Virus record (IMG/VR): IMGVR_UViG_3300031999_001882
Span: 80,308 to 144,307 of that record
DNA: 64,000 bases
Strand: one strand, 5' to 3'
DNA from: a virus
Below the pieces are notes generated by a model. That model did no database searches, was not told where the DNA came from, and saw nothing but the letters and a program-made list of their open reading frames with translations. The translations under genes and the position numbers were made by a program. Shown in pieces: positions 1 to 64,000 of this stretch. The first letter of the stretch is position 1. Every line of letters starts with the position of its first letter.

Positions 1-436
1 CGAAATAATACTGGCTCTGCAAATTTGACGGGTACAAACTGCTCTGCGACTTGAGCGCCGTGATATTGACCGTTGGCGCAGGAGCCGTGAACGTCATATT
101 GATGTCTCCAAACGGCGATACCCCAAAGGCGCTCGTATTCTCATAGGTCTGCGGCGTTGATGGGGCGCTCTCTCCCATGATGTTCACCGATGTCACCGAA
201 TAATACGGATCGGTGTCTATGATGATCGGCACGCTGGTGTCCACGAAGCCCGTAGACTGAATCAAAGACGTATTGACCCGGACAAAATCGCCGTAAGGCG
301 TGAAGTTCCGGTACACATTGAATCCGCTCACCCCGTTCAGGTTATCCCAAAGGAGCTGGACCTCGGTTTCGGGGATGTTTACCCCCGTCACCAGCAGGTT
401 GCGGACCATGATGTTGCCCGGCGGAACACACGCCAT
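1..436 (-). CDS. Fibronectin type III-like virion/tail protein (partial)
   Basis: Open on the minus strand from an ATG at 436 to the window edge, so only the first 145 residues are visible. The start follows directly after the TAG of the peptidase gene. Residues about 20-90 read as an Fn3-like beta-sandwich: a tryptophan in LLWDNLNG, a core strand GFNVYRN, then DTSVP and YYSVTSVN before GESAPSTP. Fn3 domains are common on phage tail and fibre proteins, where they bind surface carbohydrate. The position, last in a run of fibre genes, fits a tail or baseplate role. The C-terminus and real length are unknown. Confidence 0.7.
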   Translation of the reverse strand, partial: MACVPPGNIMVRNLLVTGVNIPETEVQLLWDNLNGVSGFNVYRNFTPYGDFVRVNTSLIQSTGFVDTSVPIIIDTDPYYSVTSVNIMGESAPSTPQTYENTSAFGVSPFGDINMTFTAPAPTVNITALKSQSSLYPSNLQSQYYF

Positions 437-916
437 CTATATACCTACCTTAACCAATTTTTCGCTCGATGCCAATTCATTCGGACTCGCCAGAGTTTCC
501 GTCGATGGAGACAAGGGAAACCCAGCCTCTTTGAACGCCGCATCCACCCATGTCGAGCACACCTTATACGACTGCGCGATCTTGAGATAGCCCAAGAGCA
601 TATTCAGGAAGCTGTAATGGTCGTTGATGTTCATGTAGCACCAATAAAGCGCCCTGATTTTGAACTTGTCATCGCACGCTGGCCGGAACACTTGATATGC
701 CCTTGTGTCATCCACCAGCATCCGAAATCGCGGGCGCGGCCAGACCATTTCTACCACCAGATCAGGCTCCGTCGAGATCATGGCGGCGTGCGTGTAAATC
801 GGCGATTTCACCGATCCCAGCTCGCCGAACAGCTTTTGAAGCACCGCGAAAAAGTGGTGCTTCCATAACCCGTCATCCGGGTAAAGCAGGATGTCGCCCG
901 GTTTCAGCTCCATCAT
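437..916 (-). CDS. Permuted NlpC/P60 (YiiX-like) papain-fold hydrolase
   Basis: 159 residues. The start PGDILLY, then YTHAAMI with a histidine in a beta strand, and later KVCSTWVDAAFKEAGF followed by SPNELA match the circularly permuted NlpC/P60 layout. In this layout the catalytic His precedes the Cys, as in YiiX/YebB relatives. Members cleave peptidoglycan amide bonds or act on acyl or amide substrates. In a tail operon a virion-associated or late lytic peptidase is the simplest reading. The start overlaps the upstream stop (ATGA). No signal peptide is present, so export would need the tail or a holin. Fold confidence is good; substrate is unknown. Confidence 0.75.
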   Translation of the reverse strand: MMELKPGDILLYPDDGLWKHHFFAVLQKLFGELGSVKSPIYTHAAMISTEPDLVVEMVWPRPRFRMLVDDTRAYQVFRPACDDKFKIRALYWCYMNINDHYSFLNMLLGYLKIAQSYKVCSTWVDAAFKEAGFPLSPSTETLASPNELASSEKLVKVGI

Positions 917-1542
917 TGAAAGAACTCCACCATGACGTTATGCGTTCGCACAGCCGTCTCGCTGACTCCATCCGGGCAAGAGATCGACAACCTGAGCTTG
1001 TAATAGTTCGGGAATGCCATCGACTCATCGCTCAAAAACGGGATCATCATGCCGGATGAAATCGGAACAGCGTCGATCATCTTTGGCATGAGAACAGAAT
1101 CATTGGTCGCCAACAAAACATCGGCTGACAGCATATCGTCAATGTCGGCATCGTTGGTGTAGAGATGCCCGCCACGGAAATAAACTGTCGTCGGAAACTG
1201 AACATCTACAAACGTAAATGTCGCACCCGGCGGCATGGTCATCTGGTAACCCTTCCACTTGTTGTAGGTATTCAAGGGTTGAGGAGACATGGAGAAGCGC
1301 TCTGGCCTGCTCACTCCGGCCTTCACTTCCAATGGCGCGTTGGCTTTGGCTTTATAGTTCGTCTCAAAATCCGTCTGATCGGAGCCGCTATCCTTGAGAA
1401 GAACCGTATGCCACAAAAAGGTCCGAGCCTCTGGCGCATAAATCTGGTAACGGTCGCCCAGATCGCTATACTGGATCAAGAGCGCTTTGCTTGTGACAAG
1501 GCTCTTGAAATCAGCCCAAGTCGCTATATCCATCATGTTCAT
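913..1542 (-). CDS. Structural protein, paralog of the next upstream gene
   Basis: 209 residues of unknown function. Residues about 1-70 resemble the N-terminus of the protein at 1539-2561, sharing QYSDLGDRYQIYAPEA versus QYTEMPDRYDIYAPEA, FLWH, and TDFETNYK in the same order. After this shared head the two diverge. Here the rest is beta-rich (PGATFTFVDVQF, TTVYFRGG) and ends in a strand, VRTHNVMVEFFQ. The common N-terminus probably attaches different distal domains to the same virion site. It is coupled to both neighbours by four-base overlaps. A tail tip or fibre-attached protein is likely but not proven. Confidence 0.65.
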   Translation of the reverse strand: MNMMDIATWADFKSLVTSKALLIQYSDLGDRYQIYAPEARTFLWHTVLLKDSGSDQTDFETNYKAKANAPLEVKAGVSRPERFSMSPQPLNTYNKWKGYQMTMPPGATFTFVDVQFPTTVYFRGGHLYTNDADIDDMLSADVLLATNDSVLMPKMIDAVPISSGMMIPFLSDESMAFPNYYKLRLSISCPDGVSETAVRTHNVMVEFFQ

Positions 1543-2561
1543 AGCGTCACCTCCCGCCCATTCATTCCGGCTTCAAAATCACCAGCCGACGCTTGTTTGT
1601 TGGTGACGCTTACGACGATACGATGCCCTGCCGGAACAGAAACAGGAACCGGAAATATGTGATTGTATGGCGAGTTTGCGGCGCTGAAAAAATGGTCAAT
1701 TTCAGAACTGTCGCCAAGAGTTAGAGTTCGTAGCGCGTCAAAATGAAATTCTCGGTTAGCCGTTTTAGACACAAAAATGTCAATCTTGGAAACCGCCGTT
1801 TTGTCGAATGTCGTGATCTCGGAAAGATCAAAATGAAAATCTGTCCAAGCCAACCCCAAAGCTTGTTGAGAAAACGCATAAGTAGTCGCCGCTTGCGTGA
1901 CGCGAATCCAAATTTTTGGTCCGTTAGTGAGAGAGCTTGCCTTGGCCCACAAAACAATCTCTGCTTCCGATGCCCAATTCTGCGTCGGGCTGACTGTCTT
2001 AGTAAGAATGGCTGTTGCTCCACTCCCTCCGGTAGCGTTGATCTTGAGAGAGCCTGTGCCTTCTTTCTTGTCAACCGTGTCAACAGTCAGAGTTCCCGGC
2101 CCGGAGGAAATAGCCCATCCCGTCGCCGAGTCCATTGAATCCCGCATTGTCTCAGTTTGAGTCCCGAAAAGCTCAATCAGCTCGTAATATCCGCTATTGG
2201 TCCCAGACGCATCCCAAGCTGAAATCTCCCATCGCTTTCCGGCTGGAACTTCGAGATCAATCACTCTGGCTGTTTTGTTGGCCGCGATATTCACCAAGGC
2301 AATCGGAATGTTGTCGCCCAAATCCTTAAAATTCTGGACCCTCGGAATCAGGGCTGAGTTGGCCGTTGGTTTATAGTTCGTCTCAAAATCGGTTACATCA
2401 GGCCCGGCATCTCTGAGCAAAGTAATGTGCCACAAAAACGTCGCCGCTTCTGGGGCATAGATGTCATACCGATCCGGCATCTCTGTATATTGAACGGTCA
2501 AGACCTTAGAGTTGATGAGATTTGTCAACCCACCCCACGTCGATAATTCCATGTTTTGCAT
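1539..2561 (-). CDS. Structural protein with carbohydrate-binding-like domain
   Basis: About 340 residues. I place the start at the ATG at 2561 because AAGGGA lies about 8 bases upstream; a TTG at 2567 is possible. The N-terminal 70 residues are paralogous to the neighbouring 209-residue protein. The middle (about residues 140-280) alternates strands in a jelly-roll manner (SGPGTLTVDTVDKKEGTGS, IVLWAKASSL, KIWIRVTQ, WTDFHFDLSEI, SKIDIFVSKT). This resembles carbohydrate-binding modules of phage adhesins. The C-terminus (HIFPVPVSVPAGHRIVVSVT) looks like a small receptor-type beta domain. An adhesin or tail-surface protein is inferred. Confidence 0.65.
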   Translation of the reverse strand: MQNMELSTWGGLTNLINSKVLTVQYTEMPDRYDIYAPEAATFLWHITLLRDAGPDVTDFETNYKPTANSALIPRVQNFKDLGDNIPIALVNIAANKTARVIDLEVPAGKRWEISAWDASGTNSGYYELIELFGTQTETMRDSMDSATGWAISSGPGTLTVDTVDKKEGTGSLKINATGGSGATAILTKTVSPTQNWASEAEIVLWAKASSLTNGPKIWIRVTQAATTYAFSQQALGLAWTDFHFDLSEITTFDKTAVSKIDIFVSKTANREFHFDALRTLTLGDSSEIDHFFSAANSPYNHIFPVPVSVPAGHRIVVSVTNKQASAGDFEAGMNGREVTL

Positions 2562-2573
2562 AGTCAATATCCC

Positions 2574-5138
2574 TTACGGAGTAGTCTCAGCATATTCAAT
2601 GCTCGTCGCCAAGATTCTATTGTTGGCATCGCCGACTCCGGTAATCAACAAATTAGTGTTGGGGGCCAACACGATCCCATAACCTACATCAACAAGCATG
2701 GAATTAGCGTCTTTTCCGGTTGATAAAGTTTTGATTTTAGTTCCAAACGCAGTAGTCGTCGGAAGCGTGTAAAACTTCATTACGCTGGTTGCTGGCGATG
2801 TTTTGATATACCCAGAGACAGGCGCGACAGACGTTCCGTTGGCGGTGATCGTCGGACTGATATAAAAACGTGGCTCAATGCTCCCGCCCTTAGTCACACA
2901 ATCCATATAGATTCTGCGAATCCACATCGTTCCTCCCGATGCGTTTGGATTATTGATGAGCATGAGAGAGGTTTCGGCGGTGGTAGCGGAGTTCTGCTCC
3001 AAGGCCACATGAAAAAATTGTCCTGTAAAAGTGAACTCTGCCTCCGCAGGAATAGACGCGACATACATGGCATTTTCGCCAACCACATTGCTATCGACGG
3101 AAACATTATGAAATGTCAGGCCATCCAAACCGCCAATTTGCAGGGCGCGGGTTGGTATGGTTATCGTCGAACCATCCTGCCCGGTATAGGAACTGAGCTG
3201 GGCGATCTCTTGGGCTACGGCGGTATTCAGATTCGATAGCTGAGTGACTTCCTGCGATCCGTAAAGCTCAATGGTTGTGAGCTGGGTGATTTCAGTCGAA
3301 AGTTGGGAGTTTACCGTCGTAAGTTGCGTCACCTCAAGAGCAACGGCGGCGTTTAAGTTCGATAACTGAGTTACCGCCTGCGATCCATAAAGCTCGATGG
3401 TCGTCATCTGCGTCGTCTGAGCAGAGAGCTGAGCATTGACCGTCGTAAGTTGAGTGACTTCCAGAGCCACGGCAGAGTTCAGGTTTGAAAGCTGAGTAAT
3501 TTCCTGCGAAAGCTGGGACAAATTATTGTTGATGAGCGTCGTCAGCTCTGCCGCTAATTGCGCCGCCGTCGTGTTCAAATTAGTGAGCTGGGTTATCTGT
3601 TGGCTTTCATAAAGCTCAATCGTGGTCATCTGCGTGGTTTGCGCCGAAAGATTGGCGTTGACCGTCGTAAGCTGTGTTACTTCCAAAGCGACCGCCGCAT
3701 TGAGATTCGATAGCTGAGTGACTTCTTGCGCCAATACCGTAATTTGCGCGGTCTGGTTTGCGGCGGTTGATACGGCTGAGTTCAGCGAAGAAAGCTGGGC
3801 CGCTTCCTGCGCCAGAGTCACATTCACGGTGGAGAGTTGAGTCACTTCCAGAGCTACAGCCAGATTCAAATTACTGAGCTGGATAACTTCTTGAACGGAT
3901 AAATAGGTATCCGCATCCGTGGAAGTATTGGTAATGATCTGGCTGAGTTGACCGACCTCCTGCGATCCATAAAGTTCCAGCGTCGAGAGTTGAGTAATTT
4001 CCTGAGAATGATATGGACGGTAATCTACTCCGGTGATGGCTGTGTTTGTGATGATGCTCGATAACTGAGCGACCTCTTGAGTTAAAAGAGCGACCGTTGA
4101 TGTCGAAACGGTGCGGACCTCTCCGCCCGTGAACGTAAATTGGCTGAGTTGTGTAATTTCCTGAGCCAAGGACACCAAAACGTCCGTCAACTCAGTCACT
4201 TGCTGGGAAGCCAGCGTAATCTGGGCATTTTGTCCAGCAGATGTCGCTCCGGTCGATGAAGTCACATTCAAATTTCCGCCAGAGAATGTGAACTGACTCA
4301 GTTGCGTGACTTCTTGCACCTCATAAAGCTGTAGCGTCGAAAGCTGAGTAATTTCCGCGCTCAACTGATTGCTGACGATGGTGAGCTGATTCACCGTCTG
4401 GTTGATGACCACTCCTGACAAGGTGTTGGTAATGATTTGGCTAAGCTGGGCAACTTCTTGGCCTAAAATTACCGTCTGCGCGTCCTGCTTGACCTGCACA
4501 TTGGTGAGCTGGCTCACTTCTTGCCCCAAAAGCAGAAACACATTGGTGAACCCGGTCGCGGCTGAGATCATTATGTTTGTCATCCCGGTCGCGTTCGAGG
4601 CAAGCAAGTCTCTGGTCAAATCTTCGAGCTGGTCCGTGTTGACGTTCACATCGCCAATGGTGATCGACAGCCCTTGAAGCTCAGCGATGATCGCCGAGAG
4701 CTGACCGACTTCAAAACTGACATTGGGCGACACCAGATCGGTGTTGATGATGACGGTCGAAAGCTGATCCACCATCTGAGTCAATGCCGGGGAGGTGACC
4801 ACGGCAGTATTGGTCAGCGAAGCAATGAAATAGGTAATCCGAACATTGTTGGCCGGAGACGACGGGATAGCCTGTGTCGTCGTAATCACATACCCAGCGA
4901 CCGTAAAGGCTGAAAAAGTGGTCCAATTTGTTCCATCTGCCGTAATTTCGACAAAAACATTGGATGAGACAGGCAGATGAGCCAGCGTAAATTGCTGACC
5001 GATAGCGTTGTTACCCGTGAACTTCTCCTGAACGGAAAAGAACGCTCCAATAACTTGAAGCGAATCTTCGCGGACGCGAGCCGCCTGTTTCGTTAAAGGA
5101 TCGCGGATGAAAAGGTCTGACGATTGACCGCTAAACAT
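2574..5138 (-). CDS. Long coiled-coil tail fibre with 14-residue QEVTQLS repeats
   Basis: 854 residues. Residues 1-120 are a globular head with beta strands (FVEITADGTNW). Then about 500 residues carry the motif [EQ]-V-T-Q-L-[ST] repeatedly. In the last third the motifs fall exactly 14 residues apart in blocks of three (EVTQLSNLN, EVTQLTTVN, TTQMTTIELYGSQ), giving a 42-residue super-repeat. Regular leucine/valine positions with polar Q/T/N layers suggest a parallel, probably trimeric, fibrous coiled coil. The C-terminal 180 residues are non-repetitive and strand-rich, fitting a receptor-binding or decoration tip. It shares the SITIGDVNVNTDQLE block with its upstream neighbour, and its start overlaps that gene's stop by one base. 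Confidence 0.8.
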   Translation of the reverse strand: MFSGQSSDLFIRDPLTKQAARVREDSLQVIGAFFSVQEKFTGNNAIGQQFTLAHLPVSSNVFVEITADGTNWTTFSAFTVAGYVITTTQAIPSSPANNVRITYFIASLTNTAVVTSPALTQMVDQLSTVIINTDLVSPNVSFEVGQLSAIIAELQGLSITIGDVNVNTDQLEDLTRDLLASNATGMTNIMISAATGFTNVFLLLGQEVSQLTNVQVKQDAQTVILGQEVAQLSQIITNTLSGVVINQTVNQLTIVSNQLSAEITQLSTLQLYEVQEVTQLSQFTFSGGNLNVTSSTGATSAGQNAQITLASQQVTELTDVLVSLAQEITQLSQFTFTGGEVRTVSTSTVALLTQEVAQLSSIITNTAITGVDYRPYHSQEITQLSTLELYGSQEVGQLSQIITNTSTDADTYLSVQEVIQLSNLNLAVALEVTQLSTVNVTLAQEAAQLSSLNSAVSTAANQTAQITVLAQEVTQLSNLNAAVALEVTQLTTVNANLSAQTTQMTTIELYESQQITQLTNLNTTAAQLAAELTTLINNNLSQLSQEITQLSNLNSAVALEVTQLTTVNAQLSAQTTQMTTIELYGSQAVTQLSNLNAAVALEVTQLTTVNSQLSTEITQLTTIELYGSQEVTQLSNLNTAVAQEIAQLSSYTGQDGSTITIPTRALQIGGLDGLTFHNVSVDSNVVGENAMYVASIPAEAEFTFTGQFFHVALEQNSATTAETSLMLINNPNASGGTMWIRRIYMDCVTKGGSIEPRFYISPTITANGTSVAPVSGYIKTSPATSVMKFYTLPTTTAFGTKIKTLSTGKDANSMLVDVGYGIVLAPNTNLLITGVGDANNRILATSIEYAETTP

Positions 5139-6580
5139 TAAAATCCCCCATTGGCGTAAATTTGGAGATTGGCCGCAACGCCATTGGTCGAAACGTATAT
5201 CCGATGAGCGTTCTGATTGCTAAACCCAAACGTCCCATTGGTAAGGCTCATCACCGAATTTGCGACAGACTCAAATCTCACGTTTATGTTTGCATCGGAT
5301 GTCAGATAAACGTCCTCCATCCGAAGCCCGCCAAAATCATAGAGCACGTCAGAAAGTCCGGTCGCCTGCGTACCCTCAAAAACATAGTATTGGCCGTGCG
5401 GCGGAGTCTGCGTAATCGACAACCCTTCCACCGCCGTCAGCACGCTGAGTTGGGTGACCTCTTGATTGAGCGTAGCCGAATTGATATTGACGCACAACCC
5501 TGCAATTTCTTGGAGGATACTGAGCTGGGTCACCTCTTGAGCCAATGAGCCGGAATTGATATTGACGCACAGCCCGGCCAGCTCTTGAAAGATGCTGAGC
5601 TGGGTTTCTTCTGTCGCCAGCCGCGCCTGCAAATCGGAGAGCTGAGCTACTTCCTGAGCCATCAAAAACTCGGTGTCTGTGAATCCGCCCGCAATGGTGG
5701 CCGTCTGAATCCGGGTCAATTCCTCAAGCTGATCCGTGTTGACATCCACCTTGCCGATTGAGACGGATAGATTAGACAGCTCGTAAAGAACGCTGAGCTG
5801 GGTCACTTCCTGCGCCAGCGCATTCGAGTTGATGTTGACGCACAGCCCTTGAAGTTCTTGCAGGATGCTGAGCTGAGTAATCTCGGTGGCCGCCCGGAGT
5901 TGCAGGTCGGACAGTTGCGTGATTTGCTGGCTGATTAAGGATTCCAGCGTCGAAAGCTGGACCACTTCTTGAGCCACCAGCGTCACGATATTGGTCATGC
6001 CCTCCAACAGCTCAATCTTGAGATCGGTCAGCCCATCCTGAATGGAGATGGTCGAGGACTGGATCGCGGCAAGCATCAGCGTCATGCCATCGGCCATCGT
6101 CGCCGTGTTCAGGCGCATCAGCAATTCCAGCTCATCGGTGTTCACGTTGATGTCGCCAATCGTGATCGACAGGCCGTTCAGGGCATTGATGATGTTGGTC
6201 ATGCCCTCGCTGTTGGAGATGATGAGATTCTGGATCAGGCCAATCTCGGTGAGCTGGCTGGCTTCGCTCGCCAAGGTCGGGCTGGTGATGCTCATGCTCC
6301 ATGTGCCGTCCGGGTTCGGCGTAGCTTGGATGTCGTGCTTGGCCCCGCCATAATCCACACCCTGCACAACTACCTTCCCAATGGTGATGGGCGGAACAGA
6401 AATTTCAGTATTGGCCGCAAGCGCATACTGGTTCGTTGTTCCATCGACGAGCGACACCGAAATAGGAACAATAACGCCATCATCGCGCTGTCCGGCAAGT
6501 ACGGCAACCCATTCTGAATCAGCACTTCGCGGGAAGTGCTTTTTATTCAGATTAGGATTCCATGTGGGAAATATCTCCAT
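5138..6580 (-). CDS. Coiled-coil fibre protein, paralog of the 854-residue fibre
   Basis: 480 residues. The N-terminus is globular (WVAVLAGQRDDGVIVPISV; beta strands to about residue 95). The rod contains EGMTNI and LSITIGDINVNTDELE segments also found in the next gene, followed by repeated AQEVTQLS cassettes separated by LCVNINS. The C-terminal 80 residues are a small beta domain (YYVFEGTQATGLSDVLYDFG). It is probably a second fibre or a partner forming a hetero-fibre with the 854-residue protein. No chaperone gene is evident nearby. Function is inferred from repeats and position. Confidence 0.75.
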   Translation of the reverse strand: MEIFPTWNPNLNKKHFPRSADSEWVAVLAGQRDDGVIVPISVSLVDGTTNQYALAANTEISVPPITIGKVVVQGVDYGGAKHDIQATPNPDGTWSMSITSPTLASEASQLTEIGLIQNLIISNSEGMTNIINALNGLSITIGDINVNTDELELLMRLNTATMADGMTLMLAAIQSSTISIQDGLTDLKIELLEGMTNIVTLVAQEVVQLSTLESLISQQITQLSDLQLRAATEITQLSILQELQGLCVNINSNALAQEVTQLSVLYELSNLSVSIGKVDVNTDQLEELTRIQTATIAGGFTDTEFLMAQEVAQLSDLQARLATEETQLSIFQELAGLCVNINSGSLAQEVTQLSILQEIAGLCVNINSATLNQEVTQLSVLTAVEGLSITQTPPHGQYYVFEGTQATGLSDVLYDFGGLRMEDVYLTSDANINVRFESVANSVMSLTNGTFGFSNQNAHRIYVSTNGVAANLQIYANGGF

Positions 6581-9037
6581 TTACGCCAGAACCCCCACTA
6601 CCTGTTTATTTTTTTCCGCATCCTTGAGCCTCTGAAACATCGTCTCAATCGCCCGGAGATTGTCGTCGATCTTCTTGACGTGATCCGGGTGACTGTTCGG
6701 ACTGATATTGGCCTTGGCCTTTTCAAAAGCGTCCTTGGCTCCCTGATATTCCTTCTTGTTGAACAGGATCACGCCGATGTCATTCCACGCGCCCCAGAGC
6801 TTCGGGTCCAGCTCAGTCGTCTTGTTGTAAAGCTCCAAAGCCTCCTCATACTTCTTGTTGTGGTAGAGGTGGATCGCCCGGACAAAGAACGGGCGCGGGT
6901 CTTTGGGTGTCAGCTCACATTGTTTCTCAGCCAGCTTGTAATACCAGTCGTGCTTTTCCGCCAGCGCGTGCTTTTCCTTGAGATACCCGAAGTGGTAGAG
7001 CGGCACAGGAGTTCGCACGATATTGACTTTGCGAGTCTTGCCCAGCTCAACCAAACTGTCGTCGATGTCCTCATGGATGAGCCGGGTATAGAACACGCGC
7101 TCATCGTTGATGAACATTCGCAGGGTTTCCGACAACACCCACTTGGCATCCCAGCCCTTCTCATAGGGGTTTTCCTGATAGTTGCGTATGGGAAACAAGT
7201 ACGCATCCACAGCTTCGACCTGCGCCAGCTTCCAGACGTTCATAAGCTGATCGCGGGGAACCATCTCGTCAGCATCCAATCTGAGAATCCACGGCTTTGT
7301 GCAGGCTCGAATGGCCTTATTGCGCGGCTCCGCAAACCCTTGGGTCGGGATGTCCCAAGGAAATTCCACCACCTTGGCTCCCAAGCTCTTGGCGATTTCC
7401 ACGGTCTTGTCCGTGCTTCCGGTGTCGCAGACCACGACTTCATCCACGATAGGGAACGCCGATTTGATGGCGCGGGCGATATTGGCTTCCTCGTTCTTCG
7501 CCATGATGCAGAGCGAGACTTGGTTATACCGGGGAAGCTTGGCTCGCCATTCCGAGAACTTTTTGACTTCTTCATCGAACTTCTTGTCAGCTTCCAGCGC
7601 GGCCTTGGTCTTTTGCTCCGGCGTTAAACTCTCCTCTTTCTCCACATGATCCGGGGTAAAAAAGGTATCCGCCCAGAGCTTGTAGCCCGCGCAGGTCGCC
7701 CGCACGCAGAAATCCCGGTCCTCGCCGCGCATATCGCGGGGAAGATTCGGAACCCGTGCATAGCTCACACCCTTTTTGACGATCTCCTTAGAGATATAGG
7801 TGCACGCGCCAAGTCCGCCCACCGGGTACATACCGGGCCGCCGGAGCATGGTCAGGAACTCCGCGCTGATCTCGTAGCCGCCCCTAATCCAGACGTTCGG
7901 AAGCGGCTGAGCCGTGGTATGGCCCCAGAGCGCCCAGAACACCTCAGAGACAATCGGACGCTCCAAACCGACCATATGCTTCAAAATGCGGGGGTGGCGG
8001 ATGATGATGTCCGAGTCCACCATGAATACGCCTTCGGCATCGAACTGCTGAAACATGGACCCTAGCACCCGATTCCGCATGAAGGCCATATTCGCAAGCT
8101 TCTGGTCCTCCCAATGGTGCTCTTTGTTATCCATATTGCCGAAACTCAGCGTCTCAATTTCGATCCGCTTATAAGCCTTGTCATTGCGGGCCGACCATTC
8201 CTTGATCTTATCGAGCGTCGCATCGGTTGAATCGTTGACGATAAAATAGAAGGAAAGCTTCTCCTTGGGATAATCCAAGCTGTCCATTCCAGCCAGCCAG
8301 CGATCAATGACCCATGCCCGGTCACGCACCAGAGTCGCCACCACGACGTTCGGCCATTCGATCTGATCCTTAAAATCCTTCAAGGTCGCGGGCATGAAAA
8401 TCGAATGCGCGTGCTCCAAGTTGATGCCCGTCGCCCGTTGGAGGTAAAATTCATATTTGCGCTCTTTGTCGTCCTGCCGCGCCCATCCCCAATGATTCAG
8501 GAACAGGTCAGACCGCGCCGTGCCGTTATTGTTCTTGCCGACAAAGGCAGGCACACATCCGCAATGGATATTGCCCACATAACCGAAGGATTCATTCTTG
8601 AACCGAAACAAGCGCGTGATAAGCGGACTCCAATAGCCGTCTACCCGGTACTGAGTCTCGCTCCACATATCCAAAAGCCGCACGCAGTACCAGTCAAACT
8701 TGCCCGCCATGAGCGCCGGAAGCTCCTTGATGAAGGAGTCCGAGAACGTCTCGTCGGCATCCTGCGAAATGATCCAGTCGCCTTCCTTAGCGATCTTGCG
8801 CGTCATCTCCCATTGGAGGTTGCGAAGCTGGGACTCATCCACCCCGAACATCGGTTTATCGAAAGGCGACTTGTGAAATTCCACCTTGGGATACGACCGA
8901 CAAATCTCCTCGGTTTTATCGTCGCTCAGATCATCCAGCACCATGATCTTGTCGGCGAACTTCGAGGCGTTATCCAGCATCCGGGTCAGGTAGCGATCCG
9001 CTTCGTTTCTAACCATGAGTTGACAAATTACCGACAT
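6581..9037 (-). CDS. Triple glycosyltransferase-A domain protein with C-terminal TPR
   Basis: 818 residues with three successive GT-A-like units. Residues 1-205 start MSVICQLMVRNEADRYL and carry D93-A-D95. Residues 228-460 start VVVATLVRDRAWVIDRW and carry D341-S-D343. Residues 505-690 are a classical GT2 domain (SLCIMAKNEEANIARAI, DEVVVCDTGSTDKT, LRLDADE with D588/D590). Residues 712-800 contain TPR-like helices (PFFVRAIHLYHNKKYEEALE, WGAWNDIGVILFNKKEY). GT2 enzymes transfer sugars from nucleotide donors. The target could be virion proteins, phage DNA or host surface glycan. It lies directly upstream of the two fibre genes, which favours virion glycosylation. This is inferred. Confidence 0.85.
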   Translation of the reverse strand: MSVICQLMVRNEADRYLTRMLDNASKFADKIMVLDDLSDDKTEEICRSYPKVEFHKSPFDKPMFGVDESQLRNLQWEMTRKIAKEGDWIISQDADETFSDSFIKELPALMAGKFDWYCVRLLDMWSETQYRVDGYWSPLITRLFRFKNESFGYVGNIHCGCVPAFVGKNNNGTARSDLFLNHWGWARQDDKERKYEFYLQRATGINLEHAHSIFMPATLKDFKDQIEWPNVVVATLVRDRAWVIDRWLAGMDSLDYPKEKLSFYFIVNDSTDATLDKIKEWSARNDKAYKRIEIETLSFGNMDNKEHHWEDQKLANMAFMRNRVLGSMFQQFDAEGVFMVDSDIIIRHPRILKHMVGLERPIVSEVFWALWGHTTAQPLPNVWIRGGYEISAEFLTMLRRPGMYPVGGLGACTYISKEIVKKGVSYARVPNLPRDMRGEDRDFCVRATCAGYKLWADTFFTPDHVEKEESLTPEQKTKAALEADKKFDEEVKKFSEWRAKLPRYNQVSLCIMAKNEEANIARAIKSAFPIVDEVVVCDTGSTDKTVEIAKSLGAKVVEFPWDIPTQGFAEPRNKAIRACTKPWILRLDADEMVPRDQLMNVWKLAQVEAVDAYLFPIRNYQENPYEKGWDAKWVLSETLRMFINDERVFYTRLIHEDIDDSLVELGKTRKVNIVRTPVPLYHFGYLKEKHALAEKHDWYYKLAEKQCELTPKDPRPFFVRAIHLYHNKKYEEALELYNKTTELDPKLWGAWNDIGVILFNKKEYQGAKDAFEKAKANISPNSHPDHVKKIDDNLRAIETMFQRLKDAEKNKQVVGVLA

Positions 9038-9576
9038 ACAGCCTCCCTTTCAGTTTTCTGATATTCAGCTTCGGTTTTTTGATGGCACGACTTACAAAGA
9101 GTTTTTAAGTTGTTAAGGTCATTGTTGTGCGAAATCCTCCACGGAACAATATGGTGAACATCTAAAATCGGATGATGGTTGCTGGCGTTTCTTTGGCACT
9201 TATAGCCATCTCTTTCAAGGCACATTGCCTTTTGATCGTCCCAATCTTCTCCACGATAAAAACTTATTCCGCCAAGCCATCGGCCATTGCCGCTACCACT
9301 TATTTTTTTGGAATGCTCTGGTCTAAATTCTCCTCGCGCCGCAGTAGCCATCGGGCGAATGCGATCCAGCCATTGAGACGACCATTTCCTATGCGCCTTT
9401 GTATGGTTGCATGGCTTACCCGTCTTGGCGACGCTGATTTTGTCGCCCCAAGTAACGGGTCTTTGCTTCGCCAAAATACTCACCTTTTTGCGCCACGAAA
9501 GGTCATGTGAATTTATATTGTTGCGATGCCATCTCTTGAATTCCGGCGATGACTTTGGCATACATTGTGGCCTCAT
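9028..9576 (-). CDS. HNH homing endonuclease
   Basis: 182 residues. The C-terminal half is a standard HNH nuclease: C-x2-R-DGYKC, then LDVHHIVPWRISHNNDLNNL and LCKSCHQKTE, supplying the zinc-binding cysteines and the H-N-H residues. The basic N-terminal part (HSKKISGSGNGRWLGG) resembles NUMOD-type DNA-binding segments of mobile endonucleases. It sits between the methyltransferase and glycosyltransferase genes, overlapping the first by ATGA and the second by ten bases. It is therefore translated within the operon without visibly disrupting either neighbour. Confidence 0.9.
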   Translation of the reverse strand: MRPQCMPKSSPEFKRWHRNNINSHDLSWRKKVSILAKQRPVTWGDKISVAKTGKPCNHTKAHRKWSSQWLDRIRPMATAARGEFRPEHSKKISGSGNGRWLGGISFYRGEDWDDQKAMCLERDGYKCQRNASNHHPILDVHHIVPWRISHNNDLNNLKTLCKSCHQKTEAEYQKTEREAVCR

Positions 9577-10223
9577 GGCTTGTCCTTTTCAGTTTCTTTT
9601 TCGAGGACCATGCCATAAACCGCAAGCTGGTCCACATGACAATCAATGTCAAATTCACGGCTCCGTAGGATGTCTGGTGGGATGACAGGAGCGACCCCCC
9701 AATTCCCCGCGAACTTCAAGAACTTCTCCATCGGGAAATCGTAAGGACTCGGCTCAATGCTCACATCCACCGTCAGATAAAATTTCCCTCCCGGTTTAAG
9801 AACCCTCATGCACTCGTTCACGCTTTCCAACGGATCATCGCCGACGTGCTCCAAAACGCTGATACAGTAAACTGCGTCGAAGGAAGCGTCTGGGAAAGGC
9901 ATCTTGCGAATGTCGGCCACCACCGCCGTCAAATTCGCAAACTCCTTTTCATGCGATGTCACCGCCGGGTCGATATCCACGTTGAACACTTTTTTGACCT
10001 TCTTGCAGAGATACTTCTGCAAGCAAGAATGACCCGCGCCAGCGTCCAACACAACCATGTCGTCCTTGAGTTCTCCGCTTTGCAAGAGCACCCACGGATA
10101 TTCCCATTGACGACTCCACGCCAGACGACCCTTGTTCAAGGTTTCCAAGTCCCTTTTCAGGTTCTTGAATTCCGGCTTGTCGAGGTCTGTTTTCAGACCG
10201 TATGTGTAGGCCACTAATTTCAT
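9573..10223 (-). CDS. Class I SAM-dependent methyltransferase
   Basis: 216 residues. Motif I VVLDAGAGHS (57-66), the acidic motif II VDID (82-85), VVADIRKMPF, and the motif IV/post region DAVYCISVLEHV (116-127) define a Rossmann-fold methyltransferase. RVLKPGGKFYLTVD completes the UbiE/Methyltransf_11 pattern. The substrate cannot be read from sequence. The companion triple glycosyltransferase suggests glycan or sugar-nucleotide methylation rather than DNA modification, because no DNA-MTase NPPY/DPPY motif is present. The start overlaps the previous stop by four bases. Confidence 0.85.
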   Translation of the reverse strand: MKLVAYTYGLKTDLDKPEFKNLKRDLETLNKGRLAWSRQWEYPWVLLQSGELKDDMVVLDAGAGHSCLQKYLCKKVKKVFNVDIDPAVTSHEKEFANLTAVVADIRKMPFPDASFDAVYCISVLEHVGDDPLESVNECMRVLKPGGKFYLTVDVSIEPSPYDFPMEKFLKFAGNWGVAPVIPPDILRSREFDIDCHVDQLAVYGMVLEKETEKDKP

Positions 10224-11128
10224 ATGCCTCGTTCAGTCACCGTCAATTCATGCGCCCAATAAGCGCCTTCCTTGCCGTCGTCCCATTTCACGATGAATGA
10301 GCCGTCCTTGTTTTTCTTGGAAACAACGCCCTTGTGTCCGGCCTTAACGACGTGCGCCCGGCGAGACACGGGTTGATAGGACTCGTCCTTGGGAATTGTC
10401 ACCGACGCTTTGCGCTCCATCTTCGGAAGGCTCAGAACCGAGAGCACCGCGCTGGCAATACGAAGCGATGCTTCGCGCCGCTTGTTTTTCTCGATGAACT
10501 GATCGAGCGTGGTTTTTTCCTCGGTCGCCGCGCCGTATTTACGAAACGTGCAGTAATCCTTCTTCGTCGCCGTCTGATAGAACGGGCAGGACTCCCCGGT
10601 AGTCGTCCCGCGACACGCATGAATCTCGATCCGCTTGTCGTCGATAGGGCATACCGGATGCTCGTCTTTCAGCTCGGCGGCCACTTCAATGCCAGCCTTC
10701 GGATGCTTCATCTGCGCGAGCTGGACAATCGCCACACCGCTTTCCCAATCCAAATCAAGAATGTTGGCCTGCTTCTGACCGTATTTCTTGGTGATGTGGG
10801 CGAGCACGTCTCGCTTGACCGTCTCCGCATTCCAATCCTGATTGTTTTCATCAATCAAGTCCCATTGAGCCGCGATAAATAAGGAATCATCGTCGGAAGA
10901 ATAGTGCGACCATTGCTCCGTCACCTTTCCGGCTGACACGACCGCAGGAACTTCGTTAGGTTCTTGCGCCGCCGGACGAGCCTCCCACGTCATTGACCCG
11001 TCGGGAAGTTTTGAGAGCTTCCATTTCTTGCCTGCGCCGGGATCGCTGGATGGCTTGGGCGAAATGTTCTGAGCCGCCTTGCTGGTTTGTTGCTCCTTTA
11101 ATGTTTGGAGCCGTTCTTTTATGTTCAT
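10220..11128 (-). CDS. Unknown protein with Cys cluster and C-terminal SH3/KOW-like module
   Basis: 302 residues. No overall family is recognised. A central cluster of four cysteines (HPVCPID, IHACRG, ESCPFY, DYCTFR) could bind zinc or an Fe-S centre. Residues about 262-298 form a compact beta-barrel-like module: GHKGVVSKKNKDGSFIVKW, then DDGKEGAYWAHEL. This closely resembles modules in the proteins at 18535-19842 and 52645-54204. ERKAS and RRAHVVKAG sit before the module. The N-terminus is a helical, glutamine-rich tail. It is followed closely by the methyltransferase gene. Confidence 0.6.
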   Translation of the reverse strand: MNIKERLQTLKEQQTSKAAQNISPKPSSDPGAGKKWKLSKLPDGSMTWEARPAAQEPNEVPAVVSAGKVTEQWSHYSSDDDSLFIAAQWDLIDENNQDWNAETVKRDVLAHITKKYGQKQANILDLDWESGVAIVQLAQMKHPKAGIEVAAELKDEHPVCPIDDKRIEIHACRGTTTGESCPFYQTATKKDYCTFRKYGAATEEKTTLDQFIEKNKRREASLRIASAVLSVLSLPKMERKASVTIPKDESYQPVSRRAHVVKAGHKGVVSKKNKDGSFIVKWDDGKEGAYWAHELTVTERGI

Positions 11129-11165
11129 GTGTGAGCCTCCTCCTTGAAATCTCGGAAAATCATCG

Positions 11166-13145
11166 TCACTCTGATTGGCAAAGTGATCGTCGCTTCAAAT
11201 AATCATCCAACGACAAAATATCCATATCCGTCGCATCCTTGGGATCGAAGTTGACGATCACACGCCACTCGTTCCTTGGAGGACTCCACACCGAATACGC
11301 CTCGTCAAACTGCCTGCACGTTCCTGTCTTTTCATCACCCACAAGCAGGAATCCATTACGATCACGGTTTTCTTCTGACGGTGCGCCGGGCGGCAAATCA
11401 GGTTTTTTCGATTCAGGTTTCGTTTCCTTCTTCGTCGGCTTTCCGGGTTCTTGAGGAGCTTGCTGAATGCGCTTGCCATGCGCCTGCTCCTTCAACGCCT
11501 CATAGCGCGGCTGGACGACCTGCCAAATCTCGCCAGACGCATGGGCGACCTGCTCCTCGACTTCCGGCGGATTCATGTATGCCCCGATATACTCCCGAAA
11601 TTCGTTGGTGGCTTCGTCGGCGATCTCTTGCGGGTCCACAAACTGAAACTCGCCGTCATCGGTGTCGTTGTTCAGACCCCACCACATCGTCTCATCGGCC
11701 CATTGAAGCGTTCCGGCGGCTTCGTACAGGCCCGTGCTTTCGACGAAATTCTCCTTCACGATCACAGGGGAATAATTCTCCGCTTTGCGCGTGATGCCAT
11801 AGTCCAGCCGGGACTTGAGCGCTTTGGACTCGTCGTAATAGCGGTAGTCCACATCCTTCAAAACCTCGGCCTCGGTTTTGTGCCGGACAAATTCGATCTC
11901 GTTCGGGTGAACCTCGAAGATGCTCTGGCCGTTGATGGGCTTTTCCCAGCGCACCACGATGTCGATGTCGGCCTCATGGTGAATTTTGGAGATGGCAATG
12001 ACCTCGCCTTCGGTGGCCGTATTGATATCCTTCACAATGTCGCCCACGGTCAGGGTGAGGGTCTTGCCGACTTCGGTACTGTGCTTGACCAGCGCATAGT
12101 TGCCGAAGCCATCCTGAACCATCGCGCCTTTGCGGATGAGGCCAAAGAGATGATCCATTGGGTAGCGCAGGCCGGACTTCTTGAACAGCTCCACCAAATA
12201 AGGGGTGGCCCGGCGCATGAACTCGCGTTGCTGGCGCGGCGCGACCTCGCCATTGGCCTGTACCAAGAGCTTCAAAGCGGCCAACTCGGTCCGGTCCTTG
12301 ACCACGGGCAGTAAATCTTCCAAGGCAAAGGCCAGACTGTGCCCGGTAACCTTGAACTGGCGGCGAATCCACGGGTTATAAACGGCCCGAACGAATAGGG
12401 GTGAAATATGGGCTTTTGGGGCGAAAAAAGCCACATGGAGGTTGTCGTTGTCCGGTAGTTCTTCCAACATAGAGGCCGGAACGCGCAGGGCCGCGATTTG
12501 GTAGCCCCTGTGTCCCGCCGCCGTACCCAGCGTGTCGGTCAGGGCCTCGCCTTCCCCGATGCCATTGGTCACCGGGTCAGCGAAGCGATCCACCGCCGCA
12601 TAGACCGTCACCAAGGCGGCCCGCGCCGGAACAGGGTCATCATTAAGCGCATGGTGAGGCAAGCCCAAGAATGCCTCCACCAAAGACCAAGCCTGATCTG
12701 CCTTTCCCTCGTCCAAAAGACGCTTGAAGCGCTGGATATGCTCATCGTCAGCCCTCTGGATGAACTTGGCCGTCTCCATGACCCCCATCCATCCGGGGTA
12801 AAAGAGCGACCAGCGCCGAACGCTGGCCCTGATCTCTCCCTGAACGCTGGAAATGCCCTTGATATGCTCCGGCGCGATGACGGCCTTGGCGAAGGCTCCA
12901 AGCGGCTCCACGATAACCACCGCCGACTCCGGCACATCCACCTCTACGACCACGGCATTGCCGCCCAAGACCTCTGGGAAAGCTTGCCGGAAGGCATTGC
13001 TGGCATTCACGCGCAGGCTGGCAAAGAACGCCGCCTCGCCCCGCGAAGCGGTGAGCCAAGCGGGTTGTCGGTACTCCCAATCGTAGAGGCCATGCGCCTT
13101 GATCTTGTCGATGGCCTGATCTGTGGTTCCGTGATAAAGTTTCAT
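11166..13145 (-). CDS. Multidomain protein with ADP-ribosyltransferase-like N-terminus
   Basis: 659 residues. The first residues, MKLYHGTTDQ, followed by AWLTASRGEAAFFA and GGNAVVVEVDVPESAVV, follow the R/H-(S/T)-E order of small ADP-ribosyltransferase or 2'-phosphotransferase-like folds (YHGT signature). A second, similar beta-rich stretch occurs around residues 180-270. Residues about 370-430 form an SH3-like region (GDIVKDINTATEGEVIAIS, VVRWEKP). The tail (about 590-659) is strand-rich. T4 packages an ADP-ribosyltransferase (Alt) in its head, so an injected effector is an attractive but unproven reading. The start overlaps the 236-residue gene by ATGA. Confidence 0.55.
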   Translation of the reverse strand: MKLYHGTTDQAIDKIKAHGLYDWEYRQPAWLTASRGEAAFFASLRVNASNAFRQAFPEVLGGNAVVVEVDVPESAVVIVEPLGAFAKAVIAPEHIKGISSVQGEIRASVRRWSLFYPGWMGVMETAKFIQRADDEHIQRFKRLLDEGKADQAWSLVEAFLGLPHHALNDDPVPARAALVTVYAAVDRFADPVTNGIGEGEALTDTLGTAAGHRGYQIAALRVPASMLEELPDNDNLHVAFFAPKAHISPLFVRAVYNPWIRRQFKVTGHSLAFALEDLLPVVKDRTELAALKLLVQANGEVAPRQQREFMRRATPYLVELFKKSGLRYPMDHLFGLIRKGAMVQDGFGNYALVKHSTEVGKTLTLTVGDIVKDINTATEGEVIAISKIHHEADIDIVVRWEKPINGQSIFEVHPNEIEFVRHKTEAEVLKDVDYRYYDESKALKSRLDYGITRKAENYSPVIVKENFVESTGLYEAAGTLQWADETMWWGLNNDTDDGEFQFVDPQEIADEATNEFREYIGAYMNPPEVEEQVAHASGEIWQVVQPRYEALKEQAHGKRIQQAPQEPGKPTKKETKPESKKPDLPPGAPSEENRDRNGFLLVGDEKTGTCRQFDEAYSVWSPPRNEWRVIVNFDPKDATDMDILSLDDYLKRRSLCQSE

Positions 13146-13852
13146 TGTTTTAGCCCCGAAGTTCCCACTAAGAACTCCTCGCCCGGCGGAACCTGCTCCA
13201 CCTGCGGCTGTGTCATTGGCCCGGTCACCCTTCTGAATGCCTCTGGGTCGATCTCCAAGACCATCAATTCCTCATCTGTCAGCGATTTGAGCCAGCTCAG
13301 CGTCTCTTGGTCAGTCTTTTGGACCAGATCAAGGACTGCTTCATCCTCCGGGGTCACATCTTCGGCATCGCCCCCGGCCAGACCCCAGCTATCCACTCGA
13401 ACTACCGGAACATCGTCACGGCCATCGCAATAAACCAGCACCGAACACATCTTGTCGCCCGGATGACTGCGCTCAAAGAGCGGCGCGTCATGGGCCAACC
13501 CCTGCAAAAATTGGTTTAAGGTCCAGCGCTGGCCGCCCAGCGCCAAACACACATCATGGGTCGAAACTCCGCTATCCCATTCCACCGTGTCATAGCCCCG
13601 GTGCAACAGGGTTTGGAGAAGGGGCCGCGATTTGTCCTTGCGGCGGTTCCCCGGCCCCGGACCCTCATAATTCGGCCCCGGAGCATCGCGGTGATCCGGC
13701 CATGTCGACAGCCCAACAGGGGCCGGAGCCTTCGGCGCAACCGCCGGAGCACCCTGCCATTGCTCCAAACGCTTCCTGAACTGCCCGGCGCTTTCGCCCG
13801 GCTTTTTGCGCGGAATCTTGCTCTTTGGTTGCGCGATCACTACCCAGCCCAT
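13142..13852 (-). CDS. Unknown protein, possibly minor-head (MuF)-like
   Basis: 236 residues. After a basic, proline-rich N-terminus comes WDSGVSTHDVCLALGGQRW and then FERSHPGDKMC. The order D-x3-S-x-H-x2-C-x3-GGQ...HP-x3-C faintly resembles the C-terminal minor-capsid (gpF/gp7) signature of Mu and SPP1. The C-terminal third is acidic. It heads the minus-strand run that continues with the ADP-ribosyltransferase-like gene. The start at 13852 borders a short divergent intergenic region. The family link is tentative. Confidence 0.5.
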   Translation of the reverse strand: MGWVVIAQPKSKIPRKKPGESAGQFRKRLEQWQGAPAVAPKAPAPVGLSTWPDHRDAPGPNYEGPGPGNRRKDKSRPLLQTLLHRGYDTVEWDSGVSTHDVCLALGGQRWTLNQFLQGLAHDAPLFERSHPGDKMCSVLVYCDGRDDVPVVRVDSWGLAGGDAEDVTPEDEAVLDLVQKTDQETLSWLKSLTDEELMVLEIDPEAFRRVTGPMTQPQVEQVPPGEEFLVGTSGLKQ

Positions 13853-13873
13853 AAAACCCCTCTAAAAATCAAT

Positions 13874-13897
13874 CCGTTTTGTTGTTCACAAAAACGG
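13874..13897. promoter_or_regulatory. Inverted repeat in the only divergent intergenic region
   Basis: CCGTTTT at 13874-13880 and AAAACGG at 13891-13897 are perfect inverted arms separated by ten bases. They lie between the minus-strand gene starting at 13852 and the plus-strand gene starting at 13933. Both promoters would have to lie in this roughly 80-bp gap. The repeat could therefore be an operator or part of a promoter; no clear -35/-10 pair was fixed. Confidence 0.4.
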
Positions 13898-13932
13898 CCA
13901 TCCCAACGTAATCTTAGTCAGGAGGGCCGAAT

Positions 13933-14379
13933 ATGAAACGAGTCTGGTTTCCCCAATTAGAAAAATACGTTGATGTCATTGAGCCAGTCAAAATTCAGGC
14001 TGAACGCGCCAAAGAGTCTTTCCTCGGCCAAATCAACGTCATTGATCTTCTTTTTCGGGTTATCGTTCTCATTTTCGTTGCCCTGCCACTTTCAACTTGG
14101 GTGCTCTACGTCTTTTTCACAACTTTCACGCTCAAAGGCGGACTGCTGATCCTTGCTATCGCGTGGTTCCTGATTGTCATGTGCGTCCTGTCCAACTGCA
14201 AACCGGGCGAAATCTCCGTCACCTTCGGCACTCTGCTCCAAGCCGCCCTGCTCCTGCCGTTCACTCTGCTCGCCACCGTTCTTCTGGCCGGGACTCAGAT
14301 CGGAACGGCCACCGCCATAGGCGGCGCTTATTCCATCCTCAATGAAGCTGTCCGCAAAGCCACCGACAAAAACATCTAA
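13933..14379 (+). CDS. Integral membrane protein, only plus-strand gene
   Basis: 148 residues. CAGGAGGG lies about 7 bases before the ATG. Three hydrophobic helices are visible at about residues 38-63, 68-88 and 98-122, after a charged N-terminal 30 residues. The C-terminus is charged (RKATDKNI). Size and topology would suit a holin or an inner-membrane superinfection-exclusion protein, but no family signature is seen. The gene is convergent with the following minus-strand gene and their stop codons overlap (14376-14379). Its isolation on the opposite strand suggests separate regulation, perhaps early or lysogenic-type expression. Confidence 0.8.
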   Translation: MKRVWFPQLEKYVDVIEPVKIQAERAKESFLGQINVIDLLFRVIVLIFVALPLSTWVLYVFFTTFTLKGGLLILAIAWFLIVMCVLSNCKPGEISVTFGTLLQAALLLPFTLLATVLLAGTQIGTATAIGGAYSILNEAVRKATDKNI

Positions 14380-14786
14380 GCGCTGTCCCTTGGCGGCTGA
14401 GTGTAGCGCTCGCCCTGCTCCGAATGCGGCGGTCCCTGCTGTCCGGGGTCTGTCAAAGGCTCGTTCTTCTTGATCTTAGGCCGTAGCCTGTCACGTTCCC
14501 TTGTAAACCCGGTGGCCGCATCTTCCTCGCTTGCCGGGTCAGCGCCCATCGCACTTGGAGCCTCGCCCTCGCCATCATCAGTCACGTTGTCGCCTGTCTG
14601 CGTCACGGCATTGGCGGCTAACGCCCATCGCCCGCTTTCAAGGTCCGCTATGCGAATCACCATATGCGAGTCCAAGCCATACATCTTGCTCATCAGGCCG
14701 ATCTTCTCACCCTGAATCCAGCGCACGGTTCCCGACTGGACACCGCCGCGCTTGATGAGAAGATCACCCAGCTTTGGGCTGTTCAT
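14376..14786 (-). CDS. Small protein with SH3-like N-terminus and acidic tail
   Basis: 136 residues from the ATG at 14786 (an upstream start at 14822 would overlap the previous gene more). Residues 1-55 (KLGDLLIKRGGVQSGTVRWI, QGEKIGLMS, HMVIRIADL) look like a small beta barrel of the recurrent SH3/KOW type. The remainder is acidic, then proline/glutamine-rich and likely disordered. Function unknown. Confidence 0.55.
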   Translation of the reverse strand: MNSPKLGDLLIKRGGVQSGTVRWIQGEKIGLMSKMYGLDSHMVIRIADLESGRWALAANAVTQTGDNVTDDGEGEAPSAMGADPASEEDAATGFTRERDRLRPKIKKNEPLTDPGQQGPPHSEQGERYTQPPRDSA

Positions 14787-14976
14787 TTCGCTGAGCCTTG
14801 AACGCGAGCATTTGACCCACATTATCGAACCTCGGACACTTGCCTCTGACCATTGCCTTCGTGCTGATAAAACAATGACACACCGTACAGCGCAATACCC
14901 CGATGTGAACCCCGACGATATCCTCTGTGCTGAGTGAACATTGGCTACAAACCTCCGTCGAAACTACGAACGGCAT
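14764..14976 (-). CDS. Small zinc-ribbon protein
   Basis: 70 residues. CSQC near the N-terminus and CTVCHC about 20 residues later give a four-cysteine zinc ribbon, followed by KCPRF. It overlaps both neighbours by 20-30 bases. One of many tiny zinc-binding proteins in this genome; role unknown. Confidence 0.55.
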   Translation of the reverse strand: MPFVVSTEVCSQCSLSTEDIVGVHIGVLRCTVCHCFISTKAMVRGKCPRFDNVGQMLAFKAQRNEQPKAG

Positions 14977-15106
14977 TGCTGGCCTCCTGTTTCTCTTTCT
15001 GTTTTCGGCGCTTCTTCATCAAGTGTGATTTGCAAACGACATGACCCTGCGCGGCCTTTTTCTTACAGAGCGGACAAAGGCCAAACCGTTTCATCGCCTC
15101 GTACAT
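14945..15106 (-). CDS. Small basic zinc-finger protein
   Basis: 53 residues from the ATG at 15106; the frame is open upstream to 15196 but that would overlap the preceding gene. The core is CPLC-x8-HVVCKSHL, followed by a lysine/arginine-rich helix (MKKRRKQKEKQE), a pattern typical of small nucleic-acid-binding proteins. No clear Shine-Dalgarno sequence is visible, so the start is uncertain. Confidence 0.5.
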   Translation of the reverse strand: MYEAMKRFGLCPLCKKKAAQGHVVCKSHLMKKRRKQKEKQEASNAVRSFDGGL

Positions 15107-15129
15107 GGATTCTGAACGAGGCTTCTTAC

Positions 15130-16572
15130 TTATTTTTTCTGAAAGTCCGATGGCACTAACCCCTTTTCGATATTGCCGATGATTGCGTCGTAGCAACCAG
15201 CGCAGTCGAATCGGTAATTCGCCAGCCGAATCAAGTCCACGTTATCGCCGAGCTTGGCAAGCTTCTGTGCCAGCTCCACGCACACCGCACTCACATCCTT
15301 GTCGCCTTTGATAGCGGCAAATTTGCCAGCGAATTCCTTGTCCTTCGCCAGCCGAGCCATGAACGACTCCACCAAGACCTTCGCCAAGTTCGCTTCTTTG
15401 TCTGTCGAGACAACTTCCTTGACGGCGGCAGGAACTTTCACCGCGCCCATGATGGATTTCGTGCAGATGGCAAACGCCGATTCCTTCTTGGTGCGACCCT
15501 TCTGAGGCTTGAACGACTGATCGCCCATCTTGGATTCAACGCACCGATCAATCTTCCCGGCTTCCTCTTTGTCTTTTGCCAGCACGGTCAGCGTTCCTTC
15601 GCGCTTGTAATAGCCGCCAATGGCTTCACGCCAGCCAGACAATTCACGGGGTTTGACCCGATCCAGCGTCCGGGCGATGGTAGTGATGATCCTGTCGATC
15701 TTGTCCACCATCGAGTTCGAGGTCTGCAAGCCAATGTGCGCCAATGCTTTGCCGAACATCTCCGTATCCACACTCTCGCCTGTAGCCTGCGTATAGAAGC
15801 CAAAGAGCGTCGCATACTCATCCGCCATGTCCGAGAACGAGGCGTAGCGCTCTGGGAGCGCCGGGTTTACCGGACCATCGTAAACCACGGGATTTTTAAG
15901 CCATGCGCTAAGTCTGCCAAGACTGGCATCCTTCGGGCTGATTTTCTTGGCCCCATCTTCCTTATATTCCTCACCAGAAACATCCGATTCGTGCGTCTCG
16001 GACTTCACGGGCTTCTGGTCACCTTCGGGCGCGTCTGTTTTTTCCTGATTGCCTTCCTCTTTGTATTCCTCGCCGATCTTGTTATCGGTCGTGGTTTTCT
16101 GAGGAACGGCTTTCTGGTCGCCTTCCGGCTCGTCGAGAACTTTGGTCTTTTCGCCTTCGTTCTCCTTATATTCGTAGCCGATGGCCTCATCCGTGGTTCC
16201 GGGCTTGGTCTTGTTCGGCGTGCCGGGCGTAGCATCCGCCTTCTTCAACCATGCCTTTGGCCCCATCGTAATGTTGTCTGCCAGCGTGTCCTTGGCCGGA
16301 GCCTCGACGTGAGTTTTCTGAGGAACCTTTTTCTGGTCACCCTCTGGCGCATCCGTCTTATCTTGATTGTCGGTGCGCTTATATTCCCCGCCAATGGCCT
16401 CGTCAGGCTTGGTCGTCTCCTTGGGTTCTTTTTGATCGCCCTTGGGTTCGTCCATGATCTTGGGCTTATCTTCTTCTTTGTAGTTCTTCCCGATGCCGGA
16501 ATCCGTCGTGCCCGGCTTAATATCCGTGTTCTTGTCACCGGGGGTTACATCAGCCTGCTTAGTCCATTGCAT
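15130..16572 (-). CDS. Repeat-rich structural protein with WTK-type leader
   Basis: 480 residues. It starts MQWTKQADVTPG after a strong AGAGGAGGAG, and an internal copy, AWLKKADATPG, sits about 105 residues later. Residues 15-220 consist of about five imperfect, highly charged repeats of the pattern IG-x-EYKE...KTDAPEGDQK-x-V, probably disordered. The C-terminal half is helical. It contains DRCVES...FKPQKG...AFAICTKSIMG, a Cys-spaced motif I associate with phage structural proteins, and FDCAGC near the end. It lies between capsid genes and multidomain proteins, so virion association is likely. Confidence 0.65.
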   Translation of the reverse strand: MQWTKQADVTPGDKNTDIKPGTTDSGIGKNYKEEDKPKIMDEPKGDQKEPKETTKPDEAIGGEYKRTDNQDKTDAPEGDQKKVPQKTHVEAPAKDTLADNITMGPKAWLKKADATPGTPNKTKPGTTDEAIGYEYKENEGEKTKVLDEPEGDQKAVPQKTTTDNKIGEEYKEEGNQEKTDAPEGDQKPVKSETHESDVSGEEYKEDGAKKISPKDASLGRLSAWLKNPVVYDGPVNPALPERYASFSDMADEYATLFGFYTQATGESVDTEMFGKALAHIGLQTSNSMVDKIDRIITTIARTLDRVKPRELSGWREAIGGYYKREGTLTVLAKDKEEAGKIDRCVESKMGDQSFKPQKGRTKKESAFAICTKSIMGAVKVPAAVKEVVSTDKEANLAKVLVESFMARLAKDKEFAGKFAAIKGDKDVSAVCVELAQKLAKLGDNVDLIRLANYRFDCAGCYDAIIGNIEKGLVPSDFQKK

Positions 16573-16587
16573 TGTCGTCTCCTCCTC

Positions 16588-16656
16588 TTAAAATAACTTT
16601 GTAAGTTCGTTGATCGGAAAATCTGTTACTCTGACCCATTCAATTTCGTTTTTCAT
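16588..16656 (-). CDS. 22-residue micro-ORF
   Basis: ATGA overlap with the stop of the membrane-anchored coiled-coil gene, 22 codons, ending about 16 bases before the next start. The peptide (MKNEIEWVRVTDFPINELTKLF) is amphipathic and not clearly membrane-spanning. The tight coupling is the only support. Confidence 0.35.
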   Translation of the reverse strand: MKNEIEWVRVTDFPINELTKLF

Positions 16657-17153
16657 TGCGCCGGGACAAACTGCTCGCTCGGCGCTGGATTCTCAACAGG
16701 AGGTTCCGAAGGTACAGGCGCAATCTGGTCATATGGCACGCCCGGAATCGTCATCTCCGCGCTAGACTGAGCCGCAACAACTTCCAGCGCGGCCAGTTTC
16801 TTCCTCATCCTCCCGACATTCTTCCACAGCAAATAAATTTCGTATTTGTCGTCCTTGATCGCCTTCCAACTATCAACGTGCTTCTGATCCAAGTCCTCGG
16901 CGACTTTCTGTAAGTCAACCACCCTCACAGACAAGTCCTCCAAGGGTTTGGACAAGTCCGGGGCGATCTTGGCCGCGATCTGTGTCGTCAGCTCGTCTTT
17001 GACCCGCATCAGCCTTGAGTCATACGACGAACTGATCCACCAAAGGCCACCACCCGAAAGTACCAGAGCCGCCACCGTTCCAATAATGACCGCCATGATC
17101 CATGACGAATCGCCTTCGGGCGGCTCCGACGTAAAGGTTTGAGGATCAGCCAC
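16653..17153 (-). CDS. Single-pass membrane protein with coiled coil
   Basis: 166 residues. A short hydrophilic N-terminus precedes one transmembrane helix (IMAVIIGTVAALVLSGGGLWW, about residues 19-39). A helical, heptad-patterned region follows (residues 45-125), then a proline-rich tail. The topology recalls spanin or tail-anchored phage proteins, but no catalytic or family motif is seen. The start overlaps the preceding stop by one base. Confidence 0.65.
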   Translation of the reverse strand: MADPQTFTSEPPEGDSSWIMAVIIGTVAALVLSGGGLWWISSSYDSRLMRVKDELTTQIAAKIAPDLSKPLEDLSVRVVDLQKVAEDLDQKHVDSWKAIKDDKYEIYLLWKNVGRMRKKLAALEVVAAQSSAEMTIPGVPYDQIAPVPSEPPVENPAPSEQFVPAQ

Positions 17154-17914
17154 TATCGCCCCATGCTGTTGAAAATATCCAAGATATTTGACACGCCGCG
17201 ACTCACAGACCCGCCGATGCCGACGGGGAGTTGCAGGGTTCCCACCGACGACCCCGTGAAAGCAAATTCCAGCTTAATGATCGCCAGCAGATCATTGACG
17301 ATCTTCTGAACATTGGCAATCGCCACATTGATCTTGGCTCCGCGATCAATGTTGAGCGAGATGCCGTTGTCCGAATAATTGAAGTCGTTGATAGAGAACC
17401 CAAGATACAGGTTCATCATCGTGAATAGCTGAGCCAAATACAGGAGCATGACTTGGTAACAATGCGGAAAATTATCAGCCGTAAAATCTGTGACAGGCGG
17501 ATAAATATTGAACGCACAGATGCCCATGTTGATGCCCATGAGTAATTCCTGATCGGTGAGCGGCTGTCCGGTCATCGGGTTCACGGTCATCACAGAACCG
17601 AGCATAGAGCGGAGCTGATAGACCAGTCGCGTCTGGACAGGCGACATCTCCGGGGCGGCGGGGATCAGCGTAGTTTCTTGGCTCGCCGTCGAGTCAAAAA
17701 ACCGCACGTTGTAGAACTTATCCCCGCCGTTCCCAGAGGTCGTATCTGCAAAAGACGTGACAAAGGCTGGCGGACAATTCGCCACCCCAGACTGGATCGT
17801 ACCGATCAGCGTGTAGGGGCCGGGTTCAGCATCCGCCCGGTAGATGTGAATTTGATCGTACTGCGGCTGGCCCGCCACCATCGCTGGAATGGGCCAAGTA
17901 ATGAGTGTGCTCAA
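17153..17914 (-). CDS. Putative neck/connector protein with Fn3-like N-terminus
   Basis: 253 residues. Residues 15-85 (YDQIHIYRADAEPGPYTLIG, FADTTSGN, KFYNVRFFD) have the spacing of an Fn3-like domain. The rest is helical, with many methionines (MLLYLAQLFTMMNLYLG), and ends in a glycine-rich segment. Position two genes downstream of the capsid cluster suggests a head-completion or connector role. It overlaps the previous gene by ATGA. Assignment is by position, not by a family signature. Confidence 0.5.
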   Translation of the reverse strand: MSTLITWPIPAMVAGQPQYDQIHIYRADAEPGPYTLIGTIQSGVANCPPAFVTSFADTTSGNGGDKFYNVRFFDSTASQETTLIPAAPEMSPVQTRLVYQLRSMLGSVMTVNPMTGQPLTDQELLMGINMGICAFNIYPPVTDFTADNFPHCYQVMLLYLAQLFTMMNLYLGFSINDFNYSDNGISLNIDRGAKINVAIANVQKIVNDLLAIIKLEFAFTGSSVGTLQLPVGIGGSVSRGVSNILDIFNSMGR

Positions 17915-18516
17915 GCGCTTTCCTCCGAACCAGCATTGCCGTTATTCCGTTCCTCTCTGACAAGAGGTGAAAGCATCACGCGCCGCTTGCCGTCCTTGAT
18001 CTCCTCCGGGTTTAAGATCACCACGGGGATTCCCATGATTCCGTTATGCTCGACCAAGGGCATCTTGAACCACTTGCGCCGAGCCGTTGAGTAGCCGTAC
18101 ATATGCTCGTTTTTGCGGCTGTCATCTTTCTCATAGGGCGGGAGCACCCCATAGGAATGGACCTTGATCCGCGCTTCAAGCTGGTCGGCAGGAACATCAT
18201 CGGCTCCAAAGATGACCTTGAACCAATAATCCTCTGCCGCCGACATCTTGTTTTCTTCATGGCGAACCAATGCCATGTCCGTCTCGGCGATTTCCAGCCT
18301 GATCCCCTCCCCCGAAGCCGTCCCATATTTCACGGGACGATATCGGGCCACTCCCTGCTCCTCATCCTCTACAGAGATGATGATGTGATCTCGCTGGTTC
18401 TGCGTTAATCCTTTGGTATCCCACAAGAGCGAGATCAACTCCTGCGTCCGCCGATACACCCGAAGGCGAATCGGCGGTTTTTGAACTTGGTTTGAAGTCG
18501 GCGTAGTCATTGTCAT
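17911..18516 (-). CDS. Unknown conserved-looking head-region protein
   Basis: 201 residues. Strand-rich beginning (IRLRVYRRTQELISLLWD), a middle that reads like a compact domain (DYWFKVIFGADDVPADQL, KVHSYGVLPPY), and a C-terminus ending in asparagine/serine. No recognised family. It sits between capsid-linked genes and may be a head-tail adaptor. Confidence 0.5.
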   Translation of the reverse strand: MTMTTPTSNQVQKPPIRLRVYRRTQELISLLWDTKGLTQNQRDHIIISVEDEEQGVARYRPVKYGTASGEGIRLEIAETDMALVRHEENKMSAAEDYWFKVIFGADDVPADQLEARIKVHSYGVLPPYEKDDSRKNEHMYGYSTARRKWFKMPLVEHNGIMGIPVVILNPEEIKDGKRRVMLSPLVREERNNGNAGSEESA

Positions 18517-18534
18517 TTTCAGATTTCTCCCTCG

Positions 18535-19842
18535 TTAAGCTATTTGTAATTGAGCAATTCGTTCGTCCAGCATCCGTCGCACAGGCTGATCGGCGGCTAC
18601 AAACTGCGCCAATTCCTGCAACTTCTCAACGCTGTTGGTTCGAGCGATATGGAATTTCTGCTCGTTTGACTTTGACGAGAGAAACTTACTGACGTGCGCT
18701 GGCGCTCCTTTAGGAACCGCCGGAGTCTCCGGGGTCTGTGTCTTGGCTTTGAGCCGATCACGATAGCGGAGGTTATATTCCCGCTTCTTGGCGGCGCGAG
18801 CCTGCTCTTTGGTCAGAGATTTCACCGTGTCGCGCACTAAGCGCTGAGGTGTAACCTCGGCTCCATCAAGCGGATTATTCTTGGGAGCGCTCACAATGAT
18901 CGTCCCGCGATCCTCGTCGGCCTCCGTCTGATCCGTCGGAGAATCCGAAATCTCGATTTCCGGCAACGGCTGTGTCCGGCCATGCAACTTGTCCGATACC
19001 AGCGTCTCCGAGTTTACGATCTGCTGGTTCGGCATCATAATCTCGACTCCACCTTCCACCGGGGGTCGGCCCTTCACTTCATCCGTGGTAAAGCGCCTGC
19101 CGCTTACTGCCGCACCTTCGTCCGGTCGAGCGGGCTTTCCCTGCAACTGGCTGGCCGGGGTCGAGGTGCGGTTCCGCATCACGGCATCGGCGCTCATGCG
19201 CTTGTCCGTGACCTGAGCGAAACGTCTCTGCTTATCCGGCGTGACAATGTTCCGCTTGAGCACTTCCGAAGCGGAGAGCGTCGTCTTGGTTGGTTCGGCG
19301 GGCGAGCTGACTGCATACTGATCGACGGTGAGCATGGACTCCTCATAGGCATAAGCCACGCGCCCGTCTTGAAGCTGAACCTGCCACCGCCCGTCCGATT
19401 TGCGGCTGGAAATGCGACCGGACAAACCGGATGGCCCTTTCAAATGGACGAAATCACCCACCGCAAACAGGGGATTCACAAACTCCGTTCCTTGAGACGA
19501 GATGTAGCTGTTTCCCTTTTCGTCAATGCTCTGCACATCCACGCCATCAGGAATGGCCGCTCTCCGGCGCACCGGAGGCTGATTGACTGATTCCGGCAGG
19601 ATTCTGGCCGGGATACTTCGGCGAAGCGGCGGAAGCACGTCGGGCGGAGTTTCCTCCTGCGTCAAAATGCCCAGCTCATAAAAACGCCGCAAGTCCGAGG
19701 ACTGCCGGACCTCATCAGGGGTAAAGCTTCGAGACACCTGTCGCGGGCCAATAGAGGCCGGGCGCGTCAGGTCATTCACGATGATCGTGCTGTCTGTCGT
19801 GTTGCGAAACCAGTAATAGTCTTGATCTGCGTTCGGATTCAT
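18535..19842 (-). CDS. Putative virion protein with central SH3-like module
   Basis: 435 residues. Residues 5-60 contain FRNTTDSTIIVNDLTRPASI and a short helical segment. Such 'property at origin' heads are seen on phage head proteins. Residues about 126-172 form an SH3/KOW-like module (GDFVHLKGPSGLSGRISS, WQVQLQDGRVAYAYEESML) like those of other large proteins here. The remainder is low complexity and charged, with a helical C-terminus. It is first after the capsid gene and downstream of a strong hairpin. Unknown role. Confidence 0.55.
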   Translation of the reverse strand: MNPNADQDYYWFRNTTDSTIIVNDLTRPASIGPRQVSRSFTPDEVRQSSDLRRFYELGILTQEETPPDVLPPLRRSIPARILPESVNQPPVRRRAAIPDGVDVQSIDEKGNSYISSQGTEFVNPLFAVGDFVHLKGPSGLSGRISSRKSDGRWQVQLQDGRVAYAYEESMLTVDQYAVSSPAEPTKTTLSASEVLKRNIVTPDKQRRFAQVTDKRMSADAVMRNRTSTPASQLQGKPARPDEGAAVSGRRFTTDEVKGRPPVEGGVEIMMPNQQIVNSETLVSDKLHGRTQPLPEIEISDSPTDQTEADEDRGTIIVSAPKNNPLDGAEVTPQRLVRDTVKSLTKEQARAAKKREYNLRYRDRLKAKTQTPETPAVPKGAPAHVSKFLSSKSNEQKFHIARTNSVEKLQELAQFVAADQPVRRMLDERIAQLQIA

Positions 19843-19922
19843 TTTGATTCTCCTTTTCGTTTTCGTTTTATCGGCTTTCAGTTTCGGTGTAGCCGATTCC
19901 TGTTTTTTCTGGTGAAGGATGT

Positions 19923-19952
19923 GGGGAGGAGGGCTGTTACACCCTCCTCCCC
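19923..19952 (-). terminator. Perfect 11-bp hairpin after the major capsid gene
   Basis: GGGGAGGAGGG (19923-19933) pairs perfectly with CCCTCCTCCCC (19942-19952) around an 8-base loop. It lies 30 bases past the capsid stop on the transcribed minus strand. No T tract follows on that strand, so it may act as a 3' end stabiliser or processing site for abundant capsid mRNA rather than a classical terminator. Confidence 0.55.
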
Positions 19953-19982
19953 TACCCTTTAATTCTTTTTCGAGTCCTTGAC

Positions 19983-20984
19983 TTACACGATGTCTAGTTC
20001 AACCACGCCAGCCGTGTTATGGATTCCCATTCCGATCTGTTCCCAGCCGTAGATGTCATACTGACCTTGAGGGACGTTATCGAAGATTTTGACTTCGACT
20101 TTCTTCCGCTCAGGTAGACGGCCAAGTTTGTCAGGGGTGGTAACCACGAACACTTTGTTGACAGGGTTGCGTGTGCTAACGATCAACTTCATCCCGAAGA
20201 TCGACCCAAAATATCCCGTTTCAACGACAGTGTTCAGGGTGACCTGATCTATGTCATTGGAGGGGAATTTCAGGAGGTCTGAGTAGTTCTTAGGGTTCAT
20301 CAGAACCGTGGAAGCGATGAGCTGATTCTGCGTGATGCTCCCCACCATGTCGGCCAATACGGTCTTGGTGACCGCGCTGGACGAGAATGGCGTATTCGGC
20401 GAAACTGCACTCGCCGCTTGGAGCACTCGATAGAATTCGTCATCCTCGGCAATCGCCATCGCAATCGCTACGCGCTCTTTAGCGCGGTCGAAGATTGGAT
20501 AACGACGGATTTGGATGTCCTCATACTTCACGACTTCATCAATCCCTAGAACGAACGTCGGGAATTGCACGCGACGAACATTCGTTTCAAACGTGGTCGG
20601 TGAACCCAAAGCGGCCAACTTCACCGCTCCGAATTCAGGGATGTCCACGTCATAGATCGGAAAATCTCCCTGTGGCATTTCATCCACAAGCAGAACTTTC
20701 CGGTCCACCGAAACGTAGTCCAAACGAGTTTTCAAGGGCAACTGCATGGAGTACGCCAACCGCCTGAACCCGTTAGGGCCAGACAGGATTTGCGACAGCG
20801 CATCTTCCATTTGCTGTGGCGGGACGGTCGGAAGGAGAGGCGCATTACCCGCAGAGCGAGCAAAGCCACCTGTTCCAAGCTGACCCGAACCGCCAACAGT
20901 ATTCGCCGCTTTCAGAATTTGCGCGATGAAGCGATCCTTCTGAACTGGCGATAAATCACCCATCAGGTTTTGTCCCGGTAGCAT
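19983..20984 (-). CDS. Major capsid protein (HK97-like)
   Basis: 333 residues. The order protease, scaffold candidate, decoration candidate, then this protein is typical. The sequence has a helical N-terminus with ILKAANTVGG and a flexible glycine/serine region. Next come SGPNGFRRLAYSMQLPLKTR and the long P-domain helix (IFDRAKERVAIAMAIAEDDEF). The A-domain-like segment ASTVLMNPKNYSDLLKFPS then GSIFGMKLIVSTRNP is characteristic of HK97-fold capsid proteins of large phages. IHNTAGVVELDIV ends the chain. It should be the most abundant virion protein. Confidence 0.85.
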   Translation of the reverse strand: MLPGQNLMGDLSPVQKDRFIAQILKAANTVGGSGQLGTGGFARSAGNAPLLPTVPPQQMEDALSQILSGPNGFRRLAYSMQLPLKTRLDYVSVDRKVLLVDEMPQGDFPIYDVDIPEFGAVKLAALGSPTTFETNVRRVQFPTFVLGIDEVVKYEDIQIRRYPIFDRAKERVAIAMAIAEDDEFYRVLQAASAVSPNTPFSSSAVTKTVLADMVGSITQNQLIASTVLMNPKNYSDLLKFPSNDIDQVTLNTVVETGYFGSIFGMKLIVSTRNPVNKVFVVTTPDKLGRLPERKKVEVKIFDNVPQGQYDIYGWEQIGMGIHNTAGVVELDIV

Positions 20985-21017
20985 GATGTTTCTCCTGTTA
21001 GTTAAGTTCGTGTCCCG

Positions 21018-21488
21018 TTAAGCCAGTAACCCAAGACGAATTTCCATGTTTGGATTTGTGATCGTCGGGGGCACATTGACCCTACCAACAAAGTTGGTAA
21101 GACCATTAGCAACACCAGCATCGTTGGTGAGAAGGCCCGCCGAGGTTGCCCACAGCGTGTCATTCACCAAGTACGTCTTAGACGAGTCATACACATCCAC
21201 CGTGGTCGTGCCATTGACGGTCGAATAGAGAGACGGTGCTACGGTCACAATGCCTGCTTTGACGACATTGATTTTTCCAGACCCGAAAGCGCCAAACTCT
21301 CCATAGGTGTCATCACGATAAGAGTTCTTATCGTTTTTGGACAGACCATAAACAAGCGTGGAGGCAGAGGCGGCAACCACAGTAGCGGCAGAATCCAACG
21401 CGACAGCGCGGCCAGCATAGACCACGGCGGTTGCATTCGCTACTTTTGTGGAATCTTCCTCGACTCGACGATCCGTATTGATACTCAT
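21018..21488 (-). CDS. Capsid decoration-like protein
   Basis: 156 residues, beginning 12 bases after a GGAGGAA. The sequence is small-residue and beta-rich (AVVYAGRAVALDSAATVVAA, LVYGLSKNDK, KINVVKAGIVTVAPSL, TYLVNDTLWAT, NFVGRVNVPP). This matches the short beta proteins encoded just before phage capsid genes, which bind the capsid surface. No charged core or enzyme motif is seen. Position supports a decoration or cement role. Confidence 0.65.
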   Translation of the reverse strand: MSINTDRRVEEDSTKVANATAVVYAGRAVALDSAATVVAASASTLVYGLSKNDKNSYRDDTYGEFGAFGSGKINVVKAGIVTVAPSLYSTVNGTTTVDVYDSSKTYLVNDTLWATSAGLLTNDAGVANGLTNFVGRVNVPPTITNPNMEIRLGLLA

Positions 21489-21542
21489 GTTATGTTCCTC
21501 CGATTGGAGTTCGTTTTGGTACTGCGACTAACCTTTTTGAGA

Positions 21543-22571
21543 TTAGCCGCGATTCAGCGTGTCCTGAGTCCACAGATTCGAGAGACGTTCGACCGCGCTT
21601 CCCTGCGAGGTTTTTTCAGGACCAAGCACCACAGGGGGCACATCTCCTTCACCTTCGTCAAGACTGCTGAATGTTTCAACACCTTCGGGTTTCGGTAATC
21701 CTTCGGATTTCGGTAGTCCTGCACCAGAAACTTTTGACTGGACCTTTTCGATGACACTTTCCAGCGCGGCAAGCGCCTTGTCGTCAAGTTCGGCCAGTTC
21801 TTTGCGGCAAGCTTCAAGATCAGCTTCCTCGATACCGATTTCGGTCAGCTCATGGAGAATCGCGTCAATGGCGGTAGCCTTCTCCCTCTGAACTTCCTCC
21901 TCGGCTTTCTTCTGTAGCGCGGCCTTGGCTTCGGCGGCTTCCTTCTTTGCCGCTTCCACCGCTTTCAGGGCTTCGCCACGTTCATCGAGCGCTCTTTTCA
22001 GCAACTTCATGGGGCCGCTCAAATTTTTTGATTTGAGGTCAATGGCCTTGGTGGGTTCACCAACACCCGCCGGGTCCGGCAGACGATTGAAGAAGTCTTT
22101 GATCTTCCGGCCATGTCCCGGCACGGGAGAGATTTTGCCAGCCAAATCTCGATTGGCTTTGGCTTCTTCTTCGCTGACAGCTTCGGTCGGTCTTTCTTCC
22201 TTGCTGGCATCCTGCCGGGGCACTTCTTTTTCATTCAGCGCCCAATTCGCATAGTCAAAGTCCTTGTCGCCGGACGTGGCGATCTTTTTGAGTCCCGCTT
22301 TGACCACGGTCTTTTGCGCCGTCACCCATTTCAGGTAACCATCGAAGGTTCCACCACATTCCTTCTTAATCAGATCACAGATTTGTTCAGGTTCAATGAC
22401 CTCGGACTGCTTGCCCTTGACAATCAATTTCTGAATCTCAACGGGCACGACATCTGCGGCCTTCACGACCTTGAGCTTCCCGGCCCCTTCTCTTGCAAGG
22501 AAAAAGGAACGCAGGAACGAATCACGGGCGTTCGAGCCTTCACGAATCATGTATTTCAGCGAGAATTCCAT
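21543..22571 (-). CDS. Putative scaffold protein
   Basis: 342 residues from the ATG at 22571, chosen because AGGAGG lies 9 bases upstream. The N-terminus holds VVKAADVVP and TVVKAGLKK segments around small helical domains. Residues about 195-290 are a long alanine/lysine/glutamate coiled coil (ERGEALKAVEAAKKEAAEAK). The C-terminus is acidic and flexible. Placement between protease and capsid, plus the long coiled coil, suggests the scaffold or a protease-processed core protein. Confidence 0.6.
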   Translation of the reverse strand: MEFSLKYMIREGSNARDSFLRSFFLAREGAGKLKVVKAADVVPVEIQKLIVKGKQSEVIEPEQICDLIKKECGGTFDGYLKWVTAQKTVVKAGLKKIATSGDKDFDYANWALNEKEVPRQDASKEERPTEAVSEEEAKANRDLAGKISPVPGHGRKIKDFFNRLPDPAGVGEPTKAIDLKSKNLSGPMKLLKRALDERGEALKAVEAAKKEAAEAKAALQKKAEEEVQREKATAIDAILHELTEIGIEEADLEACRKELAELDDKALAALESVIEKVQSKVSGAGLPKSEGLPKPEGVETFSSLDEGEGDVPPVVLGPEKTSQGSAVERLSNLWTQDTLNRG

Positions 22572-22584
22572 TGTAGATAGCCTC

Positions 22585-24267
22585 CTATTGGCATTCATAT
22601 TTCGGCGTTTCCGCCGTGTCAGATTTCCTATCTAAGCCCAGCGACTCCCGCCAATAGGCGATCTTCTGCGTTTCAGGCATCTCAGTTTTCGTGCGTTCGA
22701 GCAAGACTTGGGTCGCTTGTCCGCCCCGGTAGAGCCGGAGCAAATTGGTTTGTGCATCTGCCTTGAGAGTCAGGCCCGGTCCGATTTCGATGCCGATTTC
22801 TTCCGGCTTCGGCTGGATCACGGCATAGAGCGCCTTCAAATAGGCCCCTTGGCGCGTGTCGCCCTCAAGAGACTGCCGAACGGCCTTGTCCAAGAGAATG
22901 GTTGCCATGACCTGCGGACCATAGACCAGCTCCGGGGATACCATCGGCGGGCAGGCGGTTTCCGGCGGATTGGCGATCTCCTCCTGCATCCTCTGGACTT
23001 CCTGCTGGGCATCTTGGCGGTGCTCTTGGACAGCTTGGCTGACTTCGTTGATGATCGGAAGCTGGACTTGGGCCATCATCTCGGCCAACAGCACGTCCAC
23101 CTGCTTCATCACCTCTTGGGACACTAGCCCGTCGATCTTGTTCTTGATCGCGTCCTTGATCGTTTCGTCGATCTTGGTGGAAATGGGCTTGGTTTCTTCC
23201 TGAATCTGGTCCAAAAGCGGGGTTGGAGGCACTTCGCCCACCAGCGCATCGGCCTTTACCACCTTGGAAATGGGGGCGATATCCGCCGGGTTGAAGGAAG
23301 CCGGGCCACGGCGCTCTTTGCGGCGCTTTTCCACGAAATCCCCGCCCCCGGTCATGCTGGGGGCGGCATCCATGACCTTTTTGGGGTTGGCCGCGCCGCT
23401 ATCCACGGCGGGGTTGCCCTGAAAGGTCGAAGGCGACTGAGCGTTGAGCGCGGACTTATCCAGCGCAGAGCGGAGCGCCACGCGCTCCTCTGGCGACAGA
23501 TTGGACAGCGCCATGTCCAGCGTGCACTTCCCGTCCGGGCATCCGGCGGCCTTGGCCTTCCTGTTCTGGTACTGGACGGCATGGGTCAAAAGGTTCTTCT
23601 GGACCGAAGCAAACACTTCAAAGACGTGCGCCTCGATGTCGGCGGGCTGGGCCACGCCGGACAGCTCCGAGAAGGTCACTTTGCGGTTGATCTCATAGGC
23701 TTTGACCCCATCCGACTGCGTGCGGCCCTTGCAGTAGGTGGGCGACATAGGGTTCATATGGGCGCACAGCTCATGCTGGTTGCGGGCGATGTTGCGGCAG
23801 ATCGAGCACTCCGCTTCTTCCACGACGCATCCCATCGACACGCTGTTGAGGATTCCGGCTTCGATCTGGCGGGCGATGTCTTGATAAGCTTTCCGGTCTA
23901 CAGCGACAAGACACTCAATGTATTTGCCTTCGGGATACCACACCGAGTCCAAGATGATGCCCTTGGCCTTCTCGATGGAGTCCGAGTCATGCTCGATGTA
24001 GAAACCCTTGCCCACGAAGGACTTATAGGAAGCCTCAAGCTCTTTGTCCTCAAAGAAATCCCCGTTGCCATTGGCGATGTTGGCCGTGATCGAGCGAGCG
24101 CGGAAATAAACAAAATTATCGGGGTCATAGTCGAAGGCTTCCGCCGGGAGGAAATCGCTCTTTTTAAGGAGCGTGGATTTCTTCACGACTTCCTGCCATG
24201 TCCATGTCTTGTTGTCGTTCTGCTTTAAGATGTCCGAAATCTCGATGGTCGCTTTTCTGTAAAACAT
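22585..24267 (-). CDS. Prohead protease with C-terminal scaffold-like extension
   Basis: 560 residues from the ATG at 24267. Residues about 60-215 match the herpes/T4-type prohead protease pattern: ANGNGDFFEDKELEASYKSF, then FYIEHDSDS with catalytic H93, and NSVSMGC with nucleophile S144. A cysteine/histidine zinc site follows (ECSICRN, HELCAHM), then FSELSGVAQPAD. These enzymes cleave scaffold and capsid-targeting peptides during head maturation. The remaining 340 residues are helical (HRQDAQQEVQRMQEE) and probably act as scaffold. The C-terminus contains KADAQ and ends in cysteine-glutamine. Family placement is strong; numbering shifts by one if the TTG at 24270 is used. Confidence 0.8.
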   Translation of the reverse strand: MFYRKATIEISDILKQNDNKTWTWQEVVKKSTLLKKSDFLPAEAFDYDPDNFVYFRARSITANIANGNGDFFEDKELEASYKSFVGKGFYIEHDSDSIEKAKGIILDSVWYPEGKYIECLVAVDRKAYQDIARQIEAGILNSVSMGCVVEEAECSICRNIARNQHELCAHMNPMSPTYCKGRTQSDGVKAYEINRKVTFSELSGVAQPADIEAHVFEVFASVQKNLLTHAVQYQNRKAKAAGCPDGKCTLDMALSNLSPEERVALRSALDKSALNAQSPSTFQGNPAVDSGAANPKKVMDAAPSMTGGGDFVEKRRKERRGPASFNPADIAPISKVVKADALVGEVPPTPLLDQIQEETKPISTKIDETIKDAIKNKIDGLVSQEVMKQVDVLLAEMMAQVQLPIINEVSQAVQEHRQDAQQEVQRMQEEIANPPETACPPMVSPELVYGPQVMATILLDKAVRQSLEGDTRQGAYLKALYAVIQPKPEEIGIEIGPGLTLKADAQTNLLRLYRGGQATQVLLERTKTEMPETQKIAYWRESLGLDRKSDTAETPKYECQ

Positions 24268-24515
24268 CAATGCCCCCCGTTTTTAGCGGCCAGCCGTTTG
24301 GCTTTCTGGCTGTCCCACGCATACTCACGACCGCATTCGCACCGCATCTCGCTCTTGCCGCCAATGAGTAAAAATCCGTTTGTCGCTTCCAGCACGCCAT
24401 GAGAGTATCGGCCCAACGACCTGCCGCACGGACAATTCACCACGGTCGCGTCATCCACCACAAAGGCCCCTTTGTGGGTGATGGGTTCCGGCGATCCTTG
24501 GCGCTGAAAGCTCAT
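24267..24515 (-). CDS. Small zinc-ribbon protein
   Basis: 82 residues from the ATG at 24515 (ATGA overlap with the upstream stop). CPCGRSLG and about 25 residues later CECGREY form a four-cysteine zinc ribbon with a strand-turn-strand between. The C-terminus is basic. It is coupled directly to the protease gene. Role unknown. Confidence 0.6.
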   Translation of the reverse strand: MSFQRQGSPEPITHKGAFVVDDATVVNCPCGRSLGRYSHGVLEATNGFLLIGGKSEMRCECGREYAWDSQKAKRLAAKNGGH

Positions 24516-24895
24516 TTCTTTGTAAGCCTCTCCAAAAATCCTTCGGTCACTTGGCGCTCCGCCTCTTGCCACGCCCAATAAGTCGCCAAAGCTACTCGCT
24601 CCTGCTCTTTACTCGTCCGCTTCATTGCCCGCCGCACCAGCCGACTCAGCTCAAGCGTCGGCACTTTGAAAGCATCTTTGCCAGCCCGCACCTTGGCGAG
24701 TCCGTGGTCTGGCCGATCATCGCCGAACATCGCATCAATCGAGTGATGCAGAAACAGGCTGATCGCTGGGAGAAAAGCGCGGGGTACGCGAATTTGCACG
24801 CTGTCCCTTAGCACTTCTTTGGCTAAGAGCCGCGCTCTCTCGATGGGCTTCTTCGTCGATTTCGCGGAGGACTCTCTGTTGTTCTTGCTGGACAT
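24512..24895 (-). CDS. Small basic protein, unknown
   Basis: 127 residues from the ATG at 24895; the true start may lie further downstream because no good Shine-Dalgarno precedes it. The N-terminus is basic (RESSAKSTKKPIERARL). The rest is helical (LELSRLVRRAMKRTSKEQER, YWAWQEAERQVTEGFLERL). It overlaps the upstream gene out of frame by up to 161 bases, which is unusual here. Confidence 0.5.
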   Translation of the reverse strand: MSSKNNRESSAKSTKKPIERARLLAKEVLRDSVQIRVPRAFLPAISLFLHHSIDAMFGDDRPDHGLAKVRAGKDAFKVPTLELSRLVRRAMKRTSKEQERVALATYWAWQEAERQVTEGFLERLTKK

Positions 24896-25076
24896 ACCGA
24901 GCGATGTTCTCCCCGAAGCGTGCGATCCCATTGGACACTTCCCCAATCTCCCGATACAGCAATCCCATTTCTCGGTCATTAAGAACCCTCTTTAACTGCG
25001 CCAGCGCCCGATCCACCTGCGCCAGATAGTGCCCTGCGTCATTTTCAAATCCGTTTAACGATTCGAGATCGCTCAT
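24735..25076 (-). CDS. Small coiled-coil protein after the portal
   Basis: 113 residues. Residues 1-80 are a strong helical, glutamate/arginine-rich coil (YLAQVDRALAQLKRVLNDRE, YVQQEQQRVLREIDEEAHR). The last 30 residues are low complexity. The start is 6 bases past the portal stop. It may be a head-assembly accessory protein. Confidence 0.55.
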   Translation of the reverse strand: MSDLESLNGFENDAGHYLAQVDRALAQLKRVLNDREMGLLYREIGEVSNGIARFGENIARYVQQEQQRVLREIDEEAHRESAALSQRSAKGQRANSRTPRFSPSDQPVSASLD

Positions 25077-25081
25077 TCAAG

Positions 25082-26962
25082 CTATACCGCCGGGCCTTCC
25101 GCGCCCGGAGTCACAGGTAACTTCTCTTTTTCTTCCGGTGCGCCAGCGCCCGGCTTGGCTTCTTCGGGCTTACCCGGAGGCGGCCCAAGGCTCGGACCCT
25201 TCATCGGTCCGCCGCCTGCGGGCGCTTTGGTATCCATCAAATCTTTGAGTGGCTTGGGGCGCGAAGGCTTTTCCTCGACAGGCTTGGAATCTTCCGATGC
25301 CTTTTCCTTCATGGCGATGTCTTTCAAGATGTCCTTCATCTTGTCGCCGCGCAGGAAGCGGTCGCGCAACTCTTTGTTCTGCTCATCCGTGAGATACGCC
25401 TTCTTGAGTTCCTGCCAATCAGGATCGAGGTAAGTGGCTTCCTCTGTCTCGAACTGCTTGGTGACGATCTTAGATGACAGCCCAAAGACATCGTTGATGA
25501 TCTCCTGCGGAATGCGGCCATCGGTTCGCATTCGGAGCAACATCTCCTGCTCCTGCGTGTTGTTGAGCAAATTGAGCTTCTGCCAAATGAAGGTCGGCAG
25601 ATAATAGCGGTCGTCCGGCACATTCTCTTTGAAGTTGTTGCGAACCTTGTGGTCGATCTCGGCCTTGGTTCGGCGGATGAGCTTCTGCTCACGGGCGATG
25701 GGCAGGAAAATCTTGTATTTGAAAATCTTTTCGATCTCGGCCCGCTCGGTGATATAGCGATGGAACAGCATTTTGAGGTTGACCGTCTGCCCGGCGTAGC
25801 TCGGCGCTTCGCCGCCCAACAGCGCTTCGTTGGCGAACAGCCCGGTCATAATGCGCTTGCCCACCCAATCGAACCACGGAATGAGGTTTTCAATCTTGTC
25901 CTTGGTCCCGACATAATCCACCTGCACGCCAAAGTGGTAGATGATGTTGTAGTCCGGGTCATTCGCCGCGCTGACCAAAAGCTGTTTGAACTTGTCAAAA
26001 TGCTTCTTCGACGGAATCCAGCCCTTCGCCTCGGAACCGAGCTTGAAAATCTTGATCGGGAACATATGCCGATCTACGAAGGTGTATTGGAGATACCGAA
26101 GCTTGTCCTCGAACAGCAAATCCTTGAGCACACGCTTGACCAAGGACAGGCCGCGCAGGGTGTATTTCGATGTCCGGTTAGCGAAGTGGATCACCCGGTT
26201 GGCATCGAGCATATAGGGTTTCCCCCGACCCACAGACTCCACGAAATGCTTAGGCATCAGGCCCACGATGGCCCGGTCCACCGGGTCATTGGAGCCGACG
26301 ACTTTCTGCAACTCAGGATCGGGCAGGAGGAAATAGGCGGCGGAGTTCGAGACATAGGTGCGCTTGATGTCGATGTATTCCGGTGGATACTGGTTCCACT
26401 CGGACCATTCGAGATTGTTCTTGTCCCACATCCCATACCACATCGACTCGCCCAAAAGATGCTTGTCACGGAGCATCCAGACCGCCATTTGCAGGAGGTC
26501 CAGCTTTTCCTTGATATAGTTGAACTTGGATTTTACGGATGGCTCATCGACATGAAGCTCGAAGTCGGAGAGCGGAAAGGTCGAATGGATGTCAATGATC
26601 GAGCCGACGTAAGGCTGAAATTTGTAGTAGTGACGTAGCCGCTTATTGACCTCTTTGAGATTGTCCTCTGGGAACAGGAGGAGAACGGTATCCCAAAGCG
26701 GATCAACATAGAGAAGCGGAGTGCGTACTGTGTCTTGGGTGGAGGAGGACTGAAACAACTGCTGAAAGTCAGCTTGGCGCTTAAAGCCTTTTCCGTCACC
26801 CAACTGGCCGCCGCGCCGTGTGCCTGTGCCATCGGCTTGCGCGATCTCCGCCAGAGCTTCGCCCGCCGACTCCAACAGCTCGGACTGCTGGGCAGAGCGA
26901 TGGAAGGCCCCGGAGAAGCCTACTGGCTCGAATGATTCGTCTGGATTACTATTTTTCGCCAT
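25082..26962 (-). CDS. Portal protein
   Basis: 626 residues. YYKFQPYVGSIIDIHSTFPL and the clip/wing/stem order follow the large-phage portal pattern. LRGLSLVKRVLKDLLFEDKL and ERAEIEKIFKYKIFLPIARE are typical conserved helices. GLFANEALLGGEAPSYAG resembles the tunnel-loop and stem region. The C-terminal 70 residues are proline/glutamate-rich and disordered. The portal forms the dodecameric DNA entry channel at one capsid vertex. Unusually it lies 27 kb from the terminase. It overlaps the preceding gene by 14 bases. Confidence 0.85.
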   Translation of the reverse strand: MAKNSNPDESFEPVGFSGAFHRSAQQSELLESAGEALAEIAQADGTGTRRGGQLGDGKGFKRQADFQQLFQSSSTQDTVRTPLLYVDPLWDTVLLLFPEDNLKEVNKRLRHYYKFQPYVGSIIDIHSTFPLSDFELHVDEPSVKSKFNYIKEKLDLLQMAVWMLRDKHLLGESMWYGMWDKNNLEWSEWNQYPPEYIDIKRTYVSNSAAYFLLPDPELQKVVGSNDPVDRAIVGLMPKHFVESVGRGKPYMLDANRVIHFANRTSKYTLRGLSLVKRVLKDLLFEDKLRYLQYTFVDRHMFPIKIFKLGSEAKGWIPSKKHFDKFKQLLVSAANDPDYNIIYHFGVQVDYVGTKDKIENLIPWFDWVGKRIMTGLFANEALLGGEAPSYAGQTVNLKMLFHRYITERAEIEKIFKYKIFLPIAREQKLIRRTKAEIDHKVRNNFKENVPDDRYYLPTFIWQKLNLLNNTQEQEMLLRMRTDGRIPQEIINDVFGLSSKIVTKQFETEEATYLDPDWQELKKAYLTDEQNKELRDRFLRGDKMKDILKDIAMKEKASEDSKPVEEKPSRPKPLKDLMDTKAPAGGGPMKGPSLGPPPGKPEEAKPGAGAPEEKEKLPVTPGAEGPAV

Positions 26963-27335
26963 TACTGAACACGCCAGCCTTTTGTAATCGTTCGACTTCC
27001 TGCGCCTTGCTCGTCAGACCCGTCATCAAAAGAACCGTGATCTTCCGGCCTGCGTCCGCCTGCTCATTCCATAAGACTCGCAACTGCTCCTTGCGCTCAT
27101 CTTGGAACAGGTCAGTCATATACTCGTAAGGGACCGCGACCTGACTCCGCAATCCCGACTTGGCGAAGGCCACGAACACGAATTGAGTCTTGGGCACATC
27201 GTCAAAGAGTCTGAGCGCCCATCCGCCATCTACCAGCTTCATCAAATCCTGCAACTGGTTCACGATTTCCGGCAACGGCAACCTCGGTAAGTTAATGACA
27301 TCCACTCGATAACGCTCCCGCCCGCCCTGTATCAT
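26949..27335 (-). CDS. Unknown small protein before the portal
   Basis: 128 residues from the ATG at 27335; an earlier start at 27371 would overlap the upstream gene. It is an alpha/beta protein (YRVDVINLPRLPLPEIVNQL, TQFVFVAFAKSG, ITVLLMTGLTSKAQEVERLQ). No family recognised. Close coupling to the portal gene suggests a head-assembly role. Confidence 0.5.
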   Translation of the reverse strand: MIQGGRERYRVDVINLPRLPLPEIVNQLQDLMKLVDGGWALRLFDDVPKTQFVFVAFAKSGLRSQVAVPYEYMTDLFQDERKEQLRVLWNEQADAGRKITVLLMTGLTSKAQEVERLQKAGVFSNGEK

Positions 27336-27342
27336 GGCGGCA

Positions 27343-27813
27343 TCAGTTGAACAGAATTTCAAACCCGCCATACGGCCCGCCGCGCCATTTCCCGGCCTGC
27401 CAGTCTCTTGCGCTCCACATCCCGATGGCGGTGTATTTCAGGAGGCCGCTTGTAATGACCCCGGACTGCGCCAAGGTCTTAAAGAAGTCCACCCGATCCA
27501 CCAGCAATTCCCCGGCATAAAGTCGAAGCCCGCCCATCGCCAATGCTCCGCTTGAATCACCCGTGATAGGCTTGACCGCGCCAAGGTCCGCCGAGATGTA
27601 GTATTTCTTGTAGAGGGTCGTTACGCCGCCCGCGAGCCATTGCCCTTGAGCGATGTCGTAGAACGATCCGGGTGTCAAGTTGTCGAGAACGTGATAAGTG
27701 TCGGCGATTCGGGCCACCCCGGTCGGAGTCGATGTGCTGAGCACCACCGGATCAGCCTGCGCCACACTACACAGCCCAGCCACCAAAGCCACGACGATCA
27801 TTTTCATTTTCAT
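27343..27813 (-). CDS. Exported protein, possible outer-membrane beta-barrel
   Basis: 156 residues. A clear Sec signal peptide (MKMKMIVVALVAGLCSVAQA, cleavage before DPVV) is followed by alternating aromatic/glycine strands (TTLYKKYYISADLGAVKPI, GALAMGGLRLYAGELLVD, LKYTAIGMWSARDW). The last strand ends GGFEILFN, close to the terminal-aromatic rule of outer-membrane barrels. A phage-encoded barrel could alter the host surface. An exported virion-independent protein is the safer call. Confidence 0.55.
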   Translation of the reverse strand: MKMKMIVVALVAGLCSVAQADPVVLSTSTPTGVARIADTYHVLDNLTPGSFYDIAQGQWLAGGVTTLYKKYYISADLGAVKPITGDSSGALAMGGLRLYAGELLVDRVDFFKTLAQSGVITSGLLKYTAIGMWSARDWQAGKWRGGPYGGFEILFN

Positions 27814-27825
27814 GTTCGGGCCTCC

Positions 27826-28137
27826 TTAGCTCGCCATCTCTACACAGCCCTTATCCTTGCGGAAGTAGAACTGTGTGTTGCACGGAAACGTCTTGATGCC
27901 TTGTCCACGGCGCGGATCGAAAATCGTTCTCACCGCATGAGAAATCGACTTTTTACCATACACCTGCTCCGCGCTCATCTGAATGTCTGCGTAGCACTTC
28001 GGGCACGAAATGATGGCTTCCGGCCCGAATGAACCGTCTGTTTTTGTCATCCACGCCCATGTCCCAGACGGCATCGAGTCTTTGCGCCACCCTGCGAGGC
28101 CGATTGGCGCTCGCTGGATAGGAAAGACGGTCGGCAT
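27826..28137 (-). CDS. Small zinc-binding protein
   Basis: 103 residues. CPKCYADI in the middle and FPCNTQFYFRKDKGC near the C-terminus suggest a split zinc ribbon. The N-terminus contains WRKDSMPSGTWAWMTK. It stands in a cluster of exported and structural-looking small genes. Function unknown. Confidence 0.5.
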   Translation of the reverse strand: MPTVFPIQRAPIGLAGWRKDSMPSGTWAWMTKTDGSFGPEAIISCPKCYADIQMSAEQVYGKKSISHAVRTIFDPRRGQGIKTFPCNTQFYFRKDKGCVEMAS

Positions 28138-28488
28138 CTAGCGGAAATTGCCGCTTGCGCCGCTATTTTCGGTGGCCGGAGCCGCCGTATTGCCCAAATC
28201 GCCCGGAACTTTGGACGCGCCCGGATTGGTCGCATCCAGCAAGGACGGACCCCAAGAGTTCATTCCGCCATAAGCCGGAACCTGAACGCTCTTAGTCTGG
28301 TGCGTGATAACGCCCACGCCTGTGGGTTCGCCAATGACAGCACTCTCATTGAGCGTGTCGCGGGAAACCGCAACAGTCTTGACGGGAGCATCTGCCGCCA
28401 AAGGGATACCATTGCCTGCGCCCGGATATGACTGTTTGGGCGCGGGCGCTCCTGCCACCAATCCACCTGTGAAATCTAAATTAGCCAT
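28138..28488 (-). CDS. Small putative structural protein with LNESAVIG motif
   Basis: 116 residues, rich in glycine, alanine, proline and serine. AVSRDTLNESAVIGEPTGVG resembles the shared core of the proteins at 29173-29493 and 29588-29902 (MLSESAVIGQLPP, TLRDTTAIGQLPP). It is probably a third, divergent member of that small family. Flanking sequence looks disordered. Confidence 0.5.
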   Translation of the reverse strand: MANLDFTGGLVAGAPAPKQSYPGAGNGIPLAADAPVKTVAVSRDTLNESAVIGEPTGVGVITHQTKSVQVPAYGGMNSWGPSLLDATNPGASKVPGDLGNTAAPATENSGASGNFR

Positions 28489-28511
28489 TGAATCCTCCTT
28501 TGATAGTTCTG

Positions 28512-28703
28512 TTACGACGCTGACTGTGCCGGGGTTTCCGGCGCGGCTGGCGCTTCTGCCGGAGCCACTTCGGGCGCTGTCTCCGCTACTGGCGCTTCAA
28601 CCGGGGCTGGCGCTTCGGGCGCTGTCTCCGGCACAACGGTCGGTTCGGCTGTCGGCGCTTCTGGTTTCACTTCTGGTTCGGGTACTGGCGTTTCATCGTT
28701 CAT
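28512..28703 (-). CDS. Proline/glutamate/alanine-rich low-complexity protein
   Basis: 63 residues made almost entirely of P, E, A, V and T in irregular PEAP-like units, preceded by AGGAGG. Such peptides form extended, acidic spacers; a periplasm- or head-spanning role is possible but unproven. Low complexity prevents family assignment. Confidence 0.55.
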   Translation of the reverse strand: MNDETPVPEPEVKPEAPTAEPTVVPETAPEAPAPVEAPVAETAPEVAPAEAPAAPETPAQSAS

Positions 28704-28725
28704 GGTAGCCTCCTAAAAACAGTCA

Positions 28726-28806
28726 CCCAACAAAAAGGGGGCTGGCTCAGACCAACGACAACAAAATTCGTTATCGGTCTGGAACCAGCCCCCAAAGGCT
28801 GTTGGG
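28726..28806. other. Large imperfect hairpin in a 179-bp intergenic gap
   Basis: Nested arms: CCCAACA (28726-28732) with TGTTGGG (28800-28806), GGGGGCTGG (28737-28745) with CCAGCCCCC (28785-28793), and CAGACC (28748-28753) with GGTCTG (28776-28781). A possible inner AACGA/TCGTT pair adds to the stem. The rest of the gap (28704-28882) holds no gene I can support. No T tract marks it as a simple terminator on either strand. It could be an mRNA-stabilising structure, a processing site or a small structured RNA. Confidence 0.5.
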
Positions 28807-28882
28807 CTATGCTACGGCCAAGGTTTTGGGCCTTGTGCGCGGGGATCAGCCGCTACCGCAAAAACGACATGAAAAAGATCGG

Positions 28883-29176
28883 TTACTGTTGTTCTTCGGG
28901 CTTTACTACTGGCTTGTCCGAAGGAACTCTCATCAAGATGACTTTATCATCTATACGCAGGTCCGTAAATGGAACCTCGGCCTTGCCTCGAACACACATC
29001 ACGTCTTTGTCCACAGGAAACGTGAACAAGTCGCCGTCCTTATTCTGAATCGTGACGATTGACTTCTTGAAGTCGAGGGCTTTGACTTCGCCCCTGAATC
29101 TTGTCCATTGAATTTCGGTGGCCTGAGAAAGCGCCGGGATCGACACCATCAGCAAAAGAGCCGCTAAGCGCTTCAT
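28883..29176 (-). CDS. Exported small beta protein
   Basis: 97 residues. The signal peptide MKRLAALLLMVSIPALSQA ends before TEIQW. The mature part is strand-rich and OB-like (FRGEVKALDFKKSIVTIQN, DLFTFPVDKDVMCVRG, DKVILMRVPS) and ends in a short charged tail. A periplasmic protein is likely. It overlaps the upstream gene by ATGA. Confidence 0.65.
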   Translation of the reverse strand: MKRLAALLLMVSIPALSQATEIQWTRFRGEVKALDFKKSIVTIQNKDGDLFTFPVDKDVMCVRGKAEVPFTDLRIDDKVILMRVPSDKPVVKPEEQQ

Positions 29177-29493
29177 GCGTCTTTCACCACGGCAAGCGTT
29201 TTCTCGGCTTCAACCGGAATCTGGCTCAGGCCCTTCACGTTGTTCACGCCGCCGCGAGTCTGTTCGACAGCAATGCTTTCAGGCGTGACGGTGATGGCTG
29301 GGTAAGGCGGAAGCTGGCCGATGGCGGTGGTATCGCGGAGCGTGTTGACGGTCTGAACTAAAATCCTGCTTTCGAGTTTCGGGGCTACGCTTCTCGGCGT
29401 AGCGGCTAAATTCTCATACGAAGGAGTGAATAAAATATCCAGCTTCGGCGCGTCTAAGGGTGCGGCTCTCTGTCCATCTAGGAAATATCCCAT
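29173..29493 (-). CDS. Small structural-like protein, AIGQLPP family
   Basis: 106 residues from the ATG at 29493, preceded by GGGAGGG; an upstream in-frame start exists. TLRDTTAIGQLPPYPAITV and QTRGGVNNV align with MLSESAVIGQLPPLPPITT and TIRAGVNDV of the next upstream protein. The order of the shared segments is the same, so the two are paralogs. The small-residue, strand-like composition suggests virion surface proteins. Confidence 0.6.
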   Translation of the reverse strand: MGYFLDGQRAAPLDAPKLDILFTPSYENLAATPRSVAPKLESRILVQTVNTLRDTTAIGQLPPYPAITVTPESIAVEQTRGGVNNVKGLSQIPVEAEKTLAVVKDA

Positions 29494-29521
29494 CTTAACC
29501 CTCCCTATGTATAGCAAATCG

Positions 29522-29552
29522 GGGATTGTCGCTCATCGAAAACGACAATCCC
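29522..29552. terminator. Perfect 10-bp hairpin between paralogous genes
   Basis: GGGATTGTCG (29522-29531) pairs with CGACAATCCC (29543-29552) across an 11-base loop, in the gap between the genes starting at 29493 and ending at 29588. There is no adjacent T run on the minus strand, so it may modulate mRNA stability rather than terminate. Confidence 0.45.
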
Positions 29553-29587
29553 AAGTGGCGTGCAGGCGTTGAGGCTTAAATTTCTCA

Positions 29588-29902
29588 TCAGGTTCCTGCG
29601 TGTCTATAGACGAGCGACGCACTCACATCATTAACCCCGGCGCGGATCGTCTGGATCAAACTGTCTCGGATCACGGTCGTGATTGGCGGAAGCGGCGGGA
29701 GCTGTCCAATCACCGCCGACTCGCTCAGCATCGTCACTTCCTGCATCACGCTTCCCAAGCTGATACTGTTCTCCGTGTACGGTTGTGTGAACTGCAACTG
29801 CGTCGCTTCCGTGATATGGAGAAACGAAATGTCTGAAATCGGTATCGGCTGAGACTCTTTGGGGGCGGCCCCACCTCCAAAATTTATAAGGTCATCAGCC
29901 AC
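29588..29902 (-). CDS. Small structural-like protein, AIGQLPP family
   Basis: 104 residues. FLHITEATQLQFTQPYTENS precedes the shared core MLSESAVIGQLPPLPPITT and the repeated segment TIRAGVNDVSASLVYRH. It is paralogous to the protein at 29173-29493. Its N-terminus (MADDLINFGGGAAP) overlaps the end of the HNH gene by eight bases. Confidence 0.6.
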   Translation of the reverse strand: MADDLINFGGGAAPKESQPIPISDISFLHITEATQLQFTQPYTENSISLGSVMQEVTMLSESAVIGQLPPLPPITTVIRDSLIQTIRAGVNDVSASLVYRHAGT

Positions 29903-30554
29903 AGGCGGCTCCGTTATGTCTCCGCGAATCTAAAACATCCCTGATTTCATATCCGCGCTTAATTCTGTGCGCTAAAGTATCAGCCGTCAAGCCAACCTCC
30001 TTGGCCCAATCTTGAAGAATCATTTTTCTTCCATCAAACTCAATCCAAACATTATCGCTTCTATTGCGAGCTTGCTCTGCAATCGTCGCCCAGCGAATGT
30101 TGCCGGGAACATAACCCTTGGAATTATCAATGCGATCTATGGAATGCTGTGGTGATGGCCTTCGGCCAATGGTACTTAAAAGATATTTCAAAAATTCTGG
30201 ATAAGAATTGCGCCATAGCTTATACACCTGAATGCCTTTTGCGCCATATTTTTCATAGCCCCCAGAATTTTTGCTGTGACATCTTTTTTTAATACCCATC
30301 CACAATGAATACTCTCGCGTGCTTTTGCCTACCTTTTTCTCTCCATGAATTGTAGCTCGCTTAGATGATACCTCTCTCCTTAAACACCCGCATGACCGAG
30401 AATGACAAGTTATTAAATTCGACTGCATGACGACTACGGACTTGCCGCATTCGCACTTACACAGCCATAATTGCCTTTTTCCACATTTATAGCGGATTAA
30501 CTTGTCTTTCCCGATAACAACGAGCCGACCAAAAACATCACCAGTCTTAATCAC
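29895..30554 (-). CDS. HNH endonuclease with N-terminal zinc finger
   Basis: 219 residues from the GTG at 30554, which overlaps the stop of a micro-membrane gene; a longer frame upstream is probably not used. GDVFGRLVVIG opens the protein. LWLCKCECGKSVVV plus SCGCLRRE form a zinc finger. SIDRIDNSKGYVPGNIRWAT is the core of this phage HNH subfamily. It is paralogous to the endonuclease at 60781-61437. It is free-standing and not inside an obvious broken gene. Confidence 0.85.
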   Translation of the reverse strand: MIKTGDVFGRLVVIGKDKLIRYKCGKRQLWLCKCECGKSVVVMQSNLITCHSRSCGCLRREVSSKRATIHGEKKVGKSTREYSLWMGIKKRCHSKNSGGYEKYGAKGIQVYKLWRNSYPEFLKYLLSTIGRRPSPQHSIDRIDNSKGYVPGNIRWATIAEQARNRSDNVWIEFDGRKMILQDWAKEVGLTADTLAHRIKRGYEIRDVLDSRRHNGAACG

Positions 30555-30645
30555 GATTCCTCTGGTTCCACTTTTCCGCCGCCCACCACCAAGCTCCCAG
30601 CACCCACGACAACGGCACAGCAATGATCTTGAGCAACAGCCTCAT
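30547..30645 (-). CDS. Micro-membrane protein (32 residues)
   Basis: Starts ATGA over the stop of the WTK-leader gene and ends over the GTG of the HNH gene. The peptide is one hydrophobic helix (MRLLLKIIAVPLSWVLGAWW) followed by a charged tail (EKWNQRNRD). It is a plausible single-pass inner-membrane protein. The chain of overlapping start and stop codons supports translation. Confidence 0.55.
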   Translation of the reverse strand: MRLLLKIIAVPLSWVLGAWWWAAEKWNQRNRD

Positions 30646-30827
30646 CCTTGTGTTTGGAGAGGTTTGACGGTGACCCGGTACTCTTGGCCCCTAAAGCTGA
30701 CCGTACCCTCGGCTCCATCTGCAAGATAGTTCGAGTTCGTAAGCCCACCACCAACTCCTTCTGCCAAAGCGTCAAGGCATTCCCTGACGTGCGTCTCCTG
30801 AATCTCGGCCACTTTGGTCCAGCTCAT
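30642..30827 (-). CDS. Small WTK-leader protein
   Basis: 61 residues from the ATG at 30827 (GGGGAGGGG upstream). It begins MSWTKVAEIQE, one member of the WTK leader set. After the leader it is helical, then ends with GTVSFRGQEYRVTVKP, resembling the EYR(F)FW motif of the two upstream paralogs. Function unknown. Confidence 0.65.
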   Translation of the reverse strand: MSWTKVAEIQETHVRECLDALAEGVGGGLTNSNYLADGAEGTVSFRGQEYRVTVKPLQTQG

Positions 30828-30925
30828 CGGCCCCTCCCCACAAACCACGCCCCGACACACGCCACCATCCCGCCCAAAAACGGGAGGAGTTGTTCAAGAG
30901 GACACAAAACGCAGTAGAACTTCAT
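30824..30925 (-). CDS. Micro-membrane protein (33 residues)
   Basis: ATGA overlaps at both ends, with the gene ending at 30922 and the WTK gene starting at 30827. MKFYCVLCPLEQLLPFLGGM and then VACVGAWFVGRGR form one or two short hydrophobic segments with a basic end. It contains two early cysteines (CVLC). Likely membrane-inserted. Confidence 0.55.
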   Translation of the reverse strand: MKFYCVLCPLEQLLPFLGGMVACVGAWFVGRGR

Positions 30926-31377
30926 CCTCTGAAATAAACAATGCCCTGCCGTGTCTGGGCAAAGCGTCCATCCGTCAAATAGGTATCCCAACCATCAGCA
31001 ATCACAAGCTCCTGCGCGGCTTCCTGCGCGTTAATGAGCGAGCTTTGGATAGAGATGATCCATGCTTGGTCAAACGATTCGGGGGTGGCTTCCAGCATCT
31101 TCTGGACGTGCGCCACCGCGACACGCTCTGCCTTATAGGTGTCCCAGAAGAAGCGGTACTCTTGGGCGCGGCAGGTGAATGTGCCGCCGTCCTTGTCCGC
31201 TTGGAAGTTTTCGATGTCCGTAGCCCGGCAACGAAGCGAACTCGCCAGATCAGCGCGGACGCTTTCATCGCTCAGCTCAGAGGCATCACGGATCAGACGG
31301 ATTGCGTCGCGGGTTTCAACCCCACGTTCCGCGAGCCGTTCAAGCCGTTCCAGCTTATCCTCGTATTGAGGTTCCAT
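30922..31377 (-). CDS. Unknown protein, paralog of the next upstream gene
   Basis: About 151 residues from the ATG at 31377; a GTG at 31404 is an alternative. LERLAERGVETRDAIRLIRD, SELSDESVRADLAS, GGTF, EYRFFWD, AERVAVAHV and the ending GIVYFRG match the 249-residue protein upstream in the same order. It is probably the product of a tandem duplication, shortened by loss of the acidic middle. No enzyme motif seen. Confidence 0.65.
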   Translation of the reverse strand: MEPQYEDKLERLERLAERGVETRDAIRLIRDASELSDESVRADLASSLRCRATDIENFQADKDGGTFTCRAQEYRFFWDTYKAERVAVAHVQKMLEATPESFDQAWIISIQSSLINAQEAAQELVIADGWDTYLTDGRFAQTRQGIVYFRG

Positions 31378-31404
31378 AATTTTCCGTTGAGTGTTCTCTC
31401 TCAC

Positions 31405-32154
31405 TCAGTTCTCTCTGAAATAGACCAGACCCTTGGGGGTCGTCTCGTAATTGCCGTCGTAATGGCTGACGAAATGCGGCCAGCCATCTGTGGACACCGC
31501 ATCCTGCGCCGCTTCGTCGGTGTCGATCATAATGAAGTTGGCCTTCATCAAATCTTCGATTGAATACATCCCGCGATCATGCACGAAATACTGAATCGGG
31601 TCGGCCAACTCTTTTTCCAGCTCCTCGGACTTTGTGCCGCGCACTTCTTCCTTGGCTTCTTCGGCAATAGTCACCATCCGAGCTTCATCCCCGGCGGTCT
31701 GTGCCTCCGCATACTCATCGGCCTTGCCCGCTTCTTCGATCAGCGTGGCTTCGTCAGCCACATTGTCCACATAATCGTCGGCTTCTTCGCCCGCGATGAT
31801 CCGACGGTCGGTATCCGAGATCGTGATATAACTCTGCAACCAGTCCTGATTGAAAATCTCAGGCTCAGACTCAAGATCATTCTTAACCTGTTCGACGGTC
31901 ACGCGCTCCGCCGTATCCTCATCCCAGAAAAATCGGTATTCAAAGCCGCTCTTAAATGTACCCCCATCTTGGTCCATTTCAAGGTCGGTGATCTCGTCAA
32001 CTTCAACGCCAAGGGCCGCCGCCAAGTCCGCGATGGTTTCTTCCTCGGACAATTCAGAAGCGTGCCGGATCAGGTCGATAGCCTCATCCGTCTCCACGCC
32101 CTTCTCGGCCAGCCGTTCCAACTGCGCGAGTCGCTTCTCTGCGGTGTTTTCCAT
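31405..32154 (-). CDS. Unknown acidic protein, duplicated family
   Basis: 249 residues from the ATG at 32154. The N-terminal helix LERLAEKGVETDEAIDLIRH, then EYRFFWDEDTAERVTVEQV, parallels the next gene. The middle (about residues 110-180) is extremely acidic and helical. The end NYETTPKGLVYFREN includes an octapeptide, NYETTPKG, that recurs in the protein at 52645-54204. Role unknown; likely a structural or internal virion protein. Confidence 0.65.
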   Translation of the reverse strand: MENTAEKRLAQLERLAEKGVETDEAIDLIRHASELSEEETIADLAAALGVEVDEITDLEMDQDGGTFKSGFEYRFFWDEDTAERVTVEQVKNDLESEPEIFNQDWLQSYITISDTDRRIIAGEEADDYVDNVADEATLIEEAGKADEYAEAQTAGDEARMVTIAEEAKEEVRGTKSEELEKELADPIQYFVHDRGMYSIEDLMKANFIMIDTDEAAQDAVSTDGWPHFVSHYDGNYETTPKGLVYFREN

Positions 32155-32155
32155 T

Positions 32156-32332
32156 TTATTTCCCTGTGTCCGGCTTCTCGTCCTTATAGAAGTAGTCCCG
32201 AACAAAATTAGTCAGCACTTCATTCGTCAAATCGTCGTAACCCTTACCCATCTCCCGCGCAATCTGGCTGAGCTGTTGGTCCAGCCATGTCGTGATCGGG
32301 ACATACGCCCGCTTACGACGTTCTTCCGGCAC
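32156..32332 (-). CDS. Ribbon-helix-helix-like small protein
   Basis: 58 residues with a GTG start that overlaps the TAG of the preceding gene. The pattern RKRAYVPITTWLDQQLSQIA, a turn (GKGYDDL), then a second helix (TNEVLTNFVRDYF) matches Arc/MetJ/CopG-type DNA-binding proteins. These use a beta strand and two helices as a dimer. If so, it is the only evident transcription-regulator-like protein in this block. Confidence 0.55.
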   Translation of the reverse strand: MPEERRKRAYVPITTWLDQQLSQIAREMGKGYDDLTNEVLTNFVRDYFYKDEKPDTGK

Positions 32333-32466
32333 TACTTCGCCGCTTTAACCGTCCCGGTCGAAATCTCTACGGTCTGAACAGCCACCTTCGCCGCTCTGTG
32401 CTTCTTGACCACAAACAGCAATGCGATTGCGGCCACCACTACGACTGCGATAACGATTTTCTTCAC
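32332..32466 (-). CDS. Micro-membrane protein (44 residues)
   Basis: GTG start with AAGGAGGG six bases upstream. MKKIVIAVVVVAAIALLFVV forms a strong N-terminal membrane helix, followed by basic KKHRAAK and VQTVEISTGTVKAAK. It is either a single-pass membrane protein or an uncleaved signal anchor. Overlaps the RHH gene. Confidence 0.6.
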   Translation of the reverse strand: MKKIVIAVVVVAAIALLFVVKKHRAAKVAVQTVEISTGTVKAAK

Positions 32467-32476
32467 TCGACCCTCC

Positions 32477-33580
32477 TTAAAGCCGTGCGTCCGCCGCCCA
32501 ATGCCCATCTCCACCATTACGATCAGTTAGGACGGCTGTTTGAAACAAAATAGAGGTGTTCTCTCCGATTGGATTTGCTGATGTCGGATGATCTGTCCTT
32601 GTTGCTGTCGTATTACTCCACCAACCCCAAGACCCAGATACTCCTGCCACCGTATAAGTATTGAAGTTTGTTGGAACTGCTCTCTTTGGAACTTTATAAA
32701 TGACCATCACATCAACCTCATCGCCAATAACAAATACAGGTGCAAGACGATACATATTTATAGAAGTATTAGTCCCCGGCACAGTATCAAGCGCATAGCT
32801 TTTCTCAAAATACCTCTGACAAAGCTGAACCTCTATCGGGAACGGTCGATACTCGAACGGGGTCGCCGAAGAACCAAGCTCAAGCTGGACCCCGGTGATG
32901 TCAAAAGTGTTGCTGATTGTCGCCATCCAATTAACTTGATTTATTGAATTGGGTCGTCCGCTTGCGTTCCATTGATTCGGCGTGTCTGCAATACCTGAAT
33001 CTCTAGCTAAAACAAAATGGACCGCAAACCCCGCATTTACATCAGTCGCCCATGTGCCAGATGTATCGCCCGGATAAGTCAATGTGACGAGTTGCCACAC
33101 ATTTGCGCTTGTGATCGTATACTCTCGGATAAAACTTCTATTGGGCGATCCATTTTGAAGTGCCACGCAATAAGTTCCGGCCAAACTTGAGCGAACCCAA
33201 AACTGCAAAGACAATGTTTTCGCATTTACTGAACCGAATAAAAAATCCCTAACATTTAATCCTTCAATGCGTTGCTGAAACGTATAGTTGTCGTTGGATG
33301 TCAAGGGAGTACGAGCCGTCGATACAGTTGCTCGCAAATAGTAAGGAAATCCTGTTGGCGGAGTAGCCGTAGCGCGTTGAAGGGTAAAAACCCCCGCCGC
33401 ACTACGTCCATTCGCTATCCACATATCAGTAGAGCGAAAATCAGCAGTACCATTTACTGTTAAAGCTGTCCCGCCGTTGGCTTGGTCAATCGCCATCTCG
33501 CCATTGATGAGCCGATTGCGGCCCATCGACGGGAAGGCCGTTGTGTTAAAATCCAACGCTGGATTCAGTTGAGTGACCAT
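32477..33580 (-). CDS. Tail fibre/carbohydrate-binding protein
   Basis: 367 residues. GRNRLINGEMAIDQANGG near the N-terminus is the well-known opening of a phage fibre receptor-binding family. It is followed by a jelly-roll domain (FTLQRATATPPTGFPYYLRA, LSLQFWVRSSLAGTYCVAL). The signature ITGVQLELGSSATPFEYRPF then VQLCQRYFEKSY is highly typical. The C-terminal strands end HWAADARL. It should bind a surface glycan. Its position inside the terminase-to-portal block, away from the other fibres, is unusual. Confidence 0.8.
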   Translation of the reverse strand: MVTQLNPALDFNTTAFPSMGRNRLINGEMAIDQANGGTALTVNGTADFRSTDMWIANGRSAAGVFTLQRATATPPTGFPYYLRATVSTARTPLTSNDNYTFQQRIEGLNVRDFLFGSVNAKTLSLQFWVRSSLAGTYCVALQNGSPNRSFIREYTITSANVWQLVTLTYPGDTSGTWATDVNAGFAVHFVLARDSGIADTPNQWNASGRPNSINQVNWMATISNTFDITGVQLELGSSATPFEYRPFPIEVQLCQRYFEKSYALDTVPGTNTSINMYRLAPVFVIGDEVDVMVIYKVPKRAVPTNFNTYTVAGVSGSWGWWSNTTATRTDHPTSANPIGENTSILFQTAVLTDRNGGDGHWAADARL

Positions 33581-33582
33581 AG

Positions 33583-33744
33583 TTATTTACCCACCCATTT
33601 GCCGCTTGCCTTGCGCGGCTCTCCGCCGCCCTTCTTCCGGCTCCCGCAGGCTTGGTGATATTTGCCAAGCGACCCCGGCGTGCTCATGGCTTCCACGCCA
33701 CATTTGTCGCACACAACACGGATCGCCGCTTGGCTGACGCTCAT
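33583..33744 (-). CDS. Small zinc-knuckle protein
   Basis: 53 residues with ATGA overlap to the WTK-leader gene. The core CDKCGVEAM then HQACGS gives a C-x2-C ... H-x3-C zinc site. The C-terminus is basic and glycine-rich (RKKGGGEPRKASGKW). A longer overlapping frame on the same strand lacks these features and is rejected. Confidence 0.65.
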   Translation of the reverse strand: MSVSQAAIRVVCDKCGVEAMSTPGSLGKYHQACGSRKKGGGEPRKASGKWVGK

Positions 33745-33983
33745 GCAGGCTCCTGCGGCGGCATCTGGCTCCGCGCCCCGCTATCTGGCGGCTCCGGCAG
33801 ATCAGAACCCAACAACGCCAAAGCATCATCAATCAAATCCCGCACCGCTTCGTTGCATTCGTCGGTGGTGTTATGGGCGCACTCGCCCGCCGTGTGCTTG
33901 TAGGCTTCCACCAACACCCTGATCGCCTGTCGTGTTTTCGGTTCGTTAGAAGCAGATGGCCCGGCTGTCTTGGTCCAGCTCAT
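33741..33983 (-). CDS. Small WTK-leader protein
   Basis: 80 residues. MSWTKTAGPSA follows AGGAGGATTTCA. The body is helical with two cysteines (GECAHNTTDECNEAVRDLID) and a proline-rich tail. The first 20 coding bases nearly match those of the next upstream gene, yet the remaining sequence does not, so the leader behaves as a portable element. Confidence 0.7.
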   Translation of the reverse strand: MSWTKTAGPSASNEPKTRQAIRVLVEAYKHTAGECAHNTTDECNEAVRDLIDDALALLGSDLPEPPDSGARSQMPPQEPA

Positions 33984-34180
33984 TGAAATCCTCCTGCTAC
34001 CGATCCCACAACCGCTTCGGCGGCTTCGATAGCCTCTATCACTTCGTCAAAATGATCGCCTTCCGGGTCTTTAATCAGGCCCCGGTCAACCAAATTTCGC
34101 ATGGCCGCCAGCGAAATCACCAACGCATTTTCGAGACTCTTTTCGCGGCCTGCTTCTGGTGCGGCTGTCTTAGTCCACAT
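33980..34180 (-). CDS. Small WTK-leader protein
   Basis: 66 residues from the ATG at 34180, preceded by AGGAGG. MWTKTAAPEAG is followed by a helical body (SLENALVISLAAMRNLVD, FDEVIEAIEAAEAVVG) and GGFQ. The ribosome-binding site of the following gene lies inside its last codons. No known family. Confidence 0.7.
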   Translation of the reverse strand: MWTKTAAPEAGREKSLENALVISLAAMRNLVDRGLIKDPEGDHFDEVIEAIEAAEAVVGSVAGGFQ

Positions 34181-34208
34181 TATCGAAATCCTCCTAGTAT
34201 GATTTTTT

Positions 34209-34301
34209 CTATCCCGCAATCACATCGACAAAGCCATTGAGTCGAAGTCGAACTGCCATACCGAACAGACGGCATCTTCTGTAAAACAAGCCATCTCCCA
34301 T
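34209..34301 (-). CDS. Possible 30-residue ORF in a 157-bp gap
   Basis: MGDGLFYRRCRLFGMAVRL then NGFVDVIAG, with no Shine-Dalgarno and no coupling. The surrounding gap (34181-34337) otherwise shows no clear gene or strong hairpin. Weakly supported. Confidence 0.2.
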   Translation of the reverse strand: MGDGLFYRRCRLFGMAVRLRLNGFVDVIAG

Positions 34302-34337
34302 AACGCTGTTTAGGATGAATGTAGCTGGATCGTCCAA

Positions 34338-35732
34338 TCATAAATGTCCGAGTTCAGTATCATGGCTCTGCTGTCGCTCTCTATAGAACAGCTTTCCAAG
34401 ACCTTCTTCTGTAAGGGCCATGATTTTGTTTTCATCCGACTTAAAAGTATCGTCAAAAACAATGCTTCCGTCGGCGATCACAAAAACTAAAAGACCAGCC
34501 TTTGTTCCTATGTCGGCAGATAGCGTATTGTCAACGATATCGACGATCACCGACATAATGGCGTTTGCCGAGAAGAATTGTTCGATATCTTCTCCCGGCA
34601 CTTGGACTTCGTTCTCTATTTTCTCAGCCAATTCTCTGCCATGATATTTGAAGCTCGATATTCGTAACGAAAAATTACGCAGAACTGAATTCTTCTGACG
34701 GATGTATTCGAGAATCTTGGAGACATTCTCGGTCATCGCCTTGTCCACATCCACTTCGTCGCGCTCTGCTTCAAAATACTCAGAAGGCGTGACCTGCTTG
34801 CGCTCGTCCTCAAACGGTTGCTTCTTCACATCTGTCTCGGCATCCATCAGCTTCTCAGAGAGGCCCGTCTCCATCGCTCTCTGCTGGGAATCGCCCGCAG
34901 GTTGCTCAGTCGGGGTGGCTTCGGTCGGCGTAAGCGCCACGCGAATCCACTCCGATTCCTTGGACGAGATATGACCCATTTCTTCCGCGCCCTTGAGCAT
35001 CGTGTCGATCTCGCGGTTGTCGCGTGCGTGCCGATATAAGTGCGTGTAGATGGCCGAAGCCCGCTCGCCCAGCTCTGCGGCCTGCAACAGAATGCTGGGG
35101 TTGTTCGAGTCCAGCGTGCTCAGCGCTTCGCCATCGTCCTTAAAGTCCTTCATCTGGTCTTTGGTGAGCGGTGCGTCAAAGAGCATTGCTTCCTTCACAT
35201 GATCCTTGAGTCCTTTGATCGCGTGATCGGAAGTCAGATACATCTCGACGACATCTCGCTGAGTATCGCCCTTCTGACCAAAAAGAGCGAAGCCCCAATT
35301 AAACGGATTTATGAAAAAATAATCGTACTTTTCTTTGCCCTTGGCTTCGCCCCATCCCATCGAGATTCCGGGGATGGTCGGAGGCGTGCTCAAGAACTTC
35401 GCCGGGTTCAGGAGATCGTAGGGGTGGATGCCCGTGAGATGCTTAAAAGCCCGCACGATCTCATCTCGCTGATAGCCGAGAGAAATCAGGTAGCCTTCCA
35501 TGAACTTGTAAGCAAAGCGGCCCTCATTGATGAGACGCTTTAAGTTTCTCTCAAGCTCAATGCGCTCCGGGCGCGTGTTGGTCCCGGCGTAATAGACATC
35601 AGCGTATTGATGGCTGATATTCCAGTCACGGGCGGAGGCGGTTCGTTTGGTCTTTTCCAATGCGTTAAGAACGGGGTCGAAGTCTCCCCCTTCAAAGTCG
35701 GTCACTTCATTTTCCAGCCAATTTTTAGACAT
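34338..35732 (-). CDS. Large protein of unknown function, likely virion-associated
   Basis: 464 residues after AGGAGGG. Early KTKRTASARDW matches the KR-[ST]-A linker seen in the 2444-residue protein next door. Residues about 60-260 are an alpha/beta domain (LGYQRDEIVRAFKHLTGIHP, YFFINPFNWGFALFG). A disordered acidic linker follows (270-320), then a C-terminal alpha/beta domain (IMSVIVDIVDNTLSADIG, LLVFVIADGSIVFDDTF). No catalytic signature was recognised. Confidence 0.6.
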   Translation of the reverse strand: MSKNWLENEVTDFEGGDFDPVLNALEKTKRTASARDWNISHQYADVYYAGTNTRPERIELERNLKRLINEGRFAYKFMEGYLISLGYQRDEIVRAFKHLTGIHPYDLLNPAKFLSTPPTIPGISMGWGEAKGKEKYDYFFINPFNWGFALFGQKGDTQRDVVEMYLTSDHAIKGLKDHVKEAMLFDAPLTKDQMKDFKDDGEALSTLDSNNPSILLQAAELGERASAIYTHLYRHARDNREIDTMLKGAEEMGHISSKESEWIRVALTPTEATPTEQPAGDSQQRAMETGLSEKLMDAETDVKKQPFEDERKQVTPSEYFEAERDEVDVDKAMTENVSKILEYIRQKNSVLRNFSLRISSFKYHGRELAEKIENEVQVPGEDIEQFFSANAIMSVIVDIVDNTLSADIGTKAGLLVFVIADGSIVFDDTFKSDENKIMALTEEGLGKLFYRERQQSHDTELGHL

Positions 35733-35804
35733 TAACCTGCCCTCCTAAAATATATGCTATTTTTATGCGCTTTACAACTGGTGGTGTTCTTTTTTAACAC
35801 ACCC

Positions 35805-36032
35805 CTACCCGTTGCGTTGCCCGTTACTGCTTGCCACGGCTCTTAACGCCTTCAAAGTATCTTCATCCAGACGTGATCCTAAGCTGAAATCCAACCTCTC
35901 TGGCCGGGCTTGCGCCGGGCGCTCTTGTCTTACAAACGCCTGCGGCTGACGACGAACGACCTTCTGCATCGGCCTTACGGCCTGAGTCTTTCGATCTAAG
36001 AGTTCTACAGCCCGGTCGAGACTTCCCATCAT
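35805..36032 (-). CDS. Small arginine/glutamine-rich protein
   Basis: 75 residues. A helical N-terminus (SLDRAVELLDRKTQAVRPMQ), a basic QR-rich middle, and LDEDTLKALRAVASS at the end. It overlaps the giant gene's stop by ATGA. The 72-bp gap after it is AT-rich. Nucleic-acid or virion packing protein possible; unknown. Confidence 0.5.
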   Translation of the reverse strand: MMGSLDRAVELLDRKTQAVRPMQKVVRRQPQAFVRQERPAQARPERLDFSLGSRLDEDTLKALRAVASSNGQRNG

Positions 36033-39000
36033 TTCGTTGGTTCGAGTTCTTTCTCAGCGATAGTAAATTGCGATCCAGTACGCTGGCCGTAAGAATCCAG
36101 CGTAATCACTTCATAGCTTTTGTCCGCAGAGATCGCAGAAGCCACACGCTTGATGATCTCGGCTTTGTCACCGGACACCAACCAGACGTGAGAGCCTTCC
36201 GCGAAGCGATACCCGGCGTTCTTGAAGAAGTCGGCTGTCGATTGAAGCTTCATAGAGAGCTTTTTGCGGCGAAGCTTCTTGGATTCTTTGTCCAGCTCCC
36301 ACGCGCTTCCTACAAGGTCCGAGGACTTGAACTGATCGAAGTAGCGGGCCGCACGCTGGGCGGCTTGCGCTGGCGGCAGATCGGACTTGGTAGCGATCTG
36401 ATCCAAGAGCGCAGTAACGGCGGCTTTGACATCGCCGCCTCTCAGGTAAGCTTCTTCGCCAGCCTTCCAGACCTTTGAAATGTCCATCATATTGATCTGG
36501 TAGCCATACACCGCATCTTGAATGAGGTGCGCCATCTCATCCTTTTGCTTGCGCGTAATCTTGCCGGGAACTGCCGCCTGTTTCTCCACAGATGTGTCGC
36601 CGCCGATAATCCCGTTCTCAACAAACTCGTCCTTCAATTCAGGGAACCGCTCGGCGAGCTGTTCAAAATAAGCCCCCCATTCAGCGAGTTCGCCGTAGCT
36701 GAGGTTCTGCTGACTCACCCAATTCTGCCAGCCTATCGCATAATCTCTGGCTTCTTGGGCAGTCTTGAGGACAGCATAGGGAGCCTTCTTGAGTTCTTTG
36801 GCCGCCGTGACTTCGGCAGTCGCAGGAGTGGCTTCGGCTTCCTTGGCCTTCTCCTCTTTGCGCTTGGCCCGGTCCTCCTGCTGTTCCTTGAGCCGCTTCT
36901 CCATCTTCTCAAGCGCGTCCACGGTTGACGCGATCTCTGAGGGGTCGGCTTTGTCCACATCCAAATCCTTGAGCTTGCGCCGGAGCGACTTCACCTGATC
37001 CGACAATCCTGATTCGACTTCCATGCTGGCCTCCTTTAACTCGAACGGTTCTTCTCCTGCATAGGTGAAGATGGTTTTGCCAGTCTCCGCCAAGTCCTCT
37101 AAAGGAGAACGCAACTCATACTGCGGATACCACCAAAACTTTGGCTTGCTTCCGAAATCAATCTCTCCGTTGTCATCCAAGCTTCCATCGGAGATGATGA
37201 GCGAATCAGTCAAAGCGCCGATCTGCTCTGGCCGAACTAACATATAGCCGTTGCCAAACATCGGCTCAAGATAATCCAGCAAACGCGAATCGCTCTGATC
37301 CTCAACATCCTGTCGGATTTCCTCTAAATCATCACCCGTTGCGGTGATCTCAAGATTCTTATTTGGCAGAACCTTCCAGCTTATACCGCCGCGAGCCTTC
37401 TTCTCCATTGACCCAAACGCACTCCCGGTCATAATACCCAGCGCCGCCTGCACGCCTCCGGCATCTGCCCCGGCCCCGATAAGCGCCTGCGAGATGATGT
37501 GAAGCATCACCTTGCCTTGGCTCTTATACTGGTCCAAGACCCCCATGTAATCGCCGTAGTGCCCCTTGGTGGTGGCGGGCTTGCTCTCGATGTGCTTGAC
37601 CATCTCGATGATGTCCGGGTCTTTCGACAGCATATCAATGGCCTGCTTAATCTTCTGCTCTCTGGACACTTCCGGCCCGCCGAAGCGATCTAAGCTGGCC
37701 GCCATCTCCATCGGCTCCTCCGGTTGTGCTTTGGCCTTGCCGATTTCCTCCGCATTGGCATCTTGCGCCTGCTGGATCGCGGCCTTGATTCCGGCCTCGT
37801 CGCCCTCAGTCGCATCACTCAAATAGCGGCGAATCTGGGTCTGAATCTTGGAGGTGGTCACCGAATACTTCTGCGTGTTGAAGAAGGTTTCTCCGGTGTT
37901 GCTTCGGAACACGATGGGGGTCGCATAGTTCACCAGCGCCCAGCCACCCGGATACTTCTGGATGGTCAAGTGCTCTGTGCCCCAGCGATCCCGCTTGTCT
38001 TTGGGGAACGAATCGTGCGCGAACATCTCAATAACCTGCTCGTTGGAGGCGGCCTCAACCTTCATTGCGGCGGTCGGCTTGCCCGGCCACTCATCGCCTT
38101 CGGACATCGCCACGCAGTTCGCGTGCGCGAAAGAAGTCGGCATCACTTCCCCCGGCTCAGATTTGGAATCCACGATCATATCCCCGGCCTCGATTGCGTT
38201 GCCGCATATCGGGCACGTCTCTCCGATCTCTCCTTCTTCGGCAGATCGCGCCTCTAGCTTGGAATAACACTCGTTACACAACGCTTCGTTAGGGTCATCG
38301 CCTTCGCCCCAGCCTTCCGGCATCTCCACGGGCTTCCCGCATTGAGGACACGACACGCGCTGAGCGGCCTTCTGCTTGCGCCAGCTCTTGAACTCCTCGC
38401 TGTTGCGAACTTCGTCGCTTTCCTTCTTCTCCGGCGACTCGCGCCACTTCTTGTCCTCGTCTTGGAGCCGCTTCACGTCCTTCTGATTCTTGGGATTGTG
38501 TTCCAGAGGAGGCCAGCCAGAAGCGTCAACCTTGGTCGGCATATTGTCCGGGTCACAGCCGCATTCGTTGACGATATCATTCATCTTGCCGCAGGTCGGG
38601 CACTTGTGAATCCCGGCTTTGCGGTCATGCTTCTCGGCCAGCTCCTTCTCGAAATCCGCCAGCTCCTTACAATCCTTGCACCAGCGCGAGCCTTTCTCGG
38701 CATCGGCCTTGTGACAGAGCGTGCACTTCTGGGCGGAGGTCACCACTTGAAGGCCGCCGTGGTCATCCAAGAACCAGATGGTCGGATAGAAATTGCCCTG
38801 ATCCACCGCTTTGACGGCGGCAATCAGCTCGTCCCACTCCGGCGACTCGGCGAGCTTCTTACCGCTCTGATAAGCGGCGTACATCCCGCCAAGCTGTCCT
38901 TCGGTCTGGATCACGATATCGTCCTCGGCAGGCTCCTGCATCTCCTCCGAGTCAAACTCCTCCACCTCGGCTTCGGCTGTGCGCTTGCTGGCTTTCTTCT

Positions 39001-42000
39001 CTGATTTCTTTTGTTGCAGGATGGCTTCTGCTTCCTTGATTCGCTTGGCAACATACGCCTGCGTGCCCTTATCGGTCACATCGTTCATGCGACTCATCCA
39101 GTTATCAATGAGCGCTTCCAGCTCGGCTACTGATTTATCCTTGAGATCGCTGGCTGTGCGCTTGCTGGCGATGGTGTCTTTCCAATAAACCCAAGCGACC
39201 GTCACCTTGTCATTCTCCACTTCGTCGATCTTGACGGCATAACCCGCCGAAGCATAAGCGCCCTTCACGCCGTTAAAGCCCAGCTTCGCCAGATCACCAT
39301 TGGGTTCCACAACCTCGAACTCGCCCAGATCAAAGATGTTCCCGTCATACCGGAAGAAGTCGCCCTCTCCGTTCTCGACGTAATCCAGCTCCTTCTTCTC
39401 CTCGTCAGTCAGTTGAGAATAATCCATGAGCGGAACAGTCTGCTCGTTCTTAACCACCAATCCAGTCGGCCCCGCTTGGTCATCGGCCTTCTTTTCAAGG
39501 GGTGGTTTCCGGTGCTTAACCGGGATATAGTGATGTTCGTCATCCAAGCATTTGTCGCATTGTCCACGTCGTTCGCGTGTCTCGTTGTCGTGATTTTTGA
39601 GCGGGTGTCTGCATACGGCACATGGCGGGGCATCAACATTCTCTTTGAGCGGAGCATCAGCCTTGCGTCTGGCGGCCTGCGTCGGCGGCTTGCCCTGTAG
39701 CTCGGCAATGCCTGTGCTGATCCCTTCGCCCACGCCACGGTCGTACTCCTCCCACAGCTCATCAGCATTCTCGGCCTTGTTAAAGGCGCTGGCAAGAAAC
39801 TCGAAGGGCGTATATTGCCGACCATTCTGCTCGGCCTCAAACGCTTCGTCGGCGATCTTTTCCACGTCGAGATTGCCTTGGGCATCTTTATAGCCTTGGA
39901 ATTCGCCCTTGTTCGTGATGATGATGTTGAATCCCTCGTCATAGCCCATGCGGTACGCTTCATCCGGCATGATCGGTTCTTCTGCGCCCCGGCGACCCAG
40001 CGCCGAATAGAGACGCACCTTGGCTTCTTTGGAGAGCGGCTTGAGCGAGGACTGCTTGGTGGGTGGAATGTCGCCTTCTTCCAGATGCTCGATCTCGCCG
40101 CTCTCGGTGAACGCCAGATCATTGGCCTCCGCATCCTCTTTGATGTATTCGTCGGACTGCTGGTACTCAAGCTCGGCATAGCCGTCCTTCTCAAGCTGAC
40201 TACACAACTCCTGACGAACCTCGTCGATATACTGGATGAACTCGACGTACAGCTTCTCAAATTCCTCCGTGGACATCCCGGCTTCTGCGGCCAGATCATC
40301 CATGCTTCCGGGGGTATTGTCCTCCACCTTGACGGTGTATTTGTGGGAGTAATGATGGTCGATGCTCTTGAGGTCGATGTAAAGCGACTCATAGAACTTG
40401 GCGAAGATATTGAACCGCTCGTTCGGGTGCGCTTGCAGGAACTTCGCCACGTCCATGTGCGCGGTAAAGCTCACGCCGGAACCCTGCGTCGAGCTGAGAT
40501 CGTAATTCACCTTCGGGTTCACAAACCCGTGCTCTTGCAAATCGCTCTCGGCATTCTCTTTCCAGAAATCAACGTCCGCCATTTCGTAATACTTATAGCG
40601 CACCTTGTCCTTGGCCTTCTCATCCAGATCATCGAAGGTAAAGAGATCGACCTTCCGGTAGAAGGTGTGCTTGGGCTTGCGCGGCTCGTCGGCAAATCGC
40701 TTCATAAAGCTCTCCTTGGCGGCGAGGCGCGAAGCCTCTTTGCTGATATTCTTGGCATAGGCCATCGCTTCTTCGCGTGAATCAAATGTCTTGTTGCCAG
40801 CGCCGGACTTATCCCGCTCGCCGCCGTGCTGAATGCCATCCACCAGCACCATGAACTTTCCGCCCAAAGCTTCCTTGATCGAAACATTCTCAGGCATCGA
40901 CGACTTCCTTGTGCGCCGCCCGACGCGCTGTTCCGTCGGATTCACATAGACATTGTTATCCTGATCCTTGAAGAAGTCAGCGCCAAAAGAATCGAACTGG
41001 CCGCCGTTACGTTCATAGGGATCGAGAAACACCAGCTTGAAGTCCGTCGCCAAATCGCTGGCCGACATATAAAGGAACTCTGTGTTCGGCTCCTCGTCCT
41101 CTTTAAGCGGCTCGCCCGTCAGCGCTTGGTAATCCTCTTTGCTCCAATCGTTCGCATAGACCCGGAGAACCATCTCTGCCGTCTCGACTTCTCCACCCGG
41201 CGGGACCAGCATATAGACTCGATGGCCGCTCTGCATATCGGTGTCGGTCAAAAGAGTCCAGCCCGTGCGAATCTCTCCGATGTTCTCTACCGCATTCCAG
41301 TCCACCTGAGTCTTGAGCGCTTCGCCATCGCCTTGAGTCAGCTCGGCGGGCAATGTCTTGAGCATTGCCACGGCTTCCGCGCCACTACCTTCCGCATATT
41401 CGGTCAGGGTAGCCGAGTAATTCACCTCGGTCCGCGCCCAATCCAAGAGGAATGCCAACTGCTCATCAGTCAGCGCGGCGGCTTTGCGGCTCACCTTCTT
41501 AGCTTCAAACTCTTTGCGGTGTTCTTTCTCCTGCGAGATGGCGTGGTCCAGCACTTCCTTGAGCGCTGGGCTGGCATCTTCCTTCTGCCCGCGATACTCG
41601 TCGATAGCGGCCTGCTCCTGCTCCACATCGCGCTTGACGATCTCAGCATCCCGGTCGGCTTTGCGCTTGGACGCGAAGGGCATCTTCATCTGCGCGGGGT
41701 TCTCTGGCGGTGTCAGCTCTTGTTTGATCGCTTGGTGAACGCCGGAGTCCTCGGCATACTTCAACAGGTCTTTGGCATCCATAAAAGCTTCACCGTTGTT
41801 TTCAAAGGACGACTCCACAGCTTCCCATAAGAGTTGAAGCACGCGCTCGGAAGGCTCATACGCTTCGAGTGCTTCCTGCTTCTCCGCCGGAAGCTCCTTC
41901 GCCAAATCTTCCTTGACCCATTTCAGGGCTTCATCCTTACCCCATACGTCAAACGATTCCCGGTATTCCTGCTGTTCTGCATTCGTAAGAGCTTCCTCAT

Positions 42001-43363
42001 CAAGCACCGGATAATCGGCCATGTCGCGCTCAATGCCTTCGGCAATCGCTACCTTGTCGGCGGCATCTTTATGGACCAGCAAGAATTCAACCCAGCCCAC
42101 CGCCCAATGACCTGACTTTGCCACGACCACGCCATTGCCTTCGCCGCCCAAAGCTTTGAGCGCCGCATCGAAATTGGTTTTCTCAAGCGCTTCGGAGTCC
42201 CGGTTCTGCGTGAGCACGACATAATAATCGGAGTAGTCGTCGCCCATATAATTCTCGGCAGGCTTCCACAGTTCGAGCGCCTTGCGCTTTAAGCTGGCCG
42301 TGTCATAACGACCCTTGATGGGCGGCGCGGTCTTTTTGCCTGTGCCTTTGCAATAGGGGCACGTCTCCAAAGGCCCGGCTCCGGTGCGTGACTTCCCATA
42401 ACCAGCGCAATACTCACACTCTGCTCCGTCTGCCGCCTTCGCTGTCATGCCGCCCTCCAAATAGACGTTGCCATCGTCGCCAACAATAGCATCGCAGTTC
42501 CCGAAGGCTCTGGCAATGTCGCTCAGCTTCTCACCCACATCGCCCAGCCCGCGATCCCAGAAGCCCGCGCCATGCCCACAGCGCGTCAGCCAGAAGTCAT
42601 GGCCCGCCTGCTCATCGTCAATCTCATTTAAGAGATCGCCTGCTTGCTGGCGAAACGCCGCGCAATCGGCCTTGGCCTTCTCGATGCTCTCCGGGGCAAT
42701 ATCCTCGATCCCGAAGTTCTGATCCAGAGGTTCGCCGCCCGTCTCCGGGTCAGAGTTGTCGTTCGACGACCATAGCGCCGCTTCGAGATAGGCCGACACA
42801 AAGGGATCAAGCCCTGCGGCTTGCCGAGATGTCTTGGCCTGCTCATCGACCAGCCGCTTGTTGTGCTCGCCCTGCATATGCTCGAACGACTCCTCAGATT
42901 CATTTAAGGGTTCGCCCTTGGCTCGCTTGGCTTTGATCTTGGCTTCCATCTCCTCCTGCCACGCTACAGTCCCGAACTGAGCCGCCGACTTGGTTGCGGG
43001 CTTAACCTTGGCCCAGCACGCATCACACAGCGCCCCAAAATTCTGTTCGTTGAACATCCGCTCTCTGGCAGGCTGGCCGTCGTTCTTGCATTGGCGAGCC
43101 GCATCCCGGTTCCCGAAGTCCCGCTCTAAGATGCCCGTCTCGCAGGAGTCGCACAGCCCAGCCGCCGCGCCATAGGTATTGATGATGGTGTCCTTGCCAC
43201 ACTTCTTACACTTGCCTTGGGCGGCAGAGCGCTTGGAAGCCGCGCACGCGCAGGTTCCCCCGCAGGCGCACGTCTCCGACTCTTGACGAATTTTTGAAGG
43301 AGCTTTTTTGTCTTTTGGCTCCACGATATCTGTCCAATGATTTTTCAATACCGCTTTATCCAT
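36029..43363 (-). CDS. Giant 2444-residue multi-zinc-ribbon protein
   Basis: 2444 residues, by far the largest gene. It reads as beads on a string. Cysteine clusters lie at 32-40/52-55/71-74, C92/C113/C116, C316-C319 with C335-C338 (DnaJ-type CxxCxGxG), 1248-1272, 1547-1565, 1588-1603, 1672-1699 and 1717-1750. They alternate with compact alpha/beta domains and charged linkers. The linker pentapeptide SKR-[STK]-A occurs four times (residues 43-47, 565-569, 1400-1404, 1459-1463), with related RKAA and RKAD sites between. This suggests either proteolytic processing sites or a repeated module-joining sequence. The C-terminal domain (ending EKELEPTK) is alpha/beta. Likely a virion-internal or inner-body protein; enzymatic function unknown. 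Confidence 0.7.
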   Translation of the reverse strand: MDKAVLKNHWTDIVEPKDKKAPSKIRQESETCACGGTCACAASKRSAAQGKCKKCGKDTIINTYGAAAGLCDSCETGILERDFGNRDAARQCKNDGQPARERMFNEQNFGALCDACWAKVKPATKSAAQFGTVAWQEEMEAKIKAKRAKGEPLNESEESFEHMQGEHNKRLVDEQAKTSRQAAGLDPFVSAYLEAALWSSNDNSDPETGGEPLDQNFGIEDIAPESIEKAKADCAAFRQQAGDLLNEIDDEQAGHDFWLTRCGHGAGFWDRGLGDVGEKLSDIARAFGNCDAIVGDDGNVYLEGGMTAKAADGAECEYCAGYGKSRTGAGPLETCPYCKGTGKKTAPPIKGRYDTASLKRKALELWKPAENYMGDDYSDYYVVLTQNRDSEALEKTNFDAALKALGGEGNGVVVAKSGHWAVGWVEFLLVHKDAADKVAIAEGIERDMADYPVLDEEALTNAEQQEYRESFDVWGKDEALKWVKEDLAKELPAEKQEALEAYEPSERVLQLLWEAVESSFENNGEAFMDAKDLLKYAEDSGVHQAIKQELTPPENPAQMKMPFASKRKADRDAEIVKRDVEQEQAAIDEYRGQKEDASPALKEVLDHAISQEKEHRKEFEAKKVSRKAAALTDEQLAFLLDWARTEVNYSATLTEYAEGSGAEAVAMLKTLPAELTQGDGEALKTQVDWNAVENIGEIRTGWTLLTDTDMQSGHRVYMLVPPGGEVETAEMVLRVYANDWSKEDYQALTGEPLKEDEEPNTEFLYMSASDLATDFKLVFLDPYERNGGQFDSFGADFFKDQDNNVYVNPTEQRVGRRTRKSSMPENVSIKEALGGKFMVLVDGIQHGGERDKSGAGNKTFDSREEAMAYAKNISKEASRLAAKESFMKRFADEPRKPKHTFYRKVDLFTFDDLDEKAKDKVRYKYYEMADVDFWKENAESDLQEHGFVNPKVNYDLSSTQGSGVSFTAHMDVAKFLQAHPNERFNIFAKFYESLYIDLKSIDHHYSHKYTVKVEDNTPGSMDDLAAEAGMSTEEFEKLYVEFIQYIDEVRQELCSQLEKDGYAELEYQQSDEYIKEDAEANDLAFTESGEIEHLEEGDIPPTKQSSLKPLSKEAKVRLYSALGRRGAEEPIMPDEAYRMGYDEGFNIIITNKGEFQGYKDAQGNLDVEKIADEAFEAEQNGRQYTPFEFLASAFNKAENADELWEEYDRGVGEGISTGIAELQGKPPTQAARRKADAPLKENVDAPPCAVCRHPLKNHDNETRERRGQCDKCLDDEHHYIPVKHRKPPLEKKADDQAGPTGLVVKNEQTVPLMDYSQLTDEEKKELDYVENGEGDFFRYDGNIFDLGEFEVVEPNGDLAKLGFNGVKGAYASAGYAVKIDEVENDKVTVAWVYWKDTIASKRTASDLKDKSVAELEALIDNWMSRMNDVTDKGTQAYVAKRIKEAEAILQQKKSEKKASKRTAEAEVEEFDSEEMQEPAEDDIVIQTEGQLGGMYAAYQSGKKLAESPEWDELIAAVKAVDQGNFYPTIWFLDDHGGLQVVTSAQKCTLCHKADAEKGSRWCKDCKELADFEKELAEKHDRKAGIHKCPTCGKMNDIVNECGCDPDNMPTKVDASGWPPLEHNPKNQKDVKRLQDEDKKWRESPEKKESDEVRNSEEFKSWRKQKAAQRVSCPQCGKPVEMPEGWGEGDDPNEALCNECYSKLEARSAEEGEIGETCPICGNAIEAGDMIVDSKSEPGEVMPTSFAHANCVAMSEGDEWPGKPTAAMKVEAASNEQVIEMFAHDSFPKDKRDRWGTEHLTIQKYPGGWALVNYATPIVFRSNTGETFFNTQKYSVTTSKIQTQIRRYLSDATEGDEAGIKAAIQQAQDANAEEIGKAKAQPEEPMEMAASLDRFGGPEVSREQKIKQAIDMLSKDPDIIEMVKHIESKPATTKGHYGDYMGVLDQYKSQGKVMLHIISQALIGAGADAGGVQAALGIMTGSAFGSMEKKARGGISWKVLPNKNLEITATGDDLEEIRQDVEDQSDSRLLDYLEPMFGNGYMLVRPEQIGALTDSLIISDGSLDDNGEIDFGSKPKFWWYPQYELRSPLEDLAETGKTIFTYAGEEPFELKEASMEVESGLSDQVKSLRRKLKDLDVDKADPSEIASTVDALEKMEKRLKEQQEDRAKRKEEKAKEAEATPATAEVTAAKELKKAPYAVLKTAQEARDYAIGWQNWVSQQNLSYGELAEWGAYFEQLAERFPELKDEFVENGIIGGDTSVEKQAAVPGKITRKQKDEMAHLIQDAVYGYQINMMDISKVWKAGEEAYLRGGDVKAAVTALLDQIATKSDLPPAQAAQRAARYFDQFKSSDLVGSAWELDKESKKLRRKKLSMKLQSTADFFKNAGYRFAEGSHVWLVSGDKAEIIKRVASAISADKSYEVITLDSYGQRTGSQFTIAEKELEPTK

Positions 43364-43838
43364 TGCAATTACTCCTTGATTTCAAATTCGCCAAAGCGCT
43401 TTGATATGCCTTACTCGCCCTATGTTCGTCAGCGAACATCCCAAGATGATGACACTTGCCATCAAATTTAATTGCGGCCTTCCATCGTCTATTATGCTTA
43501 TCCCATGAAATGCCAACGAATTTTGACGAGAGCTTCCCTTCCTTTTTTCTTTTCTGATTGGATACGTTTTCTCTATTCGTGACGATCTGTAGATTCTCTC
43601 GCTGATTGTTCAAGCCATTGCCATCCTTGTGATCGGTAACAAACCCTCGTTGCGGAACACCTGCGACACAATGGTGCATCAGTCGCCTTCGCCGCAAGCC
43701 ATCTCCAAGAATTTCATTTCTGGACGCATAAAAAACATTGTGAGTGCGACAAGCACTCCACTTAAATTGATTAAGCTCGTTAAATATATCGTCATCGACA
43801 AAAGCTACCCTGCCTTGAGATAATTTAATCTTCTTCAT
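43356..43838 (-). CDS. HNH-AP2 homing endonuclease
   Basis: 160 residues. FVDDDIFNELNQFKWSA is the usual opening of this family. VTDHKDGNGLNNQRENLQIV is the HNH core, and FVGISWDKHNRRWKAAIKFD with HLGMFADEHRASKAY is a complete AP2 DNA-binding domain. It is free-standing, between two small paralogs and the giant gene, overlapping the latter's start by eight bases. Confidence 0.92.
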   Translation of the reverse strand: MKKIKLSQGRVAFVDDDIFNELNQFKWSACRTHNVFYASRNEILGDGLRRRRLMHHCVAGVPQRGFVTDHKDGNGLNNQRENLQIVTNRENVSNQKRKKEGKLSSKFVGISWDKHNRRWKAAIKFDGKCHHLGMFADEHRASKAYQSALANLKSRSNCNG

Positions 43839-43853
43839 TGCCGACCTTCTCCT

Positions 43854-44228
43854 TCAAAATTTCTTCATAGACTCGTAAAGAGACACCCGCGCAATGATCC
43901 TCTCAATAGCAAGCTCAGCGTTCTTTTCGTTGATACCCATAAATTCTTCGTGCGACACGCCATGATCCCATGCCGTGTCAATGCAGATGGTTTCCTTCCC
44001 TTCTCGGCAATCAAACAGGAGCGTAATCATCACCCGCCACCGCATGAAGATAAAGCGGGCGAAGCGATCATGGAAAATCTGGTGTTGATGCCAGCCCTTG
44101 AGCTGGTGCGAAATTTTCTCAGCGATGGCCTTGCATGGCGCGAGACTCTGATCGCTACAGACACAGCCCTCGTTACAACACTTCCCGTCACAATGTTTTT
44201 CGTCCACCGTTTCCTTATGCAAATTCAA
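43854..44228 (-). CDS. Small Cys-rich protein, paralog of the next gene
   Basis: 124 residues. An N-terminal cysteine cluster (KHCDGKCCNEGCVCSDQ) is followed by a domain ending AELAIERIIARVSLYESMKKF. That end, and the W-x2-G spacing before it, align with the following upstream protein (AEKAIKSAIARATVIEELSLF). The two are probably duplicates, one of which gained the cysteine-rich head. Function unknown. Confidence 0.6.
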   Translation of the reverse strand: MNLHKETVDEKHCDGKCCNEGCVCSDQSLAPCKAIAEKISHQLKGWHQHQIFHDRFARFIFMRWRVMITLLFDCREGKETICIDTAWDHGVSHEEFMGINEKNAELAIERIIARVSLYESMKKF

Positions 44229-44245
44229 ACTCCTTATTTTTTTTC

Positions 44246-44572
44246 CTAAAAAAGTGAAAGTTCCTCGATGACAGTCGCTCGCGCAATAGCACTTTTAATC
44301 GCTTTTTCAGCGCCGACAGACGTAAATCCTCGGTAAGAGTCACGGCAGAAACCCGAAGGCCAGTCAGCGTGCACCTCGAAACCTTCTTCCCCTTCTCGGA
44401 CTGAAAGATAGACGGAGATAGAAGAAGCTTTTTTGGCGAACCTAATTTTTCTGATAGCAACGTCGATTTCAACAGTTTCCTCTTTCCACGTCGGCAATTC
44501 TTTTTTCAGGGCCACCAACATCACCGCCGTTGAATGGTCCAGCTTCCTGATCGCGCCTGTATTGTCGGGCAT
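44246..44572 (-). CDS. Small protein, paralog of the preceding gene
   Basis: 108 residues: an N-terminal helix (HSTAVMLVALKKELPTWK), beta strands (AIRKIRFAKKASSISVYLSV, FEVHADWPSGF), and a final helix AEKAIKSAIARATVIEE shared with its neighbour. It lacks the cysteine cluster. Single-stranded DNA-binding or virion role cannot be told from sequence. Confidence 0.6.
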   Translation of the reverse strand: MPDNTGAIRKLDHSTAVMLVALKKELPTWKEETVEIDVAIRKIRFAKKASSISVYLSVREGEEGFEVHADWPSGFCRDSYRGFTSVGAEKAIKSAIARATVIEELSLF

Positions 44573-44633
44573 TGTCTATTAAACTCCTGCAATTAAATTC
44601 ACCGCTTCTCCATTTCATATTTTCAGCTCAATA

Positions 44634-47600
44634 CTACGAAACAGACAACACTTGATCGAGGACATCCATCGCCTGAGCTTCTGTGAGCTTGAACTCACGC
44701 ATCAAATCCTCGGCAATTTCATCCTCATTGGCCTGACCCAGCCGAACAAGATCACGGGCCAAATCAAGAGCGCTGTTCGTAGGAATATCCGGCTCGGTCG
44801 GTCCTCGCTTCGGATATACGTCGCGTGTTCCAGTTTCTACAGCATCTTCAAATTGATCGCGGTAAGTGGCCGGGGCGCTTTGCCCCGGTGCTTCTGTCGG
44901 GCCGCCCTTCTCTGCGTCCGTGTCGGTATGCGCGTGCATATCGTTGGTCTTGAGACTGAACGGTTTGACCCAGCCCCAAGACACCATGCGCCCATAAATC
45001 TCCGTGGCAGACATCCCTGTGCCGCCGCCTGTCTCCGCCGCATAGCGCTGTGCCAGTACCTCTGCCTGCTTCTCATCAAGGAACGCATGATCCGGTTCGA
45101 TGTCTGTGCCAAGAAATTCGCGGGCCAAGACCAGCAAAGACTCCTGCTCGTCCTCCGCCCGGCGCTTGATCTCGGCCACCTTCTCGTTGCCGGAGAGCGA
45201 GGCTTCCAGCTCAAGGAGCCGGACAAAAGCCGGAGCGCCCTTCGCGGAAGCCGCAACCCACTCAAACCCACTATTGGATTTAGCGGTGCGCCAGCCGGGG
45301 TTGCCCTGAACCAGCGAGCGCCATTCATCGAACTCCGTGGCTTTCACAAAGCCAGCGCCAGACTTCACAAATATGATCCGGCCAATGACCTTGGGGGCCG
45401 GGCGCGGCGTTGGGGCTGAGGGCGGCGTGCGGACCACAGGCTCCTCGCCGGGGGCCGGGTTAGACTCCGGCTCTGGCTCGGCGGCGGGCGCAGGCTTCGG
45501 CGCTTCGCCTTTAATCTGATCCACCGGGGTCGGAGGCATGACTGGCCCGCCAGCCGGGGCAGATTCGTCCGGCTTCGGTTCCTTCGGGGGCGGCTCCTCA
45601 ATCCCGGTCTGCTTGGATAGCTGGTCGTGAATCTTCCGCACGTCCTCTTTGGTGTATTTGAGCTGGTTGCGAGAAAGCCATGTGTAGATTTCGTGCTGGA
45701 TTGCGTCGAACTCCATGCCTTTGAGCTTTTCTAAGGTCACCAGCTCAAGGATTCGGTTCGCCACATAGACAGGTTGGAGGGAGATCGCGGCCTTCACAGT
45801 CCCGCCGCGCTTGCCGGAGCCGCCACAGTCCGGGCAATCCACGAAATGCCAGCCATCCTCGGAATGCTCCTTGGCCTCTTGCTCGGCCCATAGCTTCTTG
45901 AACACTTCCCGGCTGTCGTCCGCCTTGACCGGAACAAAGCCCGTGCCTTCGCAATGGCCTTGGCACATGGTCGCCGGGTCAGGCAAAGCCATGCCCAGCG
46001 CCTCGTAGCGGTCCGATGCCTTTTTGCCGGGAAGCCTTGCCTGCACCACCAGATAGCCGCCGTCACCATCCTCGCCAATCACCTGAGCGCCGGAGCCAAA
46101 ATTCACTTCCGTGGCTTCGCCATAGCGCCGCGCATCTGCCTTGGCCTTGGTCACCCACATGGCATTGATCGCCGGGATGCCTTCAAACTTGGCCCATTGG
46201 TCTTGGCCGATGTAGCTGGCCGCCGGGTTGCCCAGCTCCTCGACTTCGTGGCGCACGACATCGGCCACGCTCTCCTTGCCATGCTGATACCCGGTGTCGG
46301 CGCGGTACGCCTTGCCGTTCCAAGGGTAAGGGAACTTACCGGGAATCCCGGTGTCTCCGGCCACGGCCCCATTTCCCGGTATGCCAGCCGCCGCCTTGAT
46401 ATCGGCCCACGTCATCAGGTCCGCAGGAATGTCCGGCAAAATGTCCGGGGCTTTTGGTTGTAAAGACAATGCTTTCTTGGTGTTCTGCATCGGGATGATG
46501 GCGGCGGACTTGTCCACAGTATCCACAGACTTACCCACATTGCCGACCTTAAAAGATAGTTTCGTTTCTTGTGGAACAATTCTTGGAGCTAAGCTGTCGG
46601 GGTATGCGCTCTCAGGTTGCACAGGTGGCACATCCAAACCACCATGAACGGGTTGCTGTAATTCGTGTGACGCATCTCTGAATTTTGGCTCCCGCACTTG
46701 GCGCACGGTTCCTTCTTTATCAGACCCTTTTTGACGTAATATCTCGACAGCTTCCTCATGCTCACCTTCTCCGCTTGCGCCGGAGTGAGGGGCTTTTTCG
46801 TTCGTGGTTGTCGAGGGAGAGTTCTTAAAATCTCTTGATGGTGTGCGTGATGGCATGGACGACACAGCCACACTATTTCCAGAGGCTTGCTGTGATCTGG
46901 ATGGTGCATTTGAGAGATCGGATTCCCGCACAGAGCGCAAGGCTCCATCACTTTCTCCTTGCCTCGCCGAAGATGATTCCAAGCAATCTGCCGCGCTTTT
47001 TTTCTCATCTTCTGCGCTTCCGTCAGAGGGCGACCCTTGCTCCACACCAGCATATACTCCCTCATGTATTTCCGATGACACATGAGGCAACGTCCATTGC
47101 CGCGCATTCTCTTTTGGCCGCACAAGCACAGAGTCGAATCCATGATCGTCAATTATAGACCACTTTTTAAGGCTACTCCAAACTTTCAAATCCTCAATGG
47201 ACACATCCACGTTGGTCAAATTCTCCCAGAACTCCTTGCCCTCCGGCTCATACTCGATGCCGGACTCGATCTCGGCGCTCAGATTCAGCTTCATCTCGCC
47301 GTCTTTCACGCCCGTGGCCTTGTTCACCAGCTCTACAAAGACCTCGGCAAACACCAGCCCCTCGTCCTGATCCATCCCGGTCACGATGATGTTCGGCTTG
47401 AACGCCGCGAAATCTAGCTCCAAATAGCTCGACACCAGATCGGGCAACACATCAAGCGTGTGAAATTCCACCTGCTCCGACCAGCGCCATGCCGCGCCCT
47501 CGCGCTCGCCTTCGGCTGGCGTAGGGGTGCGTGGATCGTCAACCTTCATGGTCTTAACGCTAGGCCCTTTGGCCTTCTCTGGTAAACTTGCGCCACCAGC

Positions 47601-48944
47601 CTCCGGCGGCTTCGCCGCACGGGGAGGCTCCGCCTCCGCATCGCCGCTCTCAGGTTGATTCGCCTTATCTGGCGAATCGTTTTTGATCTTGGTATGTTCT
47701 GATACCGCTTTTTCGTTGGTATGTTCTGATACCAGCTTGGGGGGATGATCCTCTATGCGGCGCGGCTCGCCGGGTTCTTGCGCGGTCCGGGTGACCGGGG
47801 AGTAATCGGTGACCATCTGGATGACCTCAGTCGCATTGGCCTGAACGTAATCGTCGAAAGCTCTGGTGATAAACCCATGATCGCAGGCCAGAGCGCTCCA
47901 CAGCCGCAGGTCGTCCGGGGCCAGCTCCATGCCTTCTTCCAGCCACGAAATGACCTCTGGCAACAGTTCTTGGCCGAACCATGATGCCTGCCTCTTGGCT
48001 CGCTTATCGTCCATTGGTGTGATGCCTTGGTCGATCACTTCCTTGACCTGAGACACATCCTCCGGGGCCAGTTGCGGGGCTTCGTCGGCATCACCCATGA
48101 TCTTCTCCAAGGTTTTCCACAGCCAGATATAGCCGAACTTTTGCAGGTACTTAAACCGGATGTTCTCTTTAGAGTCCGGCTGATACCCTTCATCCCGTTG
48201 GTCCGAGATATCTTGGGCCGTTTGCATCACATCCACCAGCTCTTGCTCAAGCTCCTCGGTCCGCTCCTTGAGCCTTTGCTGAAACTTCAACCGGGCCTGT
48301 CCGTCCATGTTGGACATGGCTTCTTTCAGCGCTTCGATATTCTTCACATCGCGCTTGGCTTTGCCGATGGTCATGTCCAGATCAGACGCGATGGATTCTG
48401 AGTCGTCGATGATCTTCTGGTAAATCTCCTGCGGGTCCATGTCCAAATCCACGGTCCTTGGTTCCTTGATCCATGCGTCCGATGACAAATTGTAGTCGCC
48501 GTCGGTGATATGCGGCTTCATATGGGGAGTTTCAAATGAGAACTCCAAGGGATGCTGAGTGCCCGGCACGATGAACTTCTCGGCTCTCATCGCGTCCTTG
48601 TACGAGTCCAGCACATCGTCCAAGGCACTCTGATCCAAGCCCGGATACTCGGCTTGGAGAGTCGGCCAGTCCACGATGATGTGAACATCCAAATCAGATC
48701 GAGAATTGTATTGGTATGAGGTGAGTGACCCGATGATATGAAACTGATTAACCCACGGCTCGCCATCCAAGAAAGCCTTGGCCTGTGAGAAGATGAACTC
48801 TTTGATCTCTGGGCGCAGAGTGCCGTCATCCTGCCATACGTCCGGGTCCAGACCGGGGCGGGCATAGTCCAGCACATTCGCCACCCGGACAGATTTAGAC
48901 TTCGGGGTGAATTTAGTCCTTCGCCTTAAATTAGTCGTCGTCAT
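44634..48944 (-). CDS. Giant multidomain protein with nucleotidyltransferase domain (interrupted by HNH)
   Basis: Open for 1436 codons. Residues 65-140 are a Pol-beta-type nucleotidyltransferase: FHIIGSLTSYQYNSRSDLDV (G72-S73, D84, D86), with a third acid at E134. Helical and proline-rich regions follow. From about residue 600 to 785 the frame is low-complexity and serine-rich, and coincides with an HNH gene read in another frame (46589-47143), so this part is probably not host protein. The C-terminal part (from about 790) has compact domains, a DnaJ-like zinc cluster (CQGHCEGTGF and FVDCPDCGGSGK), a VKAAISLQP linker and a proline-rich stretch. Whether one protein or two are made is unresolved. 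Confidence 0.6.
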   Translation of the reverse strand: MTTTNLRRRTKFTPKSKSVRVANVLDYARPGLDPDVWQDDGTLRPEIKEFIFSQAKAFLDGEPWVNQFHIIGSLTSYQYNSRSDLDVHIIVDWPTLQAEYPGLDQSALDDVLDSYKDAMRAEKFIVPGTQHPLEFSFETPHMKPHITDGDYNLSSDAWIKEPRTVDLDMDPQEIYQKIIDDSESIASDLDMTIGKAKRDVKNIEALKEAMSNMDGQARLKFQQRLKERTEELEQELVDVMQTAQDISDQRDEGYQPDSKENIRFKYLQKFGYIWLWKTLEKIMGDADEAPQLAPEDVSQVKEVIDQGITPMDDKRAKRQASWFGQELLPEVISWLEEGMELAPDDLRLWSALACDHGFITRAFDDYVQANATEVIQMVTDYSPVTRTAQEPGEPRRIEDHPPKLVSEHTNEKAVSEHTKIKNDSPDKANQPESGDAEAEPPRAAKPPEAGGASLPEKAKGPSVKTMKVDDPRTPTPAEGEREGAAWRWSEQVEFHTLDVLPDLVSSYLELDFAAFKPNIIVTGMDQDEGLVFAEVFVELVNKATGVKDGEMKLNLSAEIESGIEYEPEGKEFWENLTNVDVSIEDLKVWSSLKKWSIIDDHGFDSVLVRPKENARQWTLPHVSSEIHEGVYAGVEQGSPSDGSAEDEKKSAADCLESSSARQGESDGALRSVRESDLSNAPSRSQQASGNSVAVSSMPSRTPSRDFKNSPSTTTNEKAPHSGASGEGEHEEAVEILRQKGSDKEGTVRQVREPKFRDASHELQQPVHGGLDVPPVQPESAYPDSLAPRIVPQETKLSFKVGNVGKSVDTVDKSAAIIPMQNTKKALSLQPKAPDILPDIPADLMTWADIKAAAGIPGNGAVAGDTGIPGKFPYPWNGKAYRADTGYQHGKESVADVVRHEVEELGNPAASYIGQDQWAKFEGIPAINAMWVTKAKADARRYGEATEVNFGSGAQVIGEDGDGGYLVVQARLPGKKASDRYEALGMALPDPATMCQGHCEGTGFVPVKADDSREVFKKLWAEQEAKEHSEDGWHFVDCPDCGGSGKRGGTVKAAISLQPVYVANRILELVTLEKLKGMEFDAIQHEIYTWLSRNQLKYTKEDVRKIHDQLSKQTGIEEPPPKEPKPDESAPAGGPVMPPTPVDQIKGEAPKPAPAAEPEPESNPAPGEEPVVRTPPSAPTPRPAPKVIGRIIFVKSGAGFVKATEFDEWRSLVQGNPGWRTAKSNSGFEWVAASAKGAPAFVRLLELEASLSGNEKVAEIKRRAEDEQESLLVLAREFLGTDIEPDHAFLDEKQAEVLAQRYAAETGGGTGMSATEIYGRMVSWGWVKPFSLKTNDMHAHTDTDAEKGGPTEAPGQSAPATYRDQFEDAVETGTRDVYPKRGPTEPDIPTNSALDLARDLVRLGQANEDEIAEDLMREFKLTEAQAMDVLDQVLSVS
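46589..47143 (-). CDS. HNH endonuclease nested in the 1436-codon ORF
   Basis: 184 residues from the ATG at 47143. LCLCGQKRMRGNGRCLMCHR is a zinc finger; CALCGNPISQMHHPDHSKPL and WLCRPCHHAHHQ form the HNH core. A second C-x2-C pair (CAKCGSQNSEMRH) occurs near the end. A TATAAT with TTGGAG 18 bases before it stands just upstream (47152-47181 on this strand), suggesting its own promoter. It is an insertion in a large structural gene whose frame happens to stay open through it. Confidence 0.8.
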   Translation of the reverse strand: MDSTLCLCGQKRMRGNGRCLMCHRKYMREYMLVWSKGRPLTEAQKMRKKARQIAWNHLRRGKEKVMEPCALCGNPISQMHHPDHSKPLEIVWLCRPCHHAHHQEILRTLPRQPRTKKPLTPAQAEKVSMRKLSRYYVKKGLIKKEPCAKCGSQNSEMRHTNYSNPFMVVWMCHLCNLRAHTPTA

Positions 48945-48961
48945 AAATCAACCTTGTTCCT

Positions 48962-49186
48962 TCACTCGGAATGGGTCATTATCTTCTGCGTAAAGTACGG
49001 ATCGAAAAATTCCCAAATCCTCGCGCTCAACGGCAATTTCCTTCTCAACCTGATCTTGATAGAAAACGGTCCTCTGTGATGCCCATTGCTGTTCTCGCTA
49101 TGCCCGTTGCCGTTCCCGTTTGTTTTATGGTGGCCGTTCCCGTTAATTTGTAAACGGTGGTGGCCCCGCCCTATCCATAAGCGCAT
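48962..49186 (-). CDS. Possible small protein with Asn/Gly/His repeats
   Basis: Open for 74 codons; start uncertain. A simple repeat NGNGHHKTNGNGNGHSENSN precedes a basic helix IKIRLRRKLPLSARIW. The repeat is also a DNA-level simple repeat (AACGGGAACGGC units). An alternative overlapping frame reads well but has no good start codon. Low confidence. Confidence 0.35.
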   Translation of the reverse strand: MRLWIGRGHHRLQINGNGHHKTNGNGNGHSENSNGHHRGPFSIKIRLRRKLPLSARIWEFFDPYFTQKIMTHSE

Positions 49187-49451
49187 AATGCACCCCTAAA
49201 GGAATTCTGGTTCTCATATAGTCATTCATTCGGTTTACCTGCACCCAGACATCTTCATCACGCTTCCCGACAAATCCGAGGCACGGCCAAAACTCGCCCT
49301 TAACATAATGCCGCATAAACACAGGACAAAAAGGAAATTGAGAAAAAAACCAAGAGTCTCGCGCCGTGATCGTTCCAAAGACCGTCTTATACGGTTCCGG
49401 CGGATCAATCTGTTCTCCATTTGGCAAGAAATGTCGTAGCTCATGCTTCAA
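49143..49451 (-). CDS. Unknown small protein
   Basis: 102 residues with a TTG start after GAGGGGGC. It is an aromatic-rich sequence (DSWFFSQFPFCPVFMRHYV, FWPCLGFVGKRDEDVWVQV). No family recognised. It follows a chain of micro-membrane genes. Confidence 0.5.
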   Translation of the reverse strand: MKHELRHFLPNGEQIDPPEPYKTVFGTITARDSWFFSQFPFCPVFMRHYVKGEFWPCLGFVGKRDEDVWVQVNRMNDYMRTRIPLGVHYALMDRAGPPPFTN

Positions 49452-49461
49452 CGCCGCCCCC

Positions 49462-49569
49462 TCATCCCAGCCCGCGCATAATCGTGCTCATCAGCGCACG
49501 CCGGAAGGCAACGACCGCAAGAGCAATCCCCAGCCCAATGCCTCCGATGACGCACAGAGCAAAGCTCAT
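49462..49569 (-). CDS. Micro-membrane protein (35 residues)
   Basis: ATGA overlap with the 22-residue gene. MSFALCVIGGIGLGIALAVV is a glycine-rich membrane helix followed by a basic tail (FRRALMSTIMRGLG). Very likely single-pass. Confidence 0.6.
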   Translation of the reverse strand: MSFALCVIGGIGLGIALAVVAFRRALMSTIMRGLG

Positions 49570-49634
49570 TGAACCACCATCGTGAACACCTTGGCTCCTA
49601 TCATCGCTACCCAGATGATTGCCCAGAGCGGCAT
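49566..49634 (-). CDS. Micro-membrane protein (22 residues)
   Basis: TAATG overlap with the WTK-leader gene and ATGA with the next. The peptide is almost entirely one hydrophobic helix (MPLWAIIWVAMIGAKVFTMV). Its coupling on both sides supports translation despite its size. Confidence 0.5.
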   Translation of the reverse strand: MPLWAIIWVAMIGAKVFTMVVQ

Positions 49635-49804
49635 TACCGGATGCCTCGCACGTCGCTTGCCAAGCTTTCCAGCTCGACCGCGATCCCTTCCGTGTCGCCC
49701 GGTTCCATCGCCCCGCCTTCCAACTGGTCAGCGATCATCCTCAACTGCTGAGCCATCTGCTTGAGAAAAGGCGCGTTCGGTGCGGCTGTTTTGGTCCAAG
49801 ACAT
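49634..49804 (-). CDS. Small WTK-leader protein
   Basis: 56 residues from the ATG at 49804, chosen because AAGGAG precedes it. MSWTKTAAPNA is followed by a helical body (FLKQMAQQLRMIADQLEGG, VELESLASDVRGIR). One of the clearest leader bearers. Confidence 0.7.
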   Translation of the reverse strand: MSWTKTAAPNAPFLKQMAQQLRMIADQLEGGAMEPGDTEGIAVELESLASDVRGIR

Positions 49805-49814
49805 AATGTTCTCC

Positions 49815-50072
49815 TTATTGAGTGTAGCCAATAGCGATCTCGCCTACGGTCACGGCGGCTTCATCGCCCTCGGCATATTTTTTGTTCACAATGATGATCT
49901 TCTTACCGCCGTGCTTAATGTAGAAATGCGGAACCGGATCAAAAGAGAAATCAATGTCCTTCGGCTTAAACAAGGACTCCAATGGCTTTCTCAGGCTCAC
50001 CAAGGTTTTGCCCTCAGCGAGCTTGGCGATCTGATCCAGCACAGGGTCGGCGGCAATCTTTGTCCAGCTCAT
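49815..50072 (-). CDS. Small WTK-leader protein
   Basis: 85 residues after GGAGG. MSWTKIAADPVLDQIAK is followed by an alpha/beta body (KPKDIDFSFDPVPHFYIKHG, GKKIIIVNKKYAEGDEAAV) that is different from the other leader proteins. Unknown function. Confidence 0.7.
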   Translation of the reverse strand: MSWTKIAADPVLDQIAKLAEGKTLVSLRKPLESLFKPKDIDFSFDPVPHFYIKHGGKKIIIVNKKYAEGDEAAVTVGEIAIGYTQ

Positions 50073-50073
50073 A

Positions 50074-50334
50074 TCAGCCTCCGATATATTCTGCGCCAGC
50101 CAGCCCGATCACCCATGCCCCGGATGCCGACCCATAGACTCCGCTTGAGAAATCCAAGCCATTTGGGAAATCGTGCGAGCCGGGCGGCAACACTACCGTC
50201 ATCGTGATCCCGTTGGCTCCCGTCGCGCTGTCAAAGAGCTGGACCGTCCCGGCGCTCGACACCTGCACGCTCGTCACCTTCCCTGTCCCTAAAGTCGCCT
50301 GCGCGTTTCCTGTTCTCCAAACTGGTTTCGCCAT
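50074..50334 (-). CDS. Small beta-sandwich virion-like protein
   Basis: 86 residues after AGGAGG. Strands VTSVQVSSAGTVQLFDSAT, ITMTVVLPPGSHDFPNGLDF and SGVYGSASGAWVIGLAG follow the pattern of small phage capsid or fibre-attachment domains. No catalytic residues. Immediately upstream of WTK-leader genes. Confidence 0.6.
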   Translation of the reverse strand: MAKPVWRTGNAQATLGTGKVTSVQVSSAGTVQLFDSATGANGITMTVVLPPGSHDFPNGLDFSSGVYGSASGAWVIGLAGAEYIGG

Positions 50335-50342
50335 ACTGCCTC

Positions 50343-50462
50343 CTATTTCTTAATCAAGAATGCAAAAACAGCCACAATCACCACGAACACCGCATACCAA
50401 ATCCACATCCACAGAAACTCTTTCTTCTCACTCTCAGTCAAGGGGTCGTCGTCGTAGCCCAT
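50343..50462 (-). CDS. Micro-membrane protein (39 residues)
   Basis: GAGG lies just before the ATG. A charged head (MGYDDDPLTESEKKEF) precedes a membrane helix (LWMWIWYAVFVVIVAVFAFL) and a KK tail. The ribosome-binding site of the next gene lies over its stop codon. Confidence 0.6.
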   Translation of the reverse strand: MGYDDDPLTESEKKEFLWMWIWYAVFVVIVAVFAFLIKK

Positions 50463-50466
50463 CGCC

Positions 50467-50604
50467 TCAAAGCTTTTTCACCAGCTCACAGTTTTTGAAG
50501 TCTGTGCCCTTCACATCCTGACAGTCCTTGACCAGAACACGATGACTGCACGCCGAAAGAACGGCAGACGCACAGCACAACAACGCCAGAATGAGCTTAC
50601 GCAT
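50467..50604 (-). CDS. Small lipoprotein (45 residues)
   Basis: MRKLILALLCCASAVLSAC is a full lipoprotein signal with an LSAC lipobox, giving a mature peptide starting at cysteine 19 (SHRVLVKDCQDVKG...). The two further cysteines could form a disulfide. Phage lipoproteins include Rz1-type spanins, but this one lacks proline richness and has no partner nested with it. It also overlaps the neighbouring gene. Confidence 0.65.
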   Translation of the reverse strand: MRKLILALLCCASAVLSACSHRVLVKDCQDVKGTDFKNCELVKKL

Positions 50605-50797
50605 GAGTAGTCCTCGCATGATAAAGTTCCGCCTGCCATCGTTTCACGTCCCTGAGCATTGCCTGAAACTTGGCCTTGGGCAATGGACCGGGGTTATCGC
50701 GCATCAAAATGATGTCCGAGAGTGCGATCTCAAACATCGCCAGATGGTTCTTGAGCACCAGATAGAAGGCTTCGGCTTCAAGCTGTGCCAGTCTCAT
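50597..50797 (-). CDS. Small helical protein, paralog of 51062-51256
   Basis: 66 residues. NPGPLPKAKFQAMLRDVKRW aligns with NEQPINVETLQSLLRNVKES of the second copy, and both begin with an amphipathic helix and end QAxL. A duplicated pair flanking a zinc-binding gene. Function unknown. Confidence 0.55.
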   Translation of the reverse strand: MRLAQLEAEAFYLVLKNHLAMFEIALSDIILMRDNPGPLPKAKFQAMLRDVKRWQAELYHARTTHA

Positions 50798-51042
50798 GGC
50801 TTATGTCTGCACTCCTCTTTGTGGCAGGAAGCGAAACACGCTCCGACTGCCGGGTATCCGCACACGACGCACACCGCTTGATACTTCTCAAGCTTTCCTG
50901 CGTCGATGGCCTGCTTCTCTTGCTCGCTGAGTTTGTGCTCTGTCTTATGTTGATGCCTTAGTCCCAGCATCGTCATCTTGATTCTTGAATAAACCTTTGA
51001 ATATCCACCTGCCATCGGCTCTCTCGTCTTGGCCTCGATCAA
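50794..51042 (-). CDS. Small zinc-finger protein
   Basis: 82 residues. CVVCGYPAVGACFASCHKEE ends the protein with several Cys/His zinc ligands. The N-terminus is basic and helical. It overlaps its neighbour by ATGA and lies between the two paralogous helical genes. Confidence 0.55.
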   Translation of the reverse strand: MIEAKTREPMAGGYSKVYSRIKMTMLGLRHQHKTEHKLSEQEKQAIDAGKLEKYQAVCVVCGYPAVGACFASCHKEECRHKP

Positions 51043-51061
51043 GGGTCGGCCTCCCTGCGTT

Positions 51062-51256
51062 TTAGACTTGTGCTAAAAGCGCCTGACTTTCCTTCACATT
51101 TCTCAAAAGAGATTGCAACGTCTCGACATTTATCGGTTGCTCGTTCTTCTTCAACTGGACGAGTTCAATGAGCATATCCTCCAAGCATCCGAACTTGGCC
51201 CGCAAGATCGCGGATGCAAAGGAATGAACCTCGCTGATCTCAGCTTGCTCGTTCAC
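51062..51256 (-). CDS. Small helical protein, paralog of 50597-50797
   Basis: 64 residues. LEDMLIELVQLKKNEQPI and LQSLLRNVKESQALL show the shared two-helix pattern. ATGA overlap with the previous gene. Unknown function. Confidence 0.55.
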   Translation of the reverse strand: MNEQAEISEVHSFASAILRAKFGCLEDMLIELVQLKKNEQPINVETLQSLLRNVKESQALLAQV

Positions 51257-52095
51257 TTCGCCAGAGCCTCGCCTTCACTTGCCAAATCTTCGAGAGCATC
51301 CTGATCTTCTTCCACCAAATTGAATGTCTGGGTGAGAAAGCTCATCATGGAATTGAGCCAGCCTTTGAACTCGTCCCATGCGCCGTCTGCTTCTACCCGG
51401 AGCGATGACTTGAGCGGTTCCGGGCCTTTCTCCGGCTCCATCAGCTCGATCTGCTTGGCCGGAGGGATGGCTTTGAGCGATTCATCTTCAAGTTCTTTGG
51501 GTCGGCGCACCGCAGGGTCCGGGGAATACTTCTGGGTGAAAGACTCCGGCACATCGCGCCCTTGCGTGAAGGCTTCGGTCTTGAGCGCGTCCCAGAGCGC
51601 GACCTTATCTGCCGGGATAAGCTGAGCGGTTTTGTCCAGCCATGTGTTCAGCGCTTCCACGCTCTTTAAGGCCGATTCAGGGTCAGTCTTGTAAGCGGCG
51701 GCAGTCGTATAAGCGATCTTGCCCAGCGTGAACTGCCTCTGGGTGAGCGCCGCTTGGAGCTTTTTCAGCCATTCCAAGGCTTTGGCCGCCGCCTGTGCGA
51801 GCTTGGGCACGCCCATCTCTTTGTTCAGGCGTTCTTCTTCCTGCTTCAAAATACCTTTGATCTGAGCAATGGCATCCATCCATTTCTCAACGCGAGCGTT
51901 CAGGGTTTGCGCCCGCTTCTTCACCATCTCCCAGACCGAGATGGGCTGGTCGCTCTCGCCCTTGGGCTTGGCCGGGGCTTTGGCCGGGACCGGGGTGGTT
52001 TTCTTCTCAACAGGTTCGGCAATGCGATTCATAAAATCCTCCGTCAAGTCTTTACTGCTGGCGATCACTTCAAGCGCGATTTCTTCGATATTCAT
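51253..52095 (-). CDS. Helical structural-like protein
   Basis: 280 residues from the ATG at 52095 with GAGGT just before it; longer versions overlap the neighbour. A helical N-terminus (EEIALEVIASSKDLTEDFMN), a disordered proline/lysine linker, a central helical bundle (MVKKRAQTLNARVEKWMDAI), and an acidic linker (about 190-235). RVEADGAWDEF begins a final helical segment. No enzyme motifs. Confidence 0.55.
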   Translation of the reverse strand: MNIEEIALEVIASSKDLTEDFMNRIAEPVEKKTTPVPAKAPAKPKGESDQPISVWEMVKKRAQTLNARVEKWMDAIAQIKGILKQEEERLNKEMGVPKLAQAAAKALEWLKKLQAALTQRQFTLGKIAYTTAAAYKTDPESALKSVEALNTWLDKTAQLIPADKVALWDALKTEAFTQGRDVPESFTQKYSPDPAVRRPKELEDESLKAIPPAKQIELMEPEKGPEPLKSSLRVEADGAWDEFKGWLNSMMSFLTQTFNLVEEDQDALEDLASEGEALAK

Positions 52096-52102
52096 AGCCA
52101 CC

Positions 52103-52645
52103 TCAAAACTGATAATCCCAGAACTGCCCATAAGCCATGTCGATTCTCTGCTTTTGGCCTACCGTGAGCTGGTAGTACGACAGACCATAAACCAGCTCAG
52201 ACATCTTTTTCTTGATGTCCCACTCATTCTTGACGGTGTTCGGAAACGGTTGGTCGGCCTTGAATCCCCGCACCTTGGTCAAGTCCAGATCAACGCCGTG
52301 GCCCATCGGGTCCGACCGGGGATGCTCCGGCGCACGCAAGGGCGGTCGGTTCCGCACCGGGCGGCCCGCTTTCTCCACCAGCCCTTCGTAATTCTGGATA
52401 TGCTCGGTCCCTGTCTCGGAGTTGCCCGTGCCCGGTTCCATGCGGTTGACCGGATCAAGCTTGAAACTGCAATCCGGGCAGGAAAACGCTTTATAAGGAG
52501 AGGACGGCTCGGTGGTAATGACCATCTTGCGCTGGCAATTCGGGCAATCCGGGGTATAGTTCTGCGACGACGGATACGAATATGGATGGACGGCATCGCC
52601 GCTTGGCGAGTTGTCGAGCGGGCCGTTGTCAGCGCTTCGCTTCAT
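52103..52645 (-). CDS. Zinc-ribbon protein with MKRSAD start
   Basis: 180 residues. MKRSADNGP at the N-terminus echoes the SKR-[ST]-A linkers of the giant protein. CPNCQRKMVITTEPSSP then FSCPDCSF is a four-cysteine zinc ribbon (about residues 34-60). The C-terminus is helical with WDIKKKMSELVYGL. TAATG overlap with the 519-residue gene. Role unknown. Confidence 0.6.
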   Translation of the reverse strand: MKRSADNGPLDNSPSGDAVHPYSYPSSQNYTPDCPNCQRKMVITTEPSSPYKAFSCPDCSFKLDPVNRMEPGTGNSETGTEHIQNYEGLVEKAGRPVRNRPPLRAPEHPRSDPMGHGVDLDLTKVRGFKADQPFPNTVKNEWDIKKKMSELVYGLSYYQLTVGQKQRIDMAYGQFWDYQF

Positions 52646-54204
52646 TATTTCGCGGCTCCGACATGAACGACGTATGCCTTGCGCGAGTCCTTGGTCCAGC
52701 GCATGACCTTGGAGCTTTTGCGAAGCGCCCAGCCAAAGTTCCGGCCTAAGAGGTGCGCGACTACCGCCGGGTCTTGGGTGACATGAGGGCTGTTCTCTTT
52801 GTCATTCGCCAGCCACAGCTCCCATGAGCCGGAGCGATAACGAATGCTGGACTTCTTGGGATATACGCCGGGGGTCTGTTCTTCTTTCACGGTCTGCTTA
52901 TCGTTGTCACCCTCTGGCCCCTTGGGGGTGGTTTCGTAATTGGGCTTCTCATTGTGGTCGGCGATTGTGGACAGGTTGGTGATCTGGGTTTCCATCGTCA
53001 TCGGCATCTTGGATTTGACCTCGGCTTCTTTCTCCTTGGCCTTGTCCAGATCGTTGTACGTCCCGACTTCCTTCCACGTTTTCGTCATAGGATCGAGCGC
53101 GTCCAGCCGATACTTGATGGTGTCCGGGGTCTGATTCTCGGATTCGGGTTCCTGCGGGTTCTTCTTGGTCGCTCCGGGCTTGTCGTCCGGGGTTCCTACC
53201 GCCGCCGAAACAAACTCAAGCCCTCTCTCTTTTGCCAACTTCATCGCTTCTGGCTTGGAAAGCCACTCCGATTGCCTTAAGCCGCCAATCGAAACAGACC
53301 CGACAGCAACGCCGCCTTCTTCGCCTTCATCTTTCCATACGAGCTTGTTGCCGGATTCTGCCGCCGACATCGTGAGGCCGGGCTTCTTGGCCGGGGCCAC
53401 GGCGCTGGGTGACTGCGTGGGAGCCTTCTTTGGGCCTTCCTGCTCATCTTCCTCAAGCTCGTAGCCTTGCAGGTAGTCCATGAGCGGGTTGCGCTCAAGG
53501 TCTGCTCCGCCAGACGTGCCTTCCGGGGAATCCGCCGGGCCTTGGGCTGTGCCTACGCCGGACTCAACGGCTGTCCCGCTCTCATCTTCCAGCCGTATAT
53601 CTCCGGCGGCCAGAGCTTCCTGCGCGATCCATTGCTCGTTGCCATCTTCCCACCGGATCAAGACCTGATCCGGGTCCACATGAACCACGGTTCCTTTGCC
53701 GAGCGAGTCCGACATGATGTTCCGGCCCGCATCCTCGGCCTTGATATTTTCGTAGCCGGGGAGTTCTTCTTCCATGTCGAGGGCATTGCGGGTGAGCGCT
53801 TGGCGGGCAGTTTCAAAGCTTTTGATCGCGGCCATCGGGTCCACAACAGAGCCGAAGATTTGTTTCAGGTAAGCTTGCAGATCGGTGCGGGCATCGCTGG
53901 CGTGGCGCTCAAACTCCTTCATCTGCTGGTAGGTGCTTTCCAGCTCCTCGCCTTCCATCTTGCTCATGGCAACCTTAAATCGCTCCTGATCGGATTCCAG
54001 CGAAGCAATGACCCTCAGAGCCTCGGCGATCTTTCGCTGGTTGCTGTACGCCTCCACCTCGATGTCCTGCACGATCTGACGGAAATCGTCATGGGATCGC
54101 ACATTGTCAAAAGCATTCACCCCGGCGCTCAGGCTGGCGGTGATATGCTTCTCCGCCTTGTCCAACACTAAATTTTCAGAAATTCCTGTCTCAAGTGCAC
54201 CCAT
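52645..54204 (-). CDS. Large structural-like protein with SH3/KOW module
   Basis: 519 residues. Residues 1-130 are a long coiled coil (QRKIAEALRVIASLESDQER). Residues about 165-200 carry GTVVHVDPDQVLIRWEDG then IAQEAL, an SH3/KOW-type module like that of the 302-residue protein. An acidic linker follows, then alpha/beta segments (SEWLSKPEAMKLAKERG). A region with NYETTPKG is shared with the 249-residue protein at 31-32 kb. The C-terminus ends RWTKDSRKAYVVHV. It is first after the terminase; a virion role is inferred. Confidence 0.6.
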   Translation of the reverse strand: MGALETGISENLVLDKAEKHITASLSAGVNAFDNVRSHDDFRQIVQDIEVEAYSNQRKIAEALRVIASLESDQERFKVAMSKMEGEELESTYQQMKEFERHASDARTDLQAYLKQIFGSVVDPMAAIKSFETARQALTRNALDMEEELPGYENIKAEDAGRNIMSDSLGKGTVVHVDPDQVLIRWEDGNEQWIAQEALAAGDIRLEDESGTAVESGVGTAQGPADSPEGTSGGADLERNPLMDYLQGYELEEDEQEGPKKAPTQSPSAVAPAKKPGLTMSAAESGNKLVWKDEGEEGGVAVGSVSIGGLRQSEWLSKPEAMKLAKERGLEFVSAAVGTPDDKPGATKKNPQEPESENQTPDTIKYRLDALDPMTKTWKEVGTYNDLDKAKEKEAEVKSKMPMTMETQITNLSTIADHNEKPNYETTPKGPEGDNDKQTVKEEQTPGVYPKKSSIRYRSGSWELWLANDKENSPHVTQDPAVVAHLLGRNFGWALRKSSKVMRWTKDSRKAYVVHVGAAK

Positions 54205-54220
54205 GACAAACCTCCCTTAA

Positions 54221-56923
54221 TTAAACTCTCGAATGTAGTCTGGCCTTCACGCCTTCGCCCGTCTCCGAAGTGATGGACACGATCTCGCCTTCGTCATCCA
54301 TCGCACCTAAATTCTCGGATACTATTTCACCTTCGTCAAATCCTAAAAGCCCCATCGGTTGCAAAAGTACCTTGACCGCGCCGCAAATGGTGTCGGCCAC
54401 GTCCTTTGAATTATGAACAACCACCCCTGCCGATAAAGAAAAGTTAGACCATTTCTCAACGGAGAGATCATAAACAGGAACAGGCTCTTTAAGGTGGACA
54501 GGAATAATCACCCTAACTTTGTGATTGGTTTCCTTCCCCGAAAACTCTTTCCACTCACGAAACCCATGATCCCCAAGAACACGCACGACGACATTGCGGC
54601 CACAACGAAGCAATCGAGCCGCAACGCCAGCGTTCTCCGCCTGATTTATAACGCCGCGCAAAGAATCAATGGTGATATCTCCACGGAAATTTCCATTATG
54701 ACTGGCTCGATTTTTAAGCCATTCATCAGACGCTTGCGCCATCGTGCGGCTCATTGCCTCTGAATGTTTCTTTCGCCCTTCAACGCTGAGGTTAAATTCC
54801 TGAGCCTTCTGATAAAGTTTGCGCCGCCATGCCAAATCTGTTTTGTGGCGATGCGCCGTATGATGACGCGCATGGTCAATCAGAGACTCAATTTGAAGAT
54901 TTGAAGGCCGATTGTCTGTCTTGTTCCCGTTTTTATGATGAACCAGAAACTCATTCGGAATATCGCCGAAACAATGACGAAAGACCATGTGATGAGTCAA
55001 CTGTTTAAAGGCGTGTCGATCTGAAACCGATTCATAACCGCCATTGACAGGCCAAAATCGGTTACACGGCATCAGGCGATCAACGCCGGGAATCAAATCA
55101 GAAGCCGCCTTGTATGACCCATCCCTCAGCATCCACAGATGATTCGTCGTACATCGGACAGTCGCGCCAGAATCCAAAACAACATCCACCAAATCCGTTA
55201 CATACTTCGTCATACGGCCTTTGGCTTTCCCCGGCACAATCCGTCCATCAGATGAGCAAGAATAGACCCACACTTCTTTCCCGGCAAGCTCGGCTATCGT
55301 CGGGATCGTTCCATCCAAAAGCGGAATCCGCGTATCGCCAACAAAACAGCCCGTGTCCGGGTGATCGACCCGGATGCCGTTGATGATTTCCAGAGCCTTG
55401 AGTTCGGTGATCTGCCGCTCATAATTCAACAGACCGATCTTGCCGAAGTAAATGCGCTCCTTGAGATTGCGGTAATCCTGCAAGTCCAGTCGGTACGTCT
55501 CGCAATGGATCGAGGCCGAATTCAACGTCTGAACCATCTGCGCCGAATTCCATTGGTCAAAGTAAACGCCCTTCACAATGATCTTAGCCGAAATCAGCTT
55601 AATGATCTCCTCGATATTCGGGAAGCTGACGATCAGTTGCTTCTTGGGGTCCGGCTCCCATGCCGTCACACCGTCCTGAATAAAGTGGATGTCCTGTACG
55701 CCGCCGGGCATGATGTATTTCTCGGCATGGAAAATAGAGAAGCCCGCGCTGTCGGAACTCAAGCCAAGATCAATGGTGATGACGTGCTCATGCCGGACGA
55801 ACGACGGCAGGTTCCATCGCCTGATCCGCTTCTTGATATAGCGGCCCTCGATATAATCCTCGAACTCAATGATCGGAGCGCGGTTCTCGATGATGATATC
55901 CACCATCTCCGGCTTCTCGATGAAGGGAGATTCCGCGCCCGGCGGCAAGCACATATACTTGGCTTTGGCATCGGTGGGGTCACGGTCGAAGTGTTCCTTG
56001 AACTCTAACGGAACTTTGTGACCCTCAAAGTCGAACCACTTGCCGGAAAAACAGGACGGCGGCTTCACTTCCCATGTGAACGCTTTGTCAGCGTAAACGT
56101 GCATCTTGTCCTGCGCCCACTTAAACATCTTCTCAATGAAATCGCCTTCGTAGCGCGGGTAGGAGAGGAGAAAGCCTTTGACGGATGTACCGAAGCGGGA
56201 CTTGGCCGAGGAGTCGAGCATATTGTAAATCTTCGACGCATTGCGGGTCTGGGTCTTGTCCTTAAACGCGCTGATTTCATCACACACATACGCGAGGATG
56301 TTCATGCCCTCGGTGGATTCCTGCTCTGAGTGGCGGGAGAAAGCGCGGAGACGTTTCGGAAAGAAAATCGAATTCTGGTTGATGACGACCAGATTGGCGT
56401 ATTCCCAATCCTCGGTCGGTTCCACGAAGCGCCCGGACATCTTGATCGGATACTTCCGCTTGAGCCATCCCCAATTCAGCACATTGTTCTTGAGCTTGTC
56501 GAAAAAGACGTTCAGCGCTTGGCTGGCCGAGTATGCGACGTTGATGGAGTCAATCGCGTCGCGTGGCGCGATGCCGGGAAACATCGCCTGCGGGCGGCGC
56601 ATACAAAGGAGGACGTAATTAACGTAGAGGATGATGTGACAGGAGATCGTGTCCTTGCCGGAGCCTTTGCCCCATTCGAGAATCGCTGTTGAGTTATCGT
56701 TAGAAAAAATCTTTTTGGGGTCATCCCCTAAAACAAAATCGGCGACCTGATATTGTCGGTCGCCGTAAGGCGGAAATCCCATATGGTCCGGGGAAGTAAT
56801 AAATTGCTTAAAGGTCACCGGATTCTCGTCCCAAAATACTGAGGAAAGCGATTTACCGGAGATCACCGATTTGTTGGTGACCAACGATTCTTCACCGAAA
56901 GCATTGAGGAGGCTAAGCGTCAT
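54221..56923 (-). CDS. terL: Terminase large subunit with intein
   Basis: 900 residues including an intein (residues 526-838); the mature protein would be 587. Walker A is GKGSGKDT (85-92) and Walker B ILAYVCDEI with D215/E216. The nuclease domain shows VITIDLG (D385), GVYFDQW (D456) and, after the intein, SKDVADT (D841/D844). The terminase packages DNA into the head through the portal. The start is preceded by a hairpin and T tract with no Shine-Dalgarno. The intein sits just before the third nuclease acidic motif, the usual position for insertions at conserved catalytic sites. Confidence is high. Confidence 0.93.
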   Translation of the reverse strand: MTLSLLNAFGEESLVTNKSVISGKSLSSVFWDENPVTFKQFITSPDHMGFPPYGDRQYQVADFVLGDDPKKIFSNDNSTAILEWGKGSGKDTISCHIILYVNYVLLCMRRPQAMFPGIAPRDAIDSINVAYSASQALNVFFDKLKNNVLNWGWLKRKYPIKMSGRFVEPTEDWEYANLVVINQNSIFFPKRLRAFSRHSEQESTEGMNILAYVCDEISAFKDKTQTRNASKIYNMLDSSAKSRFGTSVKGFLLSYPRYEGDFIEKMFKWAQDKMHVYADKAFTWEVKPPSCFSGKWFDFEGHKVPLEFKEHFDRDPTDAKAKYMCLPPGAESPFIEKPEMVDIIIENRAPIIEFEDYIEGRYIKKRIRRWNLPSFVRHEHVITIDLGLSSDSAGFSIFHAEKYIMPGGVQDIHFIQDGVTAWEPDPKKQLIVSFPNIEEIIKLISAKIIVKGVYFDQWNSAQMVQTLNSASIHCETYRLDLQDYRNLKERIYFGKIGLLNYERQITELKALEIINGIRVDHPDTGCFVGDTRIPLLDGTIPTIAELAGKEVWVYSCSSDGRIVPGKAKGRMTKYVTDLVDVVLDSGATVRCTTNHLWMLRDGSYKAASDLIPGVDRLMPCNRFWPVNGGYESVSDRHAFKQLTHHMVFRHCFGDIPNEFLVHHKNGNKTDNRPSNLQIESLIDHARHHTAHRHKTDLAWRRKLYQKAQEFNLSVEGRKKHSEAMSRTMAQASDEWLKNRASHNGNFRGDITIDSLRGVINQAENAGVAARLLRCGRNVVVRVLGDHGFREWKEFSGKETNHKVRVIIPVHLKEPVPVYDLSVEKWSNFSLSAGVVVHNSKDVADTICGAVKVLLQPMGLLGFDEGEIVSENLGAMDDEGEIVSITSETGEGVKARLHSRV
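54410..55348 (-). mobile_element. HNH-bearing intein in the terminase
   Basis: 313 residues encoded in frame. Splicing block A starts CFVGDTRIPLLDGTIP; block B is GATVRCTTNHLWML with the conserved TxxH. The end is block F/G, VPVYDLSVEKWSNFSLSAG then VVVHN followed by S of the extein. Between them is an HNH endonuclease (FLVHHKNGNKTDNRPSNLQI), so the element can home. Cys at position 1, His-Asn at the end and Ser+1 are all present, so splicing should be functional. Confidence 0.92.
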
Positions 56924-56935
56924 GGGTAAAAAAAT

Positions 56936-56980
56936 CCCATCGTCTTGAAAAACAAAGTCGTGTGGTACTCAAGCGATGGG
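56936..56980 (-). terminator. Hairpin plus T tract just upstream of terL
   Basis: CCCATCG (56936-56942) and CTTGA (56944-56948) pair with TCAAG (56969-56973) and CGATGGG (56974-56980). On the minus strand the stem is followed by A then seven T (56928-56934) and, five bases later, the terL ATG. This fits an intrinsic terminator or attenuator in the leader of terL. Together with the missing ribosome-binding site it suggests unusual control of the packaging gene. Confidence 0.6.
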
Positions 56981-57014
56981 TCAATGTCCTCTCCCTCTAT
57001 AGATTAAAAGTAGT

Positions 57015-57491
57015 TCACAACGCAGACCTCCTTATCAGTTCTTCGGTTTTCGTTTTCACACTATTCATGTATTCGAGTATCAAAGGTTCTCGTTGTTCTT
57101 GTGGAACGTGATTGAGAAACAAATCGAAAGCTGTACGCGATGCTTCAACGACGGCACTCTCCAACAGCTTAGCAATATCATGGCGCGAATCAAATCGACT
57201 CAGGCTATCCAATATCCGGTTGAACTCGGTGTAATAGCTCAACAAGCTGTCCTCGATGTGAGGACGGTAGAGCACGTTGTTACAGGCTTTGCAAGTGACT
57301 CCGTATTTTTTCTCGTACTCTTTGGTCTTGTCGATTCGTTCTCGGACTTCGTTTCGGACCCACTTACGGTCCTCCACGATCCCGGTGTAATTGTCCGCGA
57401 CCGCTTGACCGATAGAGAGAGCAACCGCCGTCGAACCCTGTTGGATCGTCGCCCCATTGCTCCCCAGCTTCATCAAAGGCTTTTTAGACAT
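57015..57491 (-). CDS. Unknown protein, possible small terminase subunit
   Basis: 158 residues. Helical with a single C-x2-C (TCKACNNVLYRPHI). The arrangement immediately before terL is where a small terminase or a head-assembly factor usually lies, but no helix-turn-helix is evident. Its start overlaps the sigma-like gene stop by one base. Confidence 0.4.
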   Translation of the reverse strand: MSKKPLMKLGSNGATIQQGSTAVALSIGQAVADNYTGIVEDRKWVRNEVRERIDKTKEYEKKYGVTCKACNNVLYRPHIEDSLLSYYTEFNRILDSLSRFDSRHDIAKLLESAVVEASRTAFDLFLNHVPQEQREPLILEYMNSVKTKTEELIRRSAL

Positions 57492-58147
57492 CAGACCATT
57501 TGCTCAGTCACGCCTGCGCTTTCCATTTGCTTACGCAAGTAAACCAACACATTCGTCATCTTTTTATAAAACCACTTGCTCTCCGGGTACTCCGCTTGAA
57601 GCTGATTCAGAAGCTCGCGCATACTCATGTCGCGTGGCTCCTTGGCTTCGAGAATCGTAACCAATATCTCCTGCGCCCGTGACGATTTCGGCGAGGAGTC
57701 AGCCTGAATCTGAGTCTGCACCCGATCCACCGCTTCTTCAAGCTCTTGTTGTTCAAAGGCCCGGTAAATATCTCCCGGCTCAATTAAGGATTCAGGGACT
57801 CCCCGGCCCTCAGACTCCTCGGAGATTTCCTCCACGCTGGTCGGAATATGCTCCCGCTCTACTTTAGAATGCCGCATTGCATCTTCCAGCCGATTACGAA
57901 GCGAGGAGAGAATATGGTTGCGCCAATGATCTTCCGTGAACGACTCGTCATACGAGTCCAAGAGTTCACCGATCAAAAAGTTGGAGAGGTCTTGAATGAG
58001 GTCAGCGAAGTCGAGTTGCTTGTAATCTCTGGCACGTTTCTCGACGATAGAAATAATGAAGGGTTTGAAGGCGTTGTAAAAAGACAAAAGAGCTGTCTGG
58101 TCATAACGGTTTTCTCGGAGTCTTTGGGTTGCCTCCGTCAGCGTCAT
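57491..58147 (-). CDS. Sigma-like factor (putative)
   Basis: 218 residues. LLSFYNAFKPFIISIVEKRA, then DFADLIQDLSNFLIGELLDS, and HWRNHILSSLRNRLEDAMRH follow the spacing of sigma-70 region 2. A charged linker and a C-terminal helical region (LVTILEAKEPRDMSMRELLN) could be region 4. Phage sigma factors (T4 gp55, SPO1 gp28) redirect host polymerase to late genes, and this one precedes the packaging gene. Region 4 is weak, so this remains tentative. Confidence 0.5.
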   Translation of the reverse strand: MTLTEATQRLRENRYDQTALLSFYNAFKPFIISIVEKRARDYKQLDFADLIQDLSNFLIGELLDSYDESFTEDHWRNHILSSLRNRLEDAMRHSKVEREHIPTSVEEISEESEGRGVPESLIEPGDIYRAFEQQELEEAVDRVQTQIQADSSPKSSRAQEILVTILEAKEPRDMSMRELLNQLQAEYPESKWFYKKMTNVLVYLRKQMESAGVTEQMV

Positions 58148-58425
58148 GCGTTAGCTCTCTCTTGAAGTATTGGCTGGTTGCATTCCTCGATCTCTACCAA
58201 ACGTCCGAGCGCCGCGATCCAGATAAAAAGGGACGAGCAACTTTCGCAGAAACACTTACGCCCGCGATACCATGTCGGAAACCCATTGACATCGCCGCGC
58301 TTGTCCCAGAAAGCCGTCACTTCAACGTCAGTCTTGCGGATGTTATGATGACACAAAAGGCCATTCCCCCCGCCCGTTGAGCCGCCCTTCCCATTATTTA
58401 TACCACATCTTTTGAAACGGCGCAA
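58144..58425 (-). CDS. Small zinc-binding protein
   Basis: About 93 residues if it starts at the TTG at 58425, directly after the primase stop; the frame is open further upstream but overlaps the primase. LLCHHNIRK and CFCESCSSLF supply Cys/His ligands. ATGA overlap with the sigma-like gene. Possible accessory replication protein. Confidence 0.5.
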   Translation of the reverse strand: MRRFKRCGINNGKGGSTGGGNGLLCHHNIRKTDVEVTAFWDKRGDVNGFPTWYRGRKCFCESCSSLFIWIAALGRLVEIEECNQPILQERANA

Positions 58426-58426
58426 T

Positions 58427-59365
58427 TCAACGCGCAAAAATAGCTTCAACAAAGTCGCGTAGAGTCTCCGTTCGGCAGTCGTTCGGATCAAGACCTGCTG
58501 GGCATTCAAAGCGCTTGACCCCGAACCAATGGGTCAGCTTATCGCCGACCTTCTTGGAAGCTTCCTGTCCGGCCTTGTCGCCATCGTACAGAAGCCCGAT
58601 CTCATCCACCCCTTTGCTCAGGAGCGCTTGAATATGGCGATTGTTCACATGGGTTCCAAAGCAGGACACCGCGAATCCCCCAGCCTGATCCAGCGACCAA
58701 ACATCCTTGGCTCCTTCCACCAGAGCCACCCGGCGCAGTCCGGCAGGCAAGCGGTCGAGATTGTAAACCACCGATCCAAGCTGACTGTGAAGCGGGTAAA
58801 TGACCTTCTTGCCGCCTATTCCCTGTCCGACGGCCCGCCGGAACTCATAGGTGTAAAAGGCCCCTTGCAGGTCGTTTACAGGCACAGCCACATAGCCCCG
58901 GTAATACCCGTCGGAACAATAAGACAAGCCAAAACGATCCGCCGTAGCCTCCACAATCCGGGCATTCGCCAGCCACGCCACGGCCTCCGGCGAAGTCCGC
59001 CACGGGATCAAAGTCATGTCCTCTGGAATCTTCGGGAAAGGCTTGTCAGGAGGAGGAGGCTTCTCAAGAGAGATATTTCTCGCCCAATCCGCAATCCTCT
59101 CATAGTGCTTATTGGAGTCCTCGCCCCCATGAAGTTTTCTCGCGGCCTCCTTGTCTGAGCAATGCTCAAGACGAGCAACGAGAGAAATAAGGTGTGGGCC
59201 TGCCAACCCACATGAGAAACATTGCCATGCGCCCGTCGTAGAGTTGATGGAGAAAGAAGGGTTCTTATCCGTGTGCCATAAACAAGCGCATGAGAAATTC
59301 TCACCCGATCTCGTTATTCTTTTGAACTCATATTTCTTGATGATGTCGAGAACGTCAACGCTCAT
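58427..59365 (-). CDS. DNA primase (CHC2 zinc finger plus Toprim)
   Basis: 312 residues. The zinc finger is C28-x2-H31 ... C49-x2-C52 in SCACLWHTDKNPSF and WQCFSCGLAG. The Toprim core has LVEGAKD (E217) and GLLYDGDKAG (D261/D263). A short linker domain lies between (YYRGYVAVPVNDLQGAFYTY). It is smaller than bacterial DnaG and lacks a C-terminal helicase-binding domain. It overlaps a small upstream ORF by ATGA; the helicase gene lies just upstream. It makes RNA primers for phage DNA replication. Confidence 0.9.
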   Translation of the reverse strand: MSVDVLDIIKKYEFKRITRSGENFSCACLWHTDKNPSFSINSTTGAWQCFSCGLAGPHLISLVARLEHCSDKEAARKLHGGEDSNKHYERIADWARNISLEKPPPPDKPFPKIPEDMTLIPWRTSPEAVAWLANARIVEATADRFGLSYCSDGYYRGYVAVPVNDLQGAFYTYEFRRAVGQGIGGKKVIYPLHSQLGSVVYNLDRLPAGLRRVALVEGAKDVWSLDQAGGFAVSCFGTHVNNRHIQALLSKGVDEIGLLYDGDKAGQEASKKVGDKLTHWFGVKRFECPAGLDPNDCRTETLRDFVEAIFAR

Positions 59366-59487
59366 TTCTCACCTAAGAAGTCATCAAGGGTCATCTGACG
59401 TGGGTCAGGCTTCTTTGGCTCCTTGGGCTTGGGGAGCGGCCTGCCACACGCCGGACAGCGCGGACGCTTGGGCCTTTTAGCCTTGAT
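59362..59487 (-). CDS. Possible 41-codon CPAC zinc-knuckle peptide
   Basis: Reads KAKRPKRPRCPACGRPLPK then DPRQMTLDDFLGEK and ends with an ATGA overlap onto the primase start. No ATG, GTG or TTG is available; the best candidates are an ATC at 59487 or CTG at 59505, both rare. The coupling and the CPAC-x-RP knuckle with a LDDFL tail suggest a real small protein, but its start is unproven. Confidence 0.4.
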   Translation of the reverse strand: MKAKRPKRPRCPACGRPLPKPKEPKKPDPRQMTLDDFLGEK

Positions 59488-60784
59488 GGATTCTCCCGAA
59501 AGCAGGATCAGGGTTTATCAAGATGGGCGGACACTTGGCTTTGCGGCGGATTTTGAGCACTTTAATCTCCGCTTGGTGCGCCTGCTCCTGCTCCGGGCTT
59601 TGGGTGACCTTCAACAAAATATCGACGTTCTGCCCGGCGGCCTTGGAAAAGGCGATATCCTCCGCCGAATCCTCGCCCTTCTTGGCTTGGCCGCCCGCGA
59701 TCTGCTGAGCGGCGGTCCAGATGCCGACTTTGAACTGCCGGGCCGTTTCCTTGAGCTTCTTGGAGATGATTGCCAGCGCCTTCCAATCGTACAGGTCAGC
59801 ATCCCCGTTTCGGGTTTCCATGATCTGCATATAGTCCACAACCACCAGCTCAAGATTGGAGCGCCGCTTATACTCCCGCACCTTGGCCTTGAGAAGATCA
59901 ACCGTGCATCCGCTCGAAACGTCCACAATGAACAGCTTGTTCTTCTTGCGGTCAGCGTATGCCTTGACCTCAGCCCGCATCCGTTCCAGCTCGGCCTTGG
60001 ACACAACAGCTTCGTCCAGTTCGGTGATATTGATGTGCGCGATCCGACCATACAAACGACGAAGAATCTGCTCACCACTCATTTCAATGGTAACCATCAT
60101 CGTGTCATGCCCGGCCATGTAGGACTCAATGGCAAAATTATAGAGCGCGGTGCTCTTGAACCCGGCGGTCTTACCCACAATCAGCCCGACCTCGGAGAGC
60201 ATGATTCCCTTCAAATGCTTGTCGAGCGACGGAATCCCGGTAGGGATCGCCCAATACTTGTCCGGGTGATCCTGCATATCCTTGATCTGGGCAATCACCT
60301 GATCGACGCTCTCTGTCAACTCAAACTCATGGATGTTCTCAGCGCCGACAAAAAGAGGTTCATCCAGCACGTCTCGGATCGCGCCCTCTCCCTTGAACAG
60401 ATCGCCCCGGTCGATCATGTCACCGGACACCTTGATCGCGTTCATCAGCGATCTGGCTCGCCACATCCGAATAATCTCATCCTTGCAAAAAGCGTAATCC
60501 TGATCCGGCGGACGATCTACGAACAGAGATTTGGCGAGGGTAAAGTAGGAATCCTTCTCATCCTCCTTGAGCGGGTCGCGCTCCAAGACAGACAACAGCT
60601 CGCTCGGCGTGATTCGTTTGCTGTAGCGGTCGAAGTGCGAGAGGATGTGGGTATAGACCTTCACCAAAGGGTCTGAGGAAAAGACCTTCGGCGGAATCTT
60701 GACCGACAACTCAGCTAGTTTTTCGTCGTTAAGGAGAGCATGGCGGATGAGATCGCGTTCTGCACGGGCGTTTACATAATTCAC
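59477..60784 (-). CDS. Replicative DNA helicase (DnaB family)
   Basis: 435 residues with a GTG start overlapping the HNH stop (GTGA). The N-terminal helical domain (residues 1-150) is followed by the RecA-type motor: Walker A LIVGKTAGFKST (G204-T212), ETIEMS-like MVTIEMSGEQI, and Walker B LELVVVDYMQIM (D317). KLKETARQFKVGIWTAAQQ is the following conserved helix and sensor strand. It unwinds DNA at the fork and pairs with the downstream primase. Confidence 0.92.
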   Translation of the reverse strand: MNYVNARAERDLIRHALLNDEKLAELSVKIPPKVFSSDPLVKVYTHILSHFDRYSKRITPSELLSVLERDPLKEDEKDSYFTLAKSLFVDRPPDQDYAFCKDEIIRMWRARSLMNAIKVSGDMIDRGDLFKGEGAIRDVLDEPLFVGAENIHEFELTESVDQVIAQIKDMQDHPDKYWAIPTGIPSLDKHLKGIMLSEVGLIVGKTAGFKSTALYNFAIESYMAGHDTMMVTIEMSGEQILRRLYGRIAHINITELDEAVVSKAELERMRAEVKAYADRKKNKLFIVDVSSGCTVDLLKAKVREYKRRSNLELVVVDYMQIMETRNGDADLYDWKALAIISKKLKETARQFKVGIWTAAQQIAGGQAKKGEDSAEDIAFSKAAGQNVDILLKVTQSPEQEQAHQAEIKVLKIRRKAKCPPILINPDPAFGRIHQG

Positions 60785-61437
60785 GTTCGACTCCTAATTG
60801 GCTGTGTCAAAATTTTTTCAACTGACCACCCAGAATAAAAACGTGAATTGATAGTGTTCCTGTTTATACCGCTCATTCTCGCCAACTCACCCAGAGTTTT
60901 TTTAACCCCACCAACAACAACAAAGCGATTTTTTCTTGTGTTATTTGCCTGCTGGGTCCGAGTGGCCCAGCGAAGATTTCCGGGGATATACCCTTTTGAA
61001 TTATCAATGCGGTCCAAAGAATACTGTGGCGATGGCCTTCGGCCAATCGTTTTCAGAAGATAGGCCAAGAATGTCCTGTAGGATTTCCGCCAAGAACCAT
61101 ATACAGAGATACCACGACCACCGTAATTCTCGTAAGCGGGATTATTGACGTTATGACAGCGATGATTGATGTCGCCCCAAACCTTATATTCGTAAGCGAT
61201 ACTGCCCCTTCTGGCATCGCCATGACTCATCGAAAGCTTTATCGTTATTTCACGCCTATAACATCCACACGATTTAGTGCGACGATGAATCAGAGCACAA
61301 TCATAAACGCTTGCTATTCTCCCGCAAGAGCACTTACAAAGCCACAAACCACCATGTCGGTCACGACGCAACAGCTTTGTTGTTGTTAAGCGGAAGAACC
61401 TCTGATTTGGAACTACCGTTAGTTTTCGTTTTTTCAT
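60781..61437 (-). CDS. HNH endonuclease with N-terminal zinc finger
   Basis: 218 residues. LWLCKCSCGRIASV and SCGCYRREI form the zinc finger, and SLDRIDNSKGYIPGNLRWAT the HNH core. It is paralogous to the endonuclease at 29895-30554. It overlaps the end of the nuclease gene upstream by 77 bases and the helicase start by four, so it is embedded in the replication operon without visible disruption. Confidence 0.87.
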   Translation of the reverse strand: MKKRKLTVVPNQRFFRLTTTKLLRRDRHGGLWLCKCSCGRIASVYDCALIHRRTKSCGCYRREITIKLSMSHGDARRGSIAYEYKVWGDINHRCHNVNNPAYENYGGRGISVYGSWRKSYRTFLAYLLKTIGRRPSPQYSLDRIDNSKGYIPGNLRWATRTQQANNTRKNRFVVVGGVKKTLGELARMSGINRNTINSRFYSGWSVEKILTQPIRSRT

Positions 61438-62041
61438 AGTCAGTTTTCAATGCCACAAGAATTTCCCCAAAAATATCCCAGCTAATGATTATGAATTTCT
61501 CCGCATCATTCTGGAATGTGAGCGGGTGACCAATTTTTTCGTCAAGCAAATCTTTGCGAATGGTATAGGTTTTCAGGTTCTCTTTTAGCTCAATCTCCAA
61601 CGGCTCCAAAGATTTCCGCATCACGCCCTTTGCGGCATTCCACAACACATCGTAGTCGGCCTGCCGAAAGATGGCGTGAAGCCTGTTTCTTGGACTTCCT
61701 TTGTAGGCGAAAGCGAACACAGGCATATAGCCGCACTCCTCGGCTTCGAGGACGTTCTTCTGAACCAGCTCCATATCCAGATGATAGACAGGTGTGAAAA
61801 TTGATCCATCCTTCGATTTCTCCCGGCGATGTTTGGCTTCGATCAAAAACTCTTTTGGGACGAAACCAAGACAACTTCGCACATCACCTTTCAATGAGCG
61901 CATAGCTCCTGAATTGGGTACGCGAAAAGAACGACTGATTCTCCCCTCTGCATCCATGATCGGGTCTTTGTTGGTGTGCCCGGTTAAGAGCAAAAAGTAT
62001 TCTTCGATCTGGTGTTCAAGGCCGTAGCCACGGTGCGACAT
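61361..62041 (-). CDS. Holliday-junction-type (Hjc-like) PDDEXK nuclease
   Basis: 226 residues. GLEHQIEEYF, FRVPNSGAMRSLKGDVRSCL with D53, and KEFLIEAKHR with E68-x-K70 are the archaeal/phage Hjc-type pattern. Such enzymes resolve branched DNA before packaging. The C-terminus (residues about 170-226) is an added alpha/beta tail whose last 25 residues overlap the HNH gene. Confidence 0.78.
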   Translation of the reverse strand: MSHRGYGLEHQIEEYFLLLTGHTNKDPIMDAEGRISRSFRVPNSGAMRSLKGDVRSCLGFVPKEFLIEAKHRREKSKDGSIFTPVYHLDMELVQKNVLEAEECGYMPVFAFAYKGSPRNRLHAIFRQADYDVLWNAAKGVMRKSLEPLEIELKENLKTYTIRKDLLDEKIGHPLTFQNDAEKFIIISWDIFGEILVALKTDYEKTKTNGSSKSEVLPLNNNKAVAS

Positions 62042-62043
62042 GG

Positions 62044-62181
62044 TTATGATCCTCTTTTTTCGGTTTTATCTTTGGATAGATGAACGCCAAGAATAGTGAA
62101 TGCAATTCCTACGGCCCCAACAGCAACCCCAATCACGAACCCCAACAACAAATTTGCGTCGATAATCGCTCGACTCGCCAT
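62044..62181 (-). CDS. Micro-membrane protein (45 residues)
   Basis: GGAGGGGG precedes the ATG at 62181. NLLLGFVIGVAVGAVGIAFT is a membrane helix, followed by ILGVHLSKDKTEKRGS. It ends two bases before the nuclease gene start, so it is part of the operon. Confidence 0.65.
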   Translation of the reverse strand: MASRAIIDANLLLGFVIGVAVGAVGIAFTILGVHLSKDKTEKRGS

Positions 62182-62192
62182 CTCCCCCTCCA

Positions 62193-62561
62193 TTATTTGC
62201 TTCCCCTTAGCTCTCGATTGATCTGCTCTATGCGCTCAGCAAACCCAGCTATCTGCTTAAATTCATCAATGGTCCTGCCCATGTTGGTGCGTTGCCATCG
62301 GATGAACGCCACATACTCAGCATCGGAAAGTTTTGAAAGTTTATCAAAATCAGCCAAAGCATTCGTCACAAAGGATTCCTTCTGAGTGAGACGCTTCTTC
62401 TCGCCCACGCCTTCTCTGACGAGGTTCGGCTCATAGATCGTTTTCCAAAGAAATTCAATCCGAGCCATGATCTTGTCCCGGCTGTACCGCTTCACGTCCT
62501 CCGTAACCTGCCGCTCGCGGCCCGGCCCATCACCAATGGTCGGAATATCAAACTGAGCCAT
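62193..62561 (-). CDS. Unknown helical protein
   Basis: 122 residues from the ATG at 62561, chosen because AAGGAGGAG lies 9 bases upstream; a longer frame would run into the preceding gene. Mostly helical and charged (TEDVKRYSRDKIMARIEFLW, FDKLSKLSDAEYVAFIRWQR). It lies in the replication cluster; function unknown. Confidence 0.6.
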   Translation of the reverse strand: MAQFDIPTIGDGPGRERQVTEDVKRYSRDKIMARIEFLWKTIYEPNLVREGVGEKKRLTQKESFVTNALADFDKLSKLSDAEYVAFIRWQRTNMGRTIDEFKQIAGFAERIEQINRELRGSK

Positions 62562-63246
62562 ACGCCTTCTCCTCCTTGGCTTCATAAACCAGCGTGACCT
62601 TGGACGCGCCATCGACCAACTTCACCCGAAACATCCGGTCGATATGCTCCAAAGCTTCGCCGTGGTGAGCGACCTGATCCGCATTGGTGACGATGATGAC
62701 CTGATCCTCAAAGCGCCGGGAAATCTCCTGAATGAATCGGTACGCCCGCAGAACGTAGTTATTGTCCTTGTCCACGGAGTTCAGTTGCTTGAGCGCTTCG
62801 TCCAGCATGAGCGGCCCTTCAATGGGCGGGTGCGTCATCTTCTTGAACATGATTCGCAACAGCACCGATACGATGTCGCGCACGCCGCCGCCCCTGCCAT
62901 CCATGATGTCCTCAAGCTCCTCGCCATTGGTCATATAAAGATTGGCATTCACCCGGCTGGCCTTGGTGTCGAATTCCACCTTGAGCCGCATATTCCGTGG
63001 CTCGAAGATTTGAATGAGCGCGGCATTTACCGTCTCCTCGATCCGGCCAATCGACTTGCGCCGCGACCAGTCTGACACGATCCGCAGGAAAGCCCCGGCC
63101 TTGTCCAATGCCTCACGCTGATAGGTCAGGTCCGCCAGCTTAGATCGACTCCGGTTGGCTGTCTCCCTCGCCTTGACCGTCATCTCGCGGAGCGTGGCAT
63201 AGTGCTGTAGCGCCTGCCTAGATTGATCCAGAATCTCGTTTACCAT
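62548..63246 (-). CDS. SMC/RecN-like ATPase, C-terminal half only
   Basis: 232 residues. A short coiled coil (residues 10-55) is followed by EDIMDGRGGGVRDIVSVLLR, an ABC/SMC signature-like motif, and GPLMLDEALKQL, the Walker B with D149/E150. DQVIIVTNADQVAHHGEALE completes the D-loop and H-loop region. No Walker A is present. Either the partner half is encoded elsewhere or this is a regulatory relative. Related proteins act in phage recombination (T4 gp46/gp47 type). Confidence 0.65.
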   Translation of the reverse strand: MVNEILDQSRQALQHYATLREMTVKARETANRSRSKLADLTYQREALDKAGAFLRIVSDWSRRKSIGRIEETVNAALIQIFEPRNMRLKVEFDTKASRVNANLYMTNGEELEDIMDGRGGGVRDIVSVLLRIMFKKMTHPPIEGPLMLDEALKQLNSVDKDNNYVLRAYRFIQEISRRFEDQVIIVTNADQVAHHGEALEHIDRMFRVKLVDGASKVTLVYEAKEEKAYGSV

Positions 63247-63854
63247 TCGCTTTCGATCTCCTTAATGGCCCGGTCCGCCGCATCCTTGGTCATGTCAGCT
63301 CTCAAAATTTCCAGACAGCGCTTCCGCAATTTTGACTTGGCCTCGGCCAAGCGAGCGCTTTCCTTCGTCGCATAAGTCAGCTCAGCCCGGAGCCTCTGGT
63401 TCTCAATGTCCAGTCGCGGAAGCTCGCGCTCAACCACCTTGAGATAGGTCCACATCCACGCCAGCCCAGCCCGCTTTTGCAAAGGCTTGGGCTTCCGCAC
63501 CCACTCCGCACCCCACGAAAAGCCATCCTTGATCCAGAGAAGGCCGAACGGCTTTTCCACCTCGTCCTTTTGGATCACGCCCTGCGGACACACATAAGAG
63601 AAGGACGACACGAACTGCGTGTAGAAAGCCGCCTTCTCGTCCTTGATGAAATCGGCATGACTCATCTTGATCTCGAACCCACGAACCCATTTGGTTTCAA
63701 GGTCGATCACCGCCGCATCAATCCGGTGCGACCCCCATGTAAACTCCGGCACATAGACCGAGTGATACCCGCCCAGCCGTTGCAGGACTTCATGGATCGT
63801 CGAGAGCGTCACTCCCTTATCCTTTTTGACGGTGACCGGATCAACGACAGCCAT
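63240..63854 (-). CDS. PDDEXK-type nuclease (MmcB-like)
   Basis: 204 residues from the ATG at 63854 (TGATG overlap with the upstream stop). GSHRIDAAVIDLE and RGFEIKMSHADF supply D46 and E61-x-K63, a PDDEXK core. YVCPQGVIQKDEVEKPFGLL completes the alpha/beta fold. The C-terminal half is a charged helical extension. Probable DNA repair or recombination nuclease. Confidence 0.65.
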   Translation of the reverse strand: MAVVDPVTVKKDKGVTLSTIHEVLQRLGGYHSVYVPEFTWGSHRIDAAVIDLETKWVRGFEIKMSHADFIKDEKAAFYTQFVSSFSYVCPQGVIQKDEVEKPFGLLWIKDGFSWGAEWVRKPKPLQKRAGLAWMWTYLKVVERELPRLDIENQRLRAELTYATKESARLAEAKSKLRKRCLEILRADMTKDAADRAIKEIESEW

Positions 63855-64000
63855 CAGTCGCCCCAACTGTGATCGAACAGTCTGATCTCAAACAGCCCGA
63901 AATAAGCGCCATAAAACAAGTGACTACCCGTGCTCACAAAAGCGCTTGACCCCTTGTGCGGCCATGCCCAGATACGAAACTGAGGCCAACGACCCCACCA
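63854..64000 (-). CDS. Unknown protein (partial, C-terminus only)
   Basis: 48 visible residues ending FEIRLFDHSWGD, with a stop overlapping the next start. Aromatic-rich (PQFRIWAWPHKGSSAFVSTG, HLFYGAYFGLFEIR). The upstream part lies outside the window. No family recognised. Confidence 0.5.
   Translation of the reverse strand, partial: WWGRWPQFRIWAWPHKGSSAFVSTGSHLFYGAYFGLFEIRLFDHSWGD

Follow-up and report, generated by a model that had tools for sequence, protein, structure and literature searches.

Four predicted micro-genes for envelope peptides at two sites in a packed operon of an uncultivated tailed phage

Organization of the locus

The window analysed here, a stretch of 64,000 nucleotides, covers positions 80308-144307 of a virus record of 144,307 bases (G000), which belongs to an uncultivated tailed phage with recognisable genes for terminase, portal, head protease, primase and a DnaB-type helicase. 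Nearly all genes of the region lie on the minus strand, in the order terminase (56923-54221), g519, g180, g281, g64, g82, g66, lipo45, tm39, g86, wtk85, wtk56, tm22, tm35, g102, g1436 and then a 2444-aa gene. A packed gene chain spans 54.2 to 49.1 kb, and its two holes (50597-50334 and 49634-49451) are filled by four small ORFs, with junctions of -8 to +10 nt inside them. As the first-pass annotation of this DNA had proposed, these ORFs stand beside virion proteins, in that the operon adjoins packaging and probable virion genes. The neighbours on the minus strand are g66 (50597..50797), an accessory 66-aa gene upstream, g86 (50074..50334), a conserved 86-aa gene between the two sites, and g102 (49143..49451), a conserved downstream gene with a TTG start. 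A fold model of g86 was of too poor quality for use.

ORFs of 45 aa (with an LSAC lipobox), 39 aa, 22 aa and 35 aa had been claimed by that annotation, and all of them were found in place on the minus strand. At the upstream site, lipo45 (50467..50604) encodes a predicted 45-aa lipoprotein with the lipobox LSAC and Ser at +2 (MRKLILALLCCASAVLSAC, then SHRVLVKDC...); its mature part has 27 aa with two further Cys, and an alternative 50-aa form from the ATG at 50619 is possible. Its start overlaps the end of g66 by 8 nt, and it is followed after 4 nt by tm39 (50343..50462), a 39-aa ORF whose product has an acidic N-terminus and, at the C-terminal end, a single transmembrane helix that ends in KK; tm39 stands 8 nt before g86. 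At the downstream site, tm22 (49566..49634) encodes a 22-aa single-helix peptide, and tm35 (49462..49569), located 10 nt before g102, one of 35 aa in which the helix is Gly-rich and the C-terminus basic. tm39, tm22 and tm35 are all single helices without a periplasmic domain. The wtk56/tm22 junction is a TAATG with a 1-nt overlap and the tm22/tm35 junction an ATGA with a 4-nt overlap. The reported joining to leader-bearing WTK genes by such overlaps is therefore right for tm22-tm35, which are coupled to wtk56, and wrong for lipo45 and tm39, which sit upstream of g86. The usual cut-off of gene finders is 90 nt, which three of the four ORFs exceed; a length filter by itself would thus lose tm22 only, and not all four as had been supposed. 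Other parts of this genome hold further small lipoproteins and two more tiny membrane ORFs coupled by a TAATG (L006:17471-17721, L006:7311-7424, L006:8324-8611 and L007:3845-3970).

Coding potential of the four ORFs

The frequency of comparable ORFs by chance was estimated from 2000 dinucleotide-preserving shuffles per hole, in which two tandem membrane (hydrophobic) ORFs were scored. Such a pair arose in 0/2000 shuffles of each hole, and the real DNA has one in both; of the 1398 ORFs 20-50 aa long that shuffled minus-strand DNA contained, a single one reached the hydropathy cut-off. Codon usage was scored with a table trained on the large ORFs of the same genome, the four micro-ORFs lying outside the training set. 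Per-codon scores were 0.195, 0.106, 0.047 and -0.004 for tm39, tm22, tm35 and lipo45, respectively, all at least two standard deviations above the mean of the background of 77 wrong-frame scores (-0.230, sd 0.105), of which none exceeded 0.04. Hydrophobic composition itself may sway such codon scores. With its neutral score, lipo45 is the least secure on codon use, yet it has the clearest protein signature.

No homologues of the four were found in searches. The search with tm39 returned nothing, and no true match came from lipo45 or from a DNA pattern built on the C-terminal portion of lipo45; the sole hit of the pattern, in L034, lay inside a 494-aa ORF and was rejected as a chance match. Membrane-looking chance ORFs, neither functional nor translated, would fit the missing homologues, the neutral codon score of lipo45 and the lack of a clear ribosome-binding site for tm39, but the shuffles, the exact filling of the two holes in the chain and the excess of every codon score over the background make this quite unlikely. 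All four ORFs are very probably genuine small genes.

tm22 and tm35 are adjacent, overlap and hold one helix each, and joined they would give a hairpin of about 55 aa; they could accordingly be read as the halves of one two-helix membrane protein split by a frameshift or an assembly error. Against this, their junction is an exact ATGA overlap, which is a standard native arrangement, overlaps of 1-8 nt occur in 36 of the 154 pairs of adjacent minus-strand genes here, and the start of tm22 is itself an exact TAATG. A split protein is therefore considered unlikely.

Presence and absence in related phages

The closest relative found (G001, locus L001) is a 146,629-base record that is collinear with the window genome and shows identities of about 75% for terminase, 81% for portal and 95% for a 333-aa capsid candidate. 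Its flanking genes are kept in the order terminase-g519-g180/281-g64-g86-g102-g1436, with g86 (70-74% identical) directly after the g64-like gene and the g102 counterpart 5-6 nt after g86. At this locus of the relative there is no trace of lipo45, tm39, tm22 or tm35, and wtk85, wtk56, g82 and g66 are missing too. In a distant relative (G003; terminase 35%, portal 27-29%), no membrane-ORF chain is called downstream of terminase. The first-pass annotation had treated the four as one membrane complex and suggested a search for the same set in related genomes. The absence of all four from the closest relative, together with the missing chain in the distant one, leads to the rejection of a conserved complex, and the position of the ORFs at two separate sites around the conserved g86 also speaks against a single complex.

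Among the called proteins of the window genome, 90/108 of at least 100 aa have a match in the closest relative as compared with 11/58 of the smaller ones, a difference that is partly one of sensitivity, short proteins being harder to match. The small genes thus form the variable layer of the phage, and the four micro-ORFs belong to this fast-changing layer at two separate sites around g86. Gain in the window genome and loss in the relative both fit and, for want of a closer outgroup, cannot be told apart.

Two further features of these genomes were observed. The terminase gene (54221-56923) carries an apparent in-frame intein with an HNH endonuclease at about residues 526-838, and the closest relative has no intein. 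Both phages have, within g1436 but in a different frame, a Cys-rich, HNH-like ORF of 187 and 197 aa, respectively (window 46589-47152, minus strand, and L001:17150-17743). Its identity between the two is 70.8%, as against 42.5% when this DNA is read in the frame of g1436, and it probably represents a genuine gene, nested or overlapping.

Spanin, lysis and holin readings

The locus had been suggested to form a spanin-like complex, with lipo45 as the outer-membrane spanin and one of the membrane peptides as the inner-membrane partner. A spanin pair requires an inner-membrane protein with a periplasmic domain. lipo45 itself is a small lipoprotein with a signal peptidase II site (LSAC followed by S), an outer-membrane type residue at +2 and two Cys in its mature part, as would suit an outer-membrane spanin. 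No i-spanin-like ORF, taken as one with a helix at the N-terminus and at least 40 aa of periplasmic domain, was found on the coding strand between 44.6 and 57 kb; only an antisense ORF inside g519 passed, and the membrane peptides have no periplasmic domain. In the family search, lipo45 matched no lysis or spanin family, and it has no second hydrophobic segment (C-terminal transmembrane helix) such as a unimolecular spanin would need. About 119 kb away, a lipoprotein of 83 aa (L006:11585-11836, G000:C1) matches the Rz-like spanin family phrog_812 (E 5.6e-7) and is, on this similarity, probably the true o-spanin of the phage. A glucosaminidase-type endolysin candidate is located about 86 kb away (L008:3889-4662). 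The spanins of T4 likewise lie away from holin and endolysin and have no proline-rich stretch (PMC6139136), so the spanin reading was not judged by location or proline content on their own. It was nevertheless rejected for the missing partner and the better candidate elsewhere, and with all four ORFs also missing from the closest relative it is regarded as highly improbable.

Holins can sit apart from the endolysin. Together with a hydrophobic gene next to it, the endolysin candidate occupies L008:3125-4662, some 86 kb from the micro-ORFs, a distance that makes a holin or pinholin reading less likely but not impossible.

Leader-bearing neighbours

Six otherwise unrelated proteins of the phage share an N-terminal leader, M(S/Q)WTKxA or MWTKTA, their genes starting at window positions 16572, 30827, 33983, 34180, 49804 and 50072 on the minus strand. 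The last two are wtk56 (49634..49804, 56 aa) and wtk85 (49815..50072, 85 aa), both with an MSWTK leader. The WTK genes were rejected as a single protein family, the leader being common and the bodies not. A 480-aa WTK protein keeps its leader in the closest relative (MQWTKNADVTPG). A homologue of wtk85 was found in G002, a record of 88,925 bases, possibly a fragment, in which portal similarity to the window genome is not detectable; the two are 72% identical in an alignment that begins only behind the leader, at the first residues of the body. The sequence upstream of this homologue resembles the leader of its next gene (MSFLKKIQAKYKLTA) and is, as sequenced, in another frame. In a dissimilar phage (L023:11244-12065, equal to about 4419-5240 of L019), the leader start of the wtk85 homologue joins the body via a frame change at ATG TCT TTT TTA AC, which could reflect either -1 ribosomal frameshifting on T TTT TTA or an error of assembly. 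A search of bacterial genomes with wtk85 gave only a 14-residue match, and a confident fold model of its body (pLDDT 86.9) had no match among known folds. The 2444-aa (36029-43363) and 1436-aa (44634-48944) proteins hold many internal (K/R)(K/R/T/S)xA motifs, several of which resemble the end of the WTK leader and are possible cleavage sites.

The internal proteins of T4, which are injected and diverse, have nothing in common but a capsid targeting sequence (PMC3012670). The WTK genes likewise give unrelated small proteins a shared short leader at their N-termini, and a leader that is shared within a phage and swapped between phages on the same body matches the prediction for a capsid-targeting tag. 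By this analogy, the WTK leader is probably a phage-specific targeting tag comparable to that of T4, and WTK proteins would be packaged into the head and their leaders cleaved. If these proteins were delivered with the DNA, the membrane peptides might aid entry, for instance as an infection pore. The leader common to six unrelated proteins, the wtk85 body conserved under a different leader in an otherwise dissimilar phage and the coupling of tm22 and tm35 to wtk56 argue for such an injected-cargo locus; the membrane ORFs, however, have no leader, and no membrane-peptide chain is attached to the remaining WTK genes, which start at 16.6, 30.8, 34.0 and 34.2 kb. Injected cargo is thus an improbable account of the locus. 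A wider version is held to be unlikely: wtk85 and wtk56 would be packaged into the head by a phage-specific tag, replaced whenever the cargo passes from one phage to an unrelated one, and the envelope would be the target of the companion peptides and lipoprotein, during entry or in defence against rival phages. The leader-tagged neighbours are a more promising lead than the membrane set.

Proposed explanation and significance

The best explanation as a whole, to which a probability of about 0.5 is given, is that the four genes encode lineage-specific accessory envelope peptides carried as optional cargo. The phage lineage would carry them as 'morons' at two operon junctions flanking g86, translated via coupling to the preceding genes and expressed with the late genes. 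In the infected cell, tm39, tm22 and tm35 would become single-pass inner-membrane peptides and lipo45 an outer-membrane lipoprotein; their most likely role would be to change the envelope of that cell, the peptides acting as independent small membrane effectors. The further lipoproteins and the coupled pair of tiny membrane ORFs elsewhere in the genome support this accessory-gene explanation.

LSAC followed by Ser at +2 would direct lipo45 to the outer membrane, by the sorting rule established for enterobacteria. Within the accessory-gene explanation, lipo45 could be a factor of the superinfection-exclusion type, as is Llp of T5, a small phage lipoprotein that blocks the receptor from the periplasm (PMC9586334). 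lipo45 is likewise a small lipoprotein, and it matched neither the Cor family phrog_1119 nor any other Cor/Llp family. A site among packaging and virion genes is unexpected for exclusion genes that act early and counts against this role. Exclusion is, by analogy, the likeliest specific role for lipo45, still speculative and, even if the rest of the explanation is right, rather less likely than not.

The four micro-genes, very probably real, are of an ordinary kind, of which they are an unusually clean example, and their novelty is modest. If they are translated, much envelope-directed coding capacity would be hidden in the packed operons of uncultivated phages, and an envelope set would turn over completely between phages with 95% identical capsid candidates. 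If the reading of the leaders is true, homologous cargo under two different leaders, each specific to its phage, would provide a genomic signature by which head-packaged injected proteins could be found even in phages that have never been cultivated.

Comparison with known systems

Small novel phage genes have reportedly been described by Fremin et al. (2022). Those genes and the present ones are alike in being tiny and missed by ordinary annotation; unlike them, the present set is local, confined to two junctions of one uncultivated phage and without relatives found. The two-component spanins (lambda Rz/Rz1 and T4 PseT.3/PseT.2) share with lipo45 the lipobox and the outer-membrane type residue at +2; lipo45, in contrast, has no nearby inner-membrane partner with a periplasmic domain, and the Rz-like family match falls to a different lipoprotein of the same phage. 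Llp of T5 and Cor of T1-like phages resemble lipo45 as small, single-gene phage lipoproteins with an N-terminal lipobox, but the mature part of Llp has 61 aa versus 27 aa, and lipo45 has no match to their families and is not beside a recognised receptor-binding protein gene. As to the internal proteins of T4, the membrane peptides differ from them in having no leader, and the WTK leader differs in sequence from the T4 capsid targeting sequence; the WTK genes are like them in carrying a short N-terminal leader on otherwise unrelated accessory proteins.
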